Below, in pieces: positions 1 to 64,000 of a stretch of 64,000 nucleotides of DNA. Each line of letters begins with the position of its first letter. Position 1 is the stretch's first letter. The notes under the pieces were generated by a model. That model was not told where the DNA came from. It did no database searches and worked only from the letters and a program-made list of their open reading frames with translations. Where the stretch lies: contig CM041783.1 in the NCBI GenBank assembly GCA_023374045.1, forward strand, positions 90,121,298 to 90,185,297, written 5' to 3'. A program made the position numbers and the translations under genes. The DNA is from Limonium bicolor (taxonomy: Eukaryota; Streptophyta; Magnoliopsida; Caryophyllales; Plumbaginaceae).

Positions 1-848
1 CTTGGAATTTTGAGAAGACAAGGTTGAAGAGCTTGATGAGACTAAGAGAATGGTGGTCTTAGAATTTGATTTGGTTAATGGAGCTAGGAGATATGAGATA
101 TTGAAGATGGTGATGTGTGTGAGCTGTATCAAACCGTAAATGAGAGGAAGAAGAGAGGTTGGAGACGGTGGGAATACAAAGAGAATGAAGAGAATGAAGA
201 TAAGTAGCTAGTTTAGATATTTAAGTAGAAAAAGTAAATAGTAACTTGCTTTATCATTCTTTATTTACTTGTTAACTAGCAAGGTGGTGACTCACCTCAT
301 AAAAACCGGCCCTCATTAGCTATCTAGGGGTGTTTTGGTCTTTGTTGACCAATTAACTTACTTATATTAACTTATGTTATAAACTAGCTTAATTTAGTTA
401 CTATTCGCAAAACAAGGCACATAATTGTGAAATTTTTGATTTCCCATTGATTTAGACTTCCTAATGTGATACAAAGTAGTACACATGTTAATTAAGGAGT
501 AATGATGGACATTTAGCCATTCAAAACCCATCTACAAGACAATTTTTCAAAAATGTGCTTTAAGACTTCTTAAAGCACATTTTGTGTTTTTACTTGTTTT
601 CAAGCTTGGTTTTCTTTGGTAATTGGTTTAATATGTTTATTAACATATAAATGAGGTCTTGGTAAGCTCATTAGGTCTTAACCAAGATTATCCCAAGCTT
701 AGAGCACATTTTCACCCATATTGTCTTTAAGGTATTTAGTTGTGTTTTCTATGGTTTAAATTGTTTACTAATGTTTCTAAGGCACTTTTTATCCTTATTA
801 TACCATAGTTTAATGTTTAGACCACATAATAGGGTTTGGGGTATTTCA
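1..848 (-). repeat. Element G: terminal part of a 5' LTR (or solo LTR)
   Basis: The segment ends in GGGGTATTTCA at 848, the reverse complement of the LTR start TGAAATACCCC used by every element here. Its sequence parallels the LTR of F (around 59000-59835), including a perfect hairpin at 555-578. No polypurine tract follows 848, so the DNA to the right is target (D internal region), not G's own interior. G therefore lies on the minus strand with its body, if any, to the left of the window. A possible 5-bp target duplication partner is TATCA at 849-853; the other copy is not visible. Confidence 0.8.
555..578. other. Perfect 10-bp LTR hairpin in G
   Basis: Arms GTGCTTTAAG and CTTAAAGCAC face each other across a short spacer, and the pairing extends into the flanking AAAAT/ATTTT. 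It is the G counterpart of the hairpin conserved in the LTRs of A, B, E and F. Confidence 0.85.
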
Positions 849-1750
849 TATCACACTAAAAGATCATATAGATCACTCAATATCTGTATAGGCATTCTGA
901 CTCATAAGGTCTACCATATATATATATATATATATTTACCACACTAGTCACACAACATGTCTTTTGCATGTTTTAGTAATCAAAATACTCTTTGTATATT
1001 ATCTGTTGTATACTCCTCAAGTAACCGGTCCGGAGACAAAGGTTTTCATGTCCTCGAGTTCATGAGCGAGTAATACCAAAATACATGTCAACTCCAAATC
1101 CACTTTATGTTACTACATCTTCTCTTAACGTGGTTTATTGTTACCACTTGTAGAGAGTTTCAGGAATCATCCGACCCTGATGTGATCAGCAACAGTGTTG
1201 AACTATCCTTTCACCCCAATTTGTGTTCAGTTTTCCTTGATCTGGCCAAGATCAAGTTCTACCTCCCACGTCAACATCAAACAATCAAATAATTATTCAT
1301 GTAGCATTTCATATCTTTTAGTCCTTCTAGCCATAATCATAAATCAATACATCTCCAAATTATGGAACTCAATCCATCAGTCATTCTTAATCCACCTCTC
1401 AACATTTACTAAGGGAATTTAATTCCTACCAGGTTCTACATCAGTCCCATACCGATTCATACCTCATAACATTACCATATTTGGTCTCATATCAATACAT
1501 ATCATATGGATTTTAATTCCCCTGGAGTTTCTACTCCTCTTTTCCTGAATTCTCGTACCGAAGTTAACGAGTTCGTCCTCTAATACATCTGGTATTCGCA
1601 TTTAATTGTGCGTAATGACCACTACAACATAAGAATGAATACATGTGTTTATATAACATACGTATCAAACATCACAACTAATTTTATTGTGCTATGCACA
1701 CTGTAGGTTACGTACTCAATACGTGAAATATAGGCTAAGCGATTGTACGC

Positions 1751-1786
1751 TCTACCCCCCTTAAAATGGATTACGCCCACGTAATC
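1751..1786 (-). promoter_or_regulatory. Interior polypurine tract of D with upstream hairpin
   Basis: On the minus strand a TTTTAAGGGGGGTAGAG tract follows a hairpin with arms GATTACG and CGTAATC (1769-1786). It matches the interior tracts in A (21683-21716), B (32661-32696), C (41447-41485) and F (60100-60133). The arms differ between elements while pairing is kept. Confidence 0.75.
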
Positions 1787-2371
1787 AACATTATATCATC
1801 CTTGAACATAGGTTCAAGATGTTCATGTGTCATGGAGCATTCTAGGTTCCATGTAGTCTATCTCACATTATGATTGGGTCAGAGGGTCATCACCATGGTA
1901 ACGGCTTAGTCTCTGTATCAAGGATTCTTATTGGTGTTCATACCAAGCTTACAACTGTGTTCCAGTGTAGTCTCTAAGGCTCCAAAGTAATTGGTAGATA
2001 AGTCGTATATTTTATTCGACTAAAAGATGTGCAATACATCGTTCCTTTTTTCCTTTTGTTAGGCATATCAAACCTTTAAGATACGGTCCACTAGCTTCTG
2101 CTGCGCGACTCTGATAATCTTGGGGCTTAGTTTACCCTTCCTATCCTCTTCAATATGTTTACTGCTCTTTTGTATCCTTATAATTTAGGAATAAAGGTCT
2201 CTTAATAGACGCGTGGTATCTTTATTTATACACGGTCTCAATGAGTTATAGCTTGTCTATCCAGTTCTCTGGAGATCTGATGTTCATACTCTTATTACGC
2301 CTTCCAGCGTCTGATTGTTTCCTACTAACTGACCCTCAGTTTGAGATTTCTGTATTATCTGGAGCTGTTGT

Positions 2372-2620
2372 TCAGTGCTTATTGCTCTTCACAGTTTCCT
2401 CGAAAATCATGAGACATATAAATTGTTCGTACTTACTAATTAGTGCTTCTTGCACTTCATAATTCTTAATTATTTCCTCCTGGAATGAGTTCTCTGGCTC
2501 TTTTAATCTCATTGGTTTAGCCGAGTTCTTCCTCCTCAAGTGTTCACGGTAAATTGTTGTTCTGGTGTGAGTTTGCACTGTTGACTGTCGTACAAAGTCG
2601 ACTACTTCTCGCGTTCCTTA
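2372..2620 (-). other. Putative degenerate coding patch shared by D and B
   Basis: A minus-strand frame at 2372-2578, extendable upstream, reads as a charged, lysine- and glutamate-rich segment (RREHLRRKNSAKPMRLKEPE-like). The corresponding stretch in B, about 30845-31020 on the plus strand, translates to a similar string (RNPAKLKRLKES) after one frameshift and one stop. It resembles no family I can name. The shared frame suggests a relic of coding sequence such as an old gag, but chance similarity from shared ancestry of non-coding DNA is not excluded. Confidence 0.3.
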
Positions 2621-5600
2621 CACTACTCGTCTACATAAATGGGCTACCTTAATGATACAATGCTACTTACCTGACTAACTTATAAATAAGTCCTTCAGGC
2701 CCACAAGCTCCTTTGGAGTGCGGTCGTCCGACATCTCGTTTAAGTATACTCGTAGTGTTCGTCACACGCTTAGTTACAGCTAATTTGTGAAGTATTCTAT
2801 TGTCGACCTCATCTTTCAGCATTCCATAATAACGCACATGTCGTTCTTCTTGAACTTAATCAAGGAATATCCATCTACTGGGTTCATAACTACATTATAC
2901 CTTCTGTATTTAGTATGGACTCTACCCTTTAGTAATTTAAGGTATATTTCCTTAGAGCCTCTTATCTTATTTCTCAAGTCGATCCACTTGGAATGCACTT
3001 CCAGCTCCTTACGGAATGGACAGTGTGCTTCCTGTGCAACCTTTCATCACATGGCCCAGGCTACTGGCGTTACTGCACAGTTTATCTCCCATTTCATCAC
3101 CTTACTTACATCGTGTTTTAATTCATAAATCTGATTGCTTTCGTGTCAATATTTGATGGCTTATATATAGTGGTTGCTTTGCTGTGCACCATAACTTAAT
3201 CTACCTGACAGGTATTATTCTCATGGCCTTTACTACCGAAGTAGCTTTAGCTGTCTTAAATTGCCCATTGATGGCACAATTCTTCAATCGTTTTACTTCA
3301 ACATATTGTCTTATATTTAATCCCCTTCATGGTGTAAACAGACTGGAAGTTCTCTAATTCCGATGTTTGGCGGTTGCCGTATCGTGTTGTAAAATGGTTA
3401 TCTCTTAATATGAAGGTGTTCTGCTTCAATCTCAGGTTCGTAAGTAGGCTAATTTCTCTCACATTCTTTCATCCTTTATGATGTTATTTACCATGTAATT
3501 TAACCGGTTACTGAAGAAGTCATCCGTTGAATCACAAGCTCTTTTGAGCGTTGGTCACTTGACGTGCCATACTGCGCACTCACAATGTTTATCTCTGACG
3601 ATTGCTGATTCATAAATCCTGGGTGTTGGATATGAGGTCTGTCTCTGCAGCCTTCCATATTCTTTATGTGTATCTGGAATGTTCTAAGGTAATTTCAAGG
3701 TCTACGGTTCCCATTCCCCAATAGAGAGTATACAATCTCTAAGAAGTGAAAGCCCTTTTGAGGGGTTTATTCCCACTCATGGCCTCACAACAAGGAGAGG
3801 TATCCCCACCCTAAAAGGAATGGTTCGTTCTCCGCCCCTGTCAATTGCACTATCTCAACATTCTCATTGGTGCCCTTTCCTGGCAATTGTTCCTTAATTT
3901 AGTATAGGTTTTCATAACCACTCGTATGTACGAGTTGTAGTTCATTCATGGCCTAGATCAGCCTTTTATGCTTTCCTGTGCCTCGAGCTCTGATGTATTT
4001 AACATCCTTGGCTCGTAGGCCCTTAATGCTTGATTAGTCTCAAGTGATAGCCGGTGTTCGGTTCACCGTTGTATTCTTAATCATCTGTAGGTTATCCACG
4101 TAATTCTCTTGTTCTCTGAACTCTGTCAATGTTAGGTCACATCATTGGATGTACTGTTGGGTTTAACAAAAAGTTGTTGTAACTCGCTTCCTGCTATGGA
4201 AGTTCGCTTAGGTAATCTAATGTTAATCAGTGTCTGTGACAATACCTTCGCTCTCATTGACTTGTGCCTTTTAGCAATTAAGGATTAGTTCTCATTAGGC
4301 CTCTACCTTCAGGTGTCTAAGTCGGATATTTACCCTGGATATCATGTGCTGCCATGTCAATACTTTGTTCAACTTTTGTTGACTACGCCACCCGTTAATG
4401 ACTAATCATACTTGGGTGTTAATGAGTTGGGCAAGCAGTGTTAACCATCCTTTATGGGTCCTTTTCTGCTCAACTATACCAACTCTATGGTGTAGTTCTT
4501 TTGAGGTTCTCTCTTTTGTGATCGCACGTCTTTGATCCTAGGTAGGTCATTGCTTAAATTTGTTTTCTCTGATTCTGTTTCCAGGGTTTATCAACATCTT
4601 CAATGAAGAGTGTTGTTAATGGTATTATTCTAGGAATTCATCCCGTTTTTATTGAAAGTTGATATGTCCTCCATCTTCATTGTATGTCGTAATACCTTCC
4701 TTGTAGGTTATTACTTATATCCGGTCCTCTCACATTGTTGAGTAATCTCTTCGGTTCTTCCATTCAAGGTTAGGCTTGATTTTGGGTTGATGTTCTTACC
4801 TGTAGTGACGGTTGTCTGTTGTTGATGCTCACGTCATTTAATAATTTCCTGACCAAGTCCAGCTCGCTGCTGACTGGTGTATCGATTTAGTTGTCATGGT
4901 CAGGCCGTCAGGCCCTTCCTATGTTTCGCTCTTCAGTCTTAAGGATTTGTAATCCGGCGTTAATATGTTTCATATCCGTGGTTTTTACTATTTGGTCTTC
5001 ACGGCTTCCTGTAAAGCTTCTTTGTGGCGGCACTTACCAAGGCAAGTGCACCATGCAAGATGGGCTATTGGTACTGTGTACGTCGGCAATGGTACATTCT
5101 TCTAAACTCCACGTAGGTCGTAGTCCATAGGACTCCTTCTTTGCCCTTTTTGGCTTTGGTTAATTGATTATCTGGGCAGCTTCCTGACTGCTTTTGATTG
5201 TATAGTTACTTATCAGGGTATTCCTCTTTCTGAGGGAACCCTTTTTTTTCTTTTTCTTTTTTTTTCGCTTTCGCCTTGGTTCTCGCTCTCGTTTTCACAC
5301 CTTCGTCGTGATTATCGAGTATTGACTCTCCTTAGGCACTACGTTGTAGTCCTATCTTGGAGTATGTCTTGCATATGCATTCGTAGTCGTCTGGGCTATT
5401 GCAGTTAGGTCTTTGCAACCCCCTTTTTGTGTAAGTTCGGAGTTACCCGCTGCATAATTGACTTTTAGGTAGTCCCTATGCTCTTATGCGGTATTATCCC
5501 GCTGTTATTGCTCCCTTGGACTGTTGTCCAGTGTTTCTGTCCCTTCTCTTGTCCTCTTATTGCACTCGTAGTGCTTTCCTTCTTACTGGTATGGCGGGGT

Positions 5601-5993
5601 TATATCGACTGCGTAGCATGTCGACCCAAGTTGCCGGTAATTATTATTCTCTCATTGGTAGGATTCCATGGGTAGCGCTTGTTTCAACGTTGCGCTCCAA
5701 TTAGGACCTTCAAGTCTTGAAAGACTATTGCATAACGAGGTGCTTCTCGTATTTGCACCATGCTAAGTAACTGCCAGATCGGGTTTTCCCGAGTAAGAGA
5801 AAGCTTGTCATCTCTCTGGCGTTCATTTCGGGTATCTTAGAACCAGGGACGCGGAGGGTGGGCCAGGTATTATAGATATCCGATACAAATTGGGGAATCC
5901 TAACTAATGCACCTCTCGCACTAACACTCAACCCTTATCCCAAAGTCTAAAGTTCCTAACTCGGTAATTCCTAAGCACGGTATTTTCCAGTCA

Positions 5994-6020
5994 TCAGAGC
6001 GTAACTACGCTCTGATACCA
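5994..6020 (-). promoter_or_regulatory. Primer-binding site of D inside a perfect palindrome
   Basis: The plus strand reads GCTCTGATACCA at 6009-6020, complementary to the initiator tRNA-Met primer site TGGTATCAGAGC, five bases from the LTR edge. The site overlaps a 22-bp palindrome (5994-6015) with arms TCAGAGCGTA and TACGCTCTGA. Confidence 0.9.
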
Positions 6021-6025
6021 CTTTT

Positions 6026-6765
6026 TGTAACACCCCATCTCCAAATACATTGATTGTCGCCCTAAGTCCATCTCGTACATTAACAACGCAGCGGAAATGT
6101 TCTACTAAATTGGTGTTACCGCTGTTAGTCACCCACGTGACTAAGTAGGCCTATTCTCTTTACAAGTCACGATCTGACTAACCGGATAGTTTCTCGAGCA
6201 TCTAAGACATTACAATTCATAAACCACAACTTTTATCGACTATCTCATATCCTAATACATCATACTAACATCTCAGTAATACACTAAACGAGTGTACATG
6301 CACAAATCGTGTAACAAATGTAAAAGCAACCCGAAGTACTCTTCCCGCTCCTACTCTCAAGTTGAGTCCTCGTCTGGCACCTACCTGCAAAGTTTAAATC
6401 ACAGGCCCCAAGGGGCTCAGCACATGGCTGGTACAGAAAATGTGCAGCCCACAAGCTAGCGGGTTACACACGACTACTTTGTCGTATACATGCAATTGTT
6501 TATTCATACAAATAATAATAAGAAGTACGATAACAAACAACACATTTATGTGAAACATTCACAACTCAAATAAATCGAACGTCGTAATGGACGCCCATTA
6601 ATGATGTAAGTTAGATATCTAACTCCTGAGGCCTGAGAATTGTTTAGTTCTCGTGTTTGACCATACCTTATAAGTGTCAACCGTTCTCTTAAAAGAACTG
6701 GTTGTTCTCTAACTGAATTGTTTATTTTTTTGGGTCAAGGTAACCCTAGCCAATGAGTTATTAGC
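6026..6765 (-). repeat. D 5' LTR, PBS-proximal part
   Basis: Begins TGTAACACCCC at 6026 next to the PBS and is broken at 6766 by C. It contains, on the minus strand, a short CAGC/GCTG hairpin near 6417-6435, paired C and G runs, and a CAG|GTAGGT site near 6382-6390, all counterparts of elements in the other LTRs. It resumes at 51255. Confidence 0.9.
6761..6765. repeat. Target-site duplication of C (TTAGC), left copy
   Basis: TTAGC directly precedes the C LTR start at 6766, and the second copy directly follows the C LTR end at 51250-51254. The match across more than 44 kb shows that everything between entered D as, or within, one element. Confidence 0.95.
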
Positions 6766-7450
6766 TGTAACACCCCAACCCAAAACTCCACAACCTGTAC
6801 GATGATAGATCCCAAAGATAATTGGAAATGCAGCGGAAATTATATACATAATAACGGGTGGTGCTACAACGCCGCTAGTCACCCATGTGACTAACAAGGC
6901 TAACTTCAACATAACTTACAAAAGATGTGGTCTGAGTGCTGAATACAAACCTCTTAAAACAACAAAAGATAATAATAAAAGTACAATACTGTAAGATGAC
7001 ACCGGTGGTAATAAACCCATGACTTAATTCTACCCCACCTACACTCGGTCGGGCAATCTCTTCATTCTTCAGGTACCTGGAATTGTTTAGCCATGAAACG
7101 GCTCAGCAAAATAATTTGCCGGTATGAAATCGTGCAGCCCACAAGCTACTGGGCCACACCAACTATTTTGTCGAATACATGCAAGTCATTTTTATAAAGC
7201 TGTAAATAAACATCAGAACATAATCACAACAAACATCCACACAAGGATAACAATGTCACATAGAACAAGACTGCAGAAGGTCAAGTTAGATGAACTGAAT
7301 CCTTTAATGATAGTCGAGTCCACACAATGGGACTGACAGGTATAAGTGTATATTTCAAATAGTGAAGGTATAGTGACCTCGTTAAGATTGAAAGGTTGGG
7401 TAACTAGACCCTCAGAAGAAAACGTAGTTAACTCCTGTACTGAGAAATGT

Positions 7451-7596
7451 GGGAATCGAAACCCTCGAGAGGAATGAAGTCTTCCTCTCCACTGAACTAA
7501 TGGGAATTGAACCCTCGAGAGGAATAAAGTCTTCCTCTCCACTGAACTGATGGGAATTGAACCCTCGAGAGGAATAAAGTCTTCCTCTCCACTGAA
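7451..7596. repeat. About 50-bp tandem repeat, three units, in C 3' LTR
   Basis: Three near-identical units each contain ACCCTCGAGAGGAAT and CTTCCTCTCCACTGAA. Within a unit GAGGAA and TTCCTC can pair, so each unit can form a small hairpin. The same array is in the sister LTR at about 46123-46268. Confidence 0.9.
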
Positions 7597-8129
7597 ATGT
7601 TCCGTCGCGACGTATAACTGAATAGGAGACAACTTGAGACAGGTACAACTCCTGTAGCATGCATGGCCAGATCCAACTGGGCTCCTCGTTCTCGTAGTAT
7701 GGAATTGTTAAGTGTCACTCAAGGACAATGATCAAGAACACAATGTGTATTGTCGGTTGTCACGTTTAGGACAGTGACATTTGTTATAAAGTGAAGTTAG
7801 TGAGAAACTTGTGTACAAGTTCTCGGTATAATAATTCGCAGGTATTTAATCCACTGGTAATGTAGTGTTGTATGTGTGGGACATACACGTTATAGTTAGT
7901 AACATCACGCACATAAAATAACACAACAGTGCACAGGAGTAATACAACATTTTACATACAATTATCTAGGTCGTTAATTCAAACAACAGATAGCACACAA
8001 GCCGGTGTAATCCGGTAGAAAGCAGACTGCAACAATTCCATACCGTTCACCGTAGACTGTACTTGCTTAGTTCCCGGTCAACGTCTGGTCAAACAATGTC
8101 CTAGAATAGGATTAATCTGAGAGTGTTAA

Positions 8130-10250
8130 TTTATGTAACTCTCGTATAATAATTTTATTGATTCATGAAACGATTTCATATTCGTTATTTCATATGAGGT
8201 TTACTTTCTTTATACTTAGGTAGTTTCTTTAACTTCTTTCCCTTATTATTAATTAAGGTATTTATGTATTTCCAAAACATGTAGTCTTAATTTATAAGAC
8301 TTATATTGCGTGGTAATTTCTTTTAATTACCTTATGATTTGATGTATAACTTATTTGTTATTTCTTTTGATTTATCTTTAGATCCTTTAATGTATATAAC
8401 TATATATTCATGTACCATTTATGTTACATGCTTTACCATTGTCCAAATGACATAGTAATTTATAATTTTATCAATGACATTTATTGGTCACATTTTAGTT
8501 AATCCTCCTCTTAGCTTTATTTTAAAATATACTATAGCTCTAAATATTATTTGGTGTTTCCACATAAAATTCCTTATATTTTTTTTCCTATTGATTTACT
8601 TGAAAATCTAAAATATGTATATTTCATACACATGTATTATTTATGATACATATATATAATGGTCTAAATAACATAACCACTTCATAAGTTCTCAAATTAT
8701 TTTTACATGTCACACATGGGCATATTTTTCCCATATCTTTTATTAACTATAAACTAACCCCAAATAATATTATTTCTTTTACAAGTAAATTACTTGTACT
8801 TGCATATCATATAGTTTTAATTTCAAAAATCCTTAAATCATAATTATCTTTTCTAAATTTCTTAAATATCCATATAGGACCTACAAATATTTTTAATCCC
8901 ATAAATACATCATACTTTTCGGTTATTATGTTATAACCTCATTTATTTCATAAACTTTACTTTATACTCCAAAATACATTATAATACATAGTTTCATTCC
9001 CTTAATTAATTAATTCCCTAAACAACCACTATAATTTAGTAATTATTATTTGAACACCATAACTTTAATAAATCACCAATTAGCCACATTCATTTTTGGC
9101 TTTGCCATATTTTTCTTATAATTATTTTTCAACTCCAATCTCATTATATTATATAGTTTTAATTCCTTATTTAATTATATTACAAGACAACCATTAATAT
9201 TTTGGTATATGACTTTTGAACATTATAACTTTCCGACAAGTTGGCCCCTCAAACCTTCGGCCTTAATGTAATATTTTCAATAATTACAATTTAACCACAA
9301 AATCTTATAACCTTTACATAATGTCTTATAAACTATAGTTTTAATTTTTAGTTCTTCTTAATTACTGAATAAATGCATATAAATTCTTAAATTACAAAAC
9401 TACCCCAAAGTAATTCGGCTTTGGTCATGTACTTCCATTATTACATTTTCACCCCAAAACTTTATAATAGTTATTTAATACTATAAACTATAGTTTGAAT
9501 ATTTAATTCCTCAAAATTTCGAAAGTGAACTTCATGATTCTCTTAATTATGAATTCGCCCCATATTAAATTCCAAACTTTCATAATAACTTTTATAAATT
9601 ACATAATAGCCCAAAACTTTTAAATTGTTATCTTAACACTTGTTTAAATTATCTAAAATTCATAAAACTTAATTCCTAACCTTATATTATATCATGTTTA
9701 TCCAAGGACACCCTTAACTCTCGGTTTTTATAGTATATGCACCAAATTTGTGAAATTACATTTTAGCCACTAACTTATTAATTAACCATTTAAGCACTAA
9801 AAATATTTTTAACTCTCCAAACTTATAATATAAGTTTATAACCTAAGTAGGTCATTAATACCTATTTATCACTTAGACCATTCGGCCATAATTAATTAGT
9901 GACCATATAGTATATAAAGTGGATTTATATGTCAAAATAATTATACAAAAATTCATAGGAGTTATATAACTCATTAAAAATTATGTAATGTCTTATATGA
10001 TTCTTAGCTCAAAATAGAACATTTTTACCCTTGGTAATTTGGTTTAAATTTGTACCTAACATAGATAAATTTTGTGACACAAAAATGTGTCTTAAGGTAA
10101 ATATTTTCCTTATAGGTTATATATTATATTTTTGGTATATTATACCATGTAGTTTCGGTTTTTATAACCTAAGAGATGTACATAATTTTGTATAATTTTT
10201 AGAAGCTTAACAAAGCGTAAAACATAAAGATTAACTTAGTAAACTACTCT
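8130..10250. other. AT-rich, gene-free block in C 3' LTR
   Basis: About 2.1 kb of strongly AT-rich sequence with short homopolymers and no long frame on either strand. Its copy in the sister LTR is about 46790-48900. It has no obvious repeat unit, and its base composition differs sharply from the flanking LTR. I see no further feature in it. Confidence 0.8.
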
Positions 10251-10334
10251 TAACAAAGGTGGTTAAGTGCTTAAACTCTTCTTGGATCTCCAAGCTTTCT
10301 CCAAGGTAATCTTGATGCTCCACTTCGTTATATT

Positions 10335-10339
10335 GCAAG
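10335..10339. repeat. Target-site duplication of B (GCAAG), left copy
   Basis: GCAAG precedes the B LTR at 10340 and recurs directly after it at 38767-38771. The uninterrupted site, with one GCAAG, is at 49028-49032 in C's other LTR. Confidence 0.96.
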
Positions 10340-11589
10340 TGAAATACCCCCAAACCTGGTATGTTGTGTAAATGTTAAACTATGGTATTTATTAAAGGCT
10401 AAAAGTGCCTTAGAAACATAAATGAACCATTTAAACCATGGTAAAACACAATAAAACACAAGACCACGGTTTGAGCAAAAAATGCTCTAAGCTTGGACTG
10501 AACTTGGCTAGGACCCAAAGAGCCTACCAAGACTTGATAAGTTTAATTATGACTTTATAAGGCTAACTAAGTCCTTAGGAAACTTTGGTAGACAATGAAA
10601 CCAAACAAAACACAAATAAATACCTTAAGGTCAATATGGGCTAAAATGTGCTCTAAGCTTGGGATAAATGTGTATAAGACCTAATGGTCATACCTATGCC
10701 TTATTTTATATGTTAATGAACATATTAAATCAATTACCAAAGAAAACCAAGCTTGAAAACAAGTTAAAACACAAAAAGTGCTTTAAGGAGTCTTAAAGCA
10801 CGTTTTTGAAAAATTGTCTTGTAAATGAGTTTCGAATGGCTAAATGTCCATCATTACTCTTTAATAACATGGGTACTATAGTATCACATTTGGGTGGCTA
10901 TATCAATGGGAAATCAAAAATTTCACTTCTATGTGCCTACCTTAATAAGCTAGTTTGTAACATATAATGTTATAAGTAATTAAATTGGCAATAAAGTCAA
11001 AATACCCCTTGCTACATTTGGGGCCAGTTTTCTCATAAGGGAATGAGTCACCCCTTTGTTAAATTGATAAGATAGAAATTGATAAAGTAAAACACTATTT
11101 GCTTTACTTAAATATCTAAACTAACAAAAGCAAACTCATCTCCTCTTCACTTTTTTCCTTTCATTTCCACGGTGGCCTTTTCTTCCTCTCTCTCATCGGT
11201 TTCCAACAGGACCATATCATTCTTCATCCTTCTTCACTTGTAACTTATGACTACATGCTCCGAATTAAATTCCGAGACTATCGTTCTCTTAGTTGGAGCA
11301 AGCTCTACAACCTTGTCTTTTCAAATCATCAAAACCACCATTTCGGTGCCAAGGAGAATTTCCATGGAAGGAGCTTGAGCTAATATTTTTATGCCTTGTT
11401 GATCACCTTTGCTTCAAGGTAAGGAAAAACCAAAGAAAACTCCATTTCCTTCATTTTTGGTGTTGACCGAAAATGCACCTTGTAATGGTGTTTTCTCTTG
11501 TCTTGTTTTAGCTTCATTTAAATCTTCCAAGGGCTAGGAGGAGTCCTCTCTTGATACTCATTCAAGCTCTCTTTCCATTCAAAGGTAAA
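10340..11589 (+). repeat. B 5' LTR, first part
   Basis: Starts TGAAATACCCC and matches 34107-35383. Contains the conserved 10-bp hairpin at 10778-10801. Ends at the GTAAA duplication caused by A's insertion. Confidence 0.95.
11585..11589. repeat. Target-site duplication of A (GTAAA), left copy
   Basis: GTAAA ends at 11589, immediately before A's LTR; the second copy is 26048-26052. The single-copy empty site is 35379-35383 in B's 3' LTR. Confidence 0.96.
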
Positions 11590-11833
11590 TGAAATACCCC
11601 AAACTAAGATATAAGGAGGCTAAATAATGCCTTAGAAACATTAAGAAACATTTCTAATCAAAGAAAATATAAGGAAACACCAAAAGAGCAGTTTAAGCAA
11701 AAACGTGCTCTAAGCTTGGAGAGACTTGGGAGAGTACCCAAATATTGTTCTAAGACCTTAGTAATATCCTAATGGTCATTTTAAGTCAATTACCAAAGAA
11801 AACCAAGCTTGAAAACAAGTTAAAACACAAAAT

Positions 11834-11857
11834 GTGCTTTAAGGAGTCTTAAAGCAC
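11834..11857. other. Conserved perfect LTR hairpin
   Basis: Arms GTGCTTTAAG and CTTAAAGCAC with loop GAGT. The same structure is at 22228-22251 (A 3' LTR), 10778-10801 and 34545-34568 (B), 52974-52997 (E), 59542-59565 (F) and 555-578 (G). Loops vary; arms do not. Confidence 0.9.
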
Positions 11858-13885
11858 GTTTTTGAAAAATTGTCTTGTAAATGAGTTTTGAATGGCTAAA
11901 TGTCCATCATTACTCTTTAATTAATATGTGTACTATATAGTATCACATTTGGAGGTCTATATCAATGGGAAATCAAAAATTTCACAACAATGTGCCTTGT
12001 TTTTGATGAATAGTGAATTAATTAAGCTAGTTTATAACATAAGTCTATATAAGTGAGACATTTGGTCAACAAAGACTAAACTACCCTCATTCATTAAAGG
12101 GGGCCGTTTTTTTTAAGTGTGACTCACCACACTTATCTAGCTAAGTAAAGAGAAAGCAAAATAAGTAAGTTATAAGTAAAAACACTATTCACCTTTTAAG
12201 ATAAATATCACATTTACTTACCTCTCTCCTCACTTCTTCATTCTCCCTTGTTCACACGGTTTCTTGCTCTCTTTCTCTTCTCCATTCACGTAGAGCTCAC
12301 CTCCATGAAAGCTCCATCTTCCCTTGGCCACATCTTGCTCATTTTAGCTCCAAATCCAAAACAAAATACATATTCTTCTTAGTTAGCTCAAGCTCCTCCT
12401 TTCTATCTTTTCAAAACTTCAAGAGCTTCATTTTGGTGCCAAGTCAAACCACCATTAGAGGAGGAAATTCAAGTTTGGAGACTCCATTGGCATCTCCATT
12501 CTCTTAAGGTAAAGAAAGTGTAAGAAAATCTAGGTTTCCACCATTTTCTTCACATGACCGAAAATATATACTCATGGGACTCCATGTTTATGCCTTGTTC
12601 TAGCTTGTTTCTACTCTTCAAAGGAGAGAGGAGGTCCTTCTTGCTTCACCCAAGTTGTCTTGAGAAACCAAGGTAAAAAATCACATTAATACCTTAAAAC
12701 ATATTTTTAAACCTAGGGTTTGTTCCTTAGGGTTAATGTGTTATCTAGTACTCATTGGAGTCATTGGATATTGGTTAGAACATTGGCAAGGAGAATCACA
12801 TTGGTGACCGAGATTGAACAAAGAAAACCTAAGGAGAAAAGCTTTTAAGCTTGTGAAAAACAAGGTAAATTACTTACCTTAAGTGTGTTGTTGTTTAAGG
12901 GAATGAGATGTGGGTATATGATGAGTTTAGTGTAGAGTTTATATTGGGAAGGTGCTATAAAACCTAGGAGAAACAATGACTATCTTGTGAACTTGTGACT
13001 AAGGAGCAAATGAGAAAAGAGATAGTTTAAGAATATAAAGGTGAAGTACAAGAAGCATTTTATTTCAATGGGAGCCTTGTTGAGTGTATTCGCAGGTTGA
13101 AGGCATATATATGTGGAAATTCAGTGGTTAAGATTATTGTATTTAAGGGCCTAAGTGCCAAGCATTTTAAGTTTAAGCATTATATGATGATGTGGTGAAG
13201 TTTTAGTGTAAATTGGGTGTTAAGGTGTTGTGATGAGAATTTGTGTGGTATTGGTTGTTTGATGGAGAAAAACCATGTGTTAGGAAGTACTATATACTAG
13301 AGAACCCATGGCAAAATTTAAAGGAGAGTTTAAGTGTTTAAGATATCCTAAGGGAATTTAATGACTAAGGAAGTACTAGGAATGTTCTATGGGTTGTCTT
13401 GATGAAAAAGGGTGAAGTTAAGGTGTTTTAATGACTTATGATGACTTAGGTATCACCATGGAAGATTTAGGAATCAAGAGAATGTATTCGAGTGTTTAGG
13501 ACTTAGGCAAATGTTGATGCACAACTAGGAAGGAAATAATGTGATGATGATGGAAGTTTAGACTTGTTAAGGAACTTTAAGTAAATGTTTAAAAGAGTTT
13601 TAGATAGTGAGAGATGCTTGGGAGATGATGTTATAGTGGTGAAGAAAACATTTGGCATAGTGGTTACATTAGGTATGAACCACCACCTAGAAACCTAGAG
13701 GAAAGCATTACAAGTGTTAGCATTATTACAAGGAAAATGCATAATGACTAAGATGGATCTTCGTGGAAGATTTAAGGTATTTTAAGGAGGGCTTAAGGTG
13801 TATTTGAGGTGCCCAAATGAGGTTATAACATATTAGAATATATGAGGAAATTTGGAGTTGAAAGAGAATTTAGAAACAAGTTTCT

Positions 13886-14212
13886 AGAGCCGACCGGCCT
13901 TAGGACCGGACTTGCAGGTCGGTCGGGCTCTGTTACACTACCGGAAAATGTTCTGGAATCGACCGGACTTGGGGACCGGACTTACAAGTCCGGTCGGCTT
14001 GTGTTTTGTGAGGGAAAATGTTTCTGGAATGGACCGGACATGGGACCGGACTTGTCAAGTCCGGTCGGCATGAATTTTGTACGGTTATAAGTCTCTGGAA
14101 TCGACCGGACTAGGACCGGCTTGTAAGTCCGGTCGGAGTGAATTTTCCAACGGTAAAGGGTACTGGAATGGACCGGACTTGGCAAGTCCGGTCGGTAGTC
14201 CGGTCGAGCCTA
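13886..14212. repeat. GC-rich palindromic tandem array in A 5' LTR
   Basis: About five units of roughly 60-70 bp, each with GACCGGACTT followed by AAGTCCGGTC, so every unit is self-complementary. Between the palindromes is a conserved TCTGGAAT linker. Copies lie at 24248-24572 (A 3' LTR); diverged arrays with other arm sequences sit at the matching place in B, E and F. It is not a CRISPR array: this is plant LTR DNA and the spacers are near-identical. Confidence 0.9.
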
Positions 14213-14552
14213 AAAACAAAAAAAAAGAAATTTTAATTTCTAAGGAGTTAATTGGTATTAGGGTATGCCATTAGTAGGGTAGTAATGATTGGACCCTAAG
14301 AACTTAAGGAATTAAGTTAAGATTAAGTTAAGTTTTAATTTTTAAAGTTAAGATTGTAAGCTAAGTGATAAAGACTTGAGAGGTTTATTGAATGGAAGTC
14401 CTTAGGGATTAAGTGAGTTAAGTAAGGTGCAAGTAACTAATAACCTAAGAATGAATGAATGTTTTAGGTTTGTGAATTGGGACCCCGAAGAAGGTTAAAC
14501 AAACAACGATCGACGGTGAACGGTACAGTCCTTCTTGTGACCTGCTTGCTAA

Positions 14553-14566
14553 CGAGGTGTCCCTCG
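14553..14566. other. Short hairpin in conserved LTR segment (A)
   Basis: CGAGG and CCTCG flank TGTC. At the matching place B and E have CCGG...CCGG around ATTACA (27815-27828 in B), C the reverse complement of that, D GAGG/CCTC and F CGAGG-type arms. The stem position is kept while its sequence changes. Confidence 0.6.
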
Positions 14567-15299
14567 GCTTGTGTGCTATCTGTTTATTTGCTATGACTAC
14601 AAAGATAAAGCATGCAACCGGTTATATTGCTCTCGTTGTGATTGTGTTACTTACACTAACCCGCGAGAATTGAGATTGTTACTAACCAAGTTTAGTACTT
14701 ACTGAGTTAAGAATAAGAGTTAAGTTTGATGGTTGTTGGTTAATGCCCGTTAAGGCTTAGCTAGCACATGGTGTTTAAGATGTCTACTAACTGGAACTTG
14801 AGTGAGGAAACCCGGGACCGATCTCCGGTCATGCATGCTAAGGAAAAGGGGGACGGTATCTGATCAGATCCGCCCTCCGCTTAAGGACTTGTCTTCGGAC
14901 TTGTAGCCTAGGGCCGGTTGCCGGCTCAGCTACGCTGGACTCCCGTCCAGAGTAGGTGGCATTAAGATGGTGCGGTGGGATCACCTAAATCCCAGGTTCG
15001 ATTTAAGCTACAACCAATCCCTTCCAGGAAAGGTTTGTATACTGAGATTAAGATTAAGATTGAGATTAAGATTAAGGTAAGGTAAGGAACTGAGATTAAG
15101 GAAATGAGGACTAAGGAGGGGGTTACTAACCCACTTGTTAAGGGGACGCTTGAGTCGTTCATTGGTTGTGAACTATACATGTTCATCTGTGGTTATTGTT
15201 ATTGCACTTCATATTATGCTCGTGTATGTAATCAATTTCCATGCTATCGACAATTAGTCGTCGTAGCCCCGTTAGCTGGGGGCCATGAGAAGGGTGTAC

Positions 15300-15326
15300 C
15301 AGCATTCGTGCTGACCCCCTCGGGGG
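15300..15326 (+). other. Tandem small hairpins near A LTR 3' end
   Basis: CAGCA-TTCG-TGCTG (15300-15313) is followed at once by CCCCC-TC-GGGGG (15315-15326). B has CAGCA/TGCTG around ATGG and paired C/G runs near 29010-29043; D and F have equivalents. A pyrimidine-rich stretch and CAG|GTAAGA follow at 15344/15345. Confidence 0.65.
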
Positions 15327-15683
15327 CTATTTTTACACTTGCAGGTAAGAGGCCCATGAGGACGCACTACGAGAGTAGGAGCGGTTAGACTTAGGGGGAT
15401 GCTTATTTTGAGTTCGGGTTGCGCCTGTGCACCCGACTGTTTTATAAACTGATGTAAGTTGAGATTATTTTAAGATACTAGTACTCGGTTGGTTGTGGTA
15501 TTGTGAATGTTGATGTTTTTGAGTTGGATAAGTATTTTGGATAAACATTGTAAACGTTAAGCCGGTATATTCTAATGATCAGACCGTGGCAAGGTCCAGG
15601 TGTTGTATATTTCCGCTGCGACGTTTTCATTAAGTGTTCAGATTGCGATAACCACGATAGGCTTTGGATGGGTGTTACAAAAG

Positions 15684-15710
15684 TGGTATCAGAGCGTAGT
15701 TACGCTCTGA
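15684..15710 (+). promoter_or_regulatory. Primer-binding site of A inside a palindrome
   Basis: TGGTATCAGAGC (15684-15695) matches the 3' end of plant initiator tRNA-Met and starts five bases after the LTR. It overlaps a perfect palindrome at 15689-15710 with arms TCAGAGCGTA and TACGCTCTGA. Confidence 0.95.
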
Positions 15711-15910
15711 TCAGAAATACCGGACATGAGTAACCACCGAGTTAGGATATAAGTTGAGGAATAATGTTGGGTTAAGGGTGGAGAAGTTAGAGTGAGTAGA
15801 GTCAGATGACCACTAATAAGTGTGGATTGTCTTTACCGTCTACGGACGTTATAAACTTACTAACCAAAACAATGGTGAGTACGAATCTAATGTAAGTTAT
15901 GCTTGTTCAG
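15711..15910 (+). other. Leader between PBS and gag in A
   Basis: Non-coding by inspection. It shares short stretches (CGAGTTAGGAT, GGGTTAAGGG) with the PBS-proximal parts of B and D. An AATG|GTGAGT donor-like site lies near 15870. Confidence 0.6.
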
Positions 15911-16550
15911 ATGGCAGGACGCCCTAGAGGAGGCCGAGGTCGCGGCCGGGGTGAAGATATTCCAGGGATACCTGGAGGGCAGACGATCGCAGAGATCGTA
16001 GCTGCCGCTTTAGGGCACATGGGCTATCAGCCTGGTGTGGGTGCACCACCTCCACCGCCACAACCTAGGGAACCAAACTGGGTGAAGAGTCTATCAGACC
16101 TTCGACCCGCTCATTTAAGGGGGAGACCGATCCCGCCAAGCTTGAGGCGTACATCTCCGAGCTGGAGACCGCCTTCGAGACCCTTGATGTCCCTGCTGGG
16201 ATCAAGGTGCGCTTAGCTGCTTTCTACCTGAAGGGGCGGCGGGCGATTGGTGGAAGCTGGTGAGGGCCGAGCATGTGGCCAATCCAGAGTTCGGCTGGGA
16301 GCAGTACACCGCCTTGCTACGGGCAAAGTACTACCCCGCCCATGTCCAGACGAAGAAGCGCTTGCAGTTAGATGCGCTTAAGCAGTCGGACAAGATGACA
16401 GTGGACGAGTATTACTCAGAGTTCACTGCCTTGCTCCGTCTTCTGCCAGGTCTAGGGTATTCTGACCAGATCTTGGTGGACCGCTTCTATGGCGGGCTTA
16501 GCCATCGACTCCGCTACGGCATGGGGCCGACGAGTTACACTACCTTGCAG

Positions 16551-16630
16551 GTAATAAGAACGATTGAAATTTGAGTAGTGATGAATAAGATTTAGATTAT
16601 GAAATAAGTGAGAATACTATGGAAAAGCAG
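16551..16630 (+). other. Candidate gag intron 1 (80 nt)
   Basis: CAG|GTAATA at the left and AAAAGCAG| at the right. The segment is AT-rich against GC-rich flanks and contains in-frame stops. Removing it joins TTLQ directly to ECYHAAAKVE in the same frame, giving a smooth gag reading. Confidence 0.65.
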
Positions 16631-16878
16631 GAGTGCTATCATGCCGCTGCTAAGGTTGAGATTACCGTCCAGCTGAGGGACGAGGAGAATGCTAAGAGGA
16701 AGAGTGCTGGTAAAGCTCAGAGAGTCAAGGGCAAGGAGGGTACAAGAAACAAAAGTACCATCTCAGCCCAGAAGATCAGAACCCGAAAGGGAAGGAGGAA
16801 AAGGAGAAGGCTTCGGAAGAGCCATTGAAGCTGACCTATGCTATTGCAGCTACACCACTGCGCTCTAAGCGCCAAAGG

Positions 16879-16958
16879 GTGAGGAAAATTGATATTGAAT
16901 GAGTTAAGAAATAAATTAGTAACCGTTTGAGATATGAATTGACAATATGAATCATCAG
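16879..16958 (+). other. Candidate gag intron 2 (80 nt)
   Basis: CAAAGG|GTGAGG at the left and ATCATCAG| at the right; AT-rich with stops. Removal joins RSKRQR to DLRLRGAGGGYQ in frame, leading straight into the first zinc knuckle. Its length equals that of intron 1. Confidence 0.62.
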
Positions 16959-17294
16959 GATCTGAGACTGAGGGGAGCCGGTGGTGGCTACCAGCGACGC
17001 TTCATCTGTAGATGGTGTCACAAGGACCACCCCGGGCTCGACTGTAAGGGAATAAGGTGGAGTGCAACTTCTGTGGTGTCTACGGCATCGAGCTTATGAG
17101 TGTTACCGGAACCCTGCTAGCAGAGCCTATAGGCCCGACACCAGGGGCAAGGGCAAGACCGATCAGGGAGCTGGATCTGACGGTCAGAGGAAAGTGCAGC
17201 GCCGGCGGACAAGAACCCACGGGCGACCCAGAAGACGGGACCCACTCTACACATGTGGACCGGGACGATGAGCCTGAGCCCTCATCGAGGCCAG

Positions 17295-17427
17295 GTACCA
17301 CTATAACCATTTAGTAATAAAACTACCTGCTTACCGCATTATCATGCATGTTTGGTGAAATATATGAGTTAAGTAAGAATAAGAGGAGATTAGAACTTAA
17401 GTGAGATATAACCTACTACCACTCTAG
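17295..17427 (+). other. Candidate intron between gag and AlkB (133 nt), with alternative acceptor at 18311
   Basis: Donor GGCCAG|GTACCA; acceptor ACTACCACTCTAG| at 17427, after which the AlkB frame is open. A second acceptor, ACACAATTAG| at 18311, would instead remove 17295-18311 (1017 nt, AlkB included) and join codon phase 1 of the frame open at the donor to protease in the correct frame. Joining to AlkB in this copy is out of frame by one, which may reflect A's many indels. Confidence 0.5.
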
Positions 17428-18157
17428 GAAGATTCAACATTTGCTACCCAATACCATCCACATCTAACCCGGAGCACACCGACTCAAAACCATGGACTTT
17501 CCAACCGAACAATTCAGGTTATCCGCCCAGGTATGATTTTATTAAGGGGATACCTGACACCCGGAGCACAAATAGCCATCATCAGAAGATGCAATCAACT
17601 AGGAATGGGACCGGGAGGTTTTTACACACCGGAGTACCCAGGGGGAGCAAAGATGAAATTGAAGATGATGAGCTTGGGCAAGGATTGGAATCCGTATGCC
17701 AGAATTACCAAACCACAAGGAGCAAGATGGAGTCTCACCACCGGAATACCCGAAGAGTTCCATCCAGTCATTACACAAGTCATGGAAATCGCTCAGCAGT
17801 TGGAAGCTGAACCGATTCTAGACATCCAGCCAGACATTTGCATTGTAAACTTCTACGAAAAAGATGGGAAACTGGGACTACACCAGGATAAGGACGAGAC
17901 AACGGAGTCTCTCGAAAGAGGGATACCCGTAGTCTTGGTCCATTGGAGATGATGTGGAGTTTTTATACGGCGAGCAGAAGCGTGCGGACCGTGCAGATAA
18001 ATAGTACTTAAGTCAGGTTATGTATTAATTTTGGAGGAGAATCAAGGATGTTGTACCATGGGATTAAGAGAATCAAGCTGAATACAGCACCGTCAGCAGT
18101 AATCAATGCGACGCATATGAGACCAGAAGATTAAACCTAACCTTTAGACAATATTAG
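17428..18157 (+). pseudogene. AlkB-like 2-oxoglutarate/Fe(II) dioxygenase in element A
   Basis: AlkB-family enzymes oxidatively remove alkyl groups from nucleic-acid bases using Fe(II) and 2-oxoglutarate. Here the domain opens with IRPGMILLRGYL (from about 17521) and has GPGGFYTPEYPGGAKMKLKMM, typical of the plant ALKBH1-like branch. Next come DICIVNFY (17848-17856) and LGLHQDKDE, with iron ligands His 17881-17883 and Asp 17887-17889. The third ligand is the His of LYHG (about 18057). The distal SGDVLI...GGESR and NLTFRQ segments are present. A 2-base loss near 17932 and a 1-base loss near 18130 shift the frame, the latter at the RxxxxxR motif; stop TAG is 18155-18157. It lies between gag and protease, where chromoviruses normally have no extra domain. 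Identity as AlkB is firm; substrate is unknown. Confidence 0.93.
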
Positions 18158-18311
18158 CCATGTAATGTTAGAATGAGATGAGAAATGAGATGTAAGATTG
18201 AAGCACATGTTGTAAACAGGATGGTCATGAATAAATAACAGTGTTGTTCATATAAATTGTTACGACCCTTGTTATACCATCAATACTCATGAAGCTTGTG
18301 AACACAATTAG
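18158..18311 (+). other. AT-rich spacer between AlkB stop and protease
   Basis: About 154 nt without a conserved frame, matched in F at 63525-63681 (minus). It ends in a plausible acceptor, ACACAATTAG. In both elements the protease frame is closed by TGA a few codons upstream and has no nearby in-frame ATG, so protease needs splicing, frameshifting or readthrough to be made. Confidence 0.65.
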
Positions 18312-18799
18312 GTTATGGACTCGGTACGGAAGGTGCACTAAGCATACTCACAGAGGCACAGGCCGACGCAAGCGGTACTATCCTCACCGGCACCTTTCCG
18401 ATCAATGGGATTGAGGCATCAGTTCTCTTCGACTCAGGGGCCTCGCATACCTTTGTCTCGGCATCATTTGCGAGCAGGTTGGGGCTAGACGCTGATGAGC
18501 TACCCGACTTCACGGTTACGCTCCCGTCTAAGGAGAAGGTTCGTTGCACTCATTACTACCGAGGAGCCACCATCAGCATTAAAGGGGAAGACTTCCCAGT
18601 CAGTTTCATTGAGTTCAGTAAGCTAGGATTTGACGTTATCTTCGGGATGAACTGGTTGGAGCGGCACAAGGGACGTATCCTCTGCGCCGAGCATAGATTG
18701 CTGCTCAGGAGTCCGTCTGGGGTAACAATATCATACCGCCAGAGGCCCAGAGAGCCTTCGACTAAGATCATCACCGCCATGGCAATGCATAGAGATTAA
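18312..18799 (+). CDS. pol: Aspartic protease of element A (pol fragment)
   Basis: The protease cleaves the Gag-Pol polyprotein inside the particle. The frame is open from the acceptor at 18312 to TAA at 18797-18799 and lacks its own ATG. It contains [13 protein letters not shown], the DSG catalytic triad starting at 18431, then [16 protein letters not shown], the usual second conserved block of gypsy proteases. F has the same frame (63524 downward, minus). A one-base loss near 18790 moves the RT linker ([17 protein letters not shown]) into another frame. Confidence 0.85.
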
Positions 18800-19709
18800 G
18801 GAGAAAGGAAGAAGTATACCTCTGCTATGTACAGGACATAGAGAGAGACCCTGAGTTCGACCCCGACTTACCGGTAGTGTCGGAGTTCCCCGACTTATTT
18901 CCACGGGAACTGCCCGGCATGCCACCCACTCGGGAGGTAGAGTTCACCATTGAGCTGCTACCTGGTACCGGACCGATAGCCAAAGCACCATACCGTATGG
19001 CTCCGGCAGAATGACTGAGTTAAAAGAACAACTGAAAAGATTTTTGTCATAATTATTCATTAGCCAGTTGCCACCATTGGGAGCGCCATTCCCTTCGTGA
19101 AGAAAGGTATGGTAGTCTCCGCCTCTGCATCGACTACAGAGAGCTAAATGCAGTGACAGTGAAGAATAAGTACCCACTACCACCCCGCATTGATGATCTG
19201 TTCGATCATTGAAGGAGCATCTGTGTTTCCAAGATTGATCTCAGATCGGGGTATCATCCCCATTAAGGAGGGGGACATTGAGAAAGCGGCATTCCGGACA
19301 CGATACGGCCACTATGAGTTTACAGTGATGCCGTTCGGTTTGTCGAACGCACCGGCGAAGTTTATGGATCTGATGAACCGCTTGTTCCGGGAGCAGCTGG
19401 ACAAGTCGGTCGTGGTTTTTATTGATGAAATTCTGATATATTCAAAGTCTAAGGTTGAGCATGAGGCATTTGAGGAGGGTGTTAGAAATATTGAGGGAGA
19501 ACCAGCTATATGCTAGTTCTCCAAGTGTGAGTTTGGCTTGACCAGGTCTCTTTCCTAGGTCATGTCATCTCAGATGCTGGGATCGCAGTGGATCCAGCAA
19601 AGATTGATGCCGTACGTACCTGGCCAAGGCCGAAGACTGTTACCGACATCCGGAGCTTTCTCGGTCTGGCAGGTTCTACAGGAGGTTTGTCAGAGATTTC
19701 AGCAAGGTC
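18800..19709 (+). pseudogene. pol: Reverse transcriptase of element A, broken
   Basis: RT copies genomic RNA into cDNA. Readable blocks in order are [18 protein letters not shown] (about 18950-19010), [20 protein letters not shown] (about 19115-19180), [10 protein letters not shown] (about 19229-19257), [20 protein letters not shown] (about 19306-19360) and [13 protein letters not shown] (about 19411-19450). The stretch 19010-19110 is scrambled relative to F. The catalytic aspartate pair reads FIDE here instead of FIDD as in F (codon GAA at 19427-19429). Frameshifts and stops make this RT non-functional as written. Confidence 0.85.
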
Positions 19710-20711
19710 GTGAAGCCGATGACCAGTCTGATGAAGAAGGATGCACCATTTCTATGGACAGATGACTGTGAGAGATCATTTCAGCGCTTGAAGGACTCAT
19801 TGACCACTGCACCAGTACTGACCATTCCAGACGGTACAGAGGGCTTTGAGGTTTATTGTGATGCATCCGGCAGAGGGCTGGGTTGCGTGCTCATGCAACA
19901 TGGCAAGGTGGTGGCATATGCCTCACGCCAGTTGAAGAAACATGAGGAGAACTACCCCACACATGATTTAGAGCTGGGAGCTGTAGTCTTTGCTTTGAAG
20001 ATATGGCGCCACTACTTATACGGGGTTAGTGTCACGATCTACACCGATCATAAAAGTTTGAAATACATATTCACTCAGAAGGAGTTAAATCTTCGACAAA
20101 GGAGATGGTTAGAATTTCTGAAAGACTATGACATTGACCTCCAATACAAAGAAGGGAAGGCCAATGTTGTAGCAGATGCCCTGAGCCGTCGAGCACACTC
20201 ACTCCATTCGCTAGTTTCTTTCTCCAGCTTGGTTGATGAGGTGCGAGAGGCTCAGAGGACAGATGAGTATATGAGAGAGGTCAGACAGAAGCTGATAGAT
20301 GGTACCTTTGAGAGTCAGAAATACGACTTCAGACTTCATGATGATGACCTGATCAGACTTAAGGGCCGATTATGCATACCGCGAGGTAATACGGACCTGA
20401 AGGACCGTATACTTAGAGAATCGCACTGTTCTTCAGTTTCCATCCATCCGGGAGCCTCTAAAATGTATAAAGACATGAAGAGATACTTCTGGTGGTCGGG
20501 GATGAAGACAGATGTTACCGAGTTTGTCTTGAGGTGTCTCACATGCCAGAAGGTGAAATACGAGCACAGACGACCGGGCGGAATGGTACAGTCGATGCCA
20601 GTTCCGGAGTGGAAGTTCCATGATATCTCCATGGACTTCGTAGTTGGGCTTCCACCTGCTAGGGGAGGTCTCAACATGATATGGGTGGTGTGGATCGCCT
20701 TACCAAAGTAG
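19710..20711 (+). CDS. pol: RT C-end, RNase H and integrase N-terminal part of element A
   Basis: A 333-codon open stretch. It begins in the RT thumb ([13 protein letters not shown]), then RNase H with [31 protein letters not shown] and VVADALSRR carrying the acidic catalytic residues. The integrase zinc-binding HHCC region follows ([12 protein letters not shown] ... CLTCQKVK, about 20415-20556), then the first catalytic Asp in SMDFVVGLP (about 20626-20652). A one-base loss near 20688 ends the frame. The start is not a true initiation site; this is the middle of pol. It is the best preserved part of A. Confidence 0.9.
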
Positions 20712-21470
20712 CCCGATTCATACCGGAAGGATACTTGGAAGGTAACCAAATTAGCTGAGTTATTTGAGAAAGAAATCATGAGACATCACGGCATACCAAA
20801 GACCATAGTGTCAGATAGAGATACCAGATTCCTTTCGAGGTACTGGAGAGCTACCAGAGAAGCGTTGGGTACAGAACTCAAACTGAGTACCGCGTTCCAT
20901 CCCCAGACAGATGGTCAGACTGAGCGTACTATTCAGACACTCGAGGACATGCTGAGAGCATGTGCCTTAGACTTCCAGGGCAGTTGGATTGACAGATTGC
21001 ATCTGATCGAGTTTTCATACAACAACAGCTATCACGCTTCGATCAAGATGGCACCTTTTCAAGCGTTGTACGGTAGACCATGTCGTACACCGCTCTGCTG
21101 GGATGAGTCGAGTGAGACGGTCATTATAGGACCAGAGTACTTAGAACAAGTTAAGGCTGAAGTTCAACAAATCAGGGAGAACATGAAAGCTGCTCAAGAT
21201 AGGCAGAAGTCGTATGCTGATGTTCGACGACGGGACCTGGAGTTCGCAGTGGGCGACCAGGTATTTCTGCGAGTATCACCGATGAAGGGTGTATTCAGGT
21301 TTGGGCAGAAGGGCAAGTTAAGCCCGAAATTTGTTGGTCCTTATGAGATTACGGAGCGGGTGGGCCCGGTTGCTTACAGGTTGAATTTACCTGCTGAGCT
21401 GGGTAAAGTGCATGATGTTTTTCATGTTTCACAGCTAAAAAATACATGCACCACCCCTCCCATGTGTTAG
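20712..21470 (+). pseudogene. pol: Integrase core, C-terminal part and GPY/F module of element A
   Basis: Integrase inserts the cDNA. After the break near 20700 the open stretch 20778-21470 gives [14 protein letters not shown] (second catalytic Asp) and FHPQTDGQTERTIQTLEDM (catalytic Glu). LIEFSYNNSYHASIKMAPF and ALYGRPCRTPLCW, typical of Tekay/Del-like integrases, come next. [19 protein letters not shown] is the GPY/F module. The frame closes at 21470 by a small shift just before the chromodomain. Confidence 0.9.
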
Positions 21471-21670
21471 AACCTGAGAGGTTGACTTTAGAACCAAACA
21501 TGAGATCCGTGGAGACTCCTCAGAGAATCTTGGACAGTAAGACTAGGGACACTCGCCACAAGTCAGTGCGACTGGTGAAGGTTCTCTGGTCTAACCAGGA
21601 TGTCGAAGAGGCCACGTGGGAATTAGAGGATAAGATGAGGGCGAAGTACCCTTCTTTATTTACTGACTAG
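21446..21670 (+). CDS. pol: Integrase C-terminal chromodomain of element A
   Basis: Chromodomains at the integrase end steer chromoviruses to chromatin with particular histone marks. The frame reads HHPSHVLEPERL, then QRILDSKTRDTRHKSV, RLVKVLWSNQDVEEATWE and LEDKMRAKYPSLF, matching the fold's three strands and closing helix with the KVLW and TWE signatures. Stop TAG is at 21668-21670. It is out of frame with the preceding integrase by one indel. F has a near-identical copy at 60147-60404. Confidence 0.88.
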   Translation: MHHPSHVLEPERLTLEPNMRSVETPQRILDSKTRDTRHKSVRLVKVLWSNQDVEEATWELEDKMRAKYPSLFTD

Positions 21671-21682
21671 ATCGTCTGTATA

Positions 21683-21716
21683 GGGTACGGGGCATACCCC
21701 TTTTTAAGGGGGGTAG
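21683..21716 (+). promoter_or_regulatory. Interior polypurine tract of A with upstream hairpin
   Basis: Hairpin arms GGGTA/TACCC (21683-21699) precede TTTTTAAGGGGGGTAGAG. It begins 13 bases after the pol stop and about 267 bases before the LTR-proximal tract. Confidence 0.75.
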
Positions 21717-21946
21717 AGCTTCCTCGCTTTTGAGTTAGGAAACGATCATGTTTGTCGTTTGCTCGGTTGTTTAAGATGTGAATTTGTGTAAGTTGCTACA
21801 CTTCGGTGTAAGTTTGAGTTTTGAGTTATGTATGATACTTATGTATTGTATTTGAGATTGACCTTTGAGTCTTGAGATGTATGAATGTGAATATAAGATG
21901 TGGTATTAAGATTAAGAGTGTACCGTGAATGGTTAAGCACATGTGT
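21717..21946 (+). other. 3' untranslated stretch of A
   Basis: About 230 bases between the two polypurine tracts with no conserved frame; F has the equivalent at about 59873-60099 (minus). Confidence 0.6.
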
Positions 21947-21983
21947 GAACTTTGAGGACAAAGTTCTTTTAAGGGGGGTAGAT
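21947..21983 (+). promoter_or_regulatory. Polypurine tract of A with upstream hairpin
   Basis: Plus-strand priming site. Hairpin arms GAACTTTG and CAAAGTTC around AGGA (21947-21966) abut TTTTAAGGGGGGTAGAT, which ends at the 3' LTR. Confidence 0.92.
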
Positions 21984-24900
21984 TGAAATACCCCAAACTA
22001 AGATATAAGGAGGCTAAATAATGCCTTAGAAACATTAAGAAACATTTCTAATCAAAGAAAATATAAGGAAACACCAAAAGAGCAGTTTAAGCAAAAACGT
22101 GCTCTAAGCTTGGAGAGACTTGGGAGAGTACCCAAATATTGTTCTAAGACCTTAGTAATATCCTAATGGTCATTTTAAGTCAATTACCAAAGAAAACCAA
22201 GCTTGAAAACTAGTTAAAACACAAAATGTGCTTTAAGGAGTCTTAAAGCACGTTTTTGAAAATTGTCTTGTAAATGAGTTTTGAATGGCTAAATGTCCAT
22301 CATTACTCTTTAATTAATATGTGTACTATATAGTATCACATTTGGAGGTCTATATCAATGGGAAATCAAAAATTTCACAACAATGTGCCTTGTTTTTGAT
22401 GAATAGTGAATTAATTAAGCTAGTTTATAACATAAGTCTATATAAGTGAGACATTTGGTCAACAAAGACAAAACTACCCTCATTCATTAAAGGGGGCCGG
22501 TTTTTAAAGTGTGACTCACCACACTTATCTAGCTAAGTAAAGAGAAAGCAAAAATAAGTAAGTTATAAAGTAAAAACACTATTCACCTTTTAAGATAAAT
22601 ATCACATTACTTACCTCTCTCCTCACTTCTTCATTCTCCCTTATTCACACGGTTTCTTGCTCTCTTTCTCTTCTCCATTCACGTAGAGCTCACCTCCATG
22701 AAAGCTCCATCTTCCCTTGGCCACCTCTTGCTCATTTAAGCTCCAAATCCAAAACAAAATACATATTCTTCTTAGTTAGCTCAAGCTCCTCCTTTCTATC
22801 TTTTCAAAACTTCAAGAGCTTCATTTTGGTGCCAAGTCAAACCACCATTAGAGGAGGAAATTCAAGTTTGGAGACTCCATTGGCATCTCCATTCTCTTAA
22901 GGTAAAGAAAGTGTAAGAAAATCTAGGTTTCCACCATTTTCTTCACATGTCCGAAAATATATACTCATGGGACCCCATGTTTATGCCTTGTTCTAGCTTG
23001 TTTCTACTCTTCAAAGGAGAGAGGAGGTCCTTCTTGCTTCAAACCCAAGTTTGTCTTGAGAAACCAAGGTAAAATAACCACATTAATACCTTAAAGCATA
23101 TTTTTAACCTAGGGTTTGTTCCTTAGGGTTAATGTGTTATCTAGTACTCATTGGAGTCATTGGATATTGGTTAGAACATTGGCAAGGAGAATCACATTGG
23201 TGACCGAGATTGAACAAAGAAACCTAAGGAGAAAAGCTTTTAGCTTGTGAGAAAACAAGGTAATTACTTACCTTAAGTGTTTTTTGTTTTAAGGGCATGA
23301 TGTTTATATGATGAGTTTAGTGTAGAGTTTATATTGGAAGGTGCTATAAAACCTAGGAAACATGACTATACTTGTGAACTTGTGACTAAGGAGCAAATGA
23401 GAAAAGAGATAGTTTAAGAATATAAAGGTGAAGTACAAGAAGCATTTTATTCAATGGAGCCTTGTTTGAGTGTATTCGCAGGTTGAAGGCAAATCTATGT
23501 GGAAATTCAGTGGTTAAGATTATTGTCATTTAAGGGCCTAAGTGCCAAGCATTTTAAGTTTAAGCATTATATGATGATGTGGTGAAGTTTTTAGTGTAAA
23601 TTGGGTAAGGTGTTGTGAGAGAATTGTGTGGTATTGTTGTTTGATTGAGAAAAACCATGTGTTTAGGAAGTACTATATACTAGAGAACCCATGGTAAATT
23701 TAAAGAGAGTTTAAGTGTTTAGATATCCTAAGGGAATTTAATGACTAAGGAAGTACTAGGAATGTTCTATGGGTTTTCTTGATGAAAAAGGGTGAAGTTA
23801 AGGTGTTTTAATTACTTATGATGACTTAGGTATCACCATGAAGATTTTAATCAAGAATGTATTTGAGTGTTTAGGACTTAGCAATGTTGATGCACAACTA
23901 GGAAGGAAATAATTGATGATGATGAAGTTTAGACTTGTTAAGGAACTTTAAGTAAATGTTTAAAAGAGTTTTAGATAGTGAGAGCTTGGGAGATTATTTT
24001 ATAGTGGTGAAGAAAACATTTGGCATAGTGGTTACACTAGGTATGAACCACCACCTAGAAACCTAGAGGAAAGCATTACAAGTGTTAGCATTATTACAAG
24101 GAAAATGCATAATGACTAAGATGGATCTTGGTGGATGATTTAAGGTGTTTAAGGAGGCTTAAGGTGTATTTAGGTGCCCAATGAGGTTATAACATATTAG
24201 AATATATGAGGAGAAGTTTGGAGTTGAAAGAAATTTAGAAACAAGTTTCTAGACCGACCGGCCTTAGACCGGACTTGCAGGTCGGTCGGGCTCTGTTACA
24301 CTACCGAAAATGTTTCTGGAATCGACCGGACTTGGGGACCGGACTTACAAGTCCGTCGGGCTTGTGTTTTGTGAGGGAAATGTTTCTGGAATGGACCGGA
24401 CATGGGACCGGACTTGTCAAGTCCGGTCGGCATGAATTTTGTACGGTTATAAGTCTCTGGAATCGACCGGACATAGGACCGACTTGTAAGTCCGGTCGGA
24501 GTGAATTTTCCAACGTAAAGGGTACTGGAATGGACCGGACTTGGCAAGTCCGTCGGTAAGTCCGTCGAGCCTAAAAACAAAAAAAGAAATTTTAATTTCT
24601 AAGGGAGTTAATTGGTATTAGGGTATGCCATTAGTAGGGTAGTAATGATTAGGACCCTAAGAACTTAAGGAATTAAGTTAAGATTAAGTATAAGTTTTAA
24701 TGTTTAAAGTTAAGATTGTAAGCTAAGTGATAAAGACTTGAGAGGTTATTGAATGGAAGTCCTTAGGGATTAAGTGAGTTAAGTAAGGTGCAAGTAACTA
24801 ATAACCTAAGAATGAATGAATGTTTTAGGTTTGTGAATTGGGACCCCGAAGAAGGTTAAACAAACAACGATCGACGGTGAACGGTACAGTCCTTCTTGTG

Positions 24901-26047
24901 ACCTGCTTGCTAACGAGGTGTCCCTCGGCTTGTGTGCTATCTGTTTATTTGCTATGACTAAAACAAGATAAAGCATGCAACCGGTTATATTGCTCTCGTT
25001 GTGATTGTGTTATACTTACACTAACCCGCGAGACTTGAGATTGTTACAAACTAAGTTTAGTACTTACTGAGTTAAGAATAAGAGTTAAGTTTGATGGTTG
25101 TTGGTTAATGCCCGTTAAGGCTTAGCTAGCACATGGTGTTTAAGATGTCTACTAACTGGAACTTGAGTGAGGAAACCCGGGACCGATCTCCGGTCATGCA
25201 TGCTAAGGAAAAGGGGGACGGTATCTGAATCAGATCCGCCCTCCGCTTAAGGACTTGTCTTCGGACTTGTAGCCTAGGGCCGGTTGCTGGCTCAGCTACG
25301 CTGGACTCCCGTCCAGAGTAGGTGGCATTAAGATGGTGCGTGGGATCACCTAAATCCCAGGTTCGATTTAAGCTACAACCAATCCCTTCCAGGAAAGGTT
25401 TGTATACTGAGATTAAGATTAAGATTGAGATTAAGTAAGGTAAGTAAGGAACTGAGATTAAGGAAATGAGGACTAAGGAGGGGGTTACTAACCCCTTGTT
25501 AAGGGGACGCTTGAGTCGTTCATTGGTTGTGAACTATACATGTTCATCTGTGGTTATTGTTATTGCACTTCATATTATGCTCGTGTATGTAATCAATTTC
25601 CATGCTATCGACAATTAGTCATCGTAGCCCCGATAGGTGGGGGCCATGAGAGGGTGTACCAGCATTCGTGCTGACCCCCTCGGGGGCTATTTTTACACTT
25701 GCAGGTAAGAGGCCCATGAGGACGCACTACGAGAGTAGGAGCGGTTAGACTTAGGGTGGGATGCTTATTTTGAGTTCGGGTTGCGCCTGTGCACCCGACT
25801 GTTTATATTAAACTGATGTAAGTTGAGATTATGTTTAAGATACTAGTACTCGGTTGGTTGTGGTATTGTGAATGTTGATGTTTTTGAGTTGGATAAGTAT
25901 TTTGGATAAACATTGTAAACGTTAAGGCCGGTATATTCTAATGATCAGACCGTGGCAAGGTCCAGGTGTTGTATATTTCCGCTGCGACGTTTTCAATTAA
26001 GTGTTCAGATTGCGATAACCACGATAGGCTTTGGATGGGGTGTTACA
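21984..26047 (+). repeat. A 3' LTR (4.06 kb)
   Basis: Matches 11590-15679; ends GTGTTACA at 26047 followed by the GTAAA duplication. It carries the hairpin at 22228-22251 and the GC array at 24248-24572. Relative to the 5' LTR it shows many single-base losses, such as CCGGTC to CCGTC within the array. Confidence 0.97.
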
Positions 26048-26052
26048 GTAAA

Positions 26053-29000
26053 ACAATTACCTTGATGTGTTAAAACAATATATGTAAATAGGGTTTACAA
26101 TGAGATGAAGCTTAAAGCTTATATACTCATTACAATGTTGGTATATTGTTTAGTTGTTGACAAGGAATGAAATGCCTTACCGGTTTTATGAAGAAACAAG
26201 AAAGAAGTTGTGAGGAAAAGAGGTAAATGTGTTATCTCAATGTGGTTTAATGCCTTAGGAGAAATGAGCTTTTAATGCTTGCTAAAACTACCTAAAGAGC
26301 AAATGGTGAATGACATAGTAAAGTGTTCTCAAGGACTAGTAAAAGAACATATGTCTTGGTGTATGTAATTGCAGGTCAAAGGCTTAATATTGTGGAAATT
26401 CAGTGTTTAAGGTTTATGCAATTTAAGGGCCTAAGAGCCATGTTATTTAAGGGCCTAAGAGCCAAGCAATTTAAGTTTATGAACTATATTGTGATGTAGT
26501 GTAGTTAAAGGCTTAGTTGTGTGTAAAGGGCATTTCTTGTAAAGATGAATGTCTTGAATGGTTAAAGGATGAAAAACAATATGTTTGTGTGTAAGGAATG
26601 TGTATTAAGTGATTAAGTGTTCTTGGTTGTCTAAAGGTGAAAACCTAAGTGTTTGGGTGTGAGAGTTTACAAGAGAAGCTATGGCAAAATTTAGTTGATA
26701 AACAAAGGAGTTTATGTGATGAAATGAGATTTTAAGACCTAGAAGGTACTAGGAACTTGTTAAGTGTTAAGATGGTGGAAGAAGGTGAATCATGGTGTTC
26801 TTAGGTGTTAAAGTGCCATGGGCATTGTCTTGGAGGATTTAGAACTCAAATGGGTGTTTTGAACACACCAAGGAATGTTATGTGAAGTGTTAAGTCTTGT
26901 TCAAGATTTGGTAAACAAAGGAAAAGAAATGCCTAGTGAAGGTCTAAGTGAAAACTTGTGGAAATTAGAAGCAATTGTGCAAAGGAGGTGTGTGTGAGAA
27001 ATAATGCTTTTGGAGTGGTGGTAAAGTTTGTGAGAAACACTTTGGTTAGTTAAGGTAGTAGGCATGATATACCACTTAGAAATCTAAGAAAATGTTATAA
27101 GTGCTAGGAATTGTTGTAAGGGATTGAGTAACCAGTTAGTGATGATTTAGGAAAGTTTAGTGCTTGTTTTAAGGTGTTTAAACGTGTAGGAAACATGTGG
27201 AAAGTTTATGGAATGATTAGGTAAGGATTAAGGTTGGTTTAGGGGTTGAAAAATGATGTCTTGACAAGTTAATAACAAGGTCCGGGACCTAGCCCTTGTA
27301 TAGGTACCCGGACCACCCCTTAAAAAGAGCCGAGAGTGAAGTTTAGAAGTGGTCCGGGTCCTTAGTCCAGGACCAAGACCCGGACCAAGGGTAAAATAAG
27401 GCCGAGAGTACATTCTACAAGTGGTCCGGGACCTTGGGTCCGGACCAAGTCCCGGACCAGGTCAAAAGTGTTGCAAAATCTGTTTTAAAGGCTTCTAATC
27501 ATGGGGAATTGAATGGTAATGGTTTTAGGTGATGTTTAGGCCTTGTTTGGTGGCATATAAAGGCCTTAAAATGTGTAAACAAGTGTTGGGTTTGATGTGA
27601 GAGTTGTAAAGTTATTATCACAAGAGTAAGTTAAGTGTAACGGGAATGACGGGGTAAACTATGGGCGCTTTAAACGTTAAGCAAACATGTACCCCAATAT
27701 TAATAAAAGTAATTGTGATGTTATCAGTTGTTCGAGAATTGCTCGAGGAACATAAGTGGACGTGGTAAAGTGGACTCCGGTGACAGGTATGGTTTTCTTG
27801 CAACCTGTGTCCTACCGGATTACACCGGCTTGTATGCCAATATGTTTTACCGAGTGTTTGCCACCTTGTAAGATTAAAAGATGTAATGAGTTTATAGTAA
27901 TTCATTTATGTGGCGAATTTGGCCTCTGATACCATTTAACCTCAAATAGGTGTTAAACCTTAGCTAACCAAATCTAGGAACACATGAGTGATCGGTATTC
28001 GGAGTTAACGGCCCAAACCTTGGGAACGTTCTAACCACGGCTATGTGTGAGTTAGTTGGATATTGTTGTTGTATGCAAGTGTGTGAACCTCCCTTGTGTG
28101 CTTAACTCGGTTATGATACCGTATGGTGTGTGGATGTGGTAGGCTCCATAATGGATCTCTAACTACTTATTTATAAGTATATATGTACTAATGGGGGTGA
28201 GGAGTCCGGTTGTTCCGGCCACGTGTGATGGACGGGAGTCGTTATCATATCCGGTTCGGCTCTCTTGGTGTATGTATAGGTGGTATTCCAATTTGGTTTC
28301 TACCTTCCCTTAGCTTATCCAAAGCTAGTTACTGACTCACGTCGGGCCACAGGGGCATACGTATGTTATTTCGGTGTGCTTGGGATTACTATATCCGACA
28401 CACCTTGGGTATAAGTTAACCGTTCTATATAACTGGACGGTAACGAGGTTGGTAACGAGCTTAACATGGGATTGGCAATAATCTCTAGGCTCACTATGTA
28501 TACTAACTATGGTGGAAGGTTCCTTGTGAGAACCGATTTATGGTGTTATGTATTGGTGTTGTGCTATGCAAATTCCCTTGCCATGCTACGATAAGTATAC
28601 ATTAGGTGTTTAAAATGATTGTGGTGTTATCATGTGTACGTCGAAACAAGAAAGGTTTTGTTATGTTTTGTTATGTGAGGAATGAGATATGTTGTAGGAT
28701 ATGGAGTGTGTGGATCATGGAAATGAATCCCAGTTTGTGACAAGAGGCGTTTAAGGATAACCCGATTAATGGGTACATGTCGTTCGTTAAGGAAGTAGCT
28801 CCGTTTCAGAGGAGAGCCACTCTAGGGTTTAAGGAATCATTGGATGGTTGGTTAAGTGTGGATGTGATGGTTATAGATTGAGCCCATTGAGGCGAAATGT
28901 TATGTGTTGTATGTTTATGGCTTGTATGCATGATTTAAATATAATCAACTGCATGCTAAGACGACAATTAGTTGTGCGTGGCCCGGTAGCATGTGGGCTG

Positions 29001-29430
29001 CGGGATTACCATACCAGCAATGGTGCTGAGCCCCTTGGGGGGCCACCCTTTCTCTCCTTTTCTATTTCAGGTACAAGGAGCTGGAAGCCGTTCGAGAAGT
29101 AGGACGGGGTAGCTGACTGTACATGGGTAGCCATTTAAATTGAGTATGTACTGTAGGCGTAGTAAGACCGAAATTGTTATCGGCATTAGTTTGTAAATAC
29201 TCGGTACAGTGGGAGTGTTTGTGTATAATAATTGTTGGAAATGGGATAAGGATTGTATTGTGTAGTGCTCGGGAATCTAGTCCATCAGACCGATACAATG
29301 TACATGTATTAGCCTTGTTAGCCACGTGGGTGGTTAACGGCGTGTAACACCATTGAATTAAGTAATGTGATGAGTTGAGGTTTCCGCTGCAGTTTGATGT
29401 TAAGTGTACGGTGGTGGTTGGGGTGTTACA
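26053..29430 (+). repeat. B 5' LTR, second part
   Basis: Continues the LTR after A and matches 35384-38766. It contains a GGTCCGGGACC-type palindromic array (27278-27462), the CCGG/CCGG hairpin (27815-27828), and CAGCA/TGCTG and C/G-run hairpins near 29010-29043. A strongly pyrimidine-rich tract ends in CAG|GTA at 29070/29071. Confidence 0.95.
27278..27462. repeat. GC-rich palindromic array in B 5' LTR
   Basis: Repeated GGTCCGGG / CCCGGACC blocks about 60 bp apart, self-complementary within and between units. Its copy is at 36612-36795. It occupies the place of the GACCGGAC array in A but shares only the palindromic design. Confidence 0.85.
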
Positions 29431-29435
29431 AAAAG

Positions 29436-29462
29436 TGGTATCAGAGCGAAGTATCGCTCTGA
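29436..29462 (+). promoter_or_regulatory. Primer-binding site of B inside a palindrome
   Basis: TGGTATCAGAGC at 29436-29447, five bases after the LTR. Arms TCAGAGCGA and TCGCTCTGA (29441-29462) enclose AGTA. The inner arm bases differ from A and D but still pair. Confidence 0.94.
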
Positions 29463-32400
29463 TGACTAAATTACCGAGCTTAGGAAGTACCGAGTTAGGA
29501 TTTTAGTACTTTAGGTTAAGGGTTGAGTGATAGCGTGAGAGATACGCTAGTAAGGAACTACCAGTGAATACTGGAAACCTACTATATCTAACCCGCCCTC
29601 CACAACCCCTGTTTTATAACTTGGGAAACAACGCCAGAGAGATGAAAGTCCTCTCATACTCAGGAATACCCGATCTGGCTGTTATTAAATACCTTTATGG
29701 TACGGAGAACCTGTCATACGGTAGATCCCGAAAATTGGGAATCCCGGAGACGGTCTCCATCTGAACAATGTTAACCGCATTTAATAGCGAAGAATGAAGA
29801 ATCTTGCGTATAGAAGAATAGAATTTCCGGCAACCTGGGTCGACGTGCTGCAGTCGTCGAGAATAACCAACTTGCAATGCACCAACCGTGCAACAGGCAA
29901 GAAATGGATCAATAAAACCCGAGATGAGTATCTATGGGACCACAGTTGGTAAGTAATACACCAACGGTGTACCAACCAACTAAGGAACTATAACGTAGTG
30001 CCCAAACAAGAGACAGGTCTCAGTAACCACGACGATGCGTGGAACGGGCTACAAAGAGAAAATAATGCTAAGTAAAAAGGGGACTCCAAGAATGGGAGAC
30101 ACCCCAGTTGATAACTATTATGTAAATACAGTGAGAAGTTACCCAAAGGATATTGTCAAGGCAGTAAGATCAGTAAGGGCCAACAAGGCCACTGATGACA
30201 GTGCGGATAAAGACAATACCACAACCGGTATGTGTTAAACCGATAGCCAGTTAGCATGGCGCACTTGCCATAGCAAGTGCTGCTATAACAGGGCTATTCG
30301 GGAAATTTATAACCACTACAAAGTACTTGGAAAAGTACAATAAAGTTAAATATGATTGTCATAACAGTGGAAGGGCCTGTTAGCCTAACCTCTGTAATTG
30401 GAAGTACACCAGTCAGCAAGAAGCTAGACTTGGCTAAGGTAAGAAGATGTTGTGAAACCATGAAAATTTTCTTTCAAACCCAAATTTATTCAAACCCTTT
30501 CTTTTCAAAACCAGATTTTCTTTCAAACCAACACTTCTTTCCAACCTTCTTTTAAACCAAACCAGTGAAACCAGGGGCAGTTGACAAGGATACAACAGTG
30601 GATAAACTTTCCCTCGATTAAGTTCGGGAAGCAAGGAATGAATATTGTCACGGGACAATATAAGGGAGTTGACAACAGAATACTTCACCTAGGCGTGTGA
30701 CGGACACTACAAGTGTACCAACTGTGTTGTGGGACGACCGCACTCCGATAGGAGCATGTGGGCCTGACAGACCTACTTATAGGTTAGTTGGGTAAGTAGT
30801 AATGTATCAGTATGATACCCCATATGTGTATACGAGTAGAGTCCAGAACACGGGAAGTAGTCGACTCCGTTCTACGGTCAGCAGTGTAAGTCAAACAAGA
30901 GCTAAGGATTACCATGAATGGTTGAAGTAAAGGAACCCAGCTAAATTAAAGAGACTGAAGGAATCAGTGAATGTGTGCAAGGAAATATTTAAGATACAGG
31001 AGGTGCGAAGTGCACCGACTGTTATATAAAGACATTGGAGAAGGCGTAGTTTACTGAAAGTACCCATAAGTGCAAGCCAAATGTAATGGCATATTTTGAT
31101 AACACCCAGGAGCAATCCTTGAGGGGTAATTGAAACGCAAGAGTTGAAACAAATACTCGGAAGGAATCGCGACGGCAAGGCTTATAAGCCACAACAACCT
31201 GTATTATGTAATGTGATCGGTTGCAGAAGTATATGTTACACAAGGAAATAGAGCGGAGAACGAACCACTGCTTTAAGAGTGGGGATACCTCTCGATATTG
31301 TGAAACCGCGAGAGCGGTAGTTGTGTGGACCAAGTTCAAGAAATAGGTGGAGGATGGACCACGTTGTTATTACCCCAGGATGATTTGAATAAAATATTAC
31401 GAAAAGAAATACTCGTACCAGTTGTGTACACAGGAAGAGTAATAAGCCTGATAGCAATCACCATAGGTGTGTGAAGCTAAAAGTGTAGCGAACAACGCTC
31501 AAGAAAACATAAAGACTCAAAAAAAAATATAAAAATATAGTATATTCAAAAGTCAGCCAAATAAGTGGCCAGATAAACCCAGTGTAATAGCGGAAGCTAA
31601 TATAATAGCGGATGCAGTATAAGTTGATGTTATATAATGAGTAAGGATATGGTGCGCAATAAGCGACCGTTGTGTGAGTATTGTTAAATGATAAAATGGG
31701 AGTGAGCAGAGTTATGAGTTAAACCCAGTGGAGGCACAACAGTAAGCGATAGCAAACGAACCGAGCAGTAAGCCGGTGACAAGTATTATGTGATAAGAAT
31801 TTTAGTAAAACACAGTGTAATTTCCTATCGCAATCGCATCAGAGATTTACTGTCAAGAGTTTACGCCTCTGCACTCTGTATGACTGAGTGTTTTGGTATT
31901 GCACTTGCGCAGTAATGATCAAGTGGGATAGCTAGGGATCAGAAGCATGATAATTATGGAGGAATAATGTTATAATGGCCGATGCATAGGAAATGCAAGG
32001 CCGCACCAATAAAAGAGTACTTGTACAAAACCAAATGTGGAGACATGATTAACAGTAAGTGACTACGGTAGCACTAACTGCCAAATATCGGTATGGAATA
32101 TACCCCAAATGTTGTAAATAGCTGAGAGAGCACTACACACTAGGTAGTAGCTCAATCTCAACCGACAGTAAGTCGGTAGAAGCAAGTCAATCATTGTGAA
32201 TTACATAGTAGTTTACGCTGTAAGCTATTGGAGAAGTGGATGGAAAGTTTTTAAACTCACCGAATTCGCTCAGGGTAAGAGATACCATGCGTCGGTTGAG
32301 AAACCATCCTTCCCAAGATAAGGGTAATACATTGGAGATGTACAATACAGTAACAGTAACGAATGGGGCAAACTAGCCCTATAATTATCAGAATGGCGCA

Positions 32401-32660
32401 GCAGAGACCAGTGAGCCCATGCATCAAATGCCGAATATACATTGTGAATATGAACGGATGGCTAGTCATCAATGCCTAGAAGCCTTACAGGCCAGGACCG
32501 AAACCGGTTATGAGTTACAACTCCAATGCGAATTCTTGGTTTAGGAACTAAACCGCTAATATGGTTAAGATCCTCTAATCAGAATCCATTGTGTAATAGA
32601 CCGCGTGAAAGTTAAAACACTTCACGACGGCAGAACATTTTAAGCTAATGCTCAGTGATT

Positions 32661-32696
32661 GATTACGAGGGCGTAATCCCTTTTAAGGGGGGTAGA
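32661..32696 (+). promoter_or_regulatory. Interior polypurine tract of B with upstream hairpin
   Basis: Arms GATTACG and CGTAATC around AGGG (32661-32678), then CTTTTAAGGGGGGTAGAG. It lies about 1.4 kb upstream of the LTR-proximal tract. Confidence 0.78.
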
Positions 32697-33784
32697 GCGC
32701 AAAACCACTTAGTGTGTTTTACCGTACAAGTGTACGTGAACGGGGTTGTGCATAGCACAAAATGATTTGTTATGATGGTTGGCGCATGTGTTATATAAAC
32801 ATACACATTTATTTGTGGTTAAATTGTGGTAATTGCGCACAGAAGATGCGAATACCATTGTGGGAAGTGTGTTTATCTTGTTAACAGTGGTGTGTGAGAG
32901 TACAAATGGAAGGGAGTAAAGAAACTCCCGGGGAACTAAAACCCCGACGGTGCATAAATGTAAACCATGTATTGTATTTTGATAAAAATATGTATATATA
33001 TATAGTGTTGTGATTTATGAGGGGTATAAGACCGACATAGAACCTAGTGAGAATTAAATTTCCTAGGTAACTTGAATTAAGTTGGATTTGGGTGATGATT
33101 GATAGACAGAGTTCTATCCCTTGGAGATGTAATGATTATGACTAGAAGGATTTAAAGATAGAAAATGGGATACGCTTGAATTAGTTGTTGGTTGGAAAAG
33201 AAGTGGGAGGTGAAACTTGATTATCATGAGATCAAGGGAAGCCGAACACAAATTGGGGTGGAAAGATAGTTCAACACTGATGCTGATCACATCAGGGTTG
33301 GATGACTCTTGAAGCTCCCTGTAAGTGGTCACAAACAACCACGTTAAGAAAGATGCAAAGAGCATAAACTGGACTTGGAGTTGTGTTGTGTTTTCATAAA
33401 GGATTTTCAATGAGTATTTCCAAAACAGACGAGTAATATTTTGAATAAAGGATTCTCTTATATACTTAACCTAGTAAAGAATATTTTTGTAGTACTTGCT
33501 CACGAGCTGAGGACGTATGAGCCTTTGTCTTCGGACCGTTGACATGAGAAGTATATATGTTAAAAAAATTAAGTGAATGTTTTGACCTCCCAAAGGAACG
33601 GGGACCAGAAGGTGTCCATCGCGACCGGGTTCTGCGGGATCACAGTGTATATGTACTCAACGTGGGATTCGAACCCATGGAGAGATGGAAAAGGTATTTC
33701 TGTTTGATATACATGCTATGACATGTTGTTTGGTATGTGTGATAAAGGTTATTTTGACTTTGATCTCCTAAAGTGTATGCTATC

Positions 33785-33990
33785 AAGACCTATGAGTCTA
33801 AATGTGTTGTGTTACCCGGGCCTACGAGTCCAAATGTGGTTATGTCACCCAGACCTAAGAGTCTGAGGGATATTATGTTAGTGCAAGTGTGGTGAAGGTA
33901 CCCGGACCATTAAGTCCGAGGTTACCATGTGAGTATGATATTTTATGTGTAATGTGGATATGTTGCCCGGACCATTAAGTCCGAGGTTGG
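33785..33990 (+). repeat. Five tandem GRCC/GGYC mini-hairpins near B's 3' end
   Basis: Units read AGACC..GAGTCT, GGCC..GAGTCC, AGACC..GAGTCT, GGACC..AAGTCC and GGACC..AAGTCC with similar spacers. Paired positions change together between AGAC/GTCT and GGAC/GTCC. D has a related unit near 897-915 on the minus strand. Confidence 0.7.
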
Positions 33991-34069
33991 ATGTAAAGGG
34001 TGGTTGGTAATGGAAGTTTTATGGCTATAAGTAATTCCCGTATTCTAATCCAATGATGCGAGGAAATGT

Positions 34070-34106
34070 GAACTTCGAGGACGAAGTTCTTTTAAGGGGG
34101 GTAGAT
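34070..34106 (+). promoter_or_regulatory. Polypurine tract of B with upstream hairpin
   Basis: Arms GAACTTCG and CGAAGTTC around AGGA (34070-34089), then TTTTAAGGGGGGTAGAT against the 3' LTR. Compared with A, one T-A pair has become C-G on both sides of the stem. Confidence 0.93.
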
Positions 34107-37100
34107 TGAAATACCCCAAACCTTGGTATGTTGTGTAAATGTTAAACTATGGTATTTAAAGGCTAAAAAGTGCCTTAGAAACATAAATGAACCATTTAAA
34201 CCATGGTAAAACACAATAAAACACTAAGACACGGTTTGAGCAAAAAACATGCTCTAAGCTTGGAGTGAACTTGGCTAGGACCCAAAGAGCCTACCAAGAC
34301 TTGATAAGGTTTAATTATGACTTTATAAGGCTAACTAAGTCCTTAGGAAACTTTGGTAGACAATGAAACCAAACAAAACACAAATAAATACCTTAAGGTC
34401 AATATGGGCTAAAATGTGCTCTAAGCTTGGGATAAATGTGTATAAGACCTAATGGTCATACCTATGCCTTATTTATATGTTAATGAACATATTAAATCAA
34501 TTACCAAAGAAAACCAAGCTTGAAAACAAGTTAAAACACAAAAAGTGCTTTAAGGAGTCTTAAAGCACGTTTTTGAAAAATTGTCTTGTAAATGAGTTTC
34601 GAATGGCTAAATGTCCATCATTACTCTTTAATTAACATGTGTACTATATAGTATCACATTTGGGTGGCTATATCAATGGGAAATCAAAAATTTCACTTCT
34701 ATGTGCCTTGTTTTTGTGAATAGTAACCTTAATAAGCTAGTTTGTAACATATAATGTTATAAGTAATTAAATTGGCAAATAAAGTCTAAAATACCCCTTG
34801 CTACTATTTGGGGCCGGTTTCTCATAAGGGAATGAGTCACCCCTTTGTTAAATTGATAAGATAGAAATTGATAAAGTAAAACACTATTTGCTTTACTTAA
34901 ATATCTAAACTAACAAAAGCAAACTCATCTCCTCTTTCACTTCTTTCCTTTCATTTCCCACGGTGGCCTTCTTCTTCCTCCTCTCTCCATCGGTTTCCAA
35001 CAGGACCATATCATTCTTCATCCTTCTTCACTTGTAACTTATGACTACATGCTCCGAATTAAATTCCGAGACTACCGTTCTCTTAGTTAGAGCAAGCTCT
35101 ACAACCTTGTCTTTTCAAATCATCAAAACCACCATTTCGGTGCCAAGGAGAATTTCCATGGAAGGAGCTTGAGCTAATATTTTTATGCCTTGTTGATCAC
35201 CTTTGCTTCAAGGTAAGGAAAAACCAAAGAAAACTCCATTTCCTTCATTTTTGGTGTTGACCGAAAATGCACCTTGTAATGGTGTCTTCTCTTGTCTTGT
35301 TTTAGCTTCATTTAAATCTTCCAAGGGCTAGGAGGAGTCCTCTCTTGATACTCATTCAAGCTCTCTTTCCATTCAAAGGTAAAACAATTACCTTGATGTG
35401 TTAAAACAATATATGTAACTAGGGTTTACAATGAGATGAAGCTTAAAGCTTATATACTCATTACAATGTTGGTATATTGTTTAGTTGTTGACAAGGAATG
35501 AAATGCCTTACCGGTTTATGAAGAAACAAGAAAGAAGTTGTGAGGAAAAGAGGTAAATGTGTTATCTCAATGTGGTTTAATGCCTTAGGAGAAATGAGCT
35601 TTTAATGCTTGCTAAAACTACCTAAAGAGCAAATGGTGAATGACATAGTAAAGTGTTCTCAAGGAGACTAGTAAAAGAACATATGTCTTGGTGTATGTAA
35701 TTGCAGGTCAAAGGCTTATATATTGTGGAAATTCAGTGTTTAAGGTTTATGCAATTTAAGGGCCTAAGAGCCATGTTATTTAAGGGCCTAAGAGCCAAGC
35801 AATTTAAGTTTATGCACTATATTGTGATGTAGTGTAGTTAAAGGCTTAGTTGTGTGTAAAGGGCATTTCTTGTAAAGATGAATGTCTTGAATGGTTAAAG
35901 GATGAAAAACAATATGTTTGTGTGTAAGGAATGTGTATTAAGTGATTAAGTGTTCTTGGTTGTCTAAAGGTGAAAACCTAAGTGTTTGGGTGTGAGAGTT
36001 TACAAGAGAAGCTATGGCAAAATTTAGTTGATAAACAAAGGAGTTTATGTGATGAAATGAGATTTTAAGACCTAGAAGGTACTAGGAACTTGTTAAGTGT
36101 TAAGATGGTGGAAGAAGGTGAATCATGGTGTTCTTAGGTGTTAAAGTGCCATGGGCATTGTCTTGGAGGATTTAGAACTCAAATGGGTGTTTTGAACACA
36201 CCAAGGAATTGTTATGTGAAGTGTTAAGTCTTGTTCAAGATTTGGTAAACAAAGGAAAAGAAATGCCTAGTGAAGGTCTAAGTGAAAACTTGTGGAAATT
36301 AGAAGCAATTGTGCAAAGGGGTGTGTGTGAGAAATAATGCTTTTGGAGTGGTGGTAAAGTTTGTGAGACAACACTTTGGTTAGTTAAGGTAGTAGGCATG
36401 ATATACCACTTAGAAATCTAAGAAAAATGTTATAAGTGCTAGGAATTGTTGTAAGGGATTGAGTAACCAGTTAGTGATTTAGGAAAGTTTAGTGCTTGTT
36501 TTAAGGTGTTTAAACATGTAGGAAACATGTGGAAAGTTTATGGAATGATTAGGTAAGGATTAAGGTTGGTTTAGGGGTTGAAAAATGATGTCTTGACAAG
36601 TTAATAACAAGGTCCGGGACCTAGCCCTTGTATAGGTACCCGGACCACCCCTTAAAAAGAGCCGAGAGTGAAGTTTAGAAGTGGTCCGGGTCCTTAGTCC
36701 AGGACCAAGACCCGGACCAAGGGTAAAATAAGGCCGAGAGTACATTCTACAAGTGGTCCGGGACCTTGGGTCCGGACCAAGTCCCGGACCAGGTCAAAAG
36801 TGTTGCAAAATCTGTTTTAAAGGCTTCTAATCATGGGGAATTGAATGGTAATGGTTTTAGGTGATGTTTAGGCCTTGTTTGGTGGCATATAAAGGCCTTA
36901 AAATGTGTAAACAAGTGTTGGGTTGATGTGAGTTGAGTGTAAAGTTATTATCACAAGAGTAAGTTAAGTGTAACGGGAATGACGGGGTAAACTATGGGCG
37001 CTTTAAACGTTAAGCAAACATGTTACCCCAATATTAATAAAAGTAATGTTTTGTTATCAGTTGTTCGAGAATTGCTCGAGGAACATAAGTGGACGTGGTA

Positions 37101-38766
37101 AAGTGGACTCCGGTGACAGGTATGGTTTTCTTGCAACCTGTGTCCTACCGGATTACACCGGCTTGTATGCCAATATGTTTTACCGAGTGTTTGCCACCTT
37201 GTAAGATTAAAAGATGTAATGAGTTTATAGTAATTCATTTATGTGGCGAATTTGGCCTCTGATACCATTTAACCTCAAATAGGTGTTAAACCTTAGCTAA
37301 CCAAATCTAGGAACACATGAGTGATCGGTATTCGGAGTTAACGGCCCAAACCTTGGGAACGTTCTAACCACGGCTATGTGTGAGTTAGTTGGATATTGTT
37401 GTTGTATGCAAGTGTGTGAACCTCCCTTGTGTGCTTAACTCGGTTATGATACCGTATGGTGTGTGGATGTGGTAGGCTCCATAATGGATCTCTAACTACT
37501 TATTTATAAGTATATATGTACTAATGGGGGGTGAGGAGTCCGGTTGTTCCGGCCACGCGTGTGATGGACGGGAGTCGTTATCATATCCGGTTCGGCTCTC
37601 TTGGTGTATGTATAGGTGGTATTCCAATTTGGTTTCTACCTTCCCTTAGCTTATCCAAAGCTAGTTACTGACTCACGTCGGGCCACAGGGGCATACGTAT
37701 GTTATTTCGGTGTGCTTGGGATCACTATATCCGACACACCTTGGGTATAAGTTAACCGTTCTATATAACCGGACGGTAACGAGGTTGGTAACGAGCTTAA
37801 CATGGGATTGGCAATAATCTCTAGGCTCACTATGTATACTAACTATGGTGGAAGGTTCCTTGTGAGAACCGATTTATGGTGTTATGTATTGGTGTTGTGC
37901 TATGCAAATTCCCTTGCCATGCTACGATAAGTATACATTAGGTGTTTAAAATGATTGTGGTGTTATCATGTGTACGTCGAAACAAGAAAGGTTTTGTTAT
38001 GTTTTGTTATGTGAGGAATGAGATATGTTGTAGGATATGGAGTGTGTGGATCATGGAAATGAATCCCAGTTTGTGACAAGAGGCGTTTAAGGATAACCCG
38101 ATTAATGGGTACATGTCGTTCGTTAAGGAAGTAGCTCCGTTTCAGAGGAGAGCCACTCTAGGGTTTAAGGAATCATTGGATGGTTGGTTAAGTGTGGATG
38201 TGATAGTTATAGATTGAGCCCATTGAGGCGAAATGTTATGTGTTGTATGTTTATGGCTTGTATGCATGATTTAAATATAATCAACTGCATGCTAAGACGA
38301 CAATTAGTTGTGCGTGGCCCGGTAGCATGTGGGTTGCGGGATTACCATACCAGCAAAGGTGCTGAGCCCCTTGGGGGGCCACCCTTTCTCTCCTTTTCTA
38401 TTTCAGGTACAAGGAGCTGGAAGCCGTTCGAGAAGTAGGACGGGGTAGCTGACTGTACATGGGTAGCCATTTAAATTGAGTATGTACTGTAGGCGTAGTA
38501 AGACCGAAATTGTTATCGGCATTAGTTTGTAAATACTCGGTACAGTGGGAGTGTTTGTGTATAATAATTGTTGGAAATGGGATAAGGATTGTATTGTGTA
38601 GTGCTCGGGAATCTAGTCCATCAGACCGATACAATGTACATGTATTAGCCTTGTTAGCCACGTGGGTGGTTAACGGCGTGTAACACCATTGAATTAAGTA
38701 ATGTGATGAGTTGAGGTTTCCGCTGCAGTTTGATGTTAAGTGTACGGTGGTGGTTGGGGTGTTACA
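34107..38766 (+). repeat. B 3' LTR (4.66 kb), intact
   Basis: Full-length sister of 10340-11589 plus 26053-29430, from TGAAATACCCC to GTGTTACA, then the GCAAG duplication. It shows the A target site uninterrupted (35379-35383), the hairpin at 34545-34568 and the GC array at 36612-36795. Confidence 0.97.
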
Positions 38767-38771
38767 GCAAG

Positions 38772-40948
38772 TGGTGAAGGAGTTTAGGAGTTAGATCTTC
38801 AATAAAGATCTTAAGTAGATTTGTAAGTAGTTTCTCCTTATAAATTCGGCACACCTAATGTGGATGAAGAACAAATTTTCCTTCATGAAAATGAAGAAGA
38901 AAAGAGTCTTAGAAGAAGTAGAAATCGGTTATACACAAAATGTGCTTTTAAGGTTTCAAGCTTGAAACTACCTTAAGATAACTTTGAGATGATCCTTGGA
39001 TTAATTTTGGTTTTAGACAACCTCCTTGGAGTACTAATTGTGCCGAATGCTGTTGATGTGCTAGGAAGAGTTTTGCTTCAAGGCTTGACAAGAAATGCTA
39101 GGAAATTCCTTAAAAATGAAGATAGAAGTTAAAACTCCATTAATGACCTTAAGAGCTTCATGAAAGAAGATGAAGCAAGAAGAATAGAGAGCAGGCCTTA
39201 CCAATTCGTGAGTGCAAGTTGTGCAAGGGGAAGAATGAGACTAAGCTCACGTAAGAAAGAATGCAATTGGAATTGATTTTTGTTTTGTTTTAATTTTTAA
39301 AATGTCATTTGACCATTCTTTCTTAGTTTTATCATGAGTTTATTGGCTCAATAAATGCCCATGTTTCTATGCTAGCTTTTCGGTTATAATGCAAGACAAG
39401 GCAAGGTTGGGAACAATTATGCAAGCAATGAAAGTAGAAAAGTAAGCTTTAAAAAAAAAAAAGGCCCCCCCCCCTTAAACCTTTGATTTTTCAATTGTTG
39501 AATGATGTCTTCTCCCTCCTATGTAGACCCACTAAATCAGAGCTTAAATGGAGTTTCTCAACCGGTGATGAAGAGCCAAGGAAGAAGCATGGAATGTCTC
39601 TTGAAGTTTAAGAAATGAAAAAGGTGGAATCTAGATCCACTTTTGCCTTTTTACATTTTGTTTTCTTCCTAGCTCACATGGCCTTATTCCAATGCATAAT
39701 TTCGACAGCTTGATGGTCAGATAAGACTTACATACTTTGACATTAAGTAATATAACACATGGGAAGGTGAGTCACCATGTTTTAAGCCTTTTATAAAATT
39801 TTAATGTAAGTTTTATACTAGTTTTTGAGCATAAAATCGGCCCCTATAGAGCACCTAGTTGGGTAGTGCCTCCAACTGATTTAGAGGGTCATTTTAACCC
39901 TATTTAAGATTCTTAATTCTAGTCATGTCAAAAACTACAAGGCAATTGCGTAAAACGCGTTTTCGTGACACCCGAAGGTGTGTTTTTGTGCTCCAAGGAA
40001 ATTTTGGGAAACTTGTTTTTATGAGTTCCAAGTGTTTGTAAACACTTATTATAGTAAATAATATATAAGATGTTACATTGAGTTATATGGGGTTACATCA
40101 ACCCATGACATAATTTACGGGCCATCGGGACACTCCCGGGCAAAAAGGAGCGCTAAGAAATCCTCCTGTGGTTTTTTTGAATTTTGAGAAACCACTTCGT
40201 GGGTTCTCTTTAATGGTTAATAATGATGTTAGGAACTCTAGGAATTAATTTTATAGGAGTTCGTGCCACCTCGGCACTCCTCCGGGCTTTTCGTGCTTTA
40301 AGGAGCGTGCGTGAGCACTCCCGAGCATTTTGTGTTTTTGACTGAATATAGCCTAGGGAATATGTTTATATATTCATATAATGAGTGTATGACCATTTGG
40401 TTTGAGTTTTAGAAGGTCATACAAGGTCATGCTTAATCGCATGTTTCTAAGGCGTTTTACGAACGTTCTTCTTGTCAAGATGTTCAGTGCGCATCTTTGA
40501 CCTTTGATGAGTTATTATATCTTCATAATATATACAATAGGTGTAACATAAGTTGTTACATTTATAATTGTATTTCAATTTATTGTAGCATTTATAGATG
40601 CTTAGGCATTCGTAAAGTATTTACGTTGCTCGTTTGTATACACGTTGGTATTGTTCTTTTCTTGTTGACGCTCTTTATCGAGCTAGTTATGCAAGAAGTT
40701 TAATCCTTGTTAATAATTGTACATGAACGTTTGTACGATATGTTTTTTAGTAAATTACGCTTTTTATGGTAAAACGACTGTTTTTCGTGTCGTTTGCATG
40801 CGTGAGTTTGCATGCGCACGTGTAATAATATTAATTCACGTAACGTTTGCATGTATAGATTAGCATGCGTAACTAAAATGATCTGTTTCTAGATCAATTC
40901 TCCATTATTTAATAATAAACAAGTATTAATTAGATTCGGGGTATTTCA
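38772..40948 (-). repeat. C 3' LTR, second part
   Basis: Continues C's LTR after B and matches 49033-51249. It ends GGGGTATTTCA at 40948. A run of A then C bases at about 39450-39473 is absent from the sister LTR and is a local expansion or assembly artefact. Confidence 0.95.
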
Positions 40949-40984
40949 ATCTACCCCCCTTAAAAAGGACTTCGCCCCGAAGTC
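40949..40984 (-). promoter_or_regulatory. Polypurine tract of C with upstream hairpin
   Basis: Minus strand: arms GACTTCG and CGAAGTC around GGG (40968-40984), then TTTTTAAGGGGGGTAGAT abutting the LTR. Confidence 0.92.
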
Positions 40985-41231
40985 TCATATCTAAGTTCAA
41001 ATGGTTGTGGGGAATCAAGTTCCGCTAAGCATCCACAACTCAATTCTATTTTAGGGATCAAGTCCCAAGTTCCACTACTTCTCAGTTCGTAGTATATATT
41101 CAATCGTAACATACAGTGTAATGAGCATGAAAGGTCATCACCAAAAACAACTTAGTGCAATGCAACGTAGAGCACGTAATTCATTCATAGCAGTGTAGCA
41201 AGTACAGATCATGCAAACATGGAGTCATTCC

Positions 41232-41340
41232 AATATAGTATGACGTAGTACACATAATTTCGTAGTGCCAAAGTAGCTTCAATATAGTGTAACGTAGTAC
41301 ACATAATCCATTCATGCTAGTGTAACGTAGTACACATCAT
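41232..41340 (-). repeat. Short tandem palindromic repeats in C interior
   Basis: Three units centred on GTGTAACGTAGTACAC (41287-41302 and 41321-41336, plus a diverged one near 41237), each able to pair GTGTA with TACAC. They sit near the 3' end of the element, as B's mini-hairpins do. Confidence 0.7.
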
Positions 41341-41446
41341 CAAGTAAGAGTTCATAGAATCACAAAGGTCATACTTTCACATACAAATCACAGTGCAACA
41401 GTACATGAAAGTGTACTTCCATGCTAAAATGCTAAAACGCGGTAGG

Positions 41447-41485
41447 CTCTCCCCCCCTTAAAAAGAGGGGTACGCCCCCGTACCC
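41447..41485 (-). promoter_or_regulatory. Interior polypurine tract of C with upstream hairpin
   Basis: Minus strand: arms GGGTACG and CGTACCC (41468-41485), then CTTTTTAAGGGGGGG. About 500 bases from the LTR-proximal tract. Confidence 0.75.
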
Positions 41486-44400
41486 TAGACTATCACAACT
41501 TGTCTGGAAATAGTGAGCAATCTTCACTCTTATTTAAAACTTACGATTAGTTTAAAAGATAGCCTCTCGGCTGTAAGATTTTAGGTGGGTATGGCACATA
41601 TTTTGGTTAAGATACGTGAAATACGTTGTGCATTTCCCTTGAGCTAAGTAGATAATTTTAACTGATGGGACCACCCGCTTCCATTGCGCCACTCTGAATA
41701 AGTAATGTTCAATCATTTTGGAATAGTCCTAAATGCGCTTCATAGGTGGTATATTTAAGTTTCTTTATGTTCACATGTAGGTTTGATGAGTTGTGTTCAC
41801 CATTATTTTCGTTTGATTGTCATTGTTGATCTTGACTAGACTTTTGTCCGTTTATGGGGTATTGTCCGTAAAAATTCATGCATTCTCTGACATGTTTTAT
41901 TTTGCATTATTATGGGTGAAGGTGATCTTCCATCTTGTTTGTTTTCAAATTATTCCATGTCTTGTTTAGACTGTCGGATTGATGTGCCGCGGTATGCCAC
42001 CGCTCCTGATTATCTTGTCTCTTAGTAGCTGTTAGTTGCAGCATAGCTTGGTATTCTTGTATATCTTTTTACTGTACGTCGGCTTCCAATAATATTTAAG
42101 GTTTGTCCATCCTGTGATGTTCAGGCACATGTGATGTATCTTTCATTATCCTTTTTGAGCAAATCTACTACGAGGTTCTTCCTCTATGTGGCATATACTG
42201 TAATACAGTTCACCTTCCATTTGATTTTTCGTCGTCGAGTTCTTTTCCTGTGTTCTTCCTGCTAGTTGCCTTCGCATATGGGGTATCTTCTTGATATATA
42301 TTATTACTTACTTGTCCAATTTAGGATTACTCCTTGTCAAGTCCATAAGCTCTCGCACGTTTGGTTGAAGCATTCTTCCTTCCATGGGTCCTTACCCGAT
42401 TGGTTTACTAAATAAATTCATCATTGGTAGTGGTAGCGTCCTGATAGTTGGGTTCATCATCTTTGTCGGTGTTGCTGATGCATTCAGTGGTTCAGTTGTT
42501 GTAAATAGTTGTAGTGTTCTTGTTGGTCTTGACTTTGTCTTCTATTCGTCACCTCTTGTAGTTGTAATCGTCGGCCTTCGGGTCTTGAATAAATACTGGG
42601 GTATATTAAAGTTCTTCTCTTTGACCTTCAGGTCATCATCCCGTGGTTCAGGTATTTGGGTTTACTGTTACCATATTTGGTTTCATTTTCAATGTAATAT
42701 GAGTACGGTCGACCGTGCATCTTGTATATATAGAAGATTTCTGTTATTATTGTTCACAAATTGTCGGTAGTACATACACGATCCTTTATTGTCTGTTCAT
42801 AAGTATACCAATGGGTTCCCGTTAAGGTTTCTAACAAGGTATAATTTTCTCACAATTCCACATGTTCTTGCGGTTTATAAAATAACTCATGTGAGTATTA
42901 GTAAAGTTTCTTATAGGTGGGTTCCCATTTAATATACTGGGTTTGAATTTATAAAGAAAGACTTAAAGTCGATCCTTCCCTTCAGATGGCAATAAGGCCA
43001 TAACTTAGAAGATAGCTTGTAAATTCTCATTATAGGTAGATGTCTCTTGATCTCATATTTAACTTATCACCATGACTTATGGTATAATAACAATTAGTAT
43101 TTCCTTCATAGTTGACTATTTTTCCGACAAACGCGGAGTTGTTTTAGCTGTTAAGTCTCTTCAGGATAGCTTGGTTACTTTAACTTTTAACTTACATTCT
43201 CAACATCTAATATACTTTATTAGACAGATTTTTGTTTAGACTTAAAAACAAATATTTACTTATCACAGAGATATTGGTGACCACTTGTAGGGAGTCTCAG
43301 GAATCATCCAACCCTGCCGGGGTCAGCGTCAGTGTCGAACTATCCCTCCACTCCATTTTGTGTTTGGTTTTTCCCTTGATCTGACCAGGACCAAGTTCGA
43401 CCTCCCACGTCAAATATCAAACAACCACATAATTGCAAATTTCCAAATTTTATCTTATCAAGACTTTGTGATGTGGTGATTACTACATTCTTCCTTGATT
43501 GTTACACAACTGCTCTAGTAACTGTTGTAACTTACACTTGAAACTAGTGTATTCCTTAATCCCCGGAATTAAATTCCTTTGATCAAATCATTAAGCGGGG
43601 AAGCCAGTTTTTCCTCTTGGCATAAAAGATAAATTCTTGTTAAACATCTAGACACATATTGTCTATTAATTATATTCAGCAATCATTTGACTCTTAAACA
43701 CATCATGCAAGCAATAAATTCAGTTATGGACTTGGATACCTTGGAATATACTCCTCTCTTTAAAAGGCTTTATCTAGTATTTAACTTATCAAGGCTTGAT
43801 CATTGCCTAGACTTTGGTTACCATCACTTAGAATAAAGACAGTCATAGTTATTTCTGAATTTGGATTAAGACTCCAAGAAAAGTTTTTATAAGCCATTCT
43901 ACAATTAAGATCCCATAAGGTATTAATCTCTCCGCCTTAAGCTTGGCCTTTTTCTTGTTATATTTAAATTTCATGGATCAGGTGAATTATGTGTTCACCC
44001 TAGGTTAATTATATTTAAATAATAGTACCCTTCCAAACTAGGGGTTCCCAGTTTGAATCCTACGGTTTGGTGACAAGACAGTCAACTTTATGGTTTGTTT
44101 CTATCTCTTAGATTCACGGTTAATCCACAAACTCATTGGCTTTCAAAAATAGATTGCTTAGGTGTATAAAATAGAGAATTTATAATCATGGAGATTAGTA
44201 TATCTCGTTAGGAAAGTTCACGTGTAAAACGTTTGTTGCAAGTCAGGGGTATGTTCTCCCCCCCTTAAAAAAAATAACTCCACTCACCTTTAGTGTATAT
44301 ATGAATTCAAACTCTCAATATAGCTCACTCTGCCTCCTTAGAGAGTTATTGGTTATTATGATCGTATAAAAATTTATACTACATTGGGAGGTAACTTCTT

Positions 44401-45410
44401 TTGTTCTCAGGTGTTCTTACTTACATTCTCAAATTGAGCTGTCATGGAAGACATATGCTCATATAAATCCATAAGGATAGAGTAGGACATGTGCCTCAAA
44501 ATAGGGTAGGTATATTTTATGATACTCATCCATCTGAAATATATCAATACTTCTCAAAAGTTTTAGGTTTATAACCTCCCAATCATATGTATATATATAT
44601 GTAGCACTTGGCACTACTAAGGAAGTATTTTTCCTGACTTCTGAAAATATATTTAAGTTTGTTCTTTCTCACTGTTTATTAGGAGTCCAGCATTGTCACT
44701 GTGATGATACTAGCTGAGACCCTTGGTATTTGAGCATGTATTACATCCCGTGTTTATTTACGTTGGATGTTTAATTATGTATAGTGAGACTCTGTTATGA
44801 TTTTCTTGATATTATCATTGGTTATTTTAGGACTACACTTATCATATTTCAAGGTTTCGCACGATTTCTCGTGAGTTAATAAGGGATTGTATTTTCCCGT
44901 CCCGCACTGGGCGCAAGCTCAGTGCCTGGGTATCCCATAAATTCGTGTTTCTCTTCTCAAGTAGGTCTTCATTCGCCTTTATTTGGTTTACTAGGGCAGC
45001 ACTTGTTGTAGCAAGTGCGCCATGCAGGTTGGATCATCATGCAGTATGTCCATTGAGGTATATTTTCACTCCATCATCACTGTATACTTGGCGGTATAGT
45101 CAGCCTTTCTGGTTGTCATCGGTATAGCGTCACTGTTATTCGTCGTCAGCTCCCGTGTAAATGACAGTTGGCGTCGTACGGTCTTCAACAACCCTTTCGC
45201 CAGTTTAGGTAGTCTTAAGTATTTGTTTTAATTCATGTATTCCTTCTCATGACATCTGCTCGTTATTTAGGCAGGTCATAGTTTGTAGTTACTGTAAGTT
45301 TGAACAGTTATTAACGCCCTTCGGCGGACCAAGAAAAAACTAACTTTCTACTCTTCACTGTTCTATCACACACCCTGTATCCCAAGGATAATTTAGGTTG
45401 TATTCAGATC

Positions 45411-45437
45411 TCAGAGCGCAACTACGCTCTGATACCA
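45411..45437 (-). promoter_or_regulatory. Primer-binding site of C inside a palindrome
   Basis: GCTCTGATACCA at 45426-45437 (plus strand) is the complement of the tRNA-Met site. Arms TCAGAGCG and CGCTCTGA lie at 45411-45432. Confidence 0.94.
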
Positions 45438-45442
45438 CTTTT

Positions 45443-48400
45443 TGTAACACCCCAACCCGAAACTCCACAACCTGTACGATGATAGCTCCCAAAGATAATT
45501 GGAAATGCAGCGGAAAATATATACATAATAACGGGTGGTGCTACAACGCCGCTAGTCACCCATGTGACTAACAAGGCTAACTCCAACATAACTTACAAAA
45601 GATGCGGTCTGAGCGCTGAATACAAACCTCTTAAAACAACAAAAGATTAATAAAGTACAATATGTAAGATGACACCGGTGGTAATAAACCCATGTCTTAA
45701 TTCTACGCCACCTACACTCGGTCGGGCAATCACTTCATTCTTCAGGTACCTGGAATTGTTTAGCCATGAAACGGCTCAGCAAAATAATTTGCCGGTATGA
45801 AATCGTACAGCCCACAAGCTACTGGGCCACACCAACTATTTTGTCGAATACATGCAAGTCATTTTTATAAAGCTGTAAATAAACATCATAACATAATCAC
45901 AACAAGCATCCATACAAGGATAACAATGTCACATAGAACAAGACTGCAGAAGGTCAAGTTAGATGAACTAAATCCTTTAATGATAGTCGAGTCCACACAA
46001 TGGGACTGACAGGTATAAGTGTATATTTCAAATAGTGAAGGTATAGTGACCTCGTTAAGATTGAAAGGTTGGGTAACTAGACCCTCAGAAGAAAACGTAG
46101 TTAACTCCTGTACTGAGAAATGTGGGAATCGAAACCCTCGAGAGGAATGAAGTCTTCCTCTCCACTGAACTGATGGGAATTGAACCCTCGAGAGGAATAA
46201 AGTCTTCCTCTCCACTGAACTGATGGGAATTGAACCCTCGAGAGGAATAAAGTCTTCCTCTCCATTGAAATGTTCCGTCGCGACGTATAATTGAATAGGA
46301 GACGACCTGAGACAGGTACAACTCCTGTAGCATGCATGGCCAGATCCAACTGGGCTCCTCGTTCTCGTAGTATGGAATTGTTAAGTGTCACTCAAGGACA
46401 ATGATCAAGAACACAATGTGTATTGTCGGTTGTCACGTTTAGGACAATGACGTTTGTTATAAAGTGAAGTTAGTGAGAAACTTGTGTACAAGTTCTCGGT
46501 ATAATAATTCGCAGGTATTTAATCCACTGGTAATGTAGTGTTGTATGCGTGGGACATACACGTTATAGTTAGTAACATCACGCACATAAAATAACACAAC
46601 AGTGCACAGGAGTAATACAACATTTTACATACAATTATCTTGGTCGTTAATTCAAACAACAGATAGCACACAAGCCGGTGTAATCCGGTAGAAAGCAGAC
46701 TGCAACAATTCCATACCGTTCACCGTAGACTGTACTTGCTTAGTTCCCGGTCAACGTCTGGTCAAACAATGTCCTAGAATAGGATTAATCTGAGAGTGTT
46801 AATTTATGTAACTCTCGTATAATAATTTTATTGATTCATGAAACGATTTCATATTCGTTATTTCATATGAGGTTTACTTTCTTTATACTTAGGTAGTTTC
46901 TTTAACTTCTTTCCCTTATTATTAATTAAGGTATTTATGTATTTCCAAAACATGTAGTCTTAATTTATAAGACTTATATTGCGTGGTAATTTCTTTTAAT
47001 TACCTTATGATTTGATGTATAACTTATTTGTTATTTCTTTTGATTTATCTTTAGATCCTTTAATGTATATAACTATATATTCGTGTACCATTTATGTTAC
47101 ATGCTTTACCATTGTCCAAATGACATAGTAATTTATAATTTTATCAATGACATTTATTGGTCACATGTTAGTTAATCCTCCTCTTAGCTTTATTTTAAAA
47201 TATACTATAGCTCCAAATATTATTTGGTGTTTCCACATAAAATTCCTTATATTTTTTTTCCTTTTGATTTACTTGAAAATCTAAAATATTATATTTCATA
47301 CACATGTATTATTTAGGATACATATATATCATGGTCTAAATAACATAACAACTTCATAAGTTCTCAATTATTTTACATGTCACACATGGGCATATTTTTC
47401 CCATATCTTTTATTAACTATAAACTAACCCCAAATAATATTATTTCTTTTACAAGTAAATTACTTGTACTTGCATATCATATAGTTTTAATTTCATAATT
47501 CCTTAAATCATAATTATCTTTTCTAAATTTCTTAAATATCCATATAGGACCTACAAATATTTTTAATCCCATAAATACATCATACTTTTCGGTTATTATG
47601 TTATAACCTCATTTATTTCATAAACTTTACTTTATACTCCAAAATACATTATAATACATAGTTTCATTCCCTTAATTAATTAATTCACTAAACAAACCAC
47701 TATAATTTAGTAATTATTATTTGAACACCATAACTTTAATAAATCACCAATTAGCCACATTCATTTTCGGCTTTGCCATATTTTTCTTATAATTATTTTT
47801 CAACTCCAATCTCATTATATTATATAGTTTTAATTCCTTATTTAATTATATTACAAGACAACCATTAATATTTTGGTATATGACTTTTGAACATTATAAC
47901 TTTTCGAAAATTACAATTTGGCCCCTCAAACTTTCGGCCTTAATGTAATATTTTCAATAATTACAATTTAACCACAAAATCTTATAACCTTTACATAATG
48001 TCTTATAAACTATAGTTTTAATTTTTAGTTCTTCTTAATTACTGAATAAATGCATATAAATTCTTAAATTACAAAACTATCCCAAAGTAATTCGGCTTTG
48101 GTCATGTACTTTCCATTAATTACATTTTCACCCCAAAACTTTATAATAGTTATTTAATAACTTATAAAATATAGTTTGAATATTTAATTCCTCAAAATTT
48201 CGAAAGTGAACTTCATGATTCTCTTAATTATGAATTCGCCCCATATTAAATTCCAAACTTTCATAATAACTTTTATAAATTACATAATAGCCCAAACTTT
48301 ATAAATTGTTATCTTAACACTTGTTTAAATTATCTAAAATTCATAAACTTAATTCCTAACCTTATATTATATCATGTTTATCCCAAGGACACCCTTAACT

Positions 48401-51249
48401 CTCGGGTTTTATAGTATATGCACCAAACTTTGTGAAAATTACATTTTAGCCACATAACTTAATTAATTAACCATTTAAGCACTAATAAAATATTTTTAAC
48501 TCTCCAAACTTTATAATATAAGTTTATACCTAAGTAGGTCATTAATACCTATTTATCACTTAGACCATTCGGCCATAATTAATTACTGACCATATAGTAT
48601 ATAAAATTGGATTTATATGTCAAAATAATTATACATAAATTCATAGGAGTTATATAACTCATGTAAAAATTATTGTAATGTCTTATATTGATTCTTAGCT
48701 CAAAATAGAACATTTTTACCCTTGGTAATTTGGTTTGAATTTGTACCTAACATAGATAAATTTTGTGACACAAAAATGTGTCTTAAGGTAAATATTTTCC
48801 TTATAGGTTATAGATTATATTTTTGGTATATTATACCATGTAGTTTCGGTTTTATAACCTAGGAGATGTACATAATTTTTGTATAATTTTTAGAAGCTTA
48901 ACAAAGCTTAAAACATAAAGATTAACTTAGTAAACTTACTTCTTAACAAAGGTGGTTAAGTGCTTAAACTCTTCTTGGATCTCCAAGCTTTCTCCAAGGT
49001 AATCTTGATGCTCCACTTCGGTTATATGCAAGTGGTGAAGGAGTTTAGGAGTTAGATATTCAATAAAGATCTTAAGTAGATTTGTAAGTAGTTTTCCAAG
49101 GATTTACCTTAAGCTTTTTCTCCTTATAAATTCGGCACACCTAATGTGGATGAAGAACAAATTTTCCTTCATGAAAATGAAGAAGAAAAGAGTCTTAGAA
49201 GAAGTAGAAATCGGTTATACACAAAAATGTGCTTTAAGGATTTTTCAAGCATGAAAACTACCTTAAGATAACTTTGAGATGGTCCTTGGATTAATGTTGG
49301 TTTAGACAACCTCCTTGGAGTACTAATTGATGCCGAATGCTTATTGATGTGCTAGGAAGAGTTTTGCTTCAAGGCTTGACAAGAAATGCTAGGAAATTAC
49401 CTTAAAGATGAAGATAGAAGTTAAAACTCCATTAATGGACTTAAGAGCTTCAAAGGAAGAAGATGAAGCAAGAAGAGAGAGGAGAGAGCCTTACCAATTC
49501 GTGAGTGAAGTGTGCAAGGGGAAGAATGAGACTAAGCTCACGTAAGAAGAAGAGAATGCAATTGGAATTGATTTTTGTTTTGTTAATTTTTAATATCATT
49601 TGACCATTCTTTTCTTTAGTTTATTCAATGAGTTATTGGCTCAATAAATGCCCATGTTCTATGCTAGCTTTTCGGTTATAATGCAAGACAAGGCAAGGTG
49701 GGAACAATTATGCAAGCTAAATGACAAGGTAAGAAAAGTAAGGCTTTATTCCTTTGATTTTTCAATTGTTGAATGATGTCTTCTCCCTCCTATGTAGACC
49801 CACGAAATCAGAGCTTAAATGGAGTGTCTCAACCGGTGATGAAGAACCAAGGAAGAAGCATGGAATGTCTCTTGAAGTTTGAGAAATGAAAAAGGTGGAA
49901 TCTAGATCCACTTTTGCCTTTTTACATTTTGTTTTCTTCCTAGCTCACATGGCCTTATTCCAATGCATAATTTCGACAGCTTGATGGTCAGATAAGACTT
50001 ACATACTTTGAAATTAAGTAATATAACACATGGGAAGGTGAGTCACCATGTTTTAAGCCTTTTATAAATTTTTAATGTAAGTTTTATACTAGTTTTTGAG
50101 CATAAAATCGGCCCCTATAGAGCACCTAGTTGGGTAGTGCCTCAAACTTATTTAGAGGGTCATTTTAACCCTATTTAAGATTCTTAATTCGTGGCATGTC
50201 AAAAACTACAAGGCAATTGCGTAAAACGCGTTTTCGTGACACCCGAAGGTGTGTTTTTGTGCTCTAAGGAAATTTTGGGAAACCAATTGTTTTTATGAGT
50301 TACAAGTGTTTTTAAACACTTATTATAGTAAATAAACATATACTAAGATGTTACATTGAGTTATATGGGGTTACATCAACCCATGACATAATTTACGGGC
50401 CATCGGGACACTCCCGGGCAAAAAGGAGCGCTAAGAAATCCTCCTGTGGTTTTTGCTGAATTTTGAGAAACCACTTCGTGGGTTCTCTTTATAATGGTTA
50501 ATAATGATGTTAGGAACTCTAGGAATTAATTTTATAGGAGTTCGTGCCACCTCGGCACTCCTCCAGGCTTTTCGTGCTTTAAGGAGCGTGCGTGAGCACT
50601 CCCGAGCATTTTGTGTTTTTACTGAATATAGCCTAGGGAATATATTTATATATTCATATAATGAGTGTATGACCATTTGGTTTGAGTTTTTGAAGGTCAT
50701 ACAAGGTCATGCTTAATCGCATGTTTCTAAGGCGTTTTACGAACGTTCTTCTTGTCAAGATGTTTTAGTGCGCATCTTTGACCTTTGATGAGTTATTATA
50801 TCTTCATAATATATACAATAGGTGTAACATAAGTTGTTACATTTATATAAGTGTGTATTTCAATTTATTGTAGCATTTATAGATGCTTAGGCATTCGTAA
50901 AGTATTTACGTTGCTCGTTTGTATACACGTTGGTATTGTTCTTTTCTTGTTGACGCTCTTTCTATCGAGCTAGTTATGCAAGAAGTTTAATCCTTGTTAA
51001 TAATCGTACATGAACGTTCGTACAAGTACGTTAATACTTTTAGTAACATTACGCCCGTTAGCGTTTACGTTAAAACGACTCTTTTTCGTGACGTTCGCCT
51101 GCGTGAGTTTGCATGCGCACGTGTAATAATATTAATTCACGTAATGTTAGCATGTATAGATTAGCATGCGTAACTAAAATGATCTGTTTCTAGATCGATT
51201 CACCATTATTTAATAATAAACAAGTATTAATTAGGTTCGGGGTATTTCA
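45443..51249 (-). repeat. C 5' LTR (5.81 kb), intact
   Basis: From TGTAACACCCC to GGGGTATTTCA. The single GCAAG at 49028-49032 is the ancestral site where B entered the sister LTR. It contains the 50-bp array (46123-46268) and the AT-rich block (about 46790-48900). It has no gene. Confidence 0.97.
46123..46268. repeat. About 50-bp tandem repeat, three units, in C 5' LTR
   Basis: Sister of 7451-7596, with few substitutions. Confidence 0.9.
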
Positions 51250-51254
51250 TTAGC

Positions 51255-52537
51255 TTCATTGGGTTAATAAACATTAATTCTTAAGTTATGAGGGGTGTAG
51301 GCTTGACCCTCCTGCGCCTCCTGAATTTGCCTCCCACCTCGAACTGTTCACTCGAGCTGGTCGGGCCTGTTTGTCGACCCTAGGCGGCAAGTCGTAGATG
51401 AGCCATATGCGGAAGACAGATTTGATACAGATGCCGACCTCCTAACCTAAACATGCATGACCGAAGTCAGTCCCGGATTCCTCTTCTCCCCAAGTTCCAG
51501 TTAGCTGAAGTCTCTTTGACAATTGGTTAGTTAAACCTCTCTCGGTATTAACCAACTAACAATAGGGAATATTCGTAACCTTATACAATTGTTATTAAAC
51601 ATAGTTAATGAAGAAGCTCAGAATCAAATCGTGTTAATGTGCAATGTACGCACAATAACAATACAATAAATCGGTTTCATGCTTAATCTTGTTTGGTTGT
51701 ATCACAATAACACATAGCACACAAACCGAGGTAGTCCTCGTTAGCAAACAAGCTACAAGAATCCCATACCGTACACCGGAGATTGGCTAGCTCTTACTCC
51801 CACGTTCGCCTAATCCGCCGAACGCCTCTGACTATCTAGATCTGTAATCAGAACTAGTATTAGTATCATGTGTCTTAGAACTGGTTTGGTTCTCTTTTCA
51901 ACTTAAATCTCTTCCTAGGTTAACCCGGGTATAATAGTATACCGTTAAACGGGTTCGTTCATTTAGGATCATTTTCAAGCTCAACTCTAATTCATTAACA
52001 TACTAACGTCGTTAGTAGTTATTTAGTTGCACAGTTAGCAATTTTAGACTTGTACGGACCTTGTATTAGGTTTTAGTATTTTTCACTATTCATCCGTATT
52101 TCACTATTCATTTATACGGTCTCGTATTCCACTATTTATTTATACAGCCTTGTATTTTACTATTCACCGTATTTCACTATTCACGTATACGTATTTTACT
52201 ATTCACGTATACGTCTCGTATTTGACTATTCATATATATGTAGTTACTATTCATGTATACGTATTTCCTATTCATGTATACGTATTTACTATTCATGTAT
52301 ACGTATTTACGATTCATGTATACGTATACTATTCACGTATACGAGTATTATTCATGTACACTAAAATTTTTCGTATACGTCCGTATGATACTCCGTATCA
52401 TACGTATTTATTTATTTTTCCAATATAACTTGTACTTTTATTAAAAATACTCTAAGTATTGATTTGTCCTATACTTATTAAATTACGGGTATACCCCTCG
52501 TATACCTTAAGTTATATAGTTCTCGTTTAACCCTGTC
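51255..52537 (-). repeat. D 5' LTR, second part
   Basis: Resumes after the TTAGC duplication of C and is cut by E at 52538; CTGTC at 52533-52537 would be E's left target duplication. A segment near 51725-51790 corresponds to the conserved hairpin segment of the other LTRs (GAGG/CCTC). The end of this LTR is outside the window. Confidence 0.88.
52078..52400. repeat. About 20-bp tandem repeat in D LTR
   Basis: Many degenerate copies of GTATACGTATTTACTATTCA. The Tyr/Phe-rich frames at 52150-52428 and 52253-52444 are translations of this repeat, not genes. Confidence 0.85.
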
Positions 52538-55500
52538 TGAAATACCCCAAACCGTGATATGTTGTTTAAATGTTAAACTATGGTATTGAAAGGCTAAAAA
52601 GTGCCTTAGAAATGTCAGTGTACAATTTAAACAATAGTAAACGCAATAAAGCACTAAGACACAGTGTGAGCAAAAACATGCTCTAAGCTTGGAGTGAACT
52701 TGGTTAGGACCCAAAGAGCCTACCAAGACTTAATAACATTCAATTATGATTTAATAAGGCTAATTATATCCTTAGGAAACTTTGGTAGACAATTAAACCA
52801 AACAAAACACAAATAAATACCTTAAAGTCAATAAGAGCAAAAATGTGCTCTAAGCTTGGGAGAACCTTGGTTTAGACTCTGAGAGCCTACCAAGACCTTA
52901 TATACGTGTTAATGAACATATTAAATCAATTACCAAGGAAAATCAAGCTTGAAAACAAGTTAAAACACAAAATGTGCTTTAAGGAGTCTTAAAGCACATT
53001 TTTGAAAAATTATCTTGTAAATGGGTTTTGAGTGGCTAAATGTCCATCATTACTCTTTAATTAATATGTGTACTACTTAGTATCACATTAGGAAGTCTAA
53101 ATTAGTGGGAAATCAGAAATTTCACAAATATGTGCCTTAGTTTGTGAATAGTAACTAAATTGTACTAGTTTATAACATAAGTCAATATAAGTGACTTAGT
53201 TGGTCAACAAAGACCACCAAAGAGCCTAAAATACTAAGGGGGCCGGTTTTTCATGTGTGACTCACCACACTTGACCAACCAAATAAGCAAGGAAAGTAAT
53301 AAAGCATAGTTACTATTTGCTTTTAGCTAAAATATCTCCAAAAGCAAGCTTTTCTTCTCATTCTCTTCATTCTCTTTGCTTCCCCACCGTCTGCAACCTC
53401 CCTTCTCCCTTCTCATTCTCGGTTTGCTACAGCCCACACAACTACTCCATCTCTGAATCCTTGTAATTCCTAGCTCTATATACCAAATCATATTCTAAGA
53501 CCATATTTGTCTTAGTTAGGCCAAGCTCTACACTTCTCTCTTTTCAAATCTTCAAGAACTCCATTTTGGTGCCATGGAGATTCACCATTGAAGGAGCTTG
53601 AGCTCATATTTTCATGGCTTGTAATTCTCCTTTGTTTCAAGGTAAGGAAAATCAAAGAAAAACTGCATTCCCTCTTGTTTTTGTGTTGGCCGAAAATTCA
53701 CCATGTAATGGTGTCTTCTTTTGGTTCTTTCATAGCTTCATTCCAAACTTCCAAGGGCTTGGTGGAGTCCTCTCTTGATGCTTATTCAAGCTCTCTTTTG
53801 TTTCCAAGGTAAAACAACTATCCTAATGTGTTAAGACAATATATATAACCTAGGGTTTGTAAATGAGTTTAAGCATGAAGCTTGAATGCTCATTGGTTTT
53901 ACTTGTGTATTGATTAGAACATTGACAAGTAACCAAGTCTTCTTGCAGGTTTCCAAACAAGGAAGAACAAAGGTGTTCAAGTAAAAATCTTGAAGAAAAG
54001 AGGTAAACAAACTATCTCAAGGTAGTTTAAATGCCTTAGGAAAAATGAGCTTGATTTGCTTAATAAAATACCTAAGGAGCCAATGGAAAATGAGCTAGTG
54101 AATTATTCTTAAGGAGATTATTAAAGGGGCATATGAGATGTTATGTGTATTTGCAGGTCAAAGGCAATATATATGTGGGAAATTCAGTGTTTAAGGTTTA
54201 TGCAATTTAAGGGCCTAAGAGCCATGTTATTTAAGGGCCTAAGTGCCAAGCAATTAAGTTTATGCACTATATTGTGATGTAGTGTGGTTTAAAGGTTTTG
54301 TTGTGTGTGAAGAATGTTTCTTGTGGAGATGAGTGTCTTGGATGGTTAAAGGATGAAAAACAATATGTTTGTGTGTATTAAATGATTAATGGTTCTTGGT
54401 TGTCAAAAGGTGAAAACCTAAGTGTTTGGGTGTGAGAGTATACAAGAGAAGTTATGGCAAAACTTAGTTGATAAACAAAGGATTTTATGTGTAATAATGA
54501 GATTTTATGACCTAGATGGCACTAGGAATGGTTAAACTTTAAGGTGGTGAAGGAATGTGAATTAAGGTGTTCTTAAGTGTTAAGATGCCTTGCGCATAGT
54601 CTTGGAGGATTTAGAAGTCAAATGGGTGTTTTAAACACACCAAGGTTATGTTATGTGAAGTGCTAAGTCTTGTGCAAGTTTTGGTGATCAAAGGAGAAAT
54701 AATGCCTTTGGAGTAGTGATAATGGTGGTAAGGAAACATTTTGGGATAGTGATTGTCATAGGTATAAAACACCACTTAGAAACCTAAGGAAAAGCACTAC
54801 AATGTTAGTATTTATAAGAATTGTGTAATGCTTGAGGAAGATCTTTAATGGGTGATTTAAGGAGTTTAATGAAGTCTTAAGGTGTGTTTGAGGTGCCCAA
54901 ATGAGGTTAGAACATACTAGGATACATGAGGTGAAGTTTGGATTCAAATGGGAATTTAGAAACAAAGGTCTGGAGCCGACCGACCTTAGGGACCGGACCT
55001 GCAAGGTCGGTCGAGCTCAGTTTACACTACCGGAAAGAGTTTCTGGAATGGACCGACCTTGGGGACCGGACTTGCAAGGTCGGTCGGGCTTGTATTTTTA
55101 GTACGGATTAAGTCGCTGGAATAGACCAACCTTGTGGACCGAACTTGCAAGGTTGGTCGGAGTAGAATTTTTGACGGTAATGTGTTCTGGAATGGACCGA
55201 CCTTGTGTAAGGTCGGTCGAACCAAAACTTGTAAAAAAAACAACAAACAAGAGTGACTTAAGTAGTAAACCCTAGTGGGTATAACAAGGATAATAAAGTG
55301 TGAATTAAGTAAGGAAAACATGACATGTAATCATGTTAAAACACTTAGTTATTCAAAAGTTAAATAACTTAATTAACCGACATTACTAATCATGTTTAGG
55401 AACTATGTTTGGTGGAACTCGTATGCAGCAAGGGCCAAGGTATGGTTTTCTTGCAACCTGTGCCCTACCGGATTACACCGGATTGTATGCCAATGTGTTT

Positions 55501-55581
55501 TTCTGTATGTTTGCCACGTTATAAGATAAATCATGAAACGAGTTTATAGACATTATTGTTGTTGTGTGTTTGCGTACCGAT
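52538..55581 (+). repeat. Element E: truncated 5' LTR, interrupted by F
   Basis: Starts TGAAATACCCCAAACCG and resembles B's LTR at its start (TATGTTGTTTAAATG) and near 55440-55490 (ACCGGATTACACCGG). Its GC array (54972-55222) resembles F's instead. F enters at 55582, with CCGAT at 55577-55581 as the likely duplication. The remainder of E lies beyond the window. Confidence 0.88.
54972..55222. repeat. GACCGACC palindromic array in E LTR
   Basis: Four units with GACCGACCTT and AAGGTCGGTC arms spaced about 70 bp, with a TCTGGAAT linker as in A. ACCGAC, identical to the core of plant drought/cold DRE sites, recurs through the array. Confidence 0.85.
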
Positions 55582-58500
55582 TGTAACACCCCATCCTAAG
55601 CCAATCGTGGTTATCGCAAATCAACAAATAATACATAAACGTTGCAGCGGAAATAAACTAACACCAGGACCTTGCCACGGTCTAATCAACAAGAGATACC
55701 GCTTCTTAAATATTTACAACCGTATATCCAAATTACATACACCAACCGAGTTTTAAGTATCTCCCAAAACCACATAATATTTCTCGTGTTCAACTATCAA
55801 CTGACGGGTGCACAGGCGCTACCCGTACTCAAAATAAAGTCCCACCTAGGACTACCCGCTCCTACTCTCGTGGTGTGACTTCATGGGCCGCTTACCTGCA
55901 AGTGTAAAAACAGCCCCCAAAGAGGGTCAGCACGAATGCTGGTACGACCCTCTCGTGGCCCCCAAGCTAACGGGGCTACGACGAGTAATTGTCGATAGCA
56001 TGGAAGTTGATTAGCATCACAATCATAATATGAAATGCAATAAAACAACAAACCACAATGAACATAAGTAGCTCACATACAAATGAATGAGTCAAGTGTT
56101 CCCTTAACAAGTGAGTTAGTTCTTAACTCCTTAGATCCACATTCTCCTTAATCTTATAATTGCCAACCGTTCTACTATTAGACTGGTTAGCCCTTAATTG
56201 GTTGCTTATTTTTGTAGAGCTTGGTTAACCCTTGCCGGTAGCAGTGCACTTACCAGCGATAAGCAACCTTTCTTAATTTGTTGGGGATGTAGGCTTGATC
56301 CCCCCACGCCATCCTTAATGTGCCTCCCACCTCAAACAGTAGTCCGGGTGGTCGGCTCAGTTTGTTGACCCTAGGCGACGAGTCCAACGACAAGTCTTAT
56401 TTGGAAGTCGGATCTGATTCAGATACCGACCTCCCCCAATACACATGTGCCGGTACCATTCCGGATTCCTCACTCCCACCCCAAGTTACGGTTAGTGAAA
56501 GTCTTAAATATCATGTGTTAGTTAAACCTTGACGGGCATTAACAAACAATCACCTATGTACAAATCCTCTCCTTAACTCATTAAGTACCAAGCTTAGTTA
56601 GTAGCTATCCTTAAGCCTCGTGGGTTAGTGTAAAGAAAACACGTACACAACGAGAACATTAATATCCGGTTGCATGCTTTATCTTATCTTAGTCATATCA
56701 AGCAAACAGATAGCACACAAGCCGAGGGACACCTCGTTAGCAAGCATGTCACAAGAAAGACTGTACCGTTCATCGTCGACTGTCGTTTGTCTAACCTTCT
56801 CCGGGGTCCCAGTTCACAAACCTAAAACATGCATTCATCTTTAGGCCCTTAGTTATTTGCACCTTACTTAACTCGCTTAGTCCCTAAAGATTCCCATTCG
56901 ATACCCTCTTAAGTCTTTATCACTTAACCATATAAACTTAACTTTAACATTATGGTCTACACTTAACTTAACTTAATTCCTTAGGTTCTTAGGTTCCTAA
57001 TCATTATTATTACCCTACCATTGGCATACCTTATTATCAGTTAACATCTTTAAAATTTAAAATTTCTTTTTTTTTGGCTCGACTGACCTTACTGACCGAC
57101 CTTACCCAAGGTCGGTCCATTCCAGGACGTATTACCGTTTGAAAATTTTACCCCGACCGACCTTGCAAGTCCGGTCCCCAAGGTTGGTCCATTCCCGAGA
57201 CTTTTCCCCGTGGGAAATTTAAGCCCGACCGACCTTGCCAAGGTCGGTCCCAAGTTCGGTCGATTCCAGAGATCAATTCCCGTACAAAATTCTAGGCATG
57301 ACCGACCTTGTAAGTCCGGTCCCAAGGTCGGTCCATTCCAGAGACTCAATCCGTACTCAAAACACGAGCCCGACCGACCTTGCAAGTCCGGTCCCCAAGG
57401 TCGGATCATTCCAGAAACTCTTTCCGGTAGTGTAAACTGAGCTCGACCGACCTTGCAGGTCCGGTCCCTAAGGTCGGTCGGCTCCAGAACTTTGTTTCTA
57501 AATTCCCATTTGACTCTAAACTTCACCTCATATATCCTAGTATGTTCTAACCTCGTTTAGGCTCTTCAAATACACCTTAAGTCTTCCACTAAACTCATTA
57601 AATCCCTAACCAATATCCACCTTAGTCATTATGCATTTCCTTATAATAATGCAAACACTTGTAATGTTTTTCACTAGGTTTCTAAGTGGTGGTTCATACC
57701 TAATACAACCACTATGCCAAATGCTTCCTCACCACTATAACATCATCTCCCAAGCATCTTTCACCATCTAAAACTCCTTTATGCAACTACTTAAAGTTTC
57801 TACACAAGTTTATGCCTCCTTCTACCAACACATTATTTTCCTTCCTACTTGTTTACCAATATTTGTCTAAGTCCTAACTAAACAAGTATATCCCAAGACA
57901 TTCATGTGATTCCTAAATCCTCCATGATGGTGCCTAAGTCATTATAACTCATAAAACACCTTAAACTCACCCTTCTTCATCAAAACTACACCTAAAGTAT
58001 CTTAGTACTTCCTTAGTCATAAAATCTCCTTACACATCTTAAACACTTAGGTTCTTTACTAATTTTGCCATGGGTTCTCTAGTATATTATTACACTAAAA
58101 CATTTAGTTTTTCACCATCAAATAGCTATCAACATTCAAACTCTCATTAAACCTCCTTAGCACACATCATGCACCAAAACTACACCACATCACAATATAG
58201 TGCATAAACTTAAATTGCTTGGCACTTAGGCCCTTAAATGACTTGGCTCTTAGGCCCTTAAATGCATAAATCTTAAACACTGAATTTCCTCAATATATAT
58301 AGCCTTTGACCTACAAATACACATAACAAGGCTCCCATTGCAATTTAAATGTTCTTATAATTCACCTTGACATTCTTAAACTATCTCCTTTTCTTATTTG
58401 CTCCTTAGTCACAAGTTCACAAGTATAATAATGTTCTTTCCGAGATTTTTATAATTCTTTCCCAAGGTTAACTCTACACTAAACTCATCACCTATCTAAA

Positions 58501-59835
58501 TCTCATCCCCTTAAACAATAAAACACCTTAAGGTAAGTAATTTACCTTGTTCTTTACAAGCTCACAAACTTTCCTCCTTAGCCTTTTCCTTGAACAATCT
58601 CGGTCACCAACCAAGTTCTCCTTGTCAATGTTCTAACCAATATTCAATGACTCCAATGAGTACTAAACAACACACTAACCTTAAGGAATGAAACCTAGGT
58701 TAAAAATGTGTTTTAAGGTATTAAATTGATTGTTTTACCTTGGTTTCTCAAGACAAGCTTGGATATGAGTAAAGAACCTCCTTTATCCTTTGGAGAGTAG
58801 AAACAAGCTAGAACAAGCATAAACATGAGCCCCATGAGTGATAATTTTCGGACATGTGAAGAAATGGTGGGAACTTCATTTTTCTTACATATTCTTTACC
58901 TTAAGAGAATGGAGAAGCTAATGGAGTCTCCAAGCTTGAGTTTCCTCCTCTAATGGCGGTTTGCCTTGGCTCCAAAATGAGGCTCTTGGAGTTTTGAAAA
59001 GATAAAGGAAGAGCTTGAGCTAACTAAGAGATATATGTGCTTGGTTTTGATTTTGGAGCTTAAATGAGCAAGATGTGGGCAAAAGAAGATGGCTAGCATG
59101 GAGTTGTCTTCTTACGTGAAAGAGAAGAAAGAGAGCAAGAGAAATCGATGGAGAAGATGAAGAATGAAGAAAGGAGGAGAGAGGTGGTATAAATGATATA
59201 TTTATTCCTTAAAAGCAAATAGTAAACCACTTACTTTTCCTCTTTTTCTTCTAACATTAATTGGCTACTCTTGGTGAGTCAGACCCTTAGAAAACCAGCC
59301 CGCTCATTAATTAGGCTAGTCATGGTCTTGTTTGACCAATTAATTAGACTTCATTGATTAAAGACTAAACTAGGCACTATTTAATTACTATTCACAAACT
59401 AGTGCACATAATTGTGAAATTTTTGATTTCCCATTGATTTAGACTTCCTAATGTGATACTAATTAGTACAAAAGTTAATTAAGGAGTAATCATGGGCATT
59501 TAGCCACTTAAAACCCCTTTCTAAGACAATTTTTCAAAAATGTGCTTTAAGAGTCCTTAAAGCACAATTTGTGTTTTAACTTGTTCTTGAGCTTATTTTT
59601 CTTTGGTAATTGACTTAAAATGACCATTAGGATATTAATAAGGTTTTAGAATGATATTTGGGTGTTCACCCAAGTCTCTCCAAGCTTAGAGCACGTTTTT
59701 GCTTAAACTGCTCTTTTGGTGTTTCATTATGTTTTCTTTGATTGAAAATGTTTCTTAATGTTTCCAAGGCATTATTTAGCCTTCTTATGTCTTAGTTTAT
59801 CACTTAAGCACCATATCTAAGTTTGGGGTATTTCA
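55582..59835 (-). repeat. F 3' LTR (4.25 kb)
   Basis: Bounded by TGTAACACCCC and GGGGTATTTCA. It shares the LTR plan of A: hairpin at 59542-59565, GC array at 57076-57492, CAGCA-TTCG-TGCTG hairpin near 55929-55942 (minus), and CAG|GTAAGC near 55892-55898 (minus). Confidence 0.95.
57076..57492. repeat. GACCGACC palindromic array in F LTR
   Basis: About six units with paired GACCGACCTT and AAGGTCGGTC arms. Same position and linker as in A and E, with one more unit. Frames across it (such as 57089-57526) are repeat translations. Confidence 0.85.
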
Positions 59836-59872
59836 TTTTACCCCCCTTAAAAGAACTTTGTCCCCAAAGTTC
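59836..59872 (-). promoter_or_regulatory. Polypurine tract of F with upstream hairpin
   Basis: Minus strand: arms GAACTTTG and CAAAGTTC (59853-59872) around GGGA, then TTTTAAGGGGGGTAAAA against the LTR. Confidence 0.9.
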
Positions 59873-60099
59873 ACACGTGTACTAAGTCATTCATGGTACT
59901 CAATTTCTTAATCTTGATACCACATCTTATATTCTCAATCACACATCTCAAGACTCAAAGGTCAATCACAAATACAATACATAAGTATTATACATATCCC
60001 ATACTTATCGCCAAAGTGTAGCAACTTACACAAAATCACATCTTACACAACCAAACAAACGACAAACACGTTCGTTTCCTAACTCAAAAGCAAGGAAGC

Positions 60100-60133
60100 T
60101 CTACCCCCCTTAAAAAGAGGTACACCCCATACC
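60100..60133 (-). promoter_or_regulatory. Interior polypurine tract of F with upstream hairpin
   Basis: Minus strand: a weaker GGTA/TACC stem (60119-60133) followed by TTTTTAAGGGGGGTAGAG, 13 bases after the chromodomain stop. Confidence 0.65.
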
Positions 60134-60146
60134 CTATACAGACGAT

Positions 60147-60404
60147 CTAGTCAGTAAACAACGAAGGGTACTTCGATCTCATCTTGTCCTCTAATTCCCA
60201 CATGGCCTCTTCGACATTCTGGTTAGACCAGAGAACCTTCACCAGTCGCACTGACTTATGGCGAGTGTCCTTAGTCTTACTATCCAAGATTCTCTGAGGA
60301 ACCTCCACTGATCTCATATTCGGTTCTAATGTCAACCTCTCAGGTTCTAACACATGGGAGGGGTGGTGATGTATTTCTTTAGCTGTGAAATTGAAAAACA
60401 TCAT
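60147..60404 (-). CDS. pol: Integrase C-terminal chromodomain of element F
   Basis: HHPSHVLEPERL, QRILDSKTKDTRHKSV, RLVKVLWSNQNVEEAMWE and LEDKMRSKYPSLF: a chromodomain nearly identical to A's (21446-21670). One visible change is EEAMWE for EEATWE. It is out of frame with the GPY/F module because of a small insertion near 60410, so it is detached from integrase as written. Confidence 0.88.
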   Translation of the reverse strand: MMFFNFTAKEIHHHPSHVLEPERLTLEPNMRSVEVPQRILDSKTKDTRHKSVRLVKVLWSNQNVEEAMWELEDKMRSKYPSLFTD

Positions 60405-61052
60405 GCACTTTACCTAGCCAGCAGGTAAATTCAACCTGTAAGCAACCGGGCCCACCCACTCCGTAATCTCATAAGGACCAACAAATTTAGGGCTCAGCTT
60501 GCCCTTCTGCCTGAATCTAAACACACCCTTCATCGGTGATACCCGCAGAAATGCCTGGTCGTCCACTGCGAACTCTAGGTCTCGTCGTCGAACATCAGCA
60601 TACGACTTCTACCTATCCTGAGCAGCTTTCATATTCTCCCTAACTTGCTGAACTTCAGCCTTAACTTGTTCTAGATATTCTGGTCCTATAATGACTGTCT
60701 CACTCGACGCATCCCAGCAGAGCGGTGTACGACATGGTCTACCGTACAACGCTTGAAAAGGTGCCATCTTGATCGAAGCGTGATAGCTGTTGTTGTATGA
60801 AAACTCGATCAGATGCAATTTGTCAATCCAACTGCCCTGGAAGTCTAAGGCACATGCCCTCAGCATGTCCTCGAGTGTCTGAATCGTACGCTCAGTCTGA
60901 CCATCTGTCTGAGGATGGAACGCGGTACTCAACTTCAGTTCTATACCCAACGCTTCTCTAGTAGCTCTCCAGTACCTCGAAAGGAATCTGGTATCTCTAT
61001 CTGACACTATGGTCTTCGGTATCCCGTGATGTCTCATAATTTCTTCTGTCAA
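60405..61052 (-). pseudogene. pol: Integrase core end and GPY/F module of element F
   Basis: The open part 60609-61052 includes [33 protein letters not shown] and ALYGRPCRTPLCW with catalytic Asp and Glu. A TAG replaces the CAG of A at 60609-60614, after AAQDR. Beyond it the frame still reads [10 protein letters not shown] and KFVGPYEIT, the GPY/F module, down to the insertion near 60410. One extra base near 61040 separates it from the upstream half. Confidence 0.85.
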
Positions 61053-62520
61053 ACAACTCAGCTAATTTGGTCACCTTCCAAGTATCCTTCATCGGTATGA
61101 ATCGAGCTACTTTGGTAAGGCGATCCACCACCACCCATATCATGTTGAGACCTCCCCTAGCAGGTGGTAGTCCAACTACAAAGTCCATGGAGATACCATG
61201 GAACTTCAATTCCGGAACTGGCATCGACTGTACCATTCCACCCGGTCGTCGGTGCTCGAATTTCACCTTCTGGCAAGTGAGACACCTCAAGACGAACTCG
61301 GTAACATCTGTCTTCTTCCCTGACCACCAGAAGTATCTCTTCATGTCTTTATACATCTTAGAGGCTCCCGGATGGATGGAAACTGAAGAATAGTGTGATT
61401 CTCTAAGTATACGGTCTTTTAGATCCGTGTTGCCTCGTGGTATGCATAACCGGCCCTTAAGTCTGATCAGATCATCGTCGTGAAGTCTGAAGTCATATTT
61501 CTGACTCTCAAAGGTACCATTTGTCAGCTTTTGTTTGACCTCTCTCATATACTCATCTGTCCTCTGAGCCTCTTGCACCTCATCAACCAAGCTGGAGAAA
61601 GAGACTAGCGAATGGAGTGAGTGTGCTCGACGGCTCAGGGCGTCTGCTACAACATTGGCCTTCCCTTCTTTGTATTGGAGGTCAATTTCATAGTCTTTCA
61701 GAAATTCTAACCATCTCCTTTGTCTGAGATTCAACTCCTTCTGAGTGAATATATATTTCAAGCTCTTGTGATCGGTATAGATCGTCACACTAACCCCGTA
61801 TAAGTAATGGGGCCATATCTTCAAAGCGAAGACTACAGCTCCCAGCTCTAAATCATGTGTGGGGTAGTTCTCCTCATGTTTCTTCAACTGGCGTGAGGCA
61901 TATGCCACCACCTTACCATGTTGCATGAGCACGTAACCCAGCCCTCTGCCGGATGCATCACAGTAAACCTCAAAGCCCTCCGTACCGTCTGGAATGGTTA
62001 GAACCGGTGCAGTGGTCAGTGAGTCTTTCAAACTCTGGAATGATCTCTCACAGTCAGCCGTCCATACGAACGGCGCATCTTTCTTCATCAGACTGGTCAT
62101 CGACTTTGCGACCTTGCTGAAATCTTTAACAAACCTCTGGTAGTAACCTGCCAGACCAAGAAAGCTCCGGATGTCGGTAACAGTCTTCGGTCTTGGCCAA
62201 TTACGCACGGCATCAATCTTTGCTGGATCCACTGAGATCCCAGCATCTGAGATGACATGACCAAGGAAAGAGACCTGGTCAAGCCAAAACTCACACTTGG
62301 AGAACTTAGCATATAGCTGGTTCTCCCTTAATATCTCCAATACTCTCCTCAAGTGTTCCTCGTGCTCAGTCTTTGATTTCGAGTATATCAAAATATCATC
62401 AATAAACACCACAACCGACTTGTCCAGCTGCTCCCGAAACAAGCGGTTCATCAGGTCCATAAACTTCGCCGGTGCGTTCGGCAAACCGAACGGCATCACT
62501 GTAAACTCATAGTGGCCGTA
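61037..62520 (-). CDS. pol: RT second half, RNase H and integrase N-terminal part of element F
   Basis: A long open stretch (frame 60997-62499). RT blocks are [29 protein letters not shown] (catalytic Asp pair intact), [15 protein letters not shown] and [17 protein letters not shown]. RNase H follows ([40 protein letters not shown]), then the integrase HHCC zinc region ([12 protein letters not shown] ... CLTCQKVK) and [10 protein letters not shown] good reference for the broken RT of A. The upstream TGA separates it from the first RT half. Confidence 0.92.
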
Positions 62521-63524
62521 TCATGTCCGGAATGCCGTCTTCTCAATATCTGCCTCCTTGATGGCTATCTGATGATACCCCGATCTAAGGTCAATCTTGG
62601 AAAACACAGATGCTCCCTTCAACTGATCGAACAGATCGTCAATGCGGGGTAGTGGATACTTATTCTTTACAGTCACTACATTCAACTCTCTGTAGTCGAT
62701 GCAGAGGCGGAGACTACCATCCTTCTTCTTCACGAAAAGAACTGGCGCTCCCCATGGTGATATACTGGGTCTTATGAACCCTTTGTCTAACAAGTCCTTC
62801 AATTGTTCCTTTAATTCAGTCATTTCCGCCGGAGCCATACGGTATGGTGCCTTGGCTATCGGTCCGGTACCAGGTAGCAGCTCGATGGTGAACTCTACCT
62901 CCCAAGTTGGTGGCATGTCGGGCAGTTCCCCTGGAAATAGGTCAGGGAACTCCGACACTACCGGTAAGTCGGGGTCGAACTCGGGGTCTCTCTCTATGTC
63001 CTGTACATAGCAGAGGTACACTTCTTCCTTTCTCCTCAACTCCTTATACATTTCCATAGCGGTGATGTTCTTAGTCGAAGGCTCTCTGGGCCTCTGGCGG
63101 TATGATATTGTTACCCCAAACGGGCTCTTGAGCAGCAATCTATGCTCGGCGCAGAGGATACGACCCTTGTGCCGCTCCAACCAATTCATCCCGAAGATAA
63201 CATCAAATCCCAACTCCCTGAACTCAATAAAACTGACTGGAAAGTCTTCCCCCTTAAGTCTGACAATGGCTCCTCGGCAGTAGCGAGTGCAATGAACCTT
63301 CTCCTTAGACAGTAGCGTAACCGTGAAGTCGGGTAGCTCAACAGCGTCTAGCCCCAACCTCCTTGCGAAAGATGCCGAGACAAAGGTATGCGAGGCCCCT
63401 GAGTCGAAGAGAACTGATGCCTCAATCCCATTAATCGGAAAGGTGCCGGTGAGGATAGTACCGCTGGCGTCGGCCTGTGCCTTTGTGAGTATGCTTAGCG
63501 TACCTTCCGTACCAAGTCCATGAC
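62521..63524 (-). CDS. pol: Protease and first half of RT of element F
   Basis: Open from an acceptor-like AATTAG|GTCATGG (63524) without an in-frame ATG. Protease: [12 protein letters not shown] near 63380-63412, then [63 protein letters not shown] and [17 protein letters not shown]. It ends where A has CGA (in R-T-R-Y-G-H) and F has TGA, a single C-to-T change. Otherwise this stretch is intact. Confidence 0.92.
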
Positions 63525-63681
63525 CTAATTGTATTCACAAGCTTCATGAGTAACGATGGTATAACGAGAGTCGTAACAATTTATATGAACAACACTGTTA
63601 TTTTATTCATAACCCTCCTGTTTACAACATGTGCTTTAATCTTACATCTCATTCCTTATCTCATACCAAAATGTTACATGG
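63525..63681 (-). other. Spacer between AlkB and protease in F
   Basis: Counterpart of 18158-18311 in A, colinear and AT-rich, ending in the same acceptor-like motif. No frame is conserved. Confidence 0.65.
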
Positions 63682-64000
63682 CTAATATTGTCTAAAGGTT
63701 AGGTTTAACCGTCCTGGTCTCATATGCGTCGCATTAATCACTGCTGACGGTGTTGTATTCAGCTTAATTCTCTTAATCCCATGATACAACATCCTCGATT
63801 CTCCTCCCATAATTAATACATCACCTGACTTAAGTATTAACTTATTAGCGCGGTCCGCACGCTTCTGCTCGCCGTACAAGAATTCAGCGTCATCCCCAAT
63901 GGACCAAGACACTACGGGTATCCCTCTTTGGAGAGACTCCGTTGTCTCGTCTTTGTCCTATCGTAGTCCGAGTTGCCCGTCTTTCTCATAGAAGTTTACA
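63682..64000 (-). pseudogene. AlkB-like dioxygenase of element F, cut by the window edge
   Basis: Reads VNFYEKDGQLGL at the edge, then CGA-TAG where A has CAC-CAG. The first iron ligand His is thus Arg (63961-63963) and a stop follows (63958-63960). Downstream the frame is clean: VVSWSIGDDAEFLYGEQ, SGDVLIMGGESRMLYHGIKR with the distal iron-ligand His at 63781-63783, and RLNLTFRQY with the 2-oxoglutarate-binding RxxxxxR Arg pair (63709-63711 and 63691-63693). Stop TAG at 63682-63684. It confirms the C-terminal half that is frameshifted in A. The N-terminal half lies beyond the window. Confidence 0.92.

What the first reader, a model, noticed from the sequence alone, without database searches (positions are those of the whole stretch)
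17428..18157. AlkB dioxygenase domain inserted between gag and protease of a chromovirus
The sequence shows a near-complete AlkB fold signature (GPGGFY, NFY, HQDKD, LYHG, NLTFRQ) within an LTR retrotransposon bounded by LTRs and target duplications. AlkB domains are known in some plant positive-strand RNA viruses, and host ALKBH enzymes affect RNA methylation; work on the Arabidopsis retrotransposon Onsen linked m6A removal to mobility. I know of no described Ty3/gypsy family with an AlkB domain. Inference: the element may erase alkyl marks on its own RNA or cDNA, or repair damage.
Basis: partly seen in the sequence, partly recalled or inferred. Interest (0 to 1): 0.95.

Follow-up and report, generated by a model that had tools for sequence, protein, structure and literature searches.

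The report
Jumping gene carrying spliced AlkB enzyme
A very abundant family of plant jumping genes has picked up an enzyme of the kind that strips methyl groups from nucleic acids, and appears to attach it by RNA splicing to the protein that builds the element's particles, which could let it erase chemical marks from its own RNA or DNA copy.

Summary
In detail: window 17428-18157 is an AlkB (PF13532) domain between gag and protease of a chromodomain-bearing Ty3/gypsy element (11590-26047); this copy's AlkB frame is broken. It belongs to a huge family: of 47 own-genome AlkB loci read, 47 have protease downstream and 45 gag upstream. The claim that no Ty3/gypsy AlkB family is described is wrong: one is published for Phalaenopsis (PMC9289625). 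That one is Tat/Ogre-related with a separate ALKBH5-like ORF; this one is a chromovirus with an ALKBH1-type enzyme (nearest solved structure rice OsALKBH1), so most likely an independent acquisition. New here: gag holds introns, and one donor at the gag end faces two acceptors of the same phase, one for an AlkB exon ending in a stop (Gag-AlkB), one for protease (Gag-Pol). The genome holds fossils of such splicing: 539 matches to the exon 1-exon 2 join and 12 to the Gag-AlkB join, against 0 for reversed controls. The AlkB exon shows purifying selection (dN/dS about 0.1) like protease. Best reading: splicing makes a Gag-AlkB fusion that takes a demethylase into the particle. Substrate and benefit are inferred; the Gag-Pol join could not be searched (tool busy).

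The parts
11585..11589 (.). 5-bp target-site duplication GTAAA, left (right copy at 26048-26052)
   Evidence: empty site in the sister LTR near 35379-35383
11590..15679 (+). 5' LTR, 4090 bp
   Evidence: LTR pair alignment
15684..15695 (+). primer-binding site TGGTATCAGAGC
   Evidence: sequence; reading as tRNA-Met type is recalled
15912..16550 (+). gag exon 1 (decayed), capsid part; start from the ATG is my reading
   Evidence: PF03732 on the piece 16260-16574; donor GT at 16551
16551..16630 (+). intron 1
   Evidence: GT/AG, aligned with 47 loci; exactly missing in L025
16631..16878 (+). gag exon 2
16879..16958 (+). intron 2
   Evidence: GT/AG; exactly missing in L010
16959..17294 (+). gag exon 3 with zinc knuckles (by eye; Pfam gave no hit on the decayed piece 16938-17096)
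17295..17427 (+). intron 3, donor GT 17295, acceptor AG 17426-17427
   Evidence: removed exactly in L052, L053, L054
17428..18157 (+). AlkB exon (broken frame in this copy), stop TAG 18155-18157
   Evidence: PF13532, 5xeg
18158..18311 (+). AT-rich spacer ending in the protease acceptor AG 18310-18311
   Evidence: AG in 47 of 48 copies
18312..18796 (+). protease exon, start of pol
   Evidence: PF08284
19036..21467 (+). reverse transcriptase, RNase H, integrase pieces (broken frames)
21416..21667 (+). chromodomain piece
   Evidence: PF00385 26.5 bits, cut-off 25.1
21971..21978 (+). polypurine tract
21984..26047 (+). 3' LTR, 4064 bp
57209..64000 (-). second copy, cut by the window end inside its AlkB; holds the AlkB 3' part and the same stop

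Best explanation
A chromovirus lineage captured an ALKBH1-type 2-oxoglutarate/Fe(II) dioxygenase and turned it into a terminal exon between gag and pol. Three exons make Gag. A phase-1 donor at the Gag end either stays unspliced (Gag alone, stop within a few codons), joins the AlkB acceptor (Gag-AlkB fusion with its own stop), or joins the protease acceptor (Gag-Pol). The fusion would place a demethylase inside the virus-like particle with the genomic RNA and single-stranded cDNA, where it erases methyl marks (m6A and/or 6mA) that hinder the element. Shown: anatomy, family scale, selection on the AlkB exon, conserved splice sites, and genomic copies in which introns 1, 2 and 3 are missing exactly at those sites. 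Inferred: use of the protease acceptor, packaging of the fusion, substrate and benefit.
Against: No RNA or protein evidence. The Gag-Pol join (AlkB skipped) was never searched, 16 requests unanswered. The Gag-AlkB joins are only 12, against 6,677 unspliced gag ends in the nearest pattern. Intron 1 is dispensable (539 copies without it). Intron 2's acceptor is AG by column in only 39 of 48. The loci were picked by AlkB score, so intactness is biased. Nothing here separates mark erasure from damage repair.
Confidence: 0.5

Rival explanations
1. AlkB is made as a free protein from its own start, as is proposed for the orchid ORF2, and acts in trans on element or host RNA; the Gag-AlkB join is a minor by-product.
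For: The catalytic part starts at an M (MILLRGYL in the window, P0001 begins there). Only 12 Gag-AlkB joins were found. The orchid enzyme is a separate ORF (PMC9289625).
Against: The exon upstream of that M (FNICYPIP...) is kept in the sampled subfamilies and in P0003 and P0118; the join with gag is in frame in 3 of 3 loci read.
Confidence: 0.2
2. Same anatomy, but the enzyme repairs alkylation damage (1mA, 3mC) on element RNA or cDNA and does not erase regulatory marks.
Confidence: 0.22
3. Passenger: a captured host fragment without a role, carried along by an active element.
For: The window copy is broken. That LTR elements can pick up host genes is general knowledge.
Against: dN/dS about 0.1 between subfamilies, dS saturated; cofactor residues 48 of 48, though in loci picked by AlkB score.
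Confidence: 0.04

Closest known systems
Phalaenopsis 2-ODD/AlkB Gypsy family (Gypsy_Pa_2799, paALKBH5-like; PMC9289625, abstract, sections 4, 17 and parts 1-2 of 3 of section 11 read)
   Same: Ty3/gypsy LTR element with long LTRs that encodes an AlkB dioxygenase with all cofactor residues; multi-copy.
   Different: There: Tat/Ogre-related, dual RNase H, tRNA-Arg PBS, 25.5 kb, gag-pol in one ORF, AlkB at the end of a separate 565-aa ORF, ALKBH5 class. Here: chromodomain, one RNase H, 14.5 kb, ALKBH1 class, AlkB exon between gag and protease, introns in gag.
Plant ALKBH1 / OsALKBH1 (5XEG, 5XOI)
   Same: Closest enzyme by sequence and fold.
   Different: Host gene; the element-type proteins form their own clade and are carried by a retroelement.
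BARE (PMC3735527, abstract) and Ogre (PMC6317226, section 13)
   Same: Plant LTR elements that use splicing to make different products from one transcript.
   Different: There: a spliced Gag RNA (BARE) and one intron before RT (Ogre), no enzyme exon. Here: three gag-region introns and an alternative exon for a captured enzyme.
AlkB domains of plant RNA viruses (Alpha/Betaflexiviridae, Closteroviridae; as cited in PMC9289625)
   Same: A genetic parasite carrying an AlkB domain.
   Different: Not compared directly. One IMG/VR scan gave 3 loci at 33-37% identity, below plant host ALKBH1 proteins at about 50%.

Membership tests
Chromovirus (Ty3/gypsy) | chromodomain at the end of pol | tested here: met
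   PF00385 26.5 bits over cut-off 25.1 in the window copy; present in 19 of 20 loci by tblastn
Chromovirus (Ty3/gypsy) | gag-PR-RT-RH-INT order | tested here: met
Chromovirus (Ty3/gypsy) | tRNA-Met primer-binding site | tested here: inconclusive
   TGGTATCAGAGC after the 5' LTR; its reading as tRNA-Met is recalled, no tRNA was compared
Chromovirus (Ty3/gypsy) | place in an RT/INT tree (clade such as Tekay) | not tested
   no reference set at hand
Orchid AlkB Gypsy family | dual RNase H (Tat lineage) | tested here: not met
   one RNase H stretch in piece 19710-20711, none between it and the integrase zinc domain
Orchid AlkB Gypsy family | ALKBH5-class enzyme | tested here: not met
   best PDB match OsALKBH1; no ALKBH5 among the 21 sequences at E<=1. 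The orchid protein itself was not at hand
Orchid AlkB Gypsy family | AlkB in a separate ORF, gag-pol in one ORF | tested here: not met
   AlkB exon with a stop lies between gag and PR
ALKBH1-type AlkB dioxygenase | PF13532 with HxD...H and RxxxxxR | tested here: met
   residues in 48 of 48 copies
ALKBH1-type AlkB dioxygenase | closest to ALKBH1 by sequence and fold | tested here: met
   on the window piece and on relative P0001
ALKBH1-type AlkB dioxygenase | demethylase activity | not testable with these tools
   needs an assay
Splicing-dependent LTR elements (BARE, Ogre type) | introns removed at conserved sites | tested here: met
   exact intron losses and genome-wide joins; genomic fossils, no RNA
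Splicing-dependent LTR elements (BARE, Ogre type) | splice that yields Gag-Pol by skipping AlkB | tested here: inconclusive
   acceptor AG in 47 of 48 and phase fits; the junction search did not complete

The most novel reading that the evidence does not exclude
A chromovirus that by alternative splicing of a multi-intron gag makes three products from one donor (Gag, Gag-AlkB, Gag-Pol) and packages a captured ALKBH1 dioxygenase as a Gag fusion, so that each particle carries its own eraser of m6A/6mA for the genomic RNA and nascent cDNA: a second, independent invention of self-erasure in plant retrotransposons, with splicing also setting the Gag:Gag-Pol ratio.
Probability: 0.4. Interest if true: 0.88.

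Novelty: new variant of a known kind. Interest (0 to 1): 0.74.

Why it matters
With the orchid case this would be a convergent capture of AlkB enzymes, of different classes, by unrelated LTR lineages: comparative evidence that methyl marks on retroelement RNA or DNA matter for host control. The Gag-AlkB exon suggests where the enzyme acts (in the particle), and the family shows that a plant chromovirus can carry several introns in gag. The many copies make it a good system for RNA and particle studies.

Tried and rejected
Chance or artefact: rejected by profile scores and family scale. AlkB fused in frame with protease: rejected, since it ends in a stop in the window copy and its second copy and in the aligned subfamilies. 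Single-copy capture: rejected. Annotated gag-AlkB fusions in public proteins: none of the 67 hits (417 candidates) carries a gag or RVT Pfam label; of 2842 hits, 120 were listed, and those at 60% identity or more are P0001, P0118, P0002, P0004 and P0184, all from unnamed ENA or Logan records, so occurrence in other named species is unknown. Viral relatives: 3 weak loci in one IMG/VR scan.

Prior art: (18, 2, 10, 12 and 2 papers listed) combined AlkB, ALKBH1 or 2OG-FeII_Oxy with retrotransposon terms; among the listed titles and abstract starts only the orchid paper describes an AlkB-bearing LTR element, repeated in the review PMC12786077 (passages); the editorial PMC9885250 was seen in the listing only. 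Searches (15 of 18 listed; 4 listed) on introns and splicing gave BARE by title; the Ogre intron came from PMC6317226 (passages and sections 9 and 13); no title listed names a multi-intron chromovirus gag. PMC3735527 was seen as outline and abstract, PMC8118384 as passages. The library lacks bioRxiv and most subscription journals.

Not achieved: species of the window; the host ALKBH1 gene of this genome; an unbiased random sample of the genome; the Gag-Pol and exon 2-exon 3 joins by genome search; an RT tree.

Limits and results against: all 47 loci come from the 150 best-scoring AlkB matches, so open AlkB frames (40 of 48 including the window copy) and low within-family divergence are biased upward. 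L001 was dropped as the same place as L009. In one search, of 28 copies, 14 had an open exon 3 with the expected phase, 2 (L009, L013) gave another open frame although the domain-bearing end reads in phase, and 12 had no open exon 3. In one search pairs with unmeasurable dS were dropped (protease between subfamilies 31 of 72 kept; AlkB of subfamily A with the window copy 1 of 3). In the tree (61 hand-picked rows) the element clade lies on the bacterial side of the root, with long branches, so age and source of the capture are unsettled; in the quicker tree the element rows alone needed 2 changes because P0001 and P0002 fall among them. Most of the listed 1-mismatch matches share one variant letter, so the 539 are probably descendants of fewer splice events.

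Full report
What is there. Window 17428-18157 encodes an AlkB dioxygenase domain (PF13532, E 3.4e-17) inside a Ty3/gypsy LTR retrotransposon at 11590-26047 with LTRs of 4090 and 4064 bp, target duplication GTAAA, and the empty site preserved in the sister LTR of the element it landed in. LTR divergence is 0.022 (K2P; 35 transitions, 54 transversions in 4035 sites, 84 gap columns). Downstream are protease, RT, RNase H, integrase and a chromodomain over its cut-off. The AlkB frame of this copy is broken, so it is a dead copy unless the breaks are assembly errors.

Family. The window lies in a held genome of 2.92 Gb in 2686 contigs, presumably a plant; its species was not identified. PF13532 gives 38,326 loose first-look candidates; 150 were scored, all 150 pass the cut-off, and 149 are listed without a stop inside. 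Twenty loci spaced down that ranking (every eighth, plus rank 149) all show gag-AlkB-PR on one strand, and 19 of 20 run on to the chromodomain (L022 ends in RT). Over the 47 distinct loci read, PR follows in 47 and gag precedes in 45, the misses being L007 and L039. One subfamily's unspliced gag end is present 6,677 times (25 bases, up to 2 mismatches, reversed control 0). Two diverged subfamilies exist besides the window lineage.

Introns. BLAST alignments between the window copy and the others begin and end at the same places, and these are GT/AG boundaries. Over 48 copies (47 loci and the window) the dinucleotides are kept: D1 46, A1 48, D2 46, D3 47, A3 48, A4 47; A2 39 by column, with AGs at shifted positions in other lineages. 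Group means of GC are 0.28-0.37 for introns and 0.41-0.61 for exons; against the window copy introns diverge by 0.45-0.52 and exons by 0.27-0.42 (28 copies). In L003 the donor at the gag end leaves one base that both the AlkB acceptor and the PR acceptor take up in frame; the second subfamily reads the same way. The AlkB exon ends in its own stop, so in this model PR is reached by skipping AlkB. Retention of intron 3 meets a stop after 3 codons in 39 of 40 copies of the main subfamily, after 5-15 codons in the 7 of the second, and after 6 in the window copy.

Fossil spliced copies. L025 lacks exactly intron 1 and L010 exactly intron 2. Genome-wide, the exon 1-exon 2 join occurs 539 times (24 bases, up to 2 mismatches) and the Gag-AlkB join 12 times (28 bases), both with reversed control 0. 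Many of the 539 are probably descendants of amplified copies already lacking the intron, so they are not 539 events. Three of the 12 Gag-AlkB loci were read: all 3 joins are exact and in frame; L052 keeps intron 2, L053 lacks introns 2 and 3 but keeps at least the end of intron 1, and L054 lacks introns 1, 2 and 3. Without any RNA data this is evidence that the predicted splicing happens, that element RNAs are reverse-transcribed in several splice states, and that a Gag-AlkB mRNA existed. The Gag-Pol join was never searched because the tool did not complete.

Relation to what is known. The Phalaenopsis family (PMC9289625) already shows an AlkB in a Ty3/gypsy element, with m6A demethylase activity in vitro. 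The present family differs in lineage (chromodomain against Tat/Ogre), enzyme class (ALKBH1 against ALKBH5), and place and expression (spliced exon between gag and PR against a separate ORF). It is a new variant and most likely a second acquisition; the orchid protein itself was not available for a joint tree. Splicing to balance products has precedents in BARE (PMC3735527, abstract) and Ogre (PMC6317226, section 13).

Mechanism. Fusing the enzyme behind the zinc knuckles of Gag would bring it into the particle. Its class suggests removal of methyl groups from adenine in RNA or single-stranded DNA. The ONSEN work, as summarised in PMC12786077 (passages), reports that m6A on a plant LTR-element RNA holds back its mobility. 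So self-erasure is the leading reading and damage repair the main rival; neither was tested here.

Noticed in passing
window 10340-38775: The AlkB element sits inside the left LTR of another long-LTR element (right LTR 34107-38775); its inner part 29440-34106 gave no tblastn hit to the gag-pol pieces and its LTR is partly like the AlkB element's LTR (about 89% over 330 bp), so it may be a non-autonomous partner.
   Followed up: no
window 6766-10341 / 45443-49034 and 38831-40948 / 49117-51249: Further LTR-like repeat pairs (97.6% and 93.7%): the window is a nest of insertions.
   Followed up: no
proteins P0005-P0028: A separate multi-copy set of about 205-255-aa AlkB proteins, many from Paspalum notatum, groups with grass ALKBH1 proteins; its genomic setting is unknown and may be another mobile capture.
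   Followed up: partly
G000:C1:497439466-497470353: Four AlkB matches in a row about 10.1 kb apart on one strand, as expected of a tandem array of LTR-plus-internal units.
   Followed up: no
own genome, exon 1-exon 2 joins: 539 copies lack intron 1, some pairs about 10 kb apart, so copies without intron 1 seem to multiply.
   Followed up: no
window 11590-26047: LTRs differ by only 2.2% yet the genes hold many frame breaks: mobilised in trans as a dead copy, or indel errors in the assembly.
   Followed up: no
window 13910-14182 and 24273-24544: Arrays of about 70-bp tandem units inside the LTRs.
   Followed up: no
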